Of a stretch of 64,000 bases of DNA, positions 1-64,000 are shown in pieces. A program made the position numbers and the translations under genes. Origin of the DNA: Struthio camelus (lineage: Eukaryota; Chordata; Aves; Struthioniformes; Struthionidae); NCBI RefSeq assembly GCF_040807025.1, contig NC_090981.1, positions 36,931,817 through 36,995,816 on the forward strand. Reading direction: 5' to 3'. Numbering within the stretch: position 1 is the stretch's first letter; the number at the start of each line of letters is the position of its first letter. The notes beneath the pieces were generated by a model. It saw only the letters and a list, made by a program, of their open reading frames with translations, made no database searches and had not been told where the DNA came from.

Positions 1-1100
1 TAATCATCACGTTATATAACACCAAATCGATACAAAATTAAAGATGACTTTATGCTTTTGAACATAATATTGGGATTACCTGATATATTTGCAGTATTTT
101 TTTGTTTGTCCTAAGGCATCAAAGAAATATTTTTGGTTTAATGTGCAACCTATTTTAAAATATAATTTAACTCTTATTTATTCATTTTACTTCAATGCCA
201 TTAGTACAATTCCTCAGTAAATTATTTTACTTATTCGAGTATGGTATATATGAGGTAAAAGCATCCTAAAACACGTTGTCAAATTCGATATAATTAACGT
301 TTACTTTTTTTCCACTCTGTATAAACCCGAAACATAACCTTATAAAACTACAGTCTTGCTGATGTACTGTTCTCTGCTCCGATCAGTTATATGGCAAATC
401 ATATTTTGCCGTCCTTTGCATTAGAGAGGAAAGGAGGCTTAGAATGATGCAATCGCTGGTGTGTAAATTGACAACAAATTGTGCTAGAGATAACAATTGC
501 AAATGTAGGGATTTGATTTCAGACGAGGTCTACTCGGGCATTTTTATGCTGCATCATTTCTGGCAGATATAAATGCAAATATATTTTCGCCTGTCGATGA
601 ATCTTTCGGAGAAATAGAGCAATTCGCCAAGGAAACGTTCAACGAAGAAATCGGAGGCGCGATTAGTACGTCTGCAGTATGGAAACTTTCGACTGGGTCC
701 ACCGTCAGCCCCCGCCAACTCCAGCCTCTCACAGCTATAGGTGTGCCGAGAGTGTGTCTGTGAAAGCGAGGGGAGGGAGCTGCAATTCATAAAGCCTCCT
801 ATATAATTAATCATGAGGGCCTGCGTTATTGTATTTAGCCGGGAACTGTCGGCGCTACTGTATTGATAAGCAGGCAGCCTTTTAAGCAGCTCCACCGAAT
901 GACTGGAGCGTCTGCTGGTCTCGCCGAGCCCACCTTGCACCAAGTGAGAAGTCCCCGTTCCCTGCGGCGGCACTTCCCAGATGTTCCCTGCCTTCGCCCA
1001 TTGTTCACAACAGCCACCCCTGCCCCGCAGCCCCGGCTGTCAGGTTGCATTTGCAGAGACCTCTTTAATTAAGTATTAGTATCATTAGGAGTAATAATAT
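1..1100. promoter_or_regulatory. AT-rich upstream block, probable conserved non-coding element
   Basis: No gene is seen. The block is dense in TAAT/ATTA homeodomain cores and carries a perfect POU octamer ATGCAAAT at 573-580. The stretch 590-700 is unusually CpG-bearing for AT-rich DNA (ttcgcc, tcgatgaa, ttcgccaagg, acgttcaacg, atcggaggcgcg). It joins the first CpG island through a homeodomain-site run (taattaagtattag...attaataac) at 1065-1110. Open frames run on both strands across 544-973, but they overlap each other and lack codon bias. This composition is typical of deeply conserved developmental regulatory DNA; conservation itself is inferred. Confidence 0.45.
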
Positions 1101-1119
1101 TAATAACAACAGCAACAGG

Positions 1120-2110
1120 AGCGAGGGGAGGCCGGCGGGGAGGCACGCTCGGGAAGGACGGCAGAAGGCAGCCCACCTGTGCCCCGGGCGGCGGCTCCGC
1201 GCCGCAGCGCTCTGCGCGCCCCACTCGTGGCGTGGGAGGGCAGGCTCGCCTCGGCGGCCCCCAGCCCTTCGCCCGAAGTCTGGCACCCCCGCGGGCGGCG
1301 GGGGGACAGCGGGTGCGGAGGGAGCCGGTCACGGGCAGGGGAGCCGGCGGAGGGGGTGCTGGATCCAGCGGGCAGCGCAGAGCCGGCGCACCCCCCCCCC
1401 CGCGGGTTTCCGATTTGGAGTGGGAGGGGGGAGGTGAGTGGGTGGGAAGTGCTGGGGCGAAGGGGAGGGGGGAGCCACGTTGCAGCCCGGTGTGGGGCAG
1501 CACCCGTGGCTGCCCCCTCCCTCCATCGCCCCTTCTCTCTTCCTCTCCTGGCTCCCGCTGAATGAGCAGGGTTTGGCTCGAAAAGTCTCAAGTAATCTCT
1601 GCGCGGGCGTATGTGAGCGTGTGCGTCCCGGGGAGCGGCGGCGGAGCGGCGGCGGCAGCGCGGGGTAAGTACCGGGGCGCGGGGCAGCCCTGTCCCGTCG
1701 CCGCTGCTCCCCTCCCTCCCTCCTCCTTCTGGAGACCTGGGTCTGCAGGGGCTCGCTGAGGCCAGGCGATGCCTCCGGGCTCCGGCGGTGGCCGCGCTGG
1801 GTCACCCAGGGTTGGGAGAAGGGGTCCGGGCGGGCGACGCTGCCCGCAGCCTGCTGAGGGCGGGGGAGGAGGACGGCAACAGCAGGGACAACCCCCCCCC
1901 CCCGAGCCCCAACACACCGCTGCCCCGCGGCTCCTCGGCCCCCTCCCTGACTTTCTGCGACACTTTAGTCTCCTCAAGACACGGGGAGAAAGTTTAGTGT
2001 TGGGCTGGGTGGTTGCGACGGACTCAGCAACCCCAGATGGCTGCAGTGCGAGCCAGGGCGAGCTGGCGAGGCCATTCCTCTCGAGCAGGGAGGGATGTCG
2101 GTCGTGAGTC
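1120..2110 (+). promoter_or_regulatory. CpG island 1, candidate host-gene promoter
   Basis: About 1 kb of GC-rich, CpG-dense DNA with GC boxes (gcgggcggcgggg near 1290, ccgggcgggcgac near 1830) and no TATA box. It contains the strong donor at 1665. Poly-C runs lie at 1391-1401 (C11) and 1892-1903 (C12). It is the leftmost large island and the best-placed promoter for the mir-9-2 host, but a start site cannot be chosen by eye. Confidence 0.6.
1560..1664 (+). ncRNA. candidate first exon of host lncRNA (donor-anchored)
   Basis: The exon end is set by cagcgcggg|gtaagtacc, a near-consensus U1 donor at 1665 inside CpG island 1. The 5' boundary is arbitrary because no initiator or TATA stands out. 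Frames through it are short and overlapping, so it is treated as non-coding. Confidence 0.35.
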
Positions 2111-3360
2111 TTCCTTTCTCGCCCCCCCCCCTTTTTTGTTACTCCCCCCTCCCCAATTCTTACTGTTAATGACGAATCTTATTTACACGAACAAAGACTA
2201 TTGGATTACAAGGCTGATCACCTGATGGCGACCTACCTATTGGCTTGTTAAACACACACACATACACGCACGCTCACACTCATATCTATCGGGGCTGCGT
2301 TGGGCTGGAACCGGCAGCACGTGCAGGGAGGAATGTGTATTCACACCGGTTCGGGCAGAGCTGGCGCACTTATGGCAGTACATACACATACGAACAAGCA
2401 CGTTTGCACACACACTTGCATCGCATCGTATTTTTTATGTGTGTGTGTGAGAGAGAGAGAGAGAGACTGGGTGCGAGCACATGATCAAGTTCAGAGCTGC
2501 CTGCCTTTTAACAAATATTCAAAATAAATAAGGGCTGGTTGATGAATAGTGTGAGGCGGGAGGGTTCGTTTTGCTGATTGCTGTGTGTTAAGGCCGACAG
2601 TTGCCTTGCCCAGGAGTGTCTATCTGTTAGTTGAAAGATATGGAAACGCTATTGGACAGTTAGTACAGTTCCTGCGAGGGAGACAGGTAGAAGGAAATGA
2701 AGAAAAGCTCAGCTTAGTTAGATTGGCAAAGCGAGTTAGCTTCAGAAAGTCTTTGATAATGAATATGCGTGTTTTAAAGCTCATCGATACATTTCCTTCT
2801 GCTCTCGCTGAGTTTAACCGGGGAGGGGCGGGTGTGAAGGAGAGGGGGCTCACGTCCTGGAAAGGTAGGTCAAGGTGCAGTGACCTTCCTTTTATCCCCC
2901 TCCGCGAGGCTGCTAGGCGGCTGCAAACTACGCTCCTTCTCCAGCCATTCCTAGGTTTTCTGCAATATGCCTACTGCTATAGGCTGCCGTCTCAGTCCGC
3001 ACACCGACTTGACGATTGAACATGATAGGTTTACAAGTCCTGATTCATGCGTATTTGAATATGCTGCTCATCAGTAGCCCTGTTTCGTGATCCGTTCATT
3101 GCTACGGAAAGGCTTGGAAACAAAACCAAGGAGAAAGGGGAGGGGGGACTTGCGGGCCAAGAGGCTATAATGATTTTGTGTGTTTGGACTGTCTAGTACC
3201 CTGTGGCGTTTTATTAAATAAGTAGTGCTTGCGTTACCAGACACGAAAGAAATATATTAGGGGACGGCTAAAACTTTTTGCCAAATAGGCATGCGCATAG
3301 CTCTCCTCAAAATGGCAAGGTTTTAATGAGGGTGCTGTAATCCACGCTCCACACTTTCCC
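2111..3360. other. inter-island stretch with microsatellites
   Basis: No gene recognised. It holds a (CA)n run at about 2251-2280, a compound (TG)n(GA)n at 2439-2466, and a + strand donor-like site ctggaaag|gtaggt at 2865 with no matching acceptor that I trust. The 144-codon open frame at 2585-3019 has no recognisable domain and no codon bias. Confidence 0.5.
2439..2466. repeat. compound (TG)n(GA)n microsatellite
   Basis: A run of gtgtgtgtgt switches directly to gagagagaga. It is a simple repeat, likely polymorphic. Confidence 0.9.
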
Positions 3361-3530
3361 GAGGATGCGGGAAAGTGTCCGAGCAGCGAGGTGGGTCCGC
3401 CCCGGGGCCGGAGCCCCGTCCCTCAGCCCGTCCTGGGGGCGCGGCCGCCAGCCCGGCCTGCTGCTCTCTGCGGGGTGGGGATGCGGCAGGGCGGGGTGGG
3501 GGACGTCGGCGTGTCCGGCGCAAAATAAGA
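3361..3530. promoter_or_regulatory. small CpG island 2
   Basis: A short GC/CpG-dense patch (gcggccgccagcccgg) between AT-rich flanks. No splice or core promoter motif was singled out. It may be a detached shore of the larger islands or an enhancer-type CpG patch. Confidence 0.5.
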
Positions 3531-4830
3531 GAGATCCGTTAGTACCATCGCGGTGTCGAAATGATCATCAGCAATTCCTAGAGTCGCTAAAACAAAAGAA
3601 CAATACCCGTCGGAGAAAAAGAGCCAGGCAAATGTTAGCGCTGTGTCTTATTCTCTGTATCGGACTAGGTATGATCAAACAGTATTTAGAGACCTCTTCA
3701 GCACTTAGGGATCCAGCTGATTTTTCGTTGGTTTTAATTTGTATTTCTCCGTCACTCTAAGCGGGACCATTGTTCAGGTGATATAACGGTTGCTTTTAAT
3801 AGAAGTACCTTTTCTAAGAAGGAGACCTCCGTCTTGTTATGCTATTAGGGGCGAACGCATTTATTTTCAGGTTTTACGACCACGAAGATTTAGCGAAGTT
3901 TTGTTTATTTGCCTTAATGCACATTTAGAAAAGGCAGTCGAAGAGCTACTTTGAGGCCATGCGTTTGTATTATGCACAGTACGAAAGTTAAAACCTCTGA
4001 AACCTGGTTGCCGCATATATACCTTTGCAGCCGCATATAGCAGCCATGTTACTTTCTAAAATAAATATTTAATGGCCTTGTGGCACACCCTTTCCTCACT
4101 GTGAAAGATCCGCACGTTGTTATTTATTCGGACAAGACGAAATAAACTCCTGTAGGTGCACAGAAAACGTCATTCGGAACAGCCAAGATATTCTTTTCTC
4201 GAACTGTAGCCTGTTGAGAAAAACCCTATTGAGATAAGAAACACAACTAAAATTCCTATAATGAGATCTCAGAAATCAATTATCGAAGCACACCGTCTTG
4301 GCGGAGGCCCGGCTAATGAACTACCAAAATAACAAAAAAAAAAAAGGGAAGGGGGAGAAAAAAAAGTGGCGTTTAATCCAATCAAATGTAACCTCCAACT
4401 TCTCGGGTGTGTGTCTTCCTCCTAACAACCTAACACGATAAGCGCTCCTTCACCGCCATTTGTACTTGTAAAAACTGCCTTTTGGCAACGTTAATCTGAC
4501 CCTTTCATTTTTAACGATTTTTATTAAAAGGGGGAAAGGAGAATACGGGTAAGGTTAAGCGTAATCAGCTAGGAAGTGCTTCCAAGCAAAACTTCTTTCC
4601 ACCGAGCATAAATACAAATTAAATGAAGAATGGGGCCGTTCTGCGGGGACGAATACTAAAATTATACTACGGTTGGGGCATTATTGTCGTCTTCCTCCCG
4701 TGCTTTGTGAGCCCTGTTTGCTTCAGCCAGGAATGCACGAAGTGAGCCCACATTTTGATCCTGGCAATTAAAATGCAAAGCGCGGAGGTGGGGGCGATTA
4801 TTGCTGCTGAAATGCGTTGAGGAATATTGC
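3531..4830. other. inter-island stretch
   Basis: AT-rich with scattered CpGs and homeodomain-like words (ttttaattt, taattt, gcaattaaaatg). The frame at 3365-3760 is a chance extension from the preceding island. No gene or repeat family recognised. Confidence 0.4.
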
Positions 4831-5690
4831 CTGCCCCGCGGTATTTAAGACAATGCAGGCAAGGGGGGCGGCTGTGGCCGCGGCCCCGGGGCAGGGGCAG
4901 GGGCTGCCCGCCGCGCTCAGCGTCCGCAAGTCCTCGGCCAGCTGCTCGGGAAGACGTGGCCGCAGCGAGGGCGTATCGCGGTTCCCATCAGGTCTCTCAT
5001 TTCGCTGGAACGCAGCCCAGATCCGGGGGCAAGAGTGCGCGCGTGCCTGTGCGGGGGATTTCGGCTGCACCCGGGCGGTGGCTGGGAGCTGCGGAGGGGC
5101 AGGGACAGCAGCCCCGCTTCTCCCGGCGGGCGCGTTGCAAGAGCGAAAAACCGCGTGTGGCCCTGCGTGGGATTTGGCTGATGGGCGCGCGGAGACGGCT
5201 GCCGCGGCCGGGCTGACCGCTGACGCTGAGCAGGGGCGCAGCGCGTCCCCCTCCGCGGGGCCGGGCGGGGGAGGCGAGCGTGGTGCTGTCCCGCCTGTCC
5301 CCGCCGCGCCGCGCCGGACACCGGCAGGTGTCGCTGTCCCCCTGCCGGCCGCGGCGCCCCGGCACCGGCACCGGCAGCGGGAGTGCAAGCGGGAGCGTCA
5401 GCGCCGTGGGCGCCAGCCCCGGCGCTACCCGATCCGGCTCGGCTCGGCCCGGCCCGGCCCGGCGCGGCCCCGGCCTCCAGGGCGGCGGCAGCCGTCGGCG
5501 GGAGGTGGCCCCCTCCTCGCCACCGGGCCGGCCGGCCTCGGGGCGGCCGCCGAGGGGGGCCAAGGGGGGCACCCCAGGGGTCGTCGCGCCCTATGGGGGA
5601 GCCGTAGAGGTGAGGGACGCTCGCGTCCTGCCTCCTTTTCACTCGGGCTTGGCACCGGGAGATCAGGCGGGCTTCGGCGAGCCAAACTGA
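4830..5690. promoter_or_regulatory. CpG island 3 (large)
   Basis: About 860 bp, strongly GC-rich, with reiterated ggcccggcccggc around 5440-5470 and a ggggcaggggcagggg G-run cluster near 4889-4905. Long frames of up to 313 codons arise on both strands because GC-rich DNA lacks stop codons; the peptides are low-complexity Pro/Arg/Gly/Ala and I treat them as non-coding. Confidence 0.7.
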
Positions 5691-6950
5691 GGTTAAAAAA
5701 AAAACACACAGGTTTAATTCTCTCTGTGAGCCAATTATTACGGAAACCAGTGAAATAATGGTTCATTTCAAACCTTAACTTTATTGATGGGTTATTTTAT
5801 GCCAAGGTGTAAGCTGATTACCAAAATGGTACAGCAGAAAAGCCATCGGGAAAATCTGGCTAATTCTCATTCTGTCAGTGCTAAAAGCCATAAACCTCTC
5901 GAGTATGGAAACTCAACTGCATTGGCTACTTACACTAAATTGATGCTGAAGTTAACGTCTTAAATGCTCACTAAAACGCACCTAACAAAGACTTTACTGT
6001 ACGTCACCCGCTCCCTCTCCTCCCCGGAAATCTAACAATTTAGCAATAATTTGAAATCTGGATGAAATTCCTGAATATTAAAATTCTCGCCCGTATTCTC
6101 TTTCTACCTCTAATCGTGGAAAACATTATTAATCGGAAAGAGATGGGTACGATTTGGGGTTTATTACTATCATTATTCTTTCCCAAGGAGGTGCATTGTG
6201 AGGTGTATTCACACTGGAAGCTTTTGTGTAAGGACGTCCAAATTATTAAATTTTGTGTAGGCAAAACCCACTAAATTCAGCCTTTTGCTAACTAAAAAAG
6301 TCAAATTTTTTTTCTCATTTGAAATTTCGGTTCTTTTGCCTAAAATTATATGGTTGTCATTCTACATCTTTTCGTTCAAGGGTTTAAATGTTGCGAAAAA
6401 GGCACTTCTCTGTACCTGCATCTCCCGTCTTCTAAAATAATCTGTTAATAATGCCAAAACATGTATGTTCACGTGGAGAGCGCATCGGCGCAGATTTGAT
6501 TATTTACGGTTTGGCTAGACGATAGACGAAGAGGACTGAAGAGAGGGAAAAATCTAAGTGTAAAATACTGAATACTAGGTTTAGATATGAATACTGGTTT
6601 TATATTATTCTAACCATTAAGAGCGTTGCGAAAAAGACGAGGGAGGGGACCTCTTTCATGTATTAATTTATTTTCAACCCAGACCCTTCTCTCGTCTGTC
6701 CGGCTGTAACGATCAAACGAAATCGAAGCATTATGAAAGCTTTTATATTTTTCTGGCTAAAATCCGTGAAATCGTCACTTCAGTGGCATTCTGAAAACAT
6801 ATGTGAGCTGTGCAGATGTGCAGCTAAATATACGCGCCTGTATTTTTAGCTTGAAAAGGCTGAGTATTAGGTAACTAGCGTGTGTGTGGGGCGGGGGGAG
6901 GTATTTATTGTTCATATCCTACCCGTCGAGTTAGCGCTAAGGTGGCAAGT
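5691..6950. other. AT-rich inter-island block, probable conserved element
   Basis: No gene seen. 6040-6270 is a clean unique stretch with short open frames on both strands. Homeodomain words are frequent throughout (aattattaaat, ctaaattga, ttatttacggttt). Such islands of unique AT-rich DNA between CpG islands are typical of conserved non-coding DNA at developmental loci; conservation is not demonstrated here. Confidence 0.35.
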
Positions 6951-6954
6951 GGCT

Positions 6955-7600
6955 GAGGCAAGACGGCTGTCCCCTGCCCTGCCCGTGGCACATGCAGGCC
7001 CGGGGGAGGGGCCGCGCGGCGCGGGCGGGCCGGGCAGCGGCCGCGCTGCCGCCGGGGACCGGCACCGGCGCCGGCTGCGGGGCGCATTCAAATGCCGCCC
7101 GCTGCCGCTGTGATTCGCGGGGACCGGCCGCCGTATGGTAATGCGGGGCGGGGGCGGCGGCGGGGGGAGCGCGGAGGCGGAGGGCAGCCGGGGCTGCGGC
7201 GTGGCTCCCGCGGCAGCGCGGCGGGGGCAGCGCGGCGGCGCCCGCGCCCCGCCGCGCCGCGCCGTGCCCCGCCGCACCTACGGGGCCGGGGCCGGGGCCG
7301 TCCCGGCGGGCTGCGGCCGCAGCGGGTCGGCGGCGCGGTAAGCAGCGGCGGCGCGGCGGGCGGGGGTGGCGCGGCGCGGCGGCGCCCGGGCAGCGGGGCG
7401 GGGGCGCGGGCCGGTCCGCGGGCCGCCGGTGCCGCCGCGCACATGTGCGCCGCGGGGAGCGGGCCGCGGGAGCAACGCCGCCCGGCTCGCCACCGCCGAC
7501 AGCCGCGCACACGCGCGCACACATCCGCACTCCGCTCGCCCCCCGCGCCGCTCGCTACCTGCGCGCACAGCCGGAGCGTGGGCCGGGCACTCACCTCGGC
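6955..7600. promoter_or_regulatory. CpG island 4, candidate bidirectional promoter
   Basis: A very CpG-dense 650-bp island. It has a + strand donor-like site gcgcg|gtaagc at 7338 and a strong minus-strand donor (cgag|gtgagt read on the complement, intron beginning at 7594). The opposed donors suggest divergent transcripts. The minus-strand exon would lie at 7595 and above, next to catatg and ttaatgcag words. Confidence 0.55.
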
Positions 7601-9110
7601 TCCTCTCTCTGCATATGTTAATGCAGTTCTATAGGGGAGCGCGGTTCACGTGTGCTAATTAAAAGCAATAGAGAGAAAGGGCTTCCTTGCGGGAGCCAGG
7701 AGTCCCCGGCACTACTCGTAAACGAGCAACTGCACACTGCTCTGTAGTCCCACCGCTATTCATAAAAATGTGTAGAAAATGTACTTTCCTAATGAATTGT
7801 TGCTATATATGGTAAGGTAAGAACTAACCTAATGGATGATAGTGTCTGTTTCCGTTTTTTTTTTTTTTATGTTTTACGTGTAGCCATCTGACCACTTTTT
7901 ATTGGGTGACATATCATATGAGCACTTTGGTGTAGGGCTTGTAAAACTGGAGCTAGAGGTAGCGCTGGAAATACCGTAAGAACGCCAAAGAATTAAAGTA
8001 TACGTGTCGTGAAATAGGTACTGAATAATACAGACCCGGGCATGACACTCTACTCTTTATTGGAAAAAAATATATGCCCGACAGTCTTTGGGGAGGGCTA
8101 ACTTTTGCCCTATACGTTCCGGCAGGTAAGTCATTCATGCCGTAACTAATTATCTATGCATGTACTTAGACTTAAAAAAAATGTGTGTACGGGCAGGCGT
8201 CGTTCTTATGGTATAACATTACACGTTTAAAAGCGTAATATTTCTGGACTATAGAAAGAGGATAATATGCTTTTAATCAACTTTGAACTCTCCCGTCTTT
8301 TTATGAGAATTTCCCCATTAAGGTAACTCGAAAGTCAGCTAACATTGTTCTTAATGTAATTCAAGGCCTGTGGGTTTTCAGATAAAGAAAATGTAATGAT
8401 ATCGAGAATATTTTAAAATAACCTCTAAAAATGCTTTTTCAGTAAAGATTTAGGCAGGCTGTTTAAAGCTACACATGCTAAAATGAAATGCAACACATTT
8501 AATAATGTAGCAGTTAAGACAGAAGGTACAAAATGTCTTCCTGAGAGAAAGCTCTCCATACCTGGATCTACACATGTTAAGAGAATATTTTTAAAAAAAA
8601 ATCCTGAAATCAGTGGCGACCTGGGTGCGTATATAAGTCGAAATCCTGCAATGAAATATTATGAATACTTTGAAACAGTACCCATTAGCATTATCTATAT
8701 TGCCTTATCCCTTAAAACGGTATTTTTTTCTAATAGGAAGTTAATTAGGCGATCAAACTTCCAGGTTTGAGCTATTGGTATTAGACCTGAACACGATAAT
8801 GATACGTGCCTCTCCTCCTAAGACCCAATAAGCATGTTGTGTAGCCTGGTTTGTATTATTAGCACTGTGCATATTTTGTAACCTTATATAAACGGAATCA
8901 GTCAGGAAACTGTATATAAAGATACATACATAGCAGAGCCTTAGCAAAAAGGGGGGAGGGAAAAAAGAGAAGGGGGAGGGGTTTTTTAAAAGAAAGGAAG
9001 GAAAGATCAAAGAAAAAGCGATAGCCTGTAACTTTCAGTAAATTAAAAAAAATGCAAATATACCTTTACATATGCATCAGTATTAAAAATAATACACGCT
9101 GGAACCAACA
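7601..9110. other. inter-island stretch containing a possible exon
   Basis: AT-rich, with T14 at 7855-7868, many tataaa-like words without promoter context, and a POU octamer ATGCAAAT at 9052-9059. It contains the putative exon 7884-8125. Nothing else recognised. Confidence 0.4.
7884..8125 (+). ncRNA. possible internal exon of host lncRNA
   Basis: The left edge is a pyrimidine tract (T14 at 7855-7868, then atgttttacgtgtag) ending in AG at 7882-7883. The right edge is ggcag|gtaagtcat at 8126, a perfect consensus donor. The resulting 242-nt exon has stops in every + strand frame, in keeping with a lncRNA. A perfect CAG|GTAAGT is rare enough by chance to deserve attention, but without RNA data this is a prediction. 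Confidence 0.35.
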
Positions 9111-9119
9111 GGAGCAGCA

Positions 9120-9275
9120 GCAGGAGGAGGAGAGGAGAATGGCGCAGCGGTGGAGCCGTGATTATGCACAGGGAGCCGTCTGGAGCGGCCGGCTCCGGGC
9201 CGGGCTCTTCTCCGCGCCGCGCCGCAGCCGGCCGCGCAGAGCCGCCGCGCCCAGCCTGCCCGCGCTAACCCAGAT
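9120..9275. promoter_or_regulatory. CpG island 5, left part
   Basis: A CpG-dense patch starting in a purine-rich cag/gag run (caggagcagcagcaggagga) and passing into ggccggctccgggcc. An ATG at 9139 opens a 98-codon frame that loses complexity quickly; I do not call it a gene. Confidence 0.5.
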
Positions 9276-9416
9276 TTGTCATTTCGGGGCTTTTTTTTTG
9301 TTGTTGTTGATTGGGGGGGAGGGGGAAGGCCAGATTATTTTTGTTCCATTAATTACGGTCTTCAATAATAAGGGCGATCGCTCCGGGAATCTACCGTCGC
9401 TTCTCCGAGCAGCAGG

Positions 9417-9513
9417 ATTTGCATATATTTTTTAATGCCCTAATTTCCTTGATGTATGTAAATGCAGCTGGACGTACAGTAAGCCTCGAGCTGACGTCAA
9501 TGGACGTGACCTC
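9417..9513. promoter_or_regulatory. CRE plus POU octamer cluster
   Basis: A perfect octamer ATTTGCAT at 9417-9424 (ATGCAAAT on the minus strand) and a perfect full CRE palindrome TGACGTCA at 9492-9499 are followed by TGACCTC at 9507-9513, a nuclear-receptor half-site-like word. CREB and REST control of human miR-9-2 has been published. This CRE sits between islands 5 and 6, about 9.6 kb upstream of the hairpin, and is the best CREB candidate I found. POU factors (BRN/OCT) would read the octamer in neural progenitors (inference). Confidence 0.6.
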
Positions 9514-9529
9514 GCTGCTAAACCTTGAA

Positions 9530-9835
9530 CGTGAAGCGGGGATGGGGGAAGCGGCTGCGGCGCAGCGGCCGAGCCGCTCCGCGCCCGCAGCGCGCTGGGT
9601 CCAGGCGGCCGCGGGGCGGCGGCCGGGCCGCTGCCAGGCACCGGCCGCGGCTGCCCTCGCTGCTTGGCTCCGCTCGCCGCTTCGCCACGCTGCCGAGCGC
9701 CTCTGCCCAATAAAATAAACATTAACAAAAACAATGAGCCGCCCCTCCCCGCCCGCCTCCGCCCCCGCGCCGCGGCAAAACAAAGCCCACACGCGCGGCG
9801 CGCTGTCACCGGCCCCGGCAGCGCCGCTGCGCTGC
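9530..9835. promoter_or_regulatory. CpG island 5, right part
   Basis: A CpG-dense stretch (gcggccgcggggcggcggccggg) directly after the CRE block, consistent with a CRE-containing CpG-island promoter. It ends in the long pyrimidine tract at 9835. Confidence 0.6.
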
Positions 9836-9901
9836 CCTCCTCTCCTTCCCTTTTTCTTCCTTCCTTCCTTCCTTTCTTTCTTTCTTTTTTTTTTTTTCTT
9901 C
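9835..9901. repeat. polypyrimidine tract (cttc)n / T-rich
   Basis: About 67 bases of almost pure C/T on the + strand, grading from ccctcctctcc through cttccttcctt to T13. It is a simple repeat with triplex (H-DNA) potential. Confidence 0.85.
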
Positions 9902-10890
9902 ACGGACGTTATTTGCTGCTTTTCTTCATCGGATGATGAGCGGGAAATAGAAAACATCGACCATTTCATAAAAAATTTCCAACCCCCCTCCACCCCCAGT
10001 ATTGCATGACACACGTGTGTTTAGTCAGTGCAGGTAAATTATCACTTCAAATGACCAGTGATGCTTCATTTGGTACCTGTGTACTGATACGGTGTCAGTG
10101 GTTTGGTGTAAGGGCTTCGCTGATATCAGTGCCGGTTTGAGGGAGAAGAGAAAATAGAAGAGACGCTAGGCTGTAGTCGCAAGCCTTAGAAACGCAACCG
10201 CTCGCTTCCCCAGCCGCTCTGATCTGCAAGTCAAAGCCTCTCTCCTGGCTTTGCACTGATTTCTCCCATTTGGGAGGAGAAGTGGAAATAAAGGGTACTC
10301 GGATATCTGACTGTGGAAAGTTGGTTTTGTCACTGACAGAAAGGTAGAAGAGGGTAGATGTGAGGGTTTCTAAAGCTGTCTCCTGTTTCTCTTTCCCTAT
10401 ACCCTTTCTCCTTTCGAAACACCTCGTTTTATCTTGATGTTTGGAGAACTTTTAGCGCCGGGGGAATTTCTACCGGCCAGGCTGTAGAATGAAATGCAAG
10501 CGCTGTTTTGAAAATGAAGGATATTCTTTGTTAGGATTTAGGCTTCTATTTTTATCGTCGTATTATTTAGTCATTTGTTTGTCTATTTTGATATGTTCCA
10601 GAGCATCTCTCTAGATCTTGGCACAGTCGCTCTGAGAGCAAACCAACTGCGAGCCGACGGCTCCCCGCACGCACGCACATACGCTCACACCTCCGCACAC
10701 TCACGCACTGCTTCCCCAGTCAAACATCTTAACTAAACTTAAATGGCCAAGCCAGGAAATGGAAACGCGGGTCTATTTCTGGTTAAAAGCCTGCTCGAGA
10801 GGATAAATGCTCTCAGCAATGCTGCTTAAGCGGGGTTTGTCCTGAATTTCGTTAGATTTATCTGCGATTACGTTTTTATTCGTAGGCAGC
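9902..10890. other. inter-island stretch
   Basis: A moderate-GC unique sequence. A donor-like gtgcag|gtaaat lies at 10034. A CA/CG-rich run (cgcacgcacgcacatacgctcacacc) occupies 10665-10710. No gene recognised. Confidence 0.4.
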
Positions 10891-10899
10891 TCTCTTTGT

Positions 10900-11480
10900 C
10901 TGCCTGTTCTCCAGGGGCTGTGCTGGTCGGGGCACCCCTGGGTGCTGCGGGCAGTGGGGCTGCAGTGGGCGCTGCGGAGGGCCGTGGGCAGGACGGGAGG
11001 CCTGGCCGCCCCGGCGGAAGTTGGCGGGAAATCCGCGCCTCGGGAAGGCGCCGGCCTCGCCGCCTCCCCTCTCCCGGAGTCGCGCTCCGTGCCAGGTGCC
11101 CGTGTCACCTGCAGAGACACAGATATGTATATAGTGTGTGTGTTTATATATATATTTTTACGTATATATACACACACAAGCTTTTTTTAGCCTTGCCTCT
11201 CCTCCGCCTGCCCCCAGTCCTGGCACCACCCCTCTGCGGACACACTCTTCGCACCCACTCGCACTCCTTGACACCTACGCACGCGGCTCCGCCGCAGCCC
11301 CGACGGGAAGGCCGTGCCCAGACGTGCTGCAAAGCCGCCCGCGGGCGCGGCGCCTGGCGGAGCCCGCAGCGCGGCCCTCCGCAGCCGCTGCGCTGCAGCC
11401 GCCCCGCCAGCCCGCCCCGTCGCAGCCTGCAGGCGAGCGCACCCCCGCCGCCTCCCCGGGCCACGGCACCCCCGGGAGAG
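10900..11480. promoter_or_regulatory. CpG island 6, split by a TG/TA microsatellite
   Basis: Two CpG-rich halves (about 10915-11105 and 11270-11480) are separated by the simple repeat at 11129-11178. Long open frames on both strands are GC artefacts with Pro/Ala/Arg-rich peptides. Confidence 0.6.
11129..11178. repeat. (TG)n(TA)n(CA)n alternating purine-pyrimidine repeat
   Basis: gtgtgtgt, tatatata and cacacaca blocks follow one another. The tract has Z-DNA and cruciform potential and interrupts a CpG island. Confidence 0.85.
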
Positions 11481-11511
11481 CCGGCCTGCCTCCCTACCTT
11501 GCCGGGCACCA

Positions 11512-11589
11512 CCTCCCTCCTCCCTCCTTCCCTCCTCCCCTCCCTCGCTCCCTCCTTCCTTCCCTCGCTCCCTCCCTCCCTCCCTCCCC
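11512..11589. repeat. (CCCT)n polypyrimidine tract
   Basis: About 78 bases of near-pure pyrimidine built of ctccctcc, ttcc and cgct units. The complementary strand is G/A-rich with several GGG runs, giving both H-DNA and G-quadruplex potential at the edge of CpG island 6. Confidence 0.9.
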
Positions 11590-11599
11590 GCACACCTCC

Positions 11600-12690
11600 C
11601 GTGCTCAGACACACACCCAAACTTCTCCCACCGCACCGTGCATCTCTCTCGCCCGGCTCCTGCGCCCTAAAACGAGCTGGCGGTTTCATGGGCGAGACGT
11701 TGGGTCTGTGCCACTGCTTTTGCACCTGAAGCGTTGAATGAGCAGGAAAGGAAGGAAACCGCAAAGCTTTAGGAAACCCTCCTTCTAGCAATCACTGTGT
11801 TGGCGAGAGGTCACGCTACAAGTTTGCATGGTAACAGAAATTGGAGGAGATGCTTTTTGTTAGCATTATTATCACTGCTGTTGTTGGCCGGTTGACTGAT
11901 TTTGAAAAAAGTTACAAAATGGCAGTGCCTCCCAAAAGCAGGATTCAGAAGAAACTGTTCTTCAGAAGTTAGCTGGAGGAAAATACCTTAGAAAACTCGT
12001 CAATGTGGTGCATTTTTTTTAAGTTTCCAAAAAAATGTACGCTCTTCTTCTTCTCTAGGAAAATGTAGCCATTGCTCTTCTTTAGATTAGACATTTCTAA
12101 TTTGTTCCGTCTGTCAGAATGGGACTATGAGAGGTTTTGGTGCAAATTCATTATCTCTGGCAACGCATAACGTATAGTAGGAACTGAAAAAGACCGTGGC
12201 AATGGATGAACAATAGGGCTTCAGTTCATCAGCAACAAAAGCGTTGGGGAAATTGGTTGAATTTCAGAGCACGTCCTCCTCAGCAGAGAGGGCTGGACTA
12301 GACCTTGGCCAACCCCCCCAAAAAACTTGCAGAGCCTCACATACAACACTTCACTTTCTACTCTGGGGCTTAGGAAGCAATATGGAAAAAAGAAAAAAAA
12401 ACTTTTTGCATTTCTTTCCCATTTTTCTGGATGGAAGCTCTCTAACTCTTTTAGAACCAATCGTGCAAGAATTACGCTATGGAACTAAGCGGCACTTTTA
12501 AACAGAGATGACGAGGGGAAAGATCTGAATTTCTGGAGACGTGAAAGAGCCTGCTTTCTGTGCTTTAAGGGGGCTCGACCGTGGGGATCTTTGTTTTCCA
12601 CCGGAGATTCACCTAACCACCTAGCTCTGGGGGCATATCTCTCTTTTATAAGAAGAAGGAATGTAAGTATCGCGAGCGGGGTGTTCAGAA
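11600..12690. other. inter-island stretch
   Basis: Unique moderate-GC DNA with no recognised gene. The word ggctggactagaccttggccaac at about 12290 resembles a CR1 3' end but lacks the tail octamers. gaat|gtaagtat at 12662 is a weak donor candidate. Confidence 0.35.
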
Positions 12691-12758
12691 CCTGAATCCC
12701 TTGTCAGAGGGAGCGAGCTGAGCTTGGCGGCACGTCGGCGGTTTCCGATGCCCGCAGC

Positions 12759-12788
12759 GGGGCAGGGGCAGGGGCAGGGGCAGGGGCT
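12759..12788 (+). repeat. (GGGGCA)n tandem repeat, G-quadruplex candidate
   Basis: Five consecutive GGGG runs separated by CA dinucleotides (12759-12787). Four or more G4 runs with 2-nt loops make a very stable predicted G-quadruplex, on the same strand as mir-9-2. It sits within a small CpG patch (about 12700-12850). Confidence 0.85.
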
Positions 12789-12849
12789 GCTTCGCCGGTG
12801 CCCGCCAGAACAGGTTGCCTCGGCAGGGCTCCAGTAACTTCCCCGGCGA

Positions 12850-13375
12850 CTGCGAGGGAAATTTGATTAACAAGGCAAGCTTTTATGAGTTAACAGGATG
12901 GCTTCTATCGGTTAACTGATTTTGTACGTCTGATGCTAAACCTGTTGGTCGTGCGCCTAGCTGGGTGTGAGAACTGTTAATTATCAAGCAGATTGCCAGT
13001 ACATGGAGAGCTATAACGTTTATGTACGCAGAGAGGAAGCTTTTTAGCAATGCCAGGGCATCCTCCGAAGGTGTATTGACATAGGACCAATCGTTAACAC
13101 GGTTTAAAATCAGCATGTGGGAAATAACTCCTGTTGACTCTAGATTTTCGAGTTGTTTTGTTAAAACAAAAACAAACAAAAAAAAGGCCGAAGGCATATC
13201 TCTGAGATCACCAACGTGGAAGAGATTAGTCTCTGTAGCTACTAAATGCGGCTGCCTCCGTGTTTAGTGGGTCACTTCAAGGCAGCAGCCATCACTTCCT
13301 GGGTTGTCCAAAATGCAGCCTGATCAAAATATGTATCCCTTTTCGCGGGGGGGATTTATAAATGTTTGATGATGC
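12850..13375. other. inter-island stretch
   Basis: AT-rich unique DNA with gttaac/ttaattatc words and an A-rich run at 13155-13182. No gene or repeat family recognised. Confidence 0.35.
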
Positions 13376-13379
13376 TGTA

Positions 13380-13800
13380 ATTATTCCGCTCTCGGAGGGG
13401 CCGGCAGAGCCAGCTGCGGCGTGTCTGGCGGCGATCAGCCCGGCTGCAACGCACACCTTCGGGGCGGGCCGGGCCAAGCCGAGCCGAGCCGGGCCGGGCC
13501 GGGCCGGGCCGGGCGGGGGCGGCCGGCGCTCCGCGGGCGCGCAGGATGACCGCGCCGCGCTGGGGCTCCCGCTGCGCCGCCCGGCAGCTGCGGCGGCGGC
13601 GCGGCCCGCAGCGGGTCCCGGCCCAGCCCGGTGCGAGCCGGGCCGCAGCAGGTCCCGGCCCAGCCCCCCGCCGCCCGCCAGCCCGCCGCGCTGCGGGCCG
13701 GACCGGGCTGCCGCGGCCGGGGCGCGGGGCCCCTACTGCTCGGCCCTGGCCTCTCGGGCGCCCGGGCCACGGCGGCGGCAGGCGGCGGATGTCACGGAAG
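13380..13800. promoter_or_regulatory. CpG island 7
   Basis: Highly CpG-dense, with tandem gggcc units at about 13491-13516 (also G-quadruplex-capable) and ccgcgccgc clusters. A clear minus-strand donor lies just right of it (aaag|gtaagt on the complement, intron beginning at 13929), hinting at an antisense transcript crossing it. Confidence 0.65.
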
Positions 13801-13934
13801 CCGAGGGACTTATGCAATAGTGTTTCTATTTTAGTCCTCCCCCCACCCACCAGCCGAGCAAGTAGCATCCCTCAGCAAGAAAAAACTCTAGTCCACCCCA
13901 GCATTCTTGAAAAGAGCGACATTACTTACCTTTA

Positions 13935-14640
13935 AAAAAAATCAGGAAAACAGTATTACTTTGTGAGAAATAACCTGCTTTTAAACTAAGGCTGATGTAA
14001 TCGATATGATGCAATGAAAGTGAGTAGATTACGTTATATTTATTTACACAGCCAAGTCTTTGTACGGTAATAGCTCTGTAAATATAGACCATGTCTTACT
14101 AATGATCCTGATTTCAGGACATCAGTGAGTGATCTGAAAGACCTGGTAATTCTAGCGAGGAAATACTGGCTTAATGTGTTTTGCATGTTTTGAACTGGAG
14201 GCTAGGTGGAGCCTCCATCCTTTATTAAGTAACTGGCAGCTTATAGTATGCAAATATTATATCTGCCTCTGTAGTTTTCACCACCTCTATTGAGCAGCCT
14301 CAAGTAGGAGCTTAATCTTTTTTCTTTATCATAGCTCTCCCACAAATAATTATGGAACTCGTTCTCTACCCTTCATATTATTTCCTGTAAATATTAATTA
14401 CTGCATTTAACCCTGCAGATACCGGAGCACATTAGTCATATCTGTTTTATGTCACATTAGATCATCTGCAGGAAATGTGGCTAGTTATTTCCCTGTTTAA
14501 TATAGAGCCAAGCGTTTTATTAATTTATTTAATGATCTCAAATGTTGATATACACAGCGCCTTCTGAACACACATAGGTTTATCTATTCATATACATTTC
14601 ACGAACCAGAATCAAACACTGAAAGTGTTTAAATTATGAT
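13935..14640. promoter_or_regulatory. probable conserved non-coding element
   Basis: Unique AT-rich DNA packed with developmental-factor words: ATGCAAAT octamer at 14248-14255, gtaaatattaattactg, tttaattatttaatgatc-like homeodomain cores and tatttaca forkhead-like words. No gene. It immediately precedes the possible 51-nt exon. Function is inferred from composition. Confidence 0.4.
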
Positions 14641-14669
14641 CCTTTGCTTTTTTTGTGGGTATTTTTCAG

Positions 14670-14720
14670 ATTTAGACAACGCAGAAACGCCACAGGAAGC
14701 GACAATCACGACAAGAAACG
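14670..14720 (+). ncRNA. possible 51-nt exon of host lncRNA
   Basis: The exon is preceded by a good pyrimidine tract and acceptor (tttttttgtgggtatttttcag) and followed by aaacg|gtaattt, a moderate donor. The exon is purine/A-rich with several CpGs (acgccacagg, atcacgac), unlike its AT-rich flanks. One frame is open through it (DLDNAETPQ...), but 17 codons mean little and no protein is recognised. Confidence 0.35.
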
Positions 14721-17700
14721 GTAATTTTTATTTTTCGTTCCATACAAGTCAGACAATAGAAAATACATTGCATAAAAATATGAATACATGTTCCTTAATA
14801 GCACACAGTGTATCTACGTATAATTACTGAGCGTTCAGGGTTCTTTTTTGTTCTAGATTTTGAATTCTCGATAGTCTGCCTTTTCATATTTTGTAGTTTG
14901 GATATGTATTAGATGCCCCTTTTCATACCATGTGCTCAACATAACAGAAATGTAATCTGCACTTGCCTGTAAAATGAAATTGTGGTCACAAAAGAAATGA
15001 TAAGACACTCTCATTAGAAGGCAAGCCGGTCAAGGGACCTACCTGGCTGAAAGGAAAGGGATATTATGCAGGAAATGCTGGCCCGGATTGTACTGGCATA
15101 CCGTGGTTTACATTTGTGTGAATTATATTCTAATTTAATATGAAAAGAGGATTCGTCTAATGTTTTACACTCCTTCTGTACTTCAGAGCAGTTTAAATAG
15201 GGTTTCTCTGTGTATTCCATACAGAAGGTGGGGATATTGGCATTAGAACAAGACTCTGACTGTAATAATTAGAGAATCATAAGCATTCCTCTTTAAAGTA
15301 AATAGAGACTGTTTATTCTTAAGAAATCCACGCAGGATGTTTCTCCTTTACGTCACAGCCATCTGGAGACCTATAAAAAGATTAGAAAACAAGCATGGCA
15401 ATCACATACTAATCTACAGGCCATTAATGGGAATTTATAAGGGAGGTAGGAAGAAAAAGTGTATATTTGGATTTAGTTTCTTCCAATATATAAATCATTT
15501 CTAAAGTGATTTTGGAATAGATAAGTTTTATACAATTATGTAAACGGGGTGGGGGGAGGGGAAGCATGTAGTATTAACAATTACTTCTGATGTTTTGGAT
15601 TACATTTTTGATAATAATTTCAGAATTACATATTGCTTTAAGTTTTCACATGCTAGACAACCCTGCAATTTTGGAAATGTATATTAACAACTGCTGTATA
15701 CATTTTTTGTGATATTCAGAATAAGCAAATGTTTTTGTGCAGACTTACTGGACACCCATAGATTTTGAGGCCCTGCTAGATGACTGAGAGTTAGAAAATT
15801 TAATTGGTAATATGGCTAATGAGCAACTGGGTTGTAATTGTCATATTGGCTATTTTGGCTTACTGAGGCTCCAAAGATTAATCAACAAAAAGTGACAGGT
15901 GTATTGTAGTTACTTCTTAAGGCAGTGTGTGTGAGTGAGATGGCCTTGAGATAGAACTTGATGTTTTAAAGGTATATTTTGCATCTTTGAAACATACTAA
16001 TTTGCAAAGAAATGCCTTGCATTTAACTGTAAATCCTGTAACATGGCAACATGTTTTACATGCATGCATTAATGTGTACATATGTGTCTGTGTTAATATG
16101 TATTATATATACATATATCTATGTAAGCATAGATGTACACACACACATATACACAAGGAGTACGTGAATTTTCATGCCTCTGACTGAAAGAATTTAATGC
16201 ATAAGCTCACAAGCCTGTTACATGTAACACATGCCTGATCACTAATACTGCTGCCTCTAGCTATTGCAAGAAAAACATCTTTCTGTCTATCTGCCAATTC
16301 AGAAAAGCTCATTAGAATTTTACATAATATCAAAATGATCATATACCTTTAGATATATCAGATGTCCAGTTCAGTCCTCCCTGTTGTGCCTGAACAGCCT
16401 GAGAGGTGGTGAAGAAGCACAGTAACTAATAATACAACGTTGTAAGAAATCTAACCATTTTATGCCAGCCTGTGTATAATCTGCAAAGAGCGCTGGCACA
16501 ATTAGCATGTACATCTTATACACTCCAAGCACGGGTGGCAAATTGCAGTGTTTCCCTATATCAGAGTATCTGATATGTATTTAAAAAAAATCATGCTCAA
16601 TTTCAAAAGCTTAGAGTCTGAAAGCACAAATGAATGGTCTCATTAGTAATATCGCTACTGAATTCAGGATTTGGCACGTTAGTAATGTGTATGTGTTACT
16701 TCTTGGTGGCAGTATTAATTCTGGGCCCTGTCTGACAAATGATATTGCTTTCCCATTTTCATGCTTTTGTAATATTAATCTGTGAGAAGAAATGGACTGG
16801 TTTATATAGTTACAATTTTACAGTATAACCACATACACATGCATATATATGTGCAGAAAAACACACACACAGAGTCATGTACATAGACCTACACGTGTAT
16901 ACATGATTCTCCTATGTACATACAAGCACACATATGCTTTATCATGTAAGCAGGCCATCTAGTCAGCATAGAGTATCAACAACTTCAATATAACTCAATG
17001 TATTTAAATATTTCCCCTTAAAAATAGCAATATATGCAAACACAGGTTAATTTACAAACAGATCTAATTAAATGCAGGATAAGATATTCCCTATAACTGT
17101 ATGAGAACATAAAGCACAATCTATTTTGTTTTATTTTATACCTTAAAAGAACAGTAGCAGCATGAATTTCAAGTCATAATTCCTTTAGAAGTGCAGAGCA
17201 GTCCATATTCTGTGTCTGTGCTGAATTTTTCAATATGCATCTGATACCAGCTGCAGCATGTACGAGCTGTTGAAGTGCATTTATTAATTTCAACAGTAAA
17301 TATTGTAGATCTCAGTCAGAAGATTCATTGTATCACGTATACTCGAGAGACTTTTAATGTTTGCACTTTAGACTTAGAAAAATTCTATACAAATTATACT
17401 GTTAAATAATTCAAAGTATAATGTTCTTTTTTTTTGAGGGGGGAGGGGAACTGAGAGACTTAAATCCTAAAACTGTACATAACGCATTCTAACAGTTTAG
17501 AAAGACTTGCCTTCCTCGGTTCCTTGAGTAATGTAAGCATACATTTCTTCTCTATAGTACGAGCTTAATAAAAATAAACAATAAATCAGCATTTTATTAA
17601 GGCATTTCGCCAAATGATATATAGCCTTAGATAAATATTGCTGCAATGTTCACCTGTGTTGCATTCTAACACACACTCACACACACACAAACATACACTG

Positions 17701-18150
17701 GGAGAGAGGGAGAGGGAGAAGGAGGCGGGGGGGGGGGAGAGAGAGAGAGAGAGAGAAAGAGAGTATAGATGCTATAAAATACACTGGAGCCAAGCTGGAG
17801 CCTGCTGCTTGCAGCATTCCCAATAAACAGACAGAGGAAAAGGCGTTGCACACTCGTCCTGGTGTAAATACCTGCAAAGCACTAGAGATACAAAACATGC
17901 CTGAGATGTGAAGCCATTAAAACACACCACAGCACAGCAAATTGTCAATGTAATTACACATCGACTCACTGCGTACCGCAGACCTGATTCTCAGGCTCAG
18001 GAAGCAAGGCCCTGCTTTAGGCAGGAGCAAAGTGCCTCACATCTCTCTGCGCGAGCAGACTCTGCCAGAAGAGCAATGCAGGCAGAGACGTTACCCAGAC
18101 CTGAAACGCTTTTATCTGTCCTTAGAGAGAGCTTTCCTCCAGCCCTGGAC
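14721..18150. other. intron-like AT-rich stretch
   Basis: Mostly unique AT-rich DNA. It includes alternating CA/TA patches around 16055-16160 and 16828-16880, a purine-rich GA/G repeat at 17700-17763, and many POU/homeodomain-like words. No coding gene is seen. The frames at 17666-17898 read through the GA repeat and are artefacts. Confidence 0.45.
17669..17763. repeat. compound (CA)n ... (GA)n with G11 run
   Basis: A CA-rich run to about 17690, then a near-pure purine tract of gggaga/gaga units containing G11 at 17727-17737. Length polymorphism is likely. Confidence 0.9.
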
Positions 18151-18256
18151 ATTAGCGCGCGGGCTCGCGCCGAGGAAGGTAAAGGCGGCGGGTGGATGTC
18201 GCTGCAGCCGGCAGCGCCGGCGGACGAGATGGTGGCGGCGCGGCTGGCCGGTCCCT

Positions 18257-18293
<37 letters not shown>

Positions 18294-18310
18294 GGGCGCG
18301 GGCAGCTTGC
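18150..18310. promoter_or_regulatory. small CpG island 8, proximal to mir-9-2
   Basis: A CpG-dense patch ending about 800 bp upstream of the hairpin, containing the (CCG)12 repeat. The donor-like gaggaag|gtaaag at 18179 lies inside. It is a candidate proximal promoter for a short primary transcript of mir-9-2. Confidence 0.5.
18257..18292 (+). repeat. (CCG)12 trinucleotide repeat
   Basis: Twelve uninterrupted CCG units. In one + strand frame (ATG at 18192, stop at 18331) it would read as polyalanine, within a 46-codon peptide MSLQPAAPADE...LLTAHAYQ. I treat it as non-coding simple repeat; CCG/CGG tracts of this kind are prone to expansion and methylation. Confidence 0.9.
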
Positions 18311-18975
18311 TGACCGCTCATGCATATCAATAACCGGGGTGCTTGCGATTTCTCATGACATCATCATTACCTTGGTCTCCCGCGGTCCAGGACCTCTGAC
18401 CTTGCCGGGCTGGTCCACATTTTGGCACTGAAAGCCCTCCAATGATGGCCCTTTTCTCCTTCTTTCAGACCGGGGGCAGCAGCAAGCCAGCAAGACCGCA
18501 TCTTCTTCTCCCCAGCTCTAGGAGCCCTGAGAAATCGAGGATCTTCCCCCCCAAAACACACACACATACGAGATATTTGCAATCAAGCTGCCACCATTTG
18601 GTAAAAAGCTCTATACCGTGCATAATCTAAAAGGATCAGGAGCTGGATCCTGGAATCATCTTGTCACTTTCTGCTGAAATGGGATTTTTTTTTCCTCCTT
18701 ACACTGCGCTGGAAATTGCCGATGGCTTTACGTCTTTATAGAGGCTAAAGAGTCTTTCGTGAGAATGAAGCAATTTACAATGCAAATAGAGGCCTGTGAA
18801 GGGATGGATGCTTCTCAGTCTTAACACAGCTTGATGCACCTTAATAGCTGGTTTTATTTTCCGATATTAACAGATGAATTGTTGGCTCTCGCTGCCGGAA
18901 ATTACTGGCTGAAAGAAAAAGTTCGGAATAAACTTTGAAGGCAACAGATCTCTTTTGGATGTTATTAGCTGCACA

Positions 18976-18993
18976 GACACACACACACACACA
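18976..18993. repeat. (CA)n microsatellite
   Basis: A short acacacacac run about 120 bp upstream of the mir-9-2 precursor. Confidence 0.85.
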
Positions 18994-19130
18994 AACCAGG
19001 TCACAATTGCATAAAAGGATGAATATTTTAAAGCAGCACTAGTACTCTTGGAGGAAACAACACGCCTGTTTGTCAGAAAGAATCTGGATTCTAGCAAGGA
19101 AAAAAAATCTTTGAGGGAAGCGAGTTGTTA

Positions 19131-19153
19131 TCTTTGGTTATCTAGCTGTATGA
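19131..19153 (+). ncRNA. MIR9-2: mature miR-9-5p
   Basis: This is the guide arm. The seed (positions 2-8) is ctttggt, the miR-9 family seed. Its 23 bases are identical to the animal miR-9-5p I know, so targeting should be the canonical neural set. Confidence 0.97.
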
Positions 19154-19167
19154 GTGTTTTGGTCTTC

Positions 19168-19189
19168 ATAAAGCTAGATAACCGAAAGT
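19168..19189 (+). ncRNA. MIR9-2: mature miR-9-3p (miR-9*)
   Basis: This is the star arm, 22 bases, beginning ataaagctagat. It pairs with the 5p arm. In vertebrates it is also loaded and targets CoREST (RCOR1), the partner of REST, which is a 5p target (known biology). Confidence 0.95.
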
Positions 19190-19300
19190 AAAAACTCCTT
19201 CAAGATCATCGTGCAGCGTGTGAAAATGAAAGACTACTGCGAGAGACAGTAAAACCCGAGAAAGGTCAGGAATGCTTATTGAATCTAACGTTTTTACAGC

Positions 19301-20440
19301 TAAAGGTGGGAGTGGAGGAAATTAAATGGCATACTTACTCCAAAATATGAAGTTGTCAGATGCCACACTTAAATGGATAGTTAAATACTGCAAAGAGGAA
19401 ATGGTACTGATGGTAAACAATGCATGTGCAACTATTGCTGTTAAATAAATAAATAAAAAGAAACCCGGACCAGTTCATTTCTAACTGGGCTGAGGCGATT
19501 TTTTAGCAAGCTGCTTGGAAATGCTGAGTTTCATTTTGCAGAATGATTCATTGCAATGAAATAGCCTTAAAAATAAAGCTGGTGGTGATGCTGATGAAGA
19601 TGATGGTGGTAGTGATGATACAGTGTGGACTGAACTGAAAAAAAATCTGTCTGTGTGCATCTTAGACAAAGCATTGGGGGTTTATTTCAAATAATATGAA
19701 ACCAGTCTTTCAAAAAAGTTTACACCGAAGTGTAGGCAAGCTTAATAATTTATATCTACTGAGAACTCGGTGGAGCTGCACAAAGATGAAAAAAGTGATG
19801 GCTGATTTTTATTCTTCTATTCAAAATGCGAGCACAGATGCTTCTCTGTTCCAAGAGGGTTTCCTTGAGGAAGCTACTGAAGCAGAAAGACATGATGGAG
19901 ACGAGATCGCCTCCCCCCTTGTCAAAGTGTTAAAAAATGTTCTGTGTCTTACTCTGCGCCTAGCATTGGAAATGAAAGTGACATTTACTCCAAAACCCAC
20001 GTGTGCGCCTCCTCTCTTTTTGTTTAAGGATGATCAGATCTATCCAGGAAACAGCTCTGGCATCCCAAACTGAAATAATTAGGACGTATATAGACCTGAC
20101 AAAAATGGAAAGGGGGTGGGGGAGCTGAGGGTCTGTCTTGCCTAATTGATTCCGTTAACCGGCATGCAGGAGATGTGAACGGCTGGGCGCTCCCATTCCC
20201 ACGCTCGGGGCAAGTGGCAATGCCATGCCCCGGCAGCCCATGACAGACAGCCCTGCTGGGGGCTGGGGGATGGAAAAAACATCAAGTGCACCACACCATC
20301 CTCATCTCCATCGCCTCCGAAAGTGGAGGCATTTCCCACCCACAGCCATCTGCGGGCTCCCAAGTGAGAACACCAACTGCTCTGTGGCTGCACACTGTCT
20401 CTTTCTGTTAAATCCGCAGCCTCTCCGCAAGCGGCTCAGC
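19301..20440. other. downstream flank of mir-9-2 with one moderate open frame
   Basis: Unique sequence. The frame 19696-20073 (+, 125 codons) is the longest in non-GC-rich DNA near the microRNA. Its product shows no signal peptide, membrane segment or domain that I recognise. A gat/gatggtggt-rich stretch lies at 19583-19620. I cannot support a coding call. Confidence 0.35.
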
Positions 20441-20449
20441 AGCGAGTTT

Positions 20450-20590
20450 CGCTTTTCTTGCGCGGCCGGAGCCCCGCGGCTGAGGGGCGGCAGCGGCGGG
20501 AGGGCAGAGCCAGGCCCGGGCGGGGCCGCGCCGCTCCCCGGCCGCGGCAGCCTGCGCCGCCCCCGCGGCCTCCCCGCGCTTTAGTAAACA
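20450..20590. promoter_or_regulatory. small CpG island 9
   Basis: A compact CpG-dense patch (gcggccggagccccgcgg) flanked by moderate-GC DNA about 1.3 kb after the hairpin. No core promoter motif picked out. Confidence 0.5.
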
Positions 20591-21089
20591 CTTGTTTGGA
20601 TGCTCTTCGCCTTTGTAATTACCGCAGTTTAGGCACCTTTGAAAGTGAAACAGAGCGGGATTAATTCTGCAGGGTAACGCTCTCCCTTGGACTCGACCTG
20701 AGCATCCTCCCAGAGGCACACTAGCGGACAACGCTGTGTTAGACACTGAGCGTCTCCAAGGTAGATTCAAATAAGATAGGAGAGCAGCCCTCAGCCTTCC
20801 TCACTCACTGAAGGGCTAACCGTGTTCAGGCTGCCTTTTTATTTTTTATTTTTATTTTTTGCTTCGGAATCGGAGGGCTCCCAGAAAATATTATCTGGGG
20901 GTTATAATGGTCATGTTTGCCTTCACGCCATACACTTCGAGAGGCAGAGCGAAGAGAACCAGCAAACAGGTCCTCGAAACAACACAAGTGTGTGGTTCAT
21001 TTAAAATAAAGAATTCGCCTTAAAAGTGATCTCATCCCTCTGTAGCTGCAGAATATTGCACAGCTTTCTCAGGCTGAGGGGCTTACGTG

Positions 21090-21620
21090 GTGGCTTTTTA
21101 CTGAGTTTCAGCTAGTAGCCCAGACAGACTGTATTTACATAAATTCCCACTTTGGCTGCTGTACACGTGCCAAAGTTTTACTACTGTAGTGACCGATGAG
21201 AAGACCCTTGTTTATTTACATTTGAAGCACTGTTTGTGCGAACAACCTTTCATTGTTGAGTGCCTGTATGCCTTTCATTTACTGCATGTCCAGGGGTGCT
21301 ATTTACCTAGAGCCATTGTCTACTACAATTAACATTTACATTACAAAGTATGTGGTTTTCTTTCTCAAAGAGCTTCAATTAAGGCAATAAGCTGTTTTCT
21401 GGGGAAACCTATTGTTTACTTAGGCATTCAATGGGTCAATTTACTTAAGCTTTTGCTTGCGTCTTGGTCTTTTATGTAAATTTGTTAAGGAAAACACCCA
21501 AGGAAAATATCAGTATTACAATCGTGTGCTAGCCACTGTCGTATTAAATTGTTTTGTACCCGATTAATGTTACATGACTTTCAATCAATAAAATGCATTT
21601 GGATATTATTATTATCATTA
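21090..21620. promoter_or_regulatory. probable SOX/forkhead-rich regulatory element
   Basis: Unique AT-rich DNA with repeated SOX-type words (cattgttg, cattgtc, attgttt) and forkhead-type words (ttgtttatttaca, ttgtttac), plus tcaattaagg and tgtatttacataaat. It is low in simple repeats. It reads like a conserved neural enhancer, but neither conservation nor activity can be shown here. Confidence 0.4.
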
Positions 21621-24600
21621 TCAATTCTTATTGTTACTCCTTCACTGTTTCGAAGCAAAACGCCCCATTTCTTCTCCCTTTTATCCTGCACATCTAACTT
21701 CTAACTTGGAAAAAGAGAGCATGCTAAAATGTACTAGCATGCCCTCCAAGTTTATGCTTTAAGAGACTCCCGTAGGAAATAGTGTTCTATAAAATTATTT
21801 ATCTGTAATGTTTCCTTAAAGTTTGAAAAAAATATACAGCTTGACGTTAAAAGAAGGGTAAATATCAGTTGAGCAGTCCTTTGAAGGCTAGGTTTAGCAC
21901 TGGGAGAGACCAGATCAAGTTTATTTAGCATACCACTGCATTGTAAAACAGTTGGAGTGAAGTTGCAGGTTGCGTGAGTATGCATGTTAACTAGTAGGAA
22001 CCCAGGCTTATTCTTTGTGAAAAGGGAGCAGCAGATTGCTGTGCAAGGCCAATGTTAAAAAGGCAGCTGAATTTAACACCATCTGGAAGAAAAGATCCCT
22101 TCACGACTTTCTCACACCGTCAGACAAAACTAGTGTCTCTTGTTCTGAGCCCTTGTCTATGCAACCATACAATACTGAGTCATTATACTTTTGCTGAGAG
22201 AAAATTTGAGAACACAATATGGGTAACCAGTGAATGACCAAGTTTCATTGTGCCCGCTTAAGTCGATTGAAATCTACGTCTAGAGCCATGAATGGCAGTA
22301 TTGTTTTCCTCACCGGGGCTGTACTAAATGTCAGCACAGTGTAAAGAAAAACTTGAAGTCTGCAAATAACTTACCAGATCTCAATTATAATATTTTCCCA
22401 CACTAGAACTAATATCATTGCTAGGGTCTACAATGCACAAAATACAAAAAGAAGTAGAGAAAAATGAGTTCATTTACAAGTTATTTTAGGCAGATAAACA
22501 TTTTAATTTTCTTATGGGAACTTGAATTCAGCATGTAGAGCTGGCTAATCGTTTCCTGAAAAGTTCAAGTTACAAAACTGCTTCTTATGTAATTAAGAAA
22601 ATAAACTGTGTAAACAAGCTCGTATTCTGCAACTACTGCAACCCTCTAGTTTAGGATTGATAAAACGTTAATAAGTGTACTCTATATTACACGGGTCGCT
22701 TCTTCTGAGTTGAGTCCAGGGAAAGATTTCTCCTTGAATATTCAGGAGAAATAAGGCTGAAGATGATAAACAAAACTGGGGGAAATATATTTCTCCAGGT
22801 GTTGGAGAAATCTGTCAGTACATCTCGGTGTAGACCCAGGTACCAGAAGAAATGTTTCCAGTTCTCTCAATTTTTATTATCCTTTTTTTTTTTAACTTGA
22901 TAATAGTTTCCATTATAAGTGCTATTCAGTTTAGTCCTCTGTTTAGCATTCATACATCAATTGGCAGTGTACACAGTGCAGACTAAGAAACAGTTCAAAG
23001 ACATTACAAGGAGTTAGTTATATATGTTTTATTAGAATGTCTGTGCTTTAAATCTAATTGACTGCAATTTTGTTAGTGTTTCATAAAATGTCATACAGTT
23101 CTTAGCATAAAACCGCAAAACAATGAGTAACTACACTTTTGCTGAATAATACATCTGTGCCAAGCACATAACCTAGTACATTTCTAAGCAGGAACATTAT
23201 CTGCAGCATTTGACATACGGAATCCTATTGTGTAATACTGACAGAGAGACCGCTGAGAATGGCTTGTGAAAAGTTAGTGTTAGAAAAGTTGTATTTCTTT
23301 TAATTTCTCATGTAACAGTTTATAAGTTAAGAACAATAATTGCAATTAGAATCATCCAGGCTTGAAGTACAAAGAGCAGAATGACACACAGAGGCACACA
23401 TTCAAATTCCATTGATAGCAGGTAGAAAGAAAAGTCAGAACCTTGTAAACCTTCTGCAAGCCACAGTGCTAGAGGGGCTGTTGCACTGACAGTAACAAAA
23501 GCTGAGCATTGTACATAATACGACAGTCAGGAAAACTATATTTACCAGTCCAGAAAGTGCTGGTTGTATGAATGGGCATATTCATGAGCACATCTACCCT
23601 TTCCTAAAGTTGCTATTAATATGCATTAAGATAGGATAAATTCATTATTTCTGCTTCAATTGAAATAGATGTTGTGAAATATTTCATTTTCTGAGGAAAC
23701 CAAGAGTGTGCTGTCTGTTAGGGTAGATCTGGCCTTTCCTGTGTGAATGAAAAGTTGCTTTCTCATTTCTGCTGGCCAGCTCCAGAAGGGAGGGGGAAGT
23801 AGCAGTCCCACAGAGATACAATGAAAAAGTCCATTTAGATTTTTAAAACGTCTACCACTTTCATAGTGCATAGATTGCACACCCTGGGGTGAGCACATTA
23901 ATTACCCCTTACCTCTGCCATTATTTTAATTTAGAAGAAAGAAAACGTCAGACTTTGACAATTAAATTCCCTAACTAGATCGCAAATGCATGAGATAAAA
24001 ATTAGTGCATTTTTATGGGCCTTTCTGGGAGGAAATGGGAGACGAGAAGGAAAAAGAAGCCTTTTTGGCTTTGCAATTGTCCATCAACAACAAGCTGTTT
24101 TGTTCTTCCTGAAGTTGTCACTCATATTCTTTATCTATGTATACATTCATAATGTGTGATGTAAAGCAGGTGTGCTCACTACCTGCAAGGGCCACAAGTC
24201 TAACAGGGATGAAATTGTGCTATTGGGCTTCACTGGAAGCAGGACTGAGCCTCGTACCAGACTGCTGTCTAGCAGATTTATACATATGCATAGAGCAGAA
24301 GAAAGGAAGGGGAATGAGGTGTTCAGTCCGTGTCATTAAAAATAATGCAATTTCCTCTGATTTGGTATGAGTGAGGCTAAGCTAGTAATGAGCCAAATCT
24401 TGCAGTTCTTGTTCCCAGAACTGCCATTGAAAGAAAGACTGGACTCACGGTTTCCCACTCCTGTTTCTGTGGAAGACAGTGTGATTTGCTTTTGGATCTG
24501 AAGCAGAACAGGTCAATAAAATAACTATCATTAGTCTTCATTAATTTGGGTCTTGATCTTGCATCATATCTGACAGTACTAATTGGAGAAATCTATTACT

Positions 24601-24650
24601 AAAGTTTGGATGGCCAGGGAAGTGGTTCAGGCCCCATTTTCCCAACCTAT
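21621..24650. other. non-coding AT-rich stretch
   Basis: No gene recognised. A minus-strand donor-like site (ctg|gtaagt on the complement) lies at 22374. The rest is unique DNA with short chance frames and no repeat family that I can name. Confidence 0.4.
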
Positions 24651-24654
24651 TGTT

Positions 24655-25250
24655 TACCTCGGACACAGACGGGGGGGCCGGGAAGGAGACGGAGGCGTCC
24701 TTGGGCCCCACAGGCGGAACCGCCTCGTGCTCCGGCTCTGTGAGGAGCTCTCGCATGGAAACTCCTTCGAGGAAAGGGGGCCCCGTGCCCGCCGGCCGGC
24801 CTCCCCCGCGGCTCGCCTCCCCCTCAACAGCTCCTCGGACTGAATTCAACCCAGGACGAGCCCCGGCCGCGGCGCTGGAGCCCGCATGCCAGCCCCAGCC
24901 GCCCCGGCCCGAAGCGGACGAGGCGCGGCGGCCGACGCAGCCCCGCAACCTCCCACCGCCGAGGGCCGCTGCCCGGCCGAGATGGCGGGTCGCCGCCGCG
25001 GGGGCCGCCGGGAGCGGCCGTTGGGCCGCGGCGCGCGGCGGGCGCGGCCCGAGCCCCGCCTCCCCGCGCGGAGCGGCGCGCGCCGCCCGCGGCCGGGGCG
25101 CTGATTGGTGTTTCCCGGGAGACCGGCGGCCGCGGCGGGGCCTGGCGGCGCCGGGCCGGGCCGGGCCGAGTCGCCGGGCGCTGCCGGGCGAGGTCAGTCG
25201 TGCCAGGGCTCGGCCTCCTTCAGGCCCCCGCTGGGGGCGAGGTTCTTCCC
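24655..25250. promoter_or_regulatory. CpG island 10 with CCAAT and YY1-type sites
   Basis: A 600-bp CpG island downstream of mir-9-2. It has an inverted CCAAT box (gctgattggtg, ATTGG at 25104-25108) and a YY1-like gagATGGCGGgt at 24982-24988. Both are common in genuine CpG-island promoters, so this may be an alternative or independent promoter. Frames of over 200 codons here are GC artefacts. Confidence 0.6.
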
Positions 25251-25550
25251 ACCGGACTTTTATATGCAGCTACGTGCACGTGTGTTTAGCTTTTGTACTT
25301 ATATGTAGTGATATTCGCTTATCATTAATCATTCCGGCTCTTCCGTCGGCTGGGCTGCAGAGTTTGCATTATTAATGGCAACTATTAATTGTTGTTAGTG
25401 ACGATTATTAATTAGCACTTCCTTTACTGAGAGGCAGTCACTTGTGTCTGCCGGCTCATACGAACAACCTATAAAAGCGGAGAGTCCCCGCCCACCAGAT
25501 ATCATATTGCAAAGTAATTGAGTTATTATTACCGCTGATTTGTCATCATG
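25251..25550 (+). promoter_or_regulatory. TATA-box promoter candidate
   Basis: A classical arrangement on the + strand: acaacc TATAAAAGC at 25470-25478, a GC box (ccccgccca, complement GGGCGG) at about 25487-25496, and a start expected near 25500. The preceding 200 bp are rich in ATTA cores (cattattaatggcaactattaattg, attattaattagc). It is followed by CpG island 11. Confidence 0.45.
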
Positions 25551-25790
25551 TCAGCGTTTGCGTTCGCCCGGGAAGTGGCTCCTCCCGTGGCTGCAGCGCC
25601 GAGCCCGCCGGGCGGCGGTGCCCCGGCCGCGGGGCTGCCCCGCCGGCCGCCGCCGAGCCGCGCGCACGGCCGTTAACGGCGGCGGCGCGCGGGGCCGGGT
25701 GGGGGCGGGGAGCCCCCGCCGCGGCCAGCCGGCCGGAGCCCCGCGCTGAGCCGCCGTGTCGTGGGCGGGCTGCGGCTCTGCCCGCTCGCG
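25550..25790. promoter_or_regulatory. CpG island 11
   Basis: A CpG-dense 240-bp block directly downstream of the TATA candidate. The ATG frames through it are Arg/Ala/Pro-rich and unrecognised. Confidence 0.55.
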
Positions 25791-25994
25791 AGGAATAACT
25801 TGTGCAGACGTTGCCTTTAAAAAAAAAAAACAAAAAAACCCCCTAGGTCTTGAGTGCTTACTAAAGCCAGTTAATAACATCATGCATGGACATTTAAACT
25901 TGTTGTAAGTTCCAGAAAGGATTAGAGAGAAATCACGCTGTGCGCAGCTAATGATACCATCTTAACTCTTTAACTCTTTAAGGTGGAGCTAAAC

Positions 25995-26240
25995 GCACCC
26001 CGGCGTGGCGCACGGCCGCCTCGTCCTGGCCGGCGTGGCGTGGGGGGCCGGGCAGGGAGGGCGGCGGGCAGCGGGCAGCCCCCGAGGGGCGGCGGGCAGG
26101 CCCGCGCCGGCGCCTGAAACGCACCTTGACGGCCAGCGTCGCCTCCCCGGCACCGAGGCGTTGCTGAGTTTCTCGGTTCCTAGGTAAACACGGCAGCGGC
26201 GGCCACCGGGCCCATTCCCGGGGCTTGGCGATAGGCCGGT
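25995..26240. promoter_or_regulatory. CpG island 12
   Basis: The last CpG-rich patch of the window (cggcgtggcg repeated at about 26001 and 26031, gcgggcagc repeated). The next 38 kb hold no further island. Confidence 0.55.
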
Positions 26241-26871
26241 CGTGGCAGCGAGTTCGTCGTGCTAGGCTGTTCTGTTTTAATTAAGTCTGCGGCAAAGATG
26301 TGCTACGGTGGGAACGCTGCTGGTTCTCCGCTGCATGCGTAGCAGTCGCCTTTTGTGTCCGCACTGTAAGGACAGGCCCGTTTTTAAACCCTGTTACGGA
26401 TCTGAGTTCCTTGCCTGCAAATGCTGACCCTTCCAACGTGTCTTTTAAGTAAAGAGGGAGCATTGCGAAAACAACTTTTTGCTACCCACCCCTTTGTAAC
26501 AGCTGTTCATTTTGGTATCTATGACCTCTCTTCTTGGTAATTTTTGCATCTGGGCTACGCCTAAATAGAGGTATTTGTAAAATACGGTAGAATGGTAAAT
26601 ACATGCATATTTAATGTAGAAATAACCAGGATGCACAGAGTTCAGGGTGAGATCGAGGTTGTTCCTCTAGGTGTAGATGTTTTCTCGCCTGTCGTGAGAA
26701 CATCTTTTGCAGTTCCTTGAGCTCTTATTAAAATCTGAGGCGTATAACACTGGAAAGTAATGGTGAACTGATATTTATTCACTCATCCTAAACACTGGTT
26801 ATTTGAATACCTCTGCTAAAGCACAATGTGATGAGAACACAGGTCCTCTTCATTTGCTTAACGTTTTGTAG

Positions 26872-26992
26872 ACTATTATGGCCTCGATGCTGAAAACCAC
26901 ATGGCATATGAGTAAGGTTTTGGAAGTGAGCGGGATCGCCGGCTCCCTCTGATACAGAAGCTGAAGAAGCTGACAATGTATAAAAGATTTAG
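26872..26992 (+). ncRNA. possible 121-nt exon
   Basis: The acceptor (cctcttcatttgcttaacgttttgtag, AG at 26870-26871) and the donor tttag|gtaagg at 26993 are both good. The exon is higher in GC than its flanks and carries CpGs (cctcgatg, gggatcgccggc). Every frame has a stop or is short. It could belong to the mir-9-2 host or to a transcript from the 25.5 kb promoter. Confidence 0.4.
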
Positions 26993-26999
26993 GTAAGGA

Positions 27000-29555
27000 A
27001 CCACCTTCTGCTCTTAGCCTCTTTACCTTCCCTCTCCGGTTTGCACATCAGTGTAGAGAAAGTAGAAACTAGGTCAAAACAAACTTCATAAATAAATGAC
27101 TGTGGGAAACAGTCAGTAATTTGTCTTCTTTAGAGTCTAAGAAGGCTTTGTTGGGAAAAATGAGTCTCCCATGCCTTGGACCAAAGCTTGGCCGTCTAAC
27201 TTTGGACTCAGATAGGACCTCCATTTGGCCTTGGTAAAGGAGCTATATGCATAATTTAAATTCCCAAATAAAATCTGTGGCAATGAAAAGAGCATTTAGT
27301 TGTTTTTTAAAATCAGAGTTTTATAAGAGTTGTCTTTTCAAATAAGTTACATTTATTCTGTTAATAATGTTAATAATGCCATTTTTTGAAAGGGACATTA
27401 ACATGCAAAATACTCCACTCTCGTTGTAGTGTAGCATATTATCTTTAGGAAACAAGAGTTGGGGGTGTTATAAAATAGTGTCATTATCATGAGAATAACG
27501 GTAATAGTATAATGTAATTGGAATCTAAGACCCAGTAACTCTGTATGAGAAAGCTGAAGTCAGTAAGAGAAACCTGCAAAGGACGGACGGAATGTACGTG
27601 TGTAATTTCTTCTCACCTCTGTAGCTCAGCAGCAGTTAAGGTACATGAGAAAATGTAAAATTAACATTTTTGGGTATAAACTATAAATCATAGTTTTTAG
27701 CTATGTTCTATCACAGAAAGCAACTGCTATTGAAGCATCTTAGGATTCTCCAGAAGTTCCTAGAAAAGTATCACCTTATGGTGCTACAGACTGAAATGGA
27801 ATCCGGCTAATTTTTCATAGATTTTTCTATATTAAATATTTGCTTCAAAACAGGCCACTAAGACTTCTTTCTCTGTGGCTGTAATTGATGTAAGCATACA
27901 TTATATAGGTTACTATTTAGTTGAGTGCTGAGGATTTTATGAGGTACCAATATTTTACCAGTAGGCATAAATATATTGTTGGAAATAGATGAATATTAAT
28001 TTTATGTCTTCTTCTAAATACACATAATTCTCAAATGACATAAATTAGATTCATATGACAGCTGTGTAGATTCTCTCCTTATTTTATTTTATATATGAAG
28101 AAAATTGGCATATGCAGGCAAACATGTGTGTGCGTGTATGTGTGCGTTTAAGTTAACATCCTGAAAACCTATGATCTATAGCTGCTTGTGCTTTTTTATG
28201 AAATAAGTTCACTATACTCCCTCGTAACTGTGAGCTCTACCACATTTGCCTCAAAAAGATTTTATGTATTAAGGGAAGATCCACAGTATGCCCGAGTTAA
28301 TAAGAGCGAGTTACCTCTATCACCAGTCTGTCTACACTGACAAGACAGAAAACTTCCATTTCTTTCCTGCATTTTCCTTTACCGTTCATGGCCAATGTGA
28401 TAATTTAAAATAACTAAACAAAATCAAGTAACCACTTAATGACGTTATGGTAGTAAAATCAATGTTTCCTCTGATAGCTGAAAGAGAGAGACTCAAGGGT
28501 TTTATTACAAACGATATTTAAATTCACCTCAGTTGCAGTAGGAATAATATTTTATTTGCTATAGAATATTCTAATCCTATCCTATATTTAAAAGTTGTGT
28601 TTTTCCTAAAACAAGAATAGCAAGAGAAAACAACATTTATACTTTCATCATTTAAAAATGATTCGCCAAATATAGCTATGTTACATATTATAACATCTTG
28701 CACATCACTACATTATTAAGTTAATCTAATGCCCAAAGTCATTACGCACATTCCTGGGTGTCTTTCTGATATGTCTCCAGTCCACTGGATTTTGAAGTGT
28801 GATTATGTAAATTTTTCACTGATAAATAAATTACTATAATTGTAGTTGAAATACCACTCAAATTCTTAAGACCATTGCATCTAAATAATATATTATGCAT
28901 TACTTAATTATTTATCAAGACTAATTCAAAATAACTGTAGGGCAAAGCATACATTTATTTTTAAATAACCCTTTTTTGCACCAGGTACAAAAATGTTCCA
29001 GATGTTAGGAAGAAAGAAAAAAAAAGAGAGAGAGAACAAAGTTTCCTTCATTAAGTACAAGATTTTTGTTTGTGTTAATATTATTGTCATAGTGATGCCA
29101 TTCGTATTGTGACCATGATATCAGTGTGGCAATTTAAACGCATGTGGGTTGAGATGTATAATTTCTATTAACAGAAATACAGAAGGGGAGGTGGGTGGAA
29201 ACTGAGTGTATATAACAATATGAGAAGAGTAACATTTTTAACTTATACTGAGAAATAGTGAGGAGCTGGCAAGATTTTTGTTGCTATAGAGTTAGCAGTG
29301 AGAGTTAGAGATTTACAAAACACTGCAAAGTTAAAATAATGGGCTATGTGTGTTTTAAACCTAGCATTCACTACTAAATGCAAAAAGTCTCAATGAACTG
29401 CCTGGTGGCTAATAGCAGCATTAGACTGCTTTCAGAGAGACCATTTAACTGCACTTGTCAAGGAACTTTATTTTTAATCTTGTGCAAATTCTAATTCTAG
29501 ACTGGGTTCTAATCATCATGTAGAAATCATCGTAGGTATCCTAAGTTTTGCAGTG
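27000..29555. other. AT-rich non-coding stretch
   Basis: No gene. A (TG)n-like patch lies at 28123-28148 and short purine runs near 29010-29038. The remainder is unique AT-rich DNA with no repeat family recognised. Confidence 0.4.
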
Positions 29556-29559
29556 TATG

Positions 29560-30640
29560 CACAATAGTTTTTTCTTTTCACAACAGACCTTTATCTAGCT
29601 GCTAATGAAATACAGGAGATTGATTGCAGAAAACCTGCAAGGGCATATTTACTGTACCATATATAGTAAGCCCCATTTGGTGCATTAGCATTTAGCCATT
29701 TTATGCAAATTTAGTGAGAAAATGACTCATGTATATGATTTAATATGCATCAGCGATAACTCGTAACATCCTTATAAGAAGAAAGAAATTAAAAATTCAT
29801 TAGAAAACTAGACTAGTGTCGCTACATGGTTAAAACATTATTAAAGCATATTTCAGTGTTTTGCTTACACTAGTGTTCTCATCATGGTGCCACCATTTCA
29901 TGACAAAGAGCGTAGAGGAGAAAACATTCAACTTAAAATGTCTGCTGGCACACATCGCTGGATTTGTATGTCACTAAACAATGAACGAGCATAGCCTTGA
30001 ATACCAACTATTTAATTAGCACTTTTGCCAGCCATGCATAGAAAATAGCTCATTTACATGCGTCATGCTTAGCGATTATTCCCATAAAAAGGTACCGATT
30101 TTTTGCTCAATGTATGTAGCATTCTCGTATGCCATCATAAGAAAATCAAAACATATGTTATTATTTCAAAAACCTTGAAAATCAGAAATTTAATTAAAAC
30201 ATGTAAAGTCTTGATATTTTTCTTGGAGGTATATTTTAATTATTTAATTTAACCTTAAGTGTGCCATAAAAGGCTGGATACAACTAATAATTAAGAACTT
30301 CAAAGGGCGACAGAAACCCTCTAACAGTCCCCAGTTTAATTAAAGGCTATTATTACAAACCTCTTGAACATACAGTTACATTTAATGACAAGTGGTGACT
30401 TGTAAATGCTGCATTTGAAAGATACTACTCTTATTCTAAACACTGTGGATGGATGATGCTGAAACATGTAAATTCTCCCAGTGAAATATTTTATTTTAAA
30501 CATAGATGGGATACATTCATGAAATTAAATATTTCTGTCAGTTTGAAAATGTACTGTTTTGAAGCATTTTGCTTAGAAATATTCGTTAGTTGTGTTCATG
30601 TCTCTCAACATCTGCGAAACAAATAGAATATCACTGAAGG
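29560..30640. promoter_or_regulatory. probable conserved enhancer block
   Basis: Long unique AT-rich DNA with dense homeodomain/POU words: ATGCAAAT at 29703-29710, ggtgcattagcatttagcc, actatttaattagcac, agctcatttacatgcgtcatgc, aatatgcatcagcgataact. It has no simple repeats and retains CpGs. This is the most CNE-like stretch of the right half; the call is by composition only. Confidence 0.45.
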
Positions 30641-32260
30641 AAAAAGAGATATGCCAGTTAGTGTAAATGAAAGTCAGCCATTTGAGCACATTTTCCTAAT
30701 ATCATATAGTATACAGAAACACAGGCTTGCTGTACATGTGATAAACATAAGATATTGTACTTAAGGCAGTTGTTTAATTTTGTTGGATTTAGTTTATAAT
30801 ATTATTCCGTGCTGACCTAAGAAAAAAATCATAATGTGTTTAACCAGTGTTTTTGCAAACAGTGTACACCTCAAGTATCTGTGGGAATGGAGGCCAAAAT
30901 ACCTGCCAAATCAAAAGATATTGTACAAAGCTCTTACTCCTGTATAGAGCCCAATCCTGTAAGCTCCCAGCTATTCAGATAGTCATTGCTTACTTAAGGT
31001 GTTTCCCTGGTTTAAATGAGACAGCTCCTATAAATAAGAACTACTAAAACAAATAGAGGCTTTAGGTTGTGCTTACCATACCTCAAATTAAAATTTGCTC
31101 ATTAATGGGTACAAGTTTGTATATTCTGAATTTTAAAACTGATTTTGACCTGTTCTTTCTATGTTTTCATCTCTTTGGTTTTGCTGCCTCAAACAAACCC
31201 CAATCCTGTCTTTAGCTATCCTTTAATTACACGGAATCTTGAAGACCAGAGGATATTTGAAGTCTCAGGTGTAATATGACCAGTTCAGCTAAAAGTGAAC
31301 AAAGAAATATGCAGTTTTAATCTTCTAATAAATTTACAGATGAACAATATCATTTTTTTCAAAAATGCTTATATAATTCCACACACTTTAGTGATTTTAG
31401 GGAAGCTTACTGTCTAGTTCTATGAATACTGAATTTATAATTTGCTGAAAATACTAATAATTTGAAAGAGTGCAAATGAAAACTCAAGTTACTGTATTTA
31501 GAGATGCTGTAAATACTTGTGGGAAAAGAGAAAGAATAAAACTAATCAAGACAGGTTAACAATGTTGTCTGGAAATCAAAATGTAACATTCAGCATGGAA
31601 AAAAAACAAGGTAATGGGTACCTGGGAGAAAAAAAATAACTGCCACACAGATATTCAATAGAAATAGATGCTAGATAATAGCAAGAGACCTAAGGGTGAA
31701 GGTGGGCAACAAATTAGATACAAGGTTAAAATATGATTTGTTAAAAAAAGTAGTAATATCTTTTATGCAGAATATGTAAAGGCATCATATTGGGAACTGA
31801 TAAGCTCCATATGACAATATTAGACATAAACTGTGTAGTTCAGAATACTGTTGTGAATCAAACTGATGAGATTCAAAGAGAAAAAAAGAAAAAAAATGGT
31901 GACACTGACGGAATGGAGGGATTGATTCGGGAGGTAAGCTTGAGAGAACTAACTGAGCTAACAGGTAATCAAAAACAAATGCGTGCTGTTCAGGTAGGGA
32001 ATAATCCAACCTACTGAAGACTTGCATAGTTTCAGCTAGTCATTCTTTGCATGTTTTCCATAACATCAACTAAAGCCTGGTCAATATAACTCAAAGCTGA
32101 ATGTAATATTAAAGGAGTACTGAAATTGATAGGTATACCTAGGAAATAAGAAGAAACTGAGCACAAGAGCATGTAGGCTGCATATCTGGAAAAATTGCTG
32201 GTAACAAGACAGACTGTGGAATAGATTCACAAGAAATAATGGTGACTCCATTGTCTGACT
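30641..32260. other. non-coding AT-rich stretch
   Basis: No gene or clear repeat. The overlapping frames at 31785-32027 on both strands are chance. Confidence 0.35.
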
Positions 32261-32309
32261 CATTTAAATCTAGAGTGGAGAATCTCTAGAGAACCCGCTG
32301 TAGGTTACA

Positions 32310-32385
32310 ATCCTGCATACTTAGGAGAATTGACTAGATCAACTCTTAGATCTTTTTTTGTTTCTAAATTCTTATGATTATATGG
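32310..32385 (+). mobile_element. CR1 LINE 3' end, diverged
   Basis: The words gaattgactagatcaactct...tagatct, then ttctaaattcttatgatta, follow the CR1 3' consensus (ggactagatgatct...attctatgattctatg), including degenerate tail octamers. This is the expected 5'-truncated form. CR1 is the dominant LINE of birds and other sauropsids, which supports the organism assignment. Confidence 0.6.
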
Positions 32386-33266
32386 TCATTTGATTCCACG
32401 TGATTCTTTTGCCTAGAGTTAAATCTTCATATAAAATGCTTTCTAAAGATAAATCTTGATAGTTCATTTGCGCACTGGTTTTGAGAAACATACATGATAG
32501 AGACCTATTGTGATAGTATTTGCTGCCCAGCTACCATCATGGGAGTAATAGGAATACAAACATTGGCTTGAAATATAAATTTAAAAATCAGAAATGAAAA
32601 TGGTTGGTTTAAGATGCACAGCCTTATGCTGAAGATCCCAAAGGTATAATTATATTAGATATAGGCACATTCTTTCCATTTATTTGACATAGATAGATAT
32701 GTACTGCCTTTGCCTTTTTCACCATTTCCTTTAAGACAGTATTTGAGTTATTCTTTTCTTTGAACAGGTGAATTAAAATATATCATATTACATATCAGAC
32801 ATTACAGTCTATAGGAACATATAGCCTGTTTATAAATAAAATGATTTTAATTACATATATTTTTAGTGTCAGTGTCCTAGAGAATTTGCCTTGTCTTTTA
32901 AAGACTCTTGCATGTTTCTGTTGAAATAAATGACTGAAGCTTGTGCTTGTGCAAGATCAAGATCTCTTTATGAATGTCTGTAGGAAGTTAAAATGATTGA
33001 GTCTCAAATCATTTAGAAATTATTGTCTCTGGACAGACACTGGCAGAATACCAAGCCAAGTTAATTATAGAAGCACCCATCATGATTTCATCCCTAAGTT
33101 TCAGCTTGAACATTGCAGGGGGAGGGGGATTCAGCCACCTTCAGAGATAAGAAGAGCATAGTCCAGCCTGCCAAATTCAAGCACCTTCACAATATAACTT
33201 AAAAGTTAATTTGATATCTCTATTTTTTTCTGGATACTTTACTGGTATGCATCCCTGATGTACAGG

Positions 33267-33303
33267 GTATATATACATATGTGTGTGTGTGTGCATATAT
33301 ATT
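33267..33303. repeat. (TA)n(TG)n simple repeat
   Basis: tatatatacatatgtgtgtgtgtgtg followed by catatatat. Confidence 0.85.
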
Positions 33304-34140
33304 CATTTATTTTACCCTTAGCATAGAATTTCTTGGTGTCATTGTTTGCTAAATTAGAGATAAAGCACGAACTCGCAAACCTACCTCCATTTTAACTTTT
33401 TTCTTTTTCTGATATTTTCTGTGACTAGCCATGACAAAGTCAATGGAACATCTCTTACTGATAAGACCAACATTCAGTAATATGCATTAGCCCCAAATCT
33501 ATGTTGAGATTAAATATATAGAAAAAATATTTTGATGCATTAATATTTTATTAATGTTTTAAAGTTCCAGTTTATAAAACAAAGGCAATTACAATTAAAA
33601 AAGGGAAAAAATAAATATAAGACACCAGAAGTATGAACAACAGTTGGAAAACTTTTGGCAAGTATTTAACTGGAAACTGCTAAGAGAATATTATTTATTT
33701 TTAAAAGCTTCATTTTCTAGCTGACACAAAGGGGAGGTTAGGGACTGTATCCAATCAGACACTGCAGTCCCTAATATTTAGGTGTTTAGTTTCAAGACTG
33801 GACTTCGGAACTAGCTCTGTTCACCCATGCAGTCAATATACAGGCATGCCTCGGTATTTTAGAATGAGATCCGAAATAACTAGAAAGGTGCAGTTTGGCT
33901 GCACACTCAATGAGCAGTTTTTTAGAGCTAGCTGATAGAGAAATGCTGAGGATGAGGGGATCTTAATCACAAAATGTCAGACCAGGCCTTTGAAGGGCTT
34001 CTGCTCACAGACAGAGCCAAACCTCTGAACCCTGAACTGGGTACGCTGGCAAAGAGCTCACTATTTGCTTTTTAAAGACAGCTGTAAGAGAGGTGGTGGT
34101 AGTAAAAATGCTGGTACTTGCGACCAGCACTTTCTTTTAT

Positions 34141-34215
34141 GTAGTGACCTAATGATTGGATCACTTATCCAGAAAATTGCAGTCGAAGGTTCAATTCCTT
34201 CCTCTGCTACATCTC
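34141..34215 (+). mobile_element. tRNA-derived SINE head, diverged
   Basis: It has RNA polymerase III internal promoter boxes: an A-box-like tgacctaatgattgg at 34145-34159 and a perfect B box GGTTCAATTCC at 34188-34198, spaced as in a tRNA. The rest does not fold as a functional tRNA, so I call it a SINE remnant. The family is not recognised with certainty. Confidence 0.5.
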
Positions 34216-34324
34216 TATCTTAACTATCAGCTACAAGCTGGGTGAAGCTCTGCCGATATGTGGGGAAATAATTGAAAGTTCAGTTGGGCAGAGAAAGAGA
34301 GAGAGAACAGAGGAGTTTGGCTCT

Positions 34325-34395
34325 GTTATTTAAGGTTTGAGCACACACTGGAGAGCCCTGGATTCTAATCCTGGGTCTTGGCACTCTTTCCATGC
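34325..34395 (+). mobile_element. MIR/CORE-type SINE head, diverged
   Basis: ttaaggtttgagcacacac...tggattctaatcctgggtcttggcac follows the MIR 5' region (ttaagagcac...gggttcgaatcccggctctgccac) with a degenerate B box. It lies 110 bp after another tRNA-like head. Confidence 0.45.
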
Positions 34396-35269
34396 TTTTA
34401 CATATAGCCTTACTTGCTGTAACAGCTGGCATGCTGTTATGCCTAGTTTCAGGATCCCAGCTGGATGTAGACATGAATTAGATGCCAAAGACTTGGTGCA
34501 ATTTTGGGTATAGCCTAGAGTGCTATGGAAATGTAGAGCAAAAAATGTAAGGTGCTTGCATAGCTTAAGTGCCTTGAGGGCTAAGCTGCAGCTGCATGAC
34601 AGTTTTCAGGACACCAAGTCGCCTGAGCAAGTACTTTCAGAGATTGTAGGTTTTGTTTCTTTATAGGATCTGTCCCTTAGACACTCCTCCCCTCCAAAGT
34701 TCTCCTCATTCTCGTCTTCTTATGCCTTTTCCCATGCATACTTTCGCTCCTTAAAAGTGCAGATCCCAAGGAAACAGCAAGATATATTTGTTTGCACTGT
34801 GTTTCAGAAGTGGGTAGGAAAGAAGGGAGAAGGATTCTGCTACTGGAAATAAATGAAGTAAGCAAATTACTCTTGGGATAAGAGGTTTGCTGTCTTTAAG
34901 GACAACAAGGAAGAGTGTAATAGAAGAATGTGCTGCAGTAGGGGTATCAGTGATAGAATTCAGCCTTTACAAACCAGGGCTTATTCTGACCTTTGAACAG
35001 TGGTTTAATGTCACTTTATCTTCACTGCTGTTAATGGAATCAATTCTGATTTGCAATGATTTAAATGAGATTAGAATCAAGTATTGTTTTTTTCAGAGTT
35101 TTGCTGGCCCCACTTAGCTTTTTTTTTTATTCCAGTGAGAATGGAAAAGGGTTTCCTCCTTCACACATATTTGCACTATTTAAATAAGCAATAAACTGGG
35201 GCCAATGGCTTGAAAAGTTGGTATTCCAGAGCCAATCTGAGAAGAAAGATGGCAGATGATGGTAGATGG

Positions 35270-35490
35270 TATGATTATCGAATGATAACCGCATAGCTAT
35301 TATGCAAATCCTACTTCTGTGGTTGGCTAACTGTCTGCCAAACAGCAGGCATGGATTTGTATGGTGTATACTTAAAGAGAAATAACTGTGCAGTGATTAT
35401 GCAAATTAGAAGCTTTTTTGCCAGTCAGAATCTAAAGCATTACAAAGCTAAGACTAAACTGTGTACAGTAATTGAGCATATCTGAGCAGT
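35270..35490. promoter_or_regulatory. candidate enhancer with paired POU octamers
   Basis: Two perfect ATGCAAAT octamers in the same orientation (35302-35309 and 35399-35406, spaced 97 bp) are each preceded by tat or gattat. Between them lies ttggctaactgtctgccaa, an NFI-like dyad with wider than usual spacing. SOX-like words (gacaataag) follow. The clustering suggests a neural enhancer; activity is inferred. Confidence 0.45.
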
Positions 35491-38400
35491 GATTGACAAT
35501 AAGAAATCGATTTTATTATAACTTTGTTATAAAACTTATTCTGATGTGTATTTATGAAATTTATTTTTCATGTATGTTAAAAGTCCAGATGAAATAGTAT
35601 GTAATTTACTGTGACTATAGCTAAAAATATGTTATTACAAGAAGGCTTGTAGAATTCTGAAACTCTGTTGCTCTGAAATGCTGAGGTCTGAAACTTAATG
35701 AGTAAGTAAAGAGATATCTTTTCACTTTTTTTGAATGACTATAACAAGATAAATGTATGACACTCATGAATTTAACAGAATAAAAATATGACAGGAGTGT
35801 CTCACTTCAAATTAGATATAAAATCTATGTATACATTATGAACGAGCCTTTCTGTACAATAAATTCAAGGCAGATTATAGAAGGATTAACAATGGTATAA
35901 ACAAGATTTCACAAAAAGAAAAGTATAAGGCTTTTTGACAAAAGGGGAAAACTGAGAAAAATAAAATCAATTCTACTGTAACCAGTTACGATGCATGAAG
36001 AATTCTGATCTTTTTAAATTTGGCTGTGTGTACTGATTTAAAATAATCCATATGATGTACATTTTAAGTAGCATCTGAGTAAAATGTAAAATGATAAAGT
36101 ATTCTAAAGTATAAAATTTTGAAATATTACAATCTATTGGTCTTGATATAAATCAGGATGAAAATAAAACCCATTTTCCTATCCTTATATCCAAACACAT
36201 TCCAAGTAATGCAGCATCCTTATCATAATCGCAGGTAGTATGTGTGTGTTCATTTGAGTGTATGTATATGTGTTTATGCATATAGAAAGAGGGCACTTCC
36301 CGGATCAAATCCTACATAAACATTTATTAATTAATCTTAAAATAAGGTGCATTTGATTATGCGTATGTCTGCTTTTTTAAAAAAGAAAGAAGTCGCTTTA
36401 TTCTATAGATGCTTTCTTTCACTAGAACTTGAGAGAAAACCTTATTTCACTAGAGTGATATAAAAAGCGAAAAAAGTTAATTTCTATATTTTGAAAAGAA
36501 AAAAATTACTTTCTGTGTTTTAAAAAGGCCTGAGAAAAACTGCTGTTTTTTAAAAAGTTTTTTTTTTGTTATTATAAATTCTATTCCTGTATTCCTTGAA
36601 GAATTTAAATGCTTATGTTTTCACTGGAAAGTGAATCTATTGCTGTGAGCTTGAGTCAGATTGCTAGTGCTGAATTGGTACTACAGATATCTAACTTTGG
36701 AATTACTTATGCAAGGATATTTAAGAGAAGAGCTAAGGTTCATTATAGCTTATGAGTAAAGATGATTAATATGCTTTAACTAGTGAACATCTGATTTTAA
36801 TTGCTTTTCCAAAATAAGCCTTCTGTTTAGACATGATCTCAGAGTGTAGATGGAACAAAAACATGTTGACCATTGTTTAGGAGTCAGTTTGGGCCTTGTT
36901 CTGAAGTGGCCTGTTTTAGTCTTGTGAGAATTAGCAACTGAAATTTTTTTAGCTTACTTAGCTGCACATTTTGGTGACACCTTTCATAACAGTGGCTTAG
37001 CTTCAGTAAAGAGACAGTCTTATGGCAACATGACAGCTAGTGACATGATGGCATCTAAAGAGTGAAGGAATTGAAAGCAGGTCAACTGAGAAAGGAAAAG
37101 GAATTTTAATCAGTTAGACTCTTGATCAGGTTTTTTATTTATTTTGAGAAATCAGTTAATTCAAGTAATTAAGGCACGTTCTAAGAGTAGGTATTTTTGA
37201 CTTTTGAATTCAAAGATGACATAGTACAACATTTCAAGAGATTCTTTAACAGAATTATGGAGAACTAACTATTCATCCTTATAGTCCTAATATTTCAGCA
37301 TAGGAGAGACACTTGCCAAACTTCGTGTAAAAAAAAAAAAAAAAAAAGAAGCTGCAGGCTCAGTGTTCTTTGGTTCAAGGACAGCTTAGTAGACAGCATT
37401 CATAGAAAGTAAAACTCCTGATTTTCATTGGTCATTGGCTATTAATTGAATAAGTCAACTTCAATACACTTTGAATGAACTAAGACTTCCAAGGGCCAAA
37501 CTTGTGTGTCAGTGGCTCAAAAAGATTTTAAAAACCCCTCAAGGTGTCTTGTCTTGAAATTTATTTCAGGGCAGAGTCTTTTAAGCTTGAAGATCTTCTG
37601 AATAACATGAAGAAATATTTGCTGCATGTCCATGTAGAAGGAGATGTACTGTCCTCTGTATTTATCTAAACTAGATACTGATTTAGCTAAAGATAAGATT
37701 AAATTCAATTATTTCTCTGCAATAATTCTTGGAAAGACCATCAACTGTTGGGAAGAGTGTTTTGTTCGTACTTCAGACATAGAATGGTGGTTGCCAGGAA
37801 TATAAACTTGTGTAAGTGTCCTTTCAGTAAGGTACACAATTGAAATTGGACTTCAGGATAAAGGTTGCAACTTTATCAGTAAGCTAAATATTAGAACAAA
37901 TAACTACATGCTAGAATCTCCCTGTCACTGAGGTCAAGCATGCATTTCAGCGCACCTTCATACAAATCCTATGGAGGCATAGCTGTTATGACAAGTTTAT
38001 CCAGAAGCTTCATCTCTGAAAAAAAGAATCAAGAAATAACTTTCTTTATGGAAAGAACCAGCCTTATGTTGTATGAGACAACCTTATTCATAAGCTTAAC
38101 AGTCTAATTCAAGTCCTGTTTTGAGGTGTTTTAGTTTAATCTCTTTGCACCCAACTGAGCATTTTACGCAGTCATGATCGGATTCTTAAATTAAATAAGA
38201 GTAAATACTTTACATATAACTGTAAGGGCTCTTTCTCTTAAACTTGGAGGAACAATAAAGAATTCCGTAATGAACGGAGACGATCCCAACCAACATGTCG
38301 TACATTGTTTAGGCAGATATTGAATTTATTGAAACTTTTGCAATTTAGCCAGGTGAATTTTGTTTCCCGCAGGACCCAGCAAAGATACAACTCTGCAAAA

Positions 38401-41235
38401 AGCTAAGTGCCTTCTGTGATATGCTCATTTTAATTTTAATGGAAGTTGCGACTCTTCAGCACCTTGTAGTAGACACTCAGCAACTCAAAGGCCTTCAATT
38501 TCCTTCTCAAATGCAGGGGAAAGAACAATAAAGTAAAATCTCAAGACAGAGTCAATATGCCCTGAAGAAAATGTCTTTCCTGACCCAAATCTAGCAATCA
38601 GTAAAAGGCACTTTATGACATCAGGAATTTCTGACAGAACAATCTACATCTGAAATCCTACCATTCCTTTCTGAGCTTTAGTACCAAGGTAAATGGCAAC
38701 AACAAAACAGATAGAAGAGAAGAGGAGGAAAGATAGGTGGGAGATCTGCTGCTGACAGAAGAACTGCAGATTTGCTGCTGACAGAAGAGCTAGGATGGGC
38801 TTTCATTTCCCATTAGAAATTCTTTGACTTCTGATAAGGGCACCCTGACTAGATTTATATGAATATGAACAACTTTTGACACAGTGGCCAATCAGCTGTG
38901 TTATTAGATGGTCAAATCTCCCAGCAATCCAAGAGAGCTTAACTAGTGCGCTCCCCATGGATGCAGAGAGCTGTATTATCATACAACTGAATCAAGTTCA
39001 TAATCTCTGTTTCTTTCCAAATGCTGAACCCTTTATCCTAAACACAGCAGGGAGATAAAAATTATTGCACAGTAGTATAAACCCATGCCAGAGTAAGAAG
39101 GAAATACTCCCAAGCTTTAATTTACTAGACATAATATAAGAATATCCAAACAAATCTACTTTATATTTGTGATTGTTATTATAGAGTTGAGTTCTGTATG
39201 TTAATAAACTGGTTCTGGACATATTTTAAATGGCAAGATTTGTATATGATCTGCTTGTTGTAAATACAGTTCTGTGGTAACTTAAGAGTGAGTAGTTCAG
39301 TGGCTTTTTTTTCTCCTAAGACTCAAATACACTATGTAGATGCCTAAACTCTTGTGACATTAATGATAAAACAACCAACCACAGAACCTAAATTTTGAGC
39401 TGCAGGGTATTGGGAGAGGTACACTGGGTATTTGTTACGTGTAGGTCTAACCTACCTATTACTGAGGGCTTCTTACTTTCACTGAAGGCATATTCTGAAA
39501 AAACTTAAGCAAAACTTAGGGAAAACTTAATCAATAATGGGCAACTGACTTTTTACATTTATTTTTTGAACTTGCTTAGATTATTTTACAGTTGTGTTCA
39601 TGTTCTAGAGAACAGAAACTATCCTTATAGATATATCCTTATAGGTAGAGACAAGAGATAAGAATCAGGGACAGATTTAAATGGAAGAAAAAAAGAAATT
39701 GGCGTTAGTTAAAAATTGCAAAAATGTAAATGATAAAAAATGAGCGTTCAGATCCTAACTGACTTAACAATATCATAACCACTACAAGCAAGAAAAATGA
39801 TTTTCCTGTAGAGAAAATCTATACAATGTAACTTCAGTCTTATTTTCTTTGTGTGCTCTTGCCTAGGTTAAGCAAAAAGCAAAGAGCTATCTTTCCGCTG
39901 CTTTGACATCCCTTCTGTCAGTTTTGGCAACAGAAATAAAATTTATCCAAGATCAGTGGCTGGTGTAGATAAAGTGTGGTTGAGTGAAGATGGGCAAGAA
40001 TCTGCTCTTTCTACCATGACAATGAGTAATTTAAGCAATCCTATTGATTCCTCTGAGAAGAAAGTTGGCAGATTCTAAGCCTAGACAAATGAAGAACAAA
40101 GATAATGTCTTTTTATTTAATTTATTTTAAAAAGTGATACTGGTCACAATAATCACTGTTAACTTTAACGTTAGATTTTGGTAGTGCATATGATCAGAAT
40201 TTGAACTCAGGGCTGCACTTTTAAAAATACGTCTGTTATTCCATGCGCATAAGCTAGTGCAGACCTGAAATTCTGCATTGATTTTTAAGGTTGCTCCCCT
40301 CTATTAAGGACATTTGATTTTCCCTACATTGGACTTTGACACAAGGAGAAGAGTCCCTGGACTTCATAAAAGCAAGTCTGAAATGTAATTGCTGTGGCTA
40401 TTAAATGCGAAATGTGGCCATTTTTACTCATTAAAAAGCTGCTTCTGAATATAAATTTAAAAAAATTCCTGCATATTTGATTAATCTATTAGATTAGTCA
40501 AATGAAAAATATTATCAGAAACGTGTTCACCTAAAACTGAAATGTACTTGCCTAAATTAAGGATGGGAATTACTTTTCCAGTTGGATTGCATGTTATTTG
40601 CAAAGTTTATTTCAGCATCAAGTGGAGAGGTGGTTTAAAATTATAGATGCTCCAGTTTAGAGGTTTTTTAAAAAAAATTATTGCTCCTGAGTTCATTTTG
40701 TTTCAAACATGATTTTCAAAATTCATCTTTTAAAGCAATAGTTTAGGTATTTTGATGGTCCTTGCGTTGGATTTTATCTAATAACCTCTAAAATAAAAAT
40801 TCATTGTTACCTTATAGAGAGTTTTGTACTTTCACAAATACCAACAGCTGTTAAAATCTAAAAAGTAATCTTAAAAAATAAACATGCAATATGCCAACAT
40901 CAACATATGGGAATCTTATTTATGAATTTTAAAATCAAATAAAAAATTCTAAACTTCTTTCATAAAAAAAAGAAATATTCCTTGATAGTTATATTTTTGT
41001 ACTAAGCAAAACATTTATGGAATGAAATGTAGCAAAAGTTCATAATGGATAACTGACACTAGTTTTTTATTATTGTTTCTCAGTCCACTGGTTTTCTTTT
41101 TCTATGTAACTGAAAAGTATTCAATCAAAAATAAAAACTATGCATGTACTGTAGTGCTCAACTTTTAGGGGTTCCCATAAAACATCCAATTTAGCATTAT
41201 GCTGTCATTCATTTCTTGCTTTTCTCAAAGACTTA
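35491..41235. other. AT-rich non-coding stretch
   Basis: No gene recognised; all frames are under 80 codons. It holds A19 at 37329-37347 (possibly an old retroposon tail), a 26-bp tandem duplication at 38742-38791, and otherwise unique AT-rich DNA. Confidence 0.4.
38742..38791. repeat. 26-bp tandem duplication
   Basis: agatctgctgctgacagaag... is followed directly by agatttgctgctgacagaag..., period 26, with two or three substitutions between copies. Confidence 0.9.
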
Positions 41236-41239
41236 CTCT

Positions 41240-41335
41240 CTCATTTTGGGTCAGATTGTGCCATTGATTTTTAAGAATTCCCCACTGGCTTTAGTGGGAG
41301 ATTCTGCTCAAAAATCAATTGCATGATCTGGATCA
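41240..41335. mobile_element. old sauropsid-type interspersed repeat fragment
   Basis: gggtcagattgtgccat...ccccactggctttagtggg agattctgctca matches the style of the abundant turtle, crocodile and bird repeats with the core 'cattgacttcagtgggag' and ends 'cagattctgcc'. The internal ccccact...agtgggag dyad is characteristic. I do not know the family name with certainty. Confidence 0.45.
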
Positions 41336-41874
41336 CCATGAGATTCTTCAGAAAGAAAGAATCTGATGCTTCGTAAAAATAGGATAAGTGGAAGTACTGA
41401 TAGTGTGGCAGCAGTATGTAAGCTGTAAAATGAAAGAAGAGTTGATGGCAAATGATACTCAAAAATAGAAACCAGGAGTTAAAGGTGATGTTTTGGCTGT
41501 TGGGCGTTCTTCAGGCAATGAGCTGAAAAACTAACATTTTTCTATTTCTTCTTCAGCCTGAGGAAGGCCTCAAAGACAGAACATTGCCTTTAACCTTGTT
41601 CTGTATTCCAGCATGTATTTTAAAGACTAGAAGAATGTTGTTGGGGCAAAAGTGATAGGGTACTGAAAGATCAGAAGAAAACTGCCATTATTTTTCTTAA
41701 CTAAACAGACTCTGAGAACTATACCCTGAGTTACTCTAAATTCAGTATTCTGTCCAGGGACACCAGTAGTAAATAATTAAGACTGCTACTGACTTAACTA
41801 AGCCCAATTATAGATCTAAACATTACTCTGAAAATCACTGTTTACACATTTCCCTAGTGATAATGCTTAATATG

Positions 41875-42050
41875 GAGGACCTGATTCTGCCATCCTGACT
41901 TTCATGATATAATATTACTTGCACATGGAGTTCCACTGAGGTTAAAAGGCCAAATTCTAATCTTGTCTGTACAAGGGGTACATCTTGAGTAAATCTATTA
42001 AGGTCAGAGGAGTTGCTTTAGATTTACAGCAGTGTAAGTAAAAGCTTGTA
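41875..42050. mobile_element. old sauropsid-type interspersed repeat, two modules
   Basis: First module: cctgattctgccatcctgac...acttgcacatggagttccactgaggtta. Second module: gagtaaatctattaaggtcagaggagttgc...gatttacagcagtgtaagtaaaa. Both follow the recurring archosaur/turtle repeat pattern (gattctgccacccttac, then gagtaactccattgaagtcaatggagtt and tttacaccagtgtaa), heavily diverged. Confidence 0.5.
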
Positions 42051-42059
42051 GGCTGTATT

Positions 42060-45000
42060 CATATAAGACTTATTTATGCTTGTAAAAGGTTACATGCTTA
42101 GGCACCTAGCTTTTCTTTTAAAGATACAAATTTTAACATTCATATTATATTTTATATGCATACCTCATTTACACATTTCCTATAAGTTGTTGATTTATGA
42201 TTCATATATAGGTATAAACTCTTTAAAATAATCTGTACTTGAATTTTAGGAAATAATAGGGGGAAAATCAAAATATTAACTATTTTTTCAGCTCAGGAGA
42301 TGCAGTTTGTTTCTTCTCATAGAGCTCTTCATACAGAGTCATTCCTATAGTATACATGCTAACACACTCTGCTAAAAATGTTTTTGCCTTTGACAGATGT
42401 GGCCTTAGGCATGCCAAGACTGTGACATTCAGGGACATAATGTATGAAAGCCTGAAACACAGAGGATGCATCTTTCTGATTTTCTCAAAATAAAGTGATG
42501 GAATCACACTGAGTTTGTAGTACATGAAGCCTCCATAAGAAACCTAAATATTATTATTTAGAGTTACAGGAATTGTCAAAAAGTAGTACTTAACACTTTT
42601 ATGGCATTTTGTATTCACAACATTGCACAAGCCTTAACTAATTAATTAATAAGATGGATGATTTGACATGATGTCTTCTTCACTTAATGTAGCCATGGCT
42701 TTGGGTAAAAAGATAGATATAGTTTATACCAGTGAACAAAATTATGCCAGAGAACAAAACATAGCAAAGTCTATGCAGCCATGAATTTTTGTTGAGCCAA
42801 AATATGCAAAGTAAAATACAGAAGACAATATACAGGCACAATGGCATGGACAAGTTCTATTCTCTCCCATGCCAACTTGTTTCAGTTAAGTTAACTGGGA
42901 ATCGTTTGTTTTACATTTTCCGTCTAGAAATGGAATAATAATGAAGAAACTGTACAACAATTTGAATACTGTGATCGTATATACTTCTGAAATGGCAGCT
43001 TTGAATTCACTAGTCCCATTGCGGTTCTTACCCATCATCAAACTCTTTTGGACTCCTGAAGAGCTAAGTTTCATAGAGCTTTTGTGGAGCTTCTCAGCAC
43101 AGGCAAATTATGGTAGGCAACTGTCACCTATACAACAGTTATGCTGGACAGAGAAATATTTGTCATTTTGTCCTATGGTAAATTATTATCATGCTGGCTA
43201 AGAAGTCTTTTTTTTTTTTTTGATACTGATACACACTGATGAAGATAAGAAATGTTCAGATGTCCATGGTTGTCCATCATGATAGTCAGTCATGGACTAG
43301 TGACTGAACTACAAGAAGAACCTTGAAGTTACTTCAAAGATGTAGCAGCTGCTGATAAAAGGTTTGTTCCAGATGATATAAATGGGAGACTTATCTTTGT
43401 TTTTAATGTGACAGACACAAGCCCTAGCTATGCAAAAAGGAACCAAATTCTTTAACTGAGTACAATAAGTTTTTCAGACTAAAATGTGACTCTTGGAAAG
43501 CATGAAAGCAGCCATTTTTAAAACAGAAGGCAAGAGGATTTGGTAGGCCTAGTAGTTCAGAGAAAAATGAGAGGAGGTTTAAAAACCCTAGTAGAATTGT
43601 TCTATAAATTTTGAGATGCAAATCTCTCATAGCTATCTGGGGGAGAATATCACTAGTATGGAGGTTTGTATTACAGATGTTAAGTGTCCAGAACACATTT
43701 TAGTAGATACAAATGACAGCTAACTTAAATGAACTTGAATTACAGACTGATAGAGTAAACAGAACTGAGGATCAGATACATTTTTCAAGCTTAGTTTTTA
43801 TGATTGTGGGTTTTGGGGTGAATGATTTTCAATAAGAAAATTGAGGAGAACACAATCTGTATGTACAATATAGGTGTCTTGGGGACCAAAATGAGTGGTA
43901 CTTCTTGAAATGCTTATCTTGGACTTACATGTTTTTAAAGCAAGCGCTGAGATCCTCAGTTGTAAGCTATAAGAATATAGTTTGCACTGATTTTGTGAGT
44001 TATATTTAGGTTCTAAATGCAGATCTTAATTTTTCATATAACCAGTTTCAGTTACAATTGTCAATGCTTTTGTATTTTTCAGATATTAAAATTTTACCTG
44101 TACATGCAAATTATTTATTTTGGAATGAACTATAATTGGTACTCCATATAACTCAAAGTTCGGACAATTACTGTTATGGCTTCATGGTTACATTCACTTT
44201 TAAAACACATTTTTATCTTTGTTTGCATGCTTTCTAGCACATATTTACTGGAAGGTAAATTGACAGGGCTTAAAATAAACAAGGTTGAATGTTTATGGAA
44301 AAAATAATTTGAATCTTTCGTCTCCACTATTTACATCACAAATCTGATTCTAAGAGCTGTATTCACTCACTTCGAAGATACAAAGACTGTTCAAGTTTCA
44401 CATAGTCACAACTAGCCATTTGAAAGAATCCTAACTTGGAATTTTGGGATAATTTCTGCTTCTGGATGAATTGCTTTTGAAGCTTGCTGGTGAGCACTGT
44501 AAGAGAATGACTTTCCTTACTGTCTAGTTTAAGGACTCTCAATACAGAGAATAGAGGTGGGAAGGCACTAGAGAAGGTCATTTTGACTTTCTCCCACTGT
44601 TGAACTTTGTTGGGAGAGCAAGAATAATATGACCCAAATAGCTCGCTAAAGCAATTAATATTTTCAATAGTGTATTCCAAGTACACTAAAAGAAAACCAT
44701 TATTCATTTGTAAACAATTCACATATAGAAACAGAGGTGGAAATTTTTTAGGATGTTTGTTGAAAAAGTGATTGTCCAACTTTATACCCAATAAATACAT
44801 GGCTGTAGGAACTGTTTCCTGTAATGGGAACTCTGGAAAACGTGTTCATAGGCTCACATGTGAAAACTGTCAATTCTGCTTATCCATTAATGTTCTCTTA
44901 AGGTAACCTAGTAACATGCGAGCCCTCAAACAATGTTGATATATCCCATTTCTGTAATGTTAGGGTGTTGGTTGTTCCGTTGAATAACCTTATTCAAAAT

Positions 45001-45850
45001 ATCTATGTGTGATTCTAAGGGTGAAACACTGTGTCCCATGAAGTTACAATTAGCAAGTTTCAGGAAATGCATTTCATCTCTGGCTTTAATCACAAGATGC
45101 AACAAGTAACAACTAGCATTTTTTCAGAAGATGAGTATTATTTACAGGTTAAACAAAAGAATAGACAAAGCTACAGGTGCTATTTAGTAATTCCTGCCAC
45201 AAAAATAAGGCAAACTGCACCTTAATAAATGAAATCATGGTCAAAACTGAAAGGTACATTTAAAACAGAGAAGAGAAAATAGTATTGCTTAAAATAAGCT
45301 ACATAAGTAGTATGTGAAACTAACTCTGTAAGAAACAGGAAAATACTCCAGAGAAGTATTAAGTATGCTAACGGACAACTAAAGTAGCCACAGTTATATT
45401 ATATGAAAAGTTATATGTTGTATATATAACTAGTCAACAAGAAAAGCAAGAAACTTTCCTTCTGGACTAATAACTTCATGATGGTCAGTTCTGGTGTTGA
45501 ACAAATTTTCCTTGGGTGTGAATAATGCTGGCCAGGAATAGAGTCAGGATGATCTGATCCAGGATGTCAGTTCCTATGCTTTTTGCCATTAGATAAATAA
45601 TTCTCACTGAAGTATTGGAAGCTACATCTGGGATAGCAGTGGTTAAAAATTCATTAAGATCGTGAGTAAAAGTTTTGTGTGAAAAAGCAATAGAGAAATT
45701 ATAATAATATAAAGTATATACATGAATATGGTCCTTCAGTTACACAAATTTAAGGTTACCTTAAACTTGTGAATTTTATAGGACATAAATAATTTTATCT
45801 TTTTATCTGTAAGAGCACTGTAAAAACAGAGTACCCTTTTCTGTAGAATC
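42060..45850. other. AT-rich non-coding stretch
   Basis: No gene recognised. It has T14 at 43208-43221 and an octamer at 44104-44111. The 145-codon minus-strand frame at 44363-44800 has no recognisable domain or upstream signals and is taken as chance. Confidence 0.4.
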
Positions 45851-45861
45851 TGATGCAAGCT

Positions 45862-45905
45862 GTGTGTCTAGTCTTTCTCTATGAGTGTGTCTAGTCTTTC
45901 TCTAT
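45862..45905. repeat. 21-bp tandem duplication, period 23
   Basis: gtgtgtctagtctttctcta(t) occurs at 45862-45882 and again, identical, at 45885-45905. The flanking words tagaatctgatgcaa and aaaatctaatgcaat suggest the duplicated unit was once longer. Confidence 0.95.
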
Positions 45906-48160
45906 AAAATCTAATGCAATCTTTCTAAGACACTGGAAGACTCCTGCAAGCATTTTGCATATATTATCTTCTTTTACTATTCTTGAGGTTTTGGTCTGAT
46001 TTTCACACAGCTTTACATCTTCCAGGGTATATTTTGCTCTCCCACTAAGTATCAATGAAGCTGATCCCTCTTTATTCTACACACCTTTTGACTTTCCTAC
46101 TCTTCTAATTTAAGTACTGGAGAATGATCTTTTTCTTAGGTCAGTGAAGTATCTCTGAGTATAGATCGCTTGTGCCATAAGGTTATATGGTTATCTGTCA
46201 CACCAGCCAACACTTCCAAATTGGTTTAGTATGTTTAATAAACAGGCTGGCATAAATATGTGAAAATCATGCTCATCTTTATGTGAATAGGAAAACCTAT
46301 ATATTGCTGGAATCATCATTTAAAGACTTCTCCAATTGTGACAAGAATCACAAGACCAAAATTACAGTGCATTTTATGTATGCCTAACCATCATAGAAGC
46401 AGTAAAAGGTGAAACAAATTTACAACCCTGCATAGTGTAAAACATCTCAAGATCACCTCGACATGTGCATACATATTCTGAAACTACAGAATATGGGGAT
46501 TTTAAAGATGGGCTAAATCACTTCAACTCTTTTGTTATCAAAATAATGTATTGAATTGATAGCGATGTCATAAAATGCTTTTCTTAACTCAATGTTCTGC
46601 TACAGTTCATTGGAATCTTCTTTAAAAATTCAAATCCAATAAAAAGATATATAAACATGAGCTTCATTAATCATGTCTGCCTATGCACAAATATGCACAG
46701 TAACAGGACATTACTGCAGTCTCATCTTTAGCTTTCAGAAGTCATTTCTTGCTCTTTCTTAATTAGACTCAAATTCCAAAGACATGTCTCAGAATACACT
46801 GGGTTCATTTTAAAATCCAAGAAACATCATGTTTATTGCTATATGTTTTCCATTCATTAAGAAGTAAACATATTTTCTCCATCTAGGTTATTTGCATTGT
46901 AGCCTAAGAAAAAGAAAGAATAAAGAAATATAGATTTTCCATGACAACATAGAAAGTTTCTCTCTCTAAAAGTGTCCATTGTGGATCTCCTCAGAACTCT
47001 GACCCTGCAGGCATGCAGAAAGCAGAAATCAAAATCATTACCTGAATCAAATTCTTTCTTACTTACAGGACTTTCTTTGCAAAGTCTTGTGCTGAATTCA
47101 GGATGAATCAGCACCATAAAGGTGTAACTTCAAGTATATCTTTCTTAAAAGTGGCCAATATCCCACCAATGTTTAGATGGGATTTTATCATTCACTTTTT
47201 TTTTTTTCCTCAGTAAATTATGGAAAAAGACAGTGAATTAAAATGTTAGTTTTAATAATTAAATTTTTTCTCTTAGCTCTGCATTAGCTATGATCATTAC
47301 TCCTTTCTTAACTGAAATAATAAATTACATTTTAAGCTGAAAGCTGAGAATCAATATTTGCTCAGCATCAAATGGGCAGAAGAGCAGTTTCAGAAACATG
47401 TTTAGTTGTTGAGGCCAAATCAGCCTCTTGTATAAACTGCAGACCTGTTGGGGTTGCTACATGCTTTTTCTTGAACACAAGATGTTCTAAAACATTGCCA
47501 CTTCTCACACGGTAGGAGATGGAGGGAGACCGAGAATAGGTGTCATAGTGGAGTATGCTATTTACTTTCTTTCAAAGCTCTGGCTAAGTGTCTGCCTTTA
47601 GTTATGCTATATGTGTAGGGATCACACATTTTTCTTCACTAAGAAAAAAAGACTTTAAACAGATAGGTATATATTTCAAAATAAAGATATATATGATTAC
47701 AGCAATTAAAGAAATTCAGAAACTAAAAATAACAGCATGGTCCTGGAATAATTTTACCCTAAAGAGGCCATTATTATGAGACTGTGTTGAGATCATTGAT
47801 AGTACCCGTAATGAAGATAACAGAAATAAAAAAGTCAGTATGTCAAAAACATGTAGTTTAGGTCTCCATTTAAACTGATCTTTCTGATTGTTTCTGTTCC
47901 TATGCCATCGCCCAGAATATAAACGTCATGTCATTGAGAAATACCAAAGCCAAAAACTGAAGAGGAAAAATAATGCTGCCAAATCAACTAAAACAACTCC
48001 CGAGGGGATGGTAAAACTATCAGCAAACTTCTAATTATAAGGCAGTGTGGAAAATGAAATTCGATAGCTGTAGAAGAGAGCTGAACACATCCCATTAAAT
48101 ACTGATTATTAGCTACAATTGTCAGGTGTGCTACAAGGAACAGTGCTATATGGTTAAGGC
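45906..48160. other. AT-rich non-coding stretch
   Basis: No gene or recognised repeat. T12 lies at 47196-47207. Confidence 0.35.
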
Positions 48161-48169
48161 AGTTGCACT

Positions 48170-48190
48170 CCCCCCCCCCCCCCCCCACCC
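48170..48190. repeat. poly-C tract (C17 then accc)
   Basis: Seventeen C in a row at 48170-48186, then A and further Cs. It is an unusual homopolymer in AT-rich DNA and a likely sequencing-length-error site. Confidence 0.9.
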
Positions 48191-49659
48191 CTTACAGGGA
48201 AGATCCCTGAAGTTTTCTTCACAATACTTTCAGAAGTACATGGGTAAGTAATATTACAAAAGGCCAAAGTGGAATGAATGGCAGACATGGTGCCATTGTG
48301 AAGATTTTCAACTATAATAGCAATCAGGGCCTTGCAATGGTTGTGTGCCATTTTTAGTCCTGACTATTGATCATAACCCTTCCCTTCTTGTACCCTTATC
48401 TTGTTGAGAACAGGCATAGGACCAAATGTGTTTTGCTTAACTTTCTTTATATTATACTAGAGAAGAGTGTTATCAAAATAAAAACCTGACACTGAAGAAC
48501 AGGGTGACAGTAGTTCTATGTACCCACTTTTTCCTTCTTTATGATACTGTAAGTTTTGCTTTTCGGAGGACAAAGACAGATTGCAACTTTCTTTTCATAG
48601 ATTAGAAGAATGATGGTGATAAAATGTGGCTTAGCAATGCCACATTTTGCATTTTACACTTCTGTTTGAGGCTTATTGGTCTGAACCTGCAGATCCAGGA
48701 ATAACAATATTCCAATTACTGGACTTTGCACCAAAACTTACTTCTGTGCTGCTTCAGTCTGCTCTGTTGACTGAGTATTTTCATTGATATTAGCACAGAA
48801 ATGAAGACAAATATCTTTTTTCATACTCTTCTGTGATACACTGAATTTCAAAACTAGATTTGAAGTATTCACAACACAAAATGTATTCAATAACAATTAG
48901 ACAGGGATTTTGTTTTGTTTTATTTGTTTGGTTTTTTTTTTGTTGTGTGACTATCAATGCAAACCAATATTTGGCACAAAGAAATTTAATCCAGTGGATT
49001 GCTCTCAGACATTTAATTGCACTTTCATGTGAATGCATCATATTCTGATTGAGTATTCTTGTTATGTGGCATATGGTATTACCTTGTTTTCTTGGTTTGT
49101 TACCTGTAGTATGACCTATTGTTTTTTACTTCACAAGACCGGAATGAATTTTCAAAACAGATGTATAATCTGTTCTGGAACAGGACATTTACATGAACAT
49201 GTATTTGCACAAGTTCCAGTATTAGCATATATAATATTTCCACTTCCTGCCAAGGTAACGAAAGTTTAACTGCCTAAGCATTCGCAGGTCTCACCAACAT
49301 TAATGAAGCAAAGAATTTTTACCAGAAGAATATGTGTGGTTTCTGTATTTCTCTGGCTCTATTCAGTTCCACAGAAATCAAAGATGGTGAAGACCTAATA
49401 TGTTATCTAATGCTTTTCTTTGCCACTCTAGGATTGTTCCTTATATTATATTCTTCATTGTTTTGTCTTGTGTTGTAAAGAACAGGAGTTCACCATTTTC
49501 TCTGGGAAACTTTTCAACAGTCTAATACAATTTACCATTGGGACCATTTTCCTTTTGTTCAGCTTAACATTTTGCTTCTCTTCATTCATTCAGATACCGC
49601 TATTTAATGTTAATAATCTGACAATCATACTGTATCGTCTTTCCAGATACATTCCCAAA

Positions 49660-49800
49660 CACTTGAAACCTAATTCTGCAGTCCTTACTAATGCACAATA
49701 TCCCAATGATGATGAAAATTCAATGTTCAAATGCAATTCTGCAAGGTGCTGAGCACGTCCTACAGAGTCTTGTATGTCTCTCAAATTCAGCACCTCCCTA
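49660..49800. mobile_element. old sauropsid-type palindromic repeat
   Basis: cctaattctgcagtccttactaatgcacaatatccca is followed by caattctgcaaggtgctgagcac and, further on, attcagcacctcc. These match the recurring words ctgcagtccttactcaggcaaaactccca and gcaaggtgctgagcaccc ... ctcagcacct of turtle/archosaur repeats, with the typical internal dyad (ggtgctgagcac against cagcacct). Confidence 0.5.
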
Positions 49801-52320
49801 TTAAATTCAGGCTTCTCGCCTTTGTACTCAGACCTCTTCATAACATTGTCCTGCCTTATTTGACCTAGACATTTGACCTGCCTCTGCCCTTTCTTTTCTA
49901 CTAATGATGTTACCCTCAGCGCCCTGGCTGTCTGCTTTCCTCCTCTGTGTCTTTTTGTCTCCTCCCTGCTATTTGCATAGAACATCCTCACTGAACAGGG
50001 TTGTGAAACATCCGCCTTCTTAGTCAGGTCTCTGTTTGAAGTCCAGTTTTCTGCATTAAAAAATTAAAGCAACGAAGGCAATCTTTTTAAATGTTTGGGT
50101 GTTTTTCTATTTTACAATTTATAAACATTAAAATAATGACCCATAAGGTAATTTTACCTTTGCTAAATAACTGTGGTTATTTATTTTTTGCCATGAAGTT
50201 TGTGTCTCTCCTGTCATTTTATCCAGTTCTCAAACTTTTGTTGTCCTTTGGTTTTAATAAAAATAAGCTTCTCTGTGAAAATAAAATGTTTGCTTTGGGA
50301 GTATAATGCCAAATTTAAAGACATTATGCATTCTTATTAAAAAACAGTAGTGATCCTGAAAGGAAAAAAAAATCTGTAATTTTCAACAAGCTTTTTACCT
50401 CAACATCAAATTTAGCTTGGACCTCAAAGAAATTAATTAATAGAAACTAATTAGAGTAGAATTTAATTTTTGAGGTTGAGCTCTCTTAAGAAAACAGGTA
50501 GCAGGAATACCACTGTACATCCAAACCCTGCTCATTTGTAGAAGACAGGTGCAAAGAATGACCTTGGATGCCAAGGTCTAGTGATGACGAAGGTATTTGA
50601 CATGAACTGCAGAAGTATTTGCAATCAGTCTGGGCTAAATTTTGAGTTGTAGCTGCAAATTAGCAGTTATTTGCTCAAATGTTATGGATGCCCTATTATA
50701 AGCTCTGTCAAAGCTCTTTGATAGATAAGTATATATATCTATTGCTCTTTGTGAGAAGTATCCTCAGGCTTTTCAGGTTGATGTGCATAGTGAATCTCAA
50801 GATGAGTCTACTTTGTTGTGAAGGGTTATTTGAGGAAAGTAAGGCAGTGCAAGTATTGGTAATATTTCCTGTAATCCTTGGCTGAATGAATGACCAGAGG
50901 TAGAGGTTCAGTCAAGTGTCATTTCCATTTGTTTTCTTAGAAGAAAGAACTACTTTCCATGATCTTTCTAATCTTGCTGGAAAAAATGTGGAAAGAACAT
51001 CTTCTCCTAGTTTTAGCCTTAGTCCTGTTGCTATCTTTTATTACCTTCTGTAACTCCTTTGGGAACTGTGTTGTTTTTATTTTTTATTTGACCTGACATA
51101 AGTATCTCTCCATTTTACAAGAAGACATTTATTTGTTTCACTGATATCTAAATTTTCTACTGCTATCTGCCTCAGGCCTGTGTTGTATTATTTCTGGATA
51201 GGGACCTATGCACATAGTGTGCACTCTTATGGCTCCCCCAGCCTGTGAGCAACATCTTTAAATTATCATCACTTAATAGTTTGACAAAAGAGTCCTCTCT
51301 CTTAGTTCAAGGGAAGACAATTTGTTTCACTGTTATTTGTTCACCGGAACTCTCCAGTGTCCTTAGACTGTGACATAAAACTTAACAAAATAGACATTTT
51401 CATAATTTATTTGGTTTAAGGAGATATATTTTTGTATTTTTAATATTTAATTATCTTGCCACTCTAATTTTAAGGTCTTTTGTTTTAGCGTTTCGGCCGA
51501 ATCCACCCACTCAAATGAGCCTCCAACAAAATCCTTATTACTTAAAAATAAATCTGAAAAATTGCTCACCTAAGCACCTTTATTCTTTTTCTTTTTTCTT
51601 TTCTTTGAACCTAGAGGAAATATATATTTAAGTTTTCCTCTACAGATTTTGTTTTAGGGGTGATGATACATATATCCTCATATCTGGAATAGAGAAACCT
51701 CTCTTGCCACCGTTCTTAGCCGCACAGCAAAGCATAATCCCTTCCTACAACCTGTTAATTGAGGAGATGGAATTATATTCCTCCATTTATCTCAAACTAG
51801 TTATACTTCTTTCAAGACGTATTAGTATTATTTCTTGGAAAAATTAGAGGCAGAGACACAAAGAGAGGGAATCTTTTGTATATGCAATCTGTATTGCCAA
51901 TTATGTTGCTAGCTAACGACGACATATTTTGTTTTCTTCTTACGTATCTTTTGCTGTGTTTCTTTACCTATGTAACAGTTCAATCCCATTGCTTATTTAT
52001 ATATAACGACCATCTTCCTGTAAGAATCGCTCTGTTTAGCTTTTAGGCCCTTAGTATACTAGTTCATGTTCAAACACTGAAGAGTTACTCTTTTCCAAAG
52101 TGTTGTATCACACCACAGACCAGGCCAATTTTTGACTTTATTAGCTGCTTAAACATTGATTGTTTCTTCTCTCAGAGAGGTTTGCTTCTAGTAAGCAGAC
52201 CAGGATAAGGATTGTTTTGTCAGCTACAGGATCCTGTGAACAATTACAATATCCTAGTCAACTTTTATAATGAACTCTGTGACTGAAGAATTTGTGTGAA
52301 TTAAAATATATTCACATGGA
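49801..52320. other. AT-rich non-coding stretch
   Basis: No gene recognised. An isolated CpG-bearing word, gcgtttcggccgaatcc, lies at 51489 in otherwise CpG-poor DNA. A T/C-rich run occupies 51580-51606. Confidence 0.35.
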
Positions 52321-52324
52321 CTCA

Positions 52325-52510
52325 AAACCTGTATTATTTTTTAAAAAAATACAATATAATAATAACAATTATATTGTATTTATATAGTAAATACATATAT
52401 AATACAATAATATCAATTATATTTTATTCATACAATAAATATATATATAATATACTGTTTACATATAATATATTGTTTGTATATAATTATAATAAAATAT
52501 AATTCACATA
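52325..52510. repeat. AT-rich tract with a perfect 14-bp inverted repeat
   Basis: About 180 bp of nearly pure A/T with tata and ataata units. Arms 52347-52360 (aaatacaatataat) and 52368-52381 are perfect reverse complements around a 7-nt loop, giving strong cruciform potential. Confidence 0.85.
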
Positions 52511-55500
52511 AGTATTGGATGAATAGGAAAGATTTAGAGTATTATATTATTTCAAATGCGGAGGTGACTTGTTGCTCTTATGCAATTCATTATCAAAGGT
52601 TTTTTTAAGCAACGTAGTGATAGGACCTGGATTTTGTTCTCAGCCAAGACATATTTCTGGCAAAATAGTGCAACTGACTGCTCACCTGAATGTTTAATTT
52701 AATGCTTACTTATGCAGAAGCGTGCCAGCTACCGATGCATAAAAACAACTTCTGGTATCACCTATCTCTTATCTCAGTCGCTGACGTGGCCCAACTTTAC
52801 TTAGTTTATGAAATATGAACGCTCTATTTGACTACAGATAAGTATACATTCTTGTATCACTGAAACGGTTTATTTCCTAGCCTAGCAGATACAACTTAAA
52901 AATTTTTAGACTAGTTCTTTGGTCAAGTCCATGCTTTTGCAGCAACTACTAAGTATATTATAAACTGTTGTCTTGCAATCCTTTATTTTAACATTATTTG
53001 CAACTTAGAAATATTTTGCTACTAACATTTTGCTGTAGAGAATACACAACTGATGAAAGTTTTAGCATCTTCCATCCCACACAGGAAAGATGTATTACTG
53101 CTCAAGACTGTGATTTAATGACATTCTGTAGGAAGCCGGAGATAGCACAGCTTTTTTCCTGCCAAATTGCATTGAAAATTTTACTTCAAGCTTCTTGTCC
53201 ACTGTCAGCCATATTTTCAGAAATGATATTCTTCCTGCTAAAGTAAATGGAAGCACACAGAACTTTTAGAAACTGGATTTTCAAGCGTTAATACTTTAAT
53301 CCTTACTTTTTCCTCCCAGTGATTACCTGTGCTTCATATTATTTTTCTATTAATAAGGTTGAAGAAATATTGCAGAAAAATAAGATCAGTCCAGTTACTA
53401 GGACTGTGAATTTATTTTCAGGAGTTTTAAGATCACTTTTCTTGCATTTTGGGAGTAAGTATACAAACAAAGTTGCAGAAAGTGACATGGATTCTTGAAG
53501 GGATTATTTGCATGGCCATCTTGAAAATTCTTCCTGGAAAGCTGAAATGAAAAGGAGGGATGTTTTGACATAGAATCTGGAAGGAAGAACAAAAATATTT
53601 AAAATGAGAGTCAGTGTTGATAACTCGATAGAATTGCTGGAAGGGGTTGTGTTGCTAATAAAAGCAGTATTCATGTGTCACTTCTGGGTGAGGAAGGCAT
53701 CTAATCATACAGCTATTGCCCACAGCACACCATGGTACTGTGGTGGTGGAATAATTGTCACATCACTAACACCCTTAAGTATCACCTGGGAAGAGAGAGT
53801 TCAAAAGTGTGTATTGCATCATGTCCTAAGGGTCATTACTCACAGCATAGAGGGCTAGTCATGCCTGCACACATGGGAATTGTGTTAAGAAAGGGCAAAT
53901 AAAAGCTGCACCAAAGAAGAAAGTATGAGGGAGACCATTTCAGGCGGATGTGGTGGAAGAAGTTGTGTGTGCTGTGCTTGATGGCAGAATCTCCTGGGTA
54001 ACAGCACTCACTTGGCGTGCTAGGCTGTTGCAAGGCAGTGGAAACTAGAATTGGAGACAGGGAGCTCAATAAGGGCCTGAGGCTGCTGTCAGAGCAAGAA
54101 CAAGCTCCAAAGGAGGCTTAGTGTCTGCAACAGTAGCAGCAGGATGTTGACATACAGGAGGATGCTGAAGGGGCCTTTGCCCCGGGGATGGAGATATGAG
54201 TCATGTAACTCTCTCCTGAACCTGCTGGTACTGGAAAGCCCCTTGTTAAGCAGCCTGGACCAACTAACAGGGCTGTTTAATATCTTCATTGAAATGGGAA
54301 ACCTGTTTCCGTTAGTATGGCAAATACTCCATTTTTACCGGTATTAAAAATTACAAGTTTGCATTTCTATTAGTTGCAGTTCTAACTTACTGTTTATCAT
54401 TTCAATCTTGCAAGAATCTATTATATGGCATTTGCAACTAAAATAATTATTTAAAAACAGTCTTCACAGGTGACCTTAATCAAATTTTTAAATTTTTTTT
54501 CTCATTTAGTCAAGGAACTTTATAAACATTTAGTTTTAAAAGCCTGACAATCTGTGAGAAAGTATTGATTTTCACTGCATTGTATTTGCTAGAAGTTTGA
54601 AGTTATAACGAGAATCTGACTTTATGAGAAATTTTTGCATACACTAAGGAAAAATTATTAGACACTTAATTTTCTTCACTTGGTACATAGTGGAATGATC
54701 ACATATACATGTGATAAGAAATTAACAGTCTCTTAAATGCTCCTAGTTAATATAACGAGTCTTTCTGTGGGTATAGTTCTGTCTTTTACAGGAGAGAGAA
54801 ATTCTAGTACTTTGGAACCTAACATTTACCCAACTAAATATAATACTCTTGGGGTGTGTATATGGATATGTATGTGTATACATACATATGTGTGTGTGTG
54901 TGTGTGTGTGAACATACGAAAGGTCAGCCTTGACGTTTCTTCAGCATATATATCTACTGATCTCCTGACAATTCCCAATTTCTCTCGCCTTTTTTTTGGT
55001 AAAGAGAGTCAGTCCAAATCAGCCCTATTACCTTGTTTGTGTAGTTTAAGTCATCAGACTACGGACTAGAAATAACATCATGTGAATCATTGGGAAAAAA
55101 ACCTCAAAAGAGCTGTAACAGATTCAGCTCCTGAGCTGTTCCTTTCTGTCCATCAAAAATATATCATTTGCTGTTTTGCAAATACTTGTGTATGCAAGAG
55201 TCTCCTTCAGGGTAGTTAGATGACTCATGTGCATAACATTAAACACAGATATTGCAGCAGTGAAGTCTTGTTTACTGAATTCCACTTACAAGGCCTTGTA
55301 GTTACATCTGTGCATGACTAGCCCTGGCACAGGTGTAACCTGTTTCACAGCTTAGCCTGTAGAAGCATTTGTTCCACAGAGACAATCTTTTATTTTCAGT
55401 GATAGGCTACTGGAGGAAGTTTGTGAGGATCATAGTCAGGTAATGACCTTTGTAAAATGACATATTTATATGGATTATCTAAGGATAGTGGAAGCATAGA

Positions 55501-56440
55501 CAAAATAATAGGCTGTGACTTAGCCTATATTTCCAAGTTGTATTTTCCAGAGAATTAGGTAGGTCGGGGTATTCCTGTTGAATGGTCATTTGTTTTTCAC
55601 TGTCATATGTAGCTGGGTGTTTCCCATTTTGAGCAACAGAGATAAAGAAAGCTATCTTATTGTTTTGTTATTATTTGCAATGATACTAATGGGAAGCCAA
55701 GTAAAATGGAGGAAATCGAATTTTGTTTGTGGACTGCTATAGAAACAAAGCTGAAATGATTTATGTTTTAACTGATTGCAAAGGTCCCTATCCCGTAAAC
55801 ACTTTGGCTCCAAAACTGCAGTTTGTGGCAGGCTGCTGTGTTCCCGTGCTGAAACGAGCAGGGTTCTGCATGGATTCACTTGTCTGCCCATGTGCTAGTG
55901 CTTGCTGACTCGGGGCCTAACGCACATGCTTAACTTTATGTGCATTAGTCATGCCATTGTACTCAAATGGGAGAGATGACTTCATGAAATAGCTACATCA
56001 GGAATATATGATACATTATCATTGTCTATGTCTACAAGCATGGACAACAAATATGCTTTGCAGTGCAAGCTGAAGCTGAAAGACAGATTCAAAGGATAAG
56101 AAACTTTAATATATAGGCAAATTAATATGGTGAAGGAGTAGCAGCTCTTTAAGGTGCAATACTGTTTTGGGGCATGATTCATTTTTTTTAGGGGACGGGG
56201 GGAAGCCAACAATGAGTATGCTTTAAAAAAGGTTACCAAGGCACTGCTGAGGAATATTTTTGGCAAGAGTATACTTTTATACTTTATATGCTTACATACT
56301 TTTAAAATGCAAAACAAATTTACTTCCATTCAGAGAATGGCCATATCTGCAGGAGATAGATAGTGGATGTCTTTGCCTATAATACACTTCCATACCTTTG
56401 AAATGCAAAATGTGAAAAAAGATATTTTATAGAGCTTCAT
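52511..56440. other. AT-rich non-coding stretch
   Basis: No gene. A (TG)n run lies at 54889-54910. Frames of up to 110 codons (54737-55069) read through the TG repeat and are not supported. Confidence 0.4.
54889..54910. repeat. (TG)n microsatellite
   Basis: About eleven TG units after a catacata run. Confidence 0.9.
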
Positions 56441-56444
56441 TGAA

Positions 56445-56490
56445 TGTCTTGAAGTTATAAATGGTACTGTCTTGAAGGTATAAATGGTAA
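56445..56490. repeat. 23-bp tandem duplication
   Basis: tgtcttgaagttataaatgg(tac) is followed directly by tgtcttgaaggtataaatgg(taa). The two copies differ at two positions. Confidence 0.95.
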
Positions 56491-58250
56491 ATGTCTTTGC
56501 ATCTTTATTTTCTCAACTGGAGACATTCTGAGTTTTGTCACAGCTGTAGAATGGTTACATACAATCATATAATAATTTAGCACTGCTTGTACCAAAATGT
56601 ATTTTGTACCCAGTTGTACAAAGCTTGTAATTATTATGTTAGGACAATACTCAAGTGCAATATTCTGTCATGATAATTTTATCTAATGAATGCTGAAAAA
56701 GATGTACTCTTTTACATTACTTAGATTAATCCAAACTCTAGAAAGAAAATTTCTCAACCTTGAGTTTTCCTCCATGTTTACATCTCTGTAGTGTGTTCTT
56801 TTTTCTGCTCAACTCAGGGCCACAATTAAAGGTCACTTTTTGATTTTGTGTGTTGTGATTCAGTATATGTGAATCAAGCTAATCTAGGTAACTTTAGCAG
56901 TTAGAAGCAACTGCCCTCGGAAAGGGGAAAATTAAAAATACAGGAGAACTTTCTGCACCTATAAAGGAGGGAAGAACAATCTATCCTACATGAATATGCG
57001 ATTCCATGTTTTCTTGTGCTATAAATGCAACAATGGACAAAGTGTCAGTTGCTTTCCTGTATACAGCTGTTATTCACTCATAAATCCGGTTCCAGTATTC
57101 AAACAGGTATAGGTATTAACTGTACTAAGCTCCTCTATGTCATCTTTTTAGTTTGTACCTCAATGCAATGTTGGGTATTTTTTTTCCCTCCAAAGGCAAG
57201 TATCATCTTCCCCCCCCACCCCACCTGCCAATGAGGCAATTGGGGCATGCGATTTTTTTTTTTCCAAGGTCCCAGAAACCCCAAACCCAAGGCCCTAGAC
57301 TTGAAACTTCGGTAGAGGAGTAGAGTACAGCTAGTAGATTTTGCAGCTCACTGTATAAAATACTCGCATCGTACATATGTATTTTGTGTTGAAACACCAA
57401 AGTTATTTTGCAGGTGTATTTCAGTAGTCTGCTTCTTTCTTTTATTTACTTGGTGTACTTTGAACTATGGCTTTGATGTGATTCTACCGCATGTATGCGA
57501 TACGGACACAATTAGATTTTTAAAGAAGTTCTGGTGCCGACAGATAGACGCACTATTGGAAGTTTGGTGGCTACATACCTGGCCTAAAGTCTCCATCCTT
57601 TTTCACAACTCTGCATGGGCTGTCAACAAGACTACTACTATCTTAGATTTGGTCCTAAGGGAAGACAAATCTCTTGTGAATTTTTGGATACGTACCCTAG
57701 TGAATGTGGAATTAGCTATTGGTATATCTGTGCCTACATACAATTACTCAGAGCAGTAGGACCTGAAGTTCTGAGAGGCTAGAGGCTTAACTTACTAAGT
57801 CCTTGGTATCTGAAGGTGCAGAACTGAGGTGCAAGGCGATTACCATCCTATGTGTACCTATCTCTGAGAGTGGAGAAATTTCAGGGCAGAATTGGATGAA
57901 AAACATCACATAGGCATTGTAAATGATTAAGAAAATTGGAGCTTAAATATGAACTCAATTCTCAAATTCACGTGACAGTTTCAGTGTAGCAGAAATATTT
58001 AGGTTTCTTGTATCTGTGCATTTGAAAAACAGATTATTCTAGTCTCTTAGGTTAGATATTAGACAGTTTGGAGCTTCAACTGATAAAATGGTAACAAGCA
58101 CTGTTTAAAAAAAACAAAAACAAACAAAATAACCTAAGCTAAACAGATACTTCTTACTCCTGCAAATTTCTCTTACAAATTACTCAAGCTCTAATCTGAT
58201 TTATCATCCAGCAAATATTCTTGAAAGAGATTTCTTGCATGCATCTCCAG
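56491..58250. other. non-coding stretch
   Basis: No gene recognised. Homopolymer runs (T8-T9 near 57177 and 57253, C8-C9 near 57210) and one 99-codon frame (57460-57759) lack any recognisable feature. Confidence 0.35.
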
Positions 58251-58254
58251 TAAT

Positions 58255-58485
58255 AACAACACCTATTACATAATGCCTTAAAAACAGTATACATACATTG
58301 AGGTAATAAGCCTCACAATCAGTCACTGTGGCAAAGAGTAAATTATCTTTATTATCCCCATTTCACAGGAATAGAGTTGGACACAGAGGTAAAAGAGTTT
58401 ATTAGAGGTCAAGCACAAGATATTATCAGAACTAGGGTTAGCACTAAGGATTTTCCAGTGCTGTTCATATACTTAGACCACTTGA
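58255..58485 (-). mobile_element. MIR SINE, near full length, antisense
   Basis: Read on the + strand it follows the MIR reverse complement from end to end: aacacctattacataatgcc (tail), cagtatacatacattgaggtaataagcctcacaa, tttattatccccatttcaca (core), gacacagaggtaaaagag, aggtcaagcac, agaactagggttagca, then cagtgctgttc...cttagaccac (tRNA-like head). Divergence is high, as expected of an element that was active before amniotes radiated. Confidence 0.8.
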
Positions 58486-61400
58486 TATAGCTACTTCATT
58501 TGTCCTTTTACTCGAATATAAATGAATTTGTTATGACAAGAATGTTAAAGAGCCAAATATCTGAAACATTAATGTGTAATTATTTTTGTGTCCTGACATC
58601 TATAAAATGAATGATTCATTTTCTCTTGGTAGATAAGCACACATCTGCATTAGTGCATTGCACGTAGAATGAAAGAGAGATTTTTGTCCTTTAAAGTTCT
58701 ATTTAAACTGGAAAAATGAGCACACTTTACAACAAACATCTTTTTCTAATGTGCCTAATAATTCTATGTTTCAGAGCAGTATGTGGCTACTGACTTATCT
58801 TCTTGAGGAGAATGACTGAGATGTCTGTTTGGAATTATTCCTGGAATTAGACCAGCATGAGGTCTCCTCTGCCAATCTAAGGTAATACCCCTGAAAGGCA
58901 AGAAATCCAAAGTGATGTATGTCCGACTGACTGTTCGTTGACAATGTCAAGCCTGGCAAAAGTTCTATATGCCTGAAGCCAAAAAAGCCAGGAGAATGGG
59001 TAAACCTGGGGACATCATCTCTCTGTGAGGAATAGTAAACATTAATTCCTTTCTGAGAGATGTTTAGTCAACGAAACCAAAGGTTTCTCTAGGTGATGGA
59101 CAGGTTTTACTAACAATAATAATGCAGACTTCTGTCACAGTGAAGCACCTTCTTGAAGTTGGTGTGAAGATTTACTAAGAAGTTATTTACCTAACAACAC
59201 ACAGAATAATGGCAAATACAACAGCATTGTTGCTTCCAGTTAATTTGTAGAACCCTTACAACCCTCAGATCCCATTAAAAGAAAAACAGACAGTTTTAAA
59301 TGAGAGTATGGACAGTTAATCATACACAGTCTGTTACTGCAAGGACCTAAGCTTCCTGTTAAAGAAAATGATTGGATTCTGCTTTCCCTTAATGTGGTGT
59401 ACATCAGGAGAGGTTTCAGTTACAATCATTTTATAGTAGGGTAAGCCTGATATAAAATGAGGGCAGAATCAACCCTGCTGGGACTTACACACATAAGTAA
59501 GGCAAGTATGATTTGACAACGATATGCATGAAAACTAATTTGATTGTTTAAAGAAAACATTTCAAAAGAACATTTTAAAGCAATTGGAGCTGTAAAGCAG
59601 CAGCATATACACTGAGGTTTGAGGTATATCTGTCTCATTCTGCTTCCTTGAGGTTACATAAATTATGTATGCCCTCTTCACTTTGGATAACAGTCTGGTC
59701 TTGAAAAGATATTAATTATTATGTAATAACGTGCACTAATTGTTTCTCCCTTTAGAGTATTTAAAAAATTGGTTGTGTTGACAATAGTAAAGGATAATGA
59801 AAGGTTGTTAAGATGTCTGTAGCGCAAAATGAAATACTCACTGCTTCTGCTGATAATTTTGGTGAGACAAAGTCAGTATGATTTTTTTTAATGATATTAT
59901 GCGTATGTTATGCTTTTGTTATCTTTTGTGAAGGGGTAACCCTCACATTTTCTCTCTTATACAACCTAAAAAACCTCCATCAAGGCATTCAAATTATTAT
60001 CAAATAACACATTAAAATATCCGAAAACATATTACAAACAATACACAAATCTTTCATGTTCAGAAATCTCATTTACTTCAAAGGTCTGACCTCATTTCAG
60101 TGAGAGCACTGTAAACAAAGGGCTGAAAATCTATGTTTTTAATAGTAAAGCCATCCTGATTCCAAAAATACAGACAACAAAAATCAAACACATTTTAAGA
60201 AAAAGCTTGAACAAAGGTATTTTTCTCACCTTTATCAGATGTTTCATTTAGCTATCAAAAATTCGTGTATATGCAGGTTAATATAAGGTTAAACGTCCTA
60301 GGTACTAGAACTCACTTGTGAGATCTTTTATAGGTGTATTGACATCTCTTTAAGACGAGTGCTGCCTTAGTGTACATGCAGGTATTTTCCAATAGCTGTC
60401 ACAACTGCGTGCTTGTTGCCAAGTCAAAATATGTCCCAATACTATATATAGTTAGCGTTGTTTAAAAGAATTATGTACATAATGATATTTATATATATGT
60501 GTATGTACATCCCTCTCTAAATTCTAGAGTTCTCTAATTCTAGAAGTAAATTAAATACTTAGATTGTTTTGAGGTGCTTTCTTAAAGGATACATTATTCT
60601 GTGACATAAATGCCATGTCAATCTCTTACTAAGAGAGAGACATCATTTAAACAATATTTTATTAAAGTGCAACAAAATATTATTCTCTTCTGTACGAGTA
60701 GCACCGCTCTTACTCTATGAAAACATTAATGAGATCTTAGACTGATTTTGATGCTCACTTTAGTCTTTTGTTAAATATGCAAAACTAAATTACTGATCTT
60801 TTATGGTACGTGCTAAAAACAATGGTAACTAGCATATCTAGAACAAGGTAAAAGGAAGTATCCTAGAACAATGTAGCTCCTTGGAGAGTAGGGAATACCT
60901 TCATTTAAGTACTGAGTGCATACAGGAATGCAGGTTACCTTACAGAGCTATAGCTCCACCACTGCTCCGCAGGAGAGATTTGATGAAGTTCTATCTAAAT
61001 ACCAGTGCAGTCCTATCTTAACTCCTGGGGATACAGTAAGGATCAACAAGCTAATCAACAGCATCTTGTATGCCTTACCTCTGCAAAATAGTTTGGACAG
61101 GACAAATTCGGTGCTCAGTTCAGCTGGGCTGACTTGGATCAATAAGAAGGCTGGATTTGTTGTGGTATTTCTTCAGCTTCTGAAGAAGTGTGATAACACT
61201 AGCATAGAGTTTTTTTTGATAAATTACCTGTAGGTATTTTATCTGCTGCTGCTGTTCCTTCTAACTCTGTTTCTCTTGGGCCTAAAGAATCTTGAGTGTT
61301 TCTTTGCAAAGTGGGACATCTTGAACAATAGTGAAGAGTTGCCCTCACCCAAGAGCAGCCCGCTCCTTGTATGTGGGGCAGGTTCTGACTTTCTGACCAG

Positions 61401-62490
61401 AGGCAGCCAATAATATGGACAGGGGCAAGGACTTGCATGGAATTTAGGCTGGCTGAATCCAGGCCAATTTCAATCTATGTAACTCGTTCATTCTGACGTC
61501 TCTTCTGAGCCTGCAAAATAGGTCAGTCTAGTGGTGAATTTGTGAGGCACGTGATTGGAGAAGAACTGAACTCATTCCAGATAAGGCTACTTCCTCAAAA
61601 AGTAAGAGTCCACAGCAAAGTTCTGACCTCTCTGGAGGTCACATAAGCAGAATCTTCCACTAAGCTGACAGATACAACCTACCACTTACTGCTTTTAACC
61701 TTCTTTATGAAATGAAATGGCCCTGTAATGAAATGACCTCCTGTGTTCTGAAAAGGATAGATCTTTAGTAACCAAGATGAAAGCAAATGGTAAAATATCA
61801 GCAGTAACCCAAAGTTACTTATGTAGTGTTTCACATCATAAACACTTTTCAATTTTAATTAATTAGTTATAATCAGTTATAACCATTGTAATAATTCTTC
61901 CAAGGCCTACATGTTACTTGAACAGGGACTTCTTTTGTCATCATTTTACAGAAATAATGTGGTATATATTTAAATGTATATGGCTGGCATAAAAAGAACA
62001 ACAACTCCTTCTCCTTTTATGAAGACCTCAGGAAAATTGTAGGTTTGGAAGTTTTGTAGTAAATCAATATACTAAAAGTCTCATTAAAAGAGAATTCTGC
62101 ACAGTCAAGCCTTTAAAAGTTTGAAAATACAAGAATTAGTTTCCTTTGTAACCATTATGATACTGTCTTTGATCACATACTGTTTTTCTCACACGTTCAA
62201 TCAGCACAGTTTAAAGGTAAGATCTTCAAAGCCGTAGCCCAGGTTTCTTCCATTTGAGTGAACGGAGTACCCATTAACTGAGGTCAGATACTTTTATGTA
62301 TGTAGGCAGCTCTCAGAGAGAAATACAACATGTACTTTGCCTCTGAGTAACACAACAGAGACAGTGGTGAAGTACAGGGTATTGCTGGGCTCTATTGCTA
62401 CAGCTCAGTGTAACGCATGCTCTAGCAGCAGTAACAACCGTCCCAAGGAAGAACATAGATTTGGTACAACCAGCATGAAATCCGTTGTGA
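58486..62490. other. AT-rich non-coding stretch
   Basis: No gene recognised. The 105-codon frame at 60916-61233 and the opposing frame at 60948-61142 overlap on opposite strands and show no domain. Confidence 0.35.
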
Positions 62491-62494
62491 CTGA

Positions 62495-62605
62495 AATCTA
62501 GATTCTATTTGTAGCTCTACAGAAAGTGAACTTCTGTAACTCTAGGATGTTTTATTTGCAAAATGGATAGTTGTTTGCTACCTGGGAAAGGAGTACCAAG
62601 CTCTA
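62495..62605 (+). mobile_element. possible MIR fragment, sense
   Basis: ctagattctatttgtagctctac...tttgcaaaatggatag parallels the MIR words gggttcgaatcccggctctgcc...tctgtaaaatggggata at about the right spacing. The match is weak. Confidence 0.3.
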
Positions 62606-64000
62606 CTGAGAAATAAGGTCTGTAAACTAAGCAGAAGTTTTCTGAGTGCAATGGAAAAGCAATCAGAATAGACCGTTTGCTTCCTGAATCCTACCTAAGT
62701 GTGTTTTCCTTTAGCAAATTAACTTTTTACATTTTGTGTGTGTTTTTTTCTGTTAGTGCTATAAATATGTATATAGTATGCATATAGAAGTAAGTACAAG
62801 AGAAGACAGAAAATGGTCCATTTTTAAGTAAACAAGAATAGCCTTTGAGAGGTCTGTCGCAAGATTGAATTTCAGAGATGCCGCTGTCAGTACTAGCTCA
62901 GTCTCTGTACTAAAATATATTTATTAAAAAGCTAAAAATCTTGTTTTCCTTAGGAATCCTGTTTAAGATATTATATACAACTAAGGTAGTAGGGCAGTCA
63001 TTAACTGATGTTTACTAATTCCGTATCCGTGATCCAGTGTATCATGGCACCGTGTTTCTTCTTAATAGCTCAGCCACCATCAACTTGAACTTCTGAAAAA
63101 TGACAGTGTAACTGTTAAGGGCCGTGTTTGAATCCAGGCTAATACCAGGCTTCAGTGATAGTTATGCATCACTAGAGAGAAATGGCAGCATTTTTTTGGA
63201 TAAAAATACCTGGTTCTGCACTTTAGAAAAATGTCAGCACCTACTTACATAAAGACAGTATCATTTGCTTTTATACAATATTTTTTTCTAATATATTGTG
63301 TGAGTACAAATTTTATTTCTGAAATTTGCAAAAATTATGAAAATCCATTTATATGGTTTTAACAATAGCATGTAAAAATCTATGCATCTGGATGAATATT
63401 TGCATACGTATAAATAAGGGTTAGATTCTGTCAGCTAGAACTTCAGTATCGCTTCTACCCACTCTCACCAACAACATAAGGGAGGATGACAACAACTGCA
63501 AGGCAGAGCCTGTCAATACCAGAAGCACTGATTCTGGAGCAAGTCAGTCAATCCAAGAGAAGAATCAACCTGGTGTGGAAACCAAAGAAAATCCAGTCCA
63601 ACTCATCTCCCTGTTTATAAACTGGCAAGCTTCAGAGTTAACTTCCAAGTGCCTAAAGCTTTTCACTTAGTTTTTGCATGAAAGGCTGAATACCTTGCAC
63701 CTCTTTAAAGGAATATTTGTTCACATTTTTAAGTGATTCCATGTAATTTGCTCCACTCATCTGTATATGAATATTGTAAGGCAGTAGTTTACTGAAAGAA
63801 ACAGTCACTATAACAGCAGATTTTGAACAAATACTACCAAATATTCATGGAAATAAAACTTCTCATTCATACTCATAAGCATTACTGTTGAGAACCACAT
63901 TCCAGCTGTAGTATTAGTTCAGTCAGAGACAAGAAACATACCATGTTGCTTACATATCTGAATAAGGCTATAGATTAGTCATTACTTTAGCAGTAATTAT
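62606..64000. other. AT-rich non-coding right edge
   Basis: No gene or repeat recognised. The slightly richer block 63430-63610 (tctacccactctcacc...ccaagagaagaatcaacctgg) stands out in composition but has no open frame or splice pair I trust. Confidence 0.3.

Follow-up and report, generated by a model that had tools for sequence, protein, structure and literature searches.

The window analysed here (a 64,000-nucleotide stretch of Struthio camelus DNA) carries a pre-mir-9-2 hairpin at 19116..19202 on the plus strand, as identified by Rfam family RF00237, by its predicted fold and by alignment to the mir-9 paralogues. The Rfam mir-9 covariance model matches positions 19122-19197 (+) with 85.3 bits (E = 1.6e-15) against a gathering score of 58.6, and the plus strand of the hairpin folds with a minimum free energy of -39 kcal/mol, compared with a mean of -14.8 for 200 dinucleotide shuffles (z = -8.67), none of which was as stable. 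Both the match and the fold are far beyond chance, and the hairpin stands where a first-pass annotation of this DNA had placed it. A CNNC motif (CATC, 19207..19210, +) starts 18 nt past the 3p end, a position typical of this Drosha-processing motif. The two arms are intact, as had also been claimed: the guide arm, miR-9-5p, is present in its exact letters at 19131..19153 (+), its mature sequence being that of mml-miR-9 in Table 3 of PMC2254598, and miR-9-3p occupies 19168..19189 (+), again in exact letters, with both arms found unchanged in the hsa-mir-9-1 sequence that PMC11172088 prints. With a model score above gathering and two intact arms in one stable hairpin, 19116-19202 belongs to the mir-9 family. 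Searches with exact miR-9 patterns gave no matches in collections of viral and prokaryote contigs, as expected of these collections, and phage records searched with 19050-20400 likewise gave no match.

Because the mature arms are identical in mir-9-1, the arms alone cannot decide the paralogue, and the differences of the window from mir-9-1 and mir-9-3 sit in the loop and the base of the stem. Only the mir-9-1 reference used for this comparison is a printed sequence; the references used for human mir-9-2 and mir-9-3 are provisional. End to end, 19116-19202 is identical to the provisional hsa-mir-9-2 reference at 86 of 87 positions: the two precursors share both mature arms, the stem, the basal flanks and a length of 87 nt, and differ in one base of the loop. 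That loop reads GTGTTTTGG in the window, exactly as the first-pass annotation gave it and one base off the human loop, again by the provisional human reference. Identity falls to 69/90 with the provisional mir-9-3 and to 74/89 with hsa-mir-9-1 as printed in PMC11172088, such that the loop and stem base are of the mir-9-2 type and the earlier assignment to paralogue 2 is supported, as far as the provisional mir-9-2 and mir-9-3 references go. Since the provisional human mir-9-2 and the window hairpin have equal minimum energies (-39 kcal/mol each), the change in the loop is silent for the predicted fold; it may be a lineage-level change, as the first-pass annotation proposed.

Text searches of the literature for the mir-9-2 precursor letters returned nothing usable, the matches being to mir-9-1 and to one unrelated-looking paper: a 13-letter string in PMC7943821, a study of CRISP1 that is unrelated by its title, equals the loop of the provisional human reference. 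The mir-9-2 genes of chicken and zebra finch are reported in PMC5824543. As a separate observation, the 82-nt miR-9 precursor listed in a moth miRNA atlas (PMC13164255) occurs without a mismatch within human mir-9-1 and probably represents a reference entry, not a sequence of the moth itself.

Downstream of the hairpin, the window resembles the long noncoding RNA that hosts mir-9-2 in mammals, as judged from published primers for human LINC00461 and its mouse orthologue C130071C03Rik (PMC5663582, Table 1) and for mouse Visc-1 (PMC4585502). The human LINC00461 forward qPCR primer matches host lncRNA sequence at 19980..20001 (+, 20/22) and its reverse partner matches at 20117..20138 (-, 20/22), two convergent sites that would delimit a product of 159 bp 0.8 kb downstream of the hairpin. 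The mouse C130071C03Rik forward primer has a perfect target at 20330..20351 (+, 22/22), and the forward primer of the mouse Visc-1 riboprobe matches at 20161..20180 (-, 18/20), in an orientation opposite to its label. All four sites thus lie 0.8-1.2 kb past the hairpin, with identities of 90-100%, and those of the LINC00461 pair and of the C130071C03Rik forward primer fit the strand of the hairpin. For each matching primer, none of 200 shuffled primers reached the observed score, nor did any of 60 versions of the window generated by a first-order Markov model; 26 primers for 13 unrelated genes from the same table each had at least 5 mismatches in the window, and among the 63 distinct primers tried overall only these four stand out. 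At the level of sequence, the LINC00461 pair together with the C130071C03Rik forward primer places mir-9-2 within LINC00461.

Three of the seven host primers (Visc-1 riboprobe forward and reverse, Visc-1 qPCR forward, C130071C03Rik forward and reverse, LINC00461 forward and reverse) are without a match in the window, namely the Visc-1 riboprobe reverse, the Visc-1 qPCR forward and the C130071C03Rik reverse primers. Primers for Visc-2, Visc-3, AK036048, AK125167 and AK082072 gave only chance-level matches in the window. According to PMC4585502, the putative start sequence of Visc-1/2 fails to align to non-mammalian genomes. The two primer pairs of PMC4577824, one amplifying mouse pre-mir-9-2 together with flanks of 80 bp and the other used for ChIP at its Ngn1 site, had no significant match in the window; the flanking reverse primer for mouse pre-mir-9-2 aligns in the right place (16/23 at 19235-19257), but 177 of 200 shuffles score at least as high.

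The window holds nine CpG islands of at least 500 bp, seven upstream of the hairpin (801-18490) and two downstream (24571-26420). The nearest upstream island (17971..18490) is a candidate proximal promoter, and the other six, spread over 13 kb at 801..13940 (801-2200, 4691-5760, 6811-7760, 9041-9950, 10781-11830 and 13251-13940), mark a candidate promoter region of the host gene; GC content per 2 kb is about 46-56% across this tract and falls to 35% past 14 kb. These islands are consistent with the CpG-island promoters reported for MIR9 loci in PMC5366901. The downstream pair at 24571-26420 lies about 5 kb 3' of the hairpin. The window has a single perfect CRE (TGACGTCA, 9492-9499), which falls within a CpG island and precedes the hairpin by 9.6 kb. 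Also upstream are one MEF2-consensus site (17018) and two CATATG E-boxes (16079 and 16931), which are uninformative given that the window has 21 MEF2-type and 20 E-box matches in total (about 1.6 per 5 kb each). The best match to an RE1 consensus covers 13 of 19 specified bases and is unconvincing.

Weak Rfam matches to mir-297 (best E = 0.0008), mir-466 and snoZ223 were rejected as far below gathering scores; those resembling mir-297 and mir-466 fall at 16056-16152 on both strands (best 40.7 bits, gathering 90) and are probably a simple repeat. There are no repeat families of 80 bp or more in the window as detected with exact seeds of 14, and a pattern for the 3' end of bird CR1 elements matched once in the window, against 0.6 matches expected by chance. 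The lack of such repeat families speaks against a SINE-rich mammal, and the CR1 count does not back a bird origin; judged by the analysis alone, the source is probably a non-mammalian amniote.

The first-pass annotation also set the window between MEF2C and TMEM161B. All eight primers for these two genes gave only chance-level matches within the 64-kb window, as did a tblastn search of the window with a C-terminal peptide of MEF2C (best E = 0.68). Going by human distances, both genes may fall outside the window; MEF2C is Z-linked in birds. Human LINC00461 lies between MEF2C and TMEM161B (PMC5663582), miR-9-2 in mouse forms part of the last exon of Visc-1, located between Mef2c and Tmem161b (PMC4585502), and miR-9-2 is described as lying in an exon of linc00461 (PMC3502497). 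Because LINC00461 is flanked by these genes in human, we infer by orthology from PMC4585502 and PMC5663582 that the window belongs to the same interval. Of the earlier claim, the neural MIR9-2 host locus is therefore supported by four host primer sites beyond the hairpin, whereas its MEF2C/TMEM161B setting follows by orthology only, neither gene being seen in the window. The locus is almost certainly the orthologue of MIR9-2, with the hairpin lying within or next to a plus-strand exon of the LINC00461 (C130071C03Rik/Visc-1) orthologue.

Two other origins for the hairpin were weighed against this assignment. Were it another mir-9 paralogue, either mir-9-1 (C1orf61 region) or mir-9-3, the same mature arms would be found, at least in mir-9-1, and two of the three references, for mir-9-2 and mir-9-3, are provisional; however, the end-to-end identities given above favor mir-9-2 over both, and the LINC00461 primer pair matches downstream of the hairpin, leaving this reading next to no chance. 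A pseudogene of the mir-9-2 host exon, arisen as a dispersed or processed copy at another place in the genome, would fit a window in which no flanking protein genes were found, but such a copy is very improbable: the hairpin is intact and followed by a CNNC motif, the similarity to the host transcript extends to all four primer sites, and CpG islands occur on either side, as they should in a functioning developmental locus.

The orthologous host exon might in addition encode a small peptide, since an ATG-initiated frame of 95 codons is open at 19786-20073 (+), overlapping the conserved host sequence, and the site of the LINC00461 forward primer lies inside it and aligns without indels. PMC4585502 describes the mouse transcripts as free of ORFs above 100 aa, which has no bearing on a frame of 95 codons. 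Identity outside the frame (20117-20138 and 20330-20351) is equally high as inside it, which makes coding unlikely; moreover, one of the two differences inside the frame is silent and the other exchanges K and Q, and the enclosing ORF has no Pfam match, so that we regard a coding exon as very improbable. Among the literature matches listed for LINC00461 with a micropeptide, neither term appeared in any title. A Pfam scan of 10 of the 52 ORFs of at least 120 aa, mostly picked outside the densest CpG islands, produced no match at E 0.1. The description of the 64 kb as otherwise gene-less holds insofar as these 10 ORFs are without Pfam matches, but not in view of the host lncRNA sequence and the nine CpG islands present.

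The hairpin can also be read in antisense: the reverse complement of 19122-19197 (-) scores 67.4 bits with the Rfam mir-9 model, which is above gathering, and its fold has a z of about -10 (-10.05). This near-symmetry of the hairpin may lead annotation pipelines to report a mir-9 copy in antisense. If the locus were transcribed in antisense, a second mir-9-like pair with a different seed could arise, although we consider this, too, to be very improbable.

In mammals, the host RNA is transcribed neurally and cropped by Drosha and Dicer, with one hairpin yielding two mature miRNAs. By this established miRNA biology, neural cells would transcribe the host RNA of the MIR9-2 orthologue from the CpG-rich upstream region, Drosha and Dicer would release miR-9-5p and miR-9-3p, and the two, once loaded into Argonaute, would repress their targets in neural progenitors. 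MEF2C (PMC3979806) and Ngn1 (PMC4577824) are reported as activators of miR-9-2. The features of the window depart in nothing from the established mammalian mir-9-2 mechanism.

The identification is thus correct and useful, and what it identifies is an ordinary, deeply conserved and well-known brain microRNA gene. Evidence beyond the hairpin ties these 64 kb to the neural locus of MIR9-2 and LINC00461, for which the gene is a good landmark, and it marks sites of the host transcript as conserved between mammals and the species of the window, within a biology that is itself already well described.
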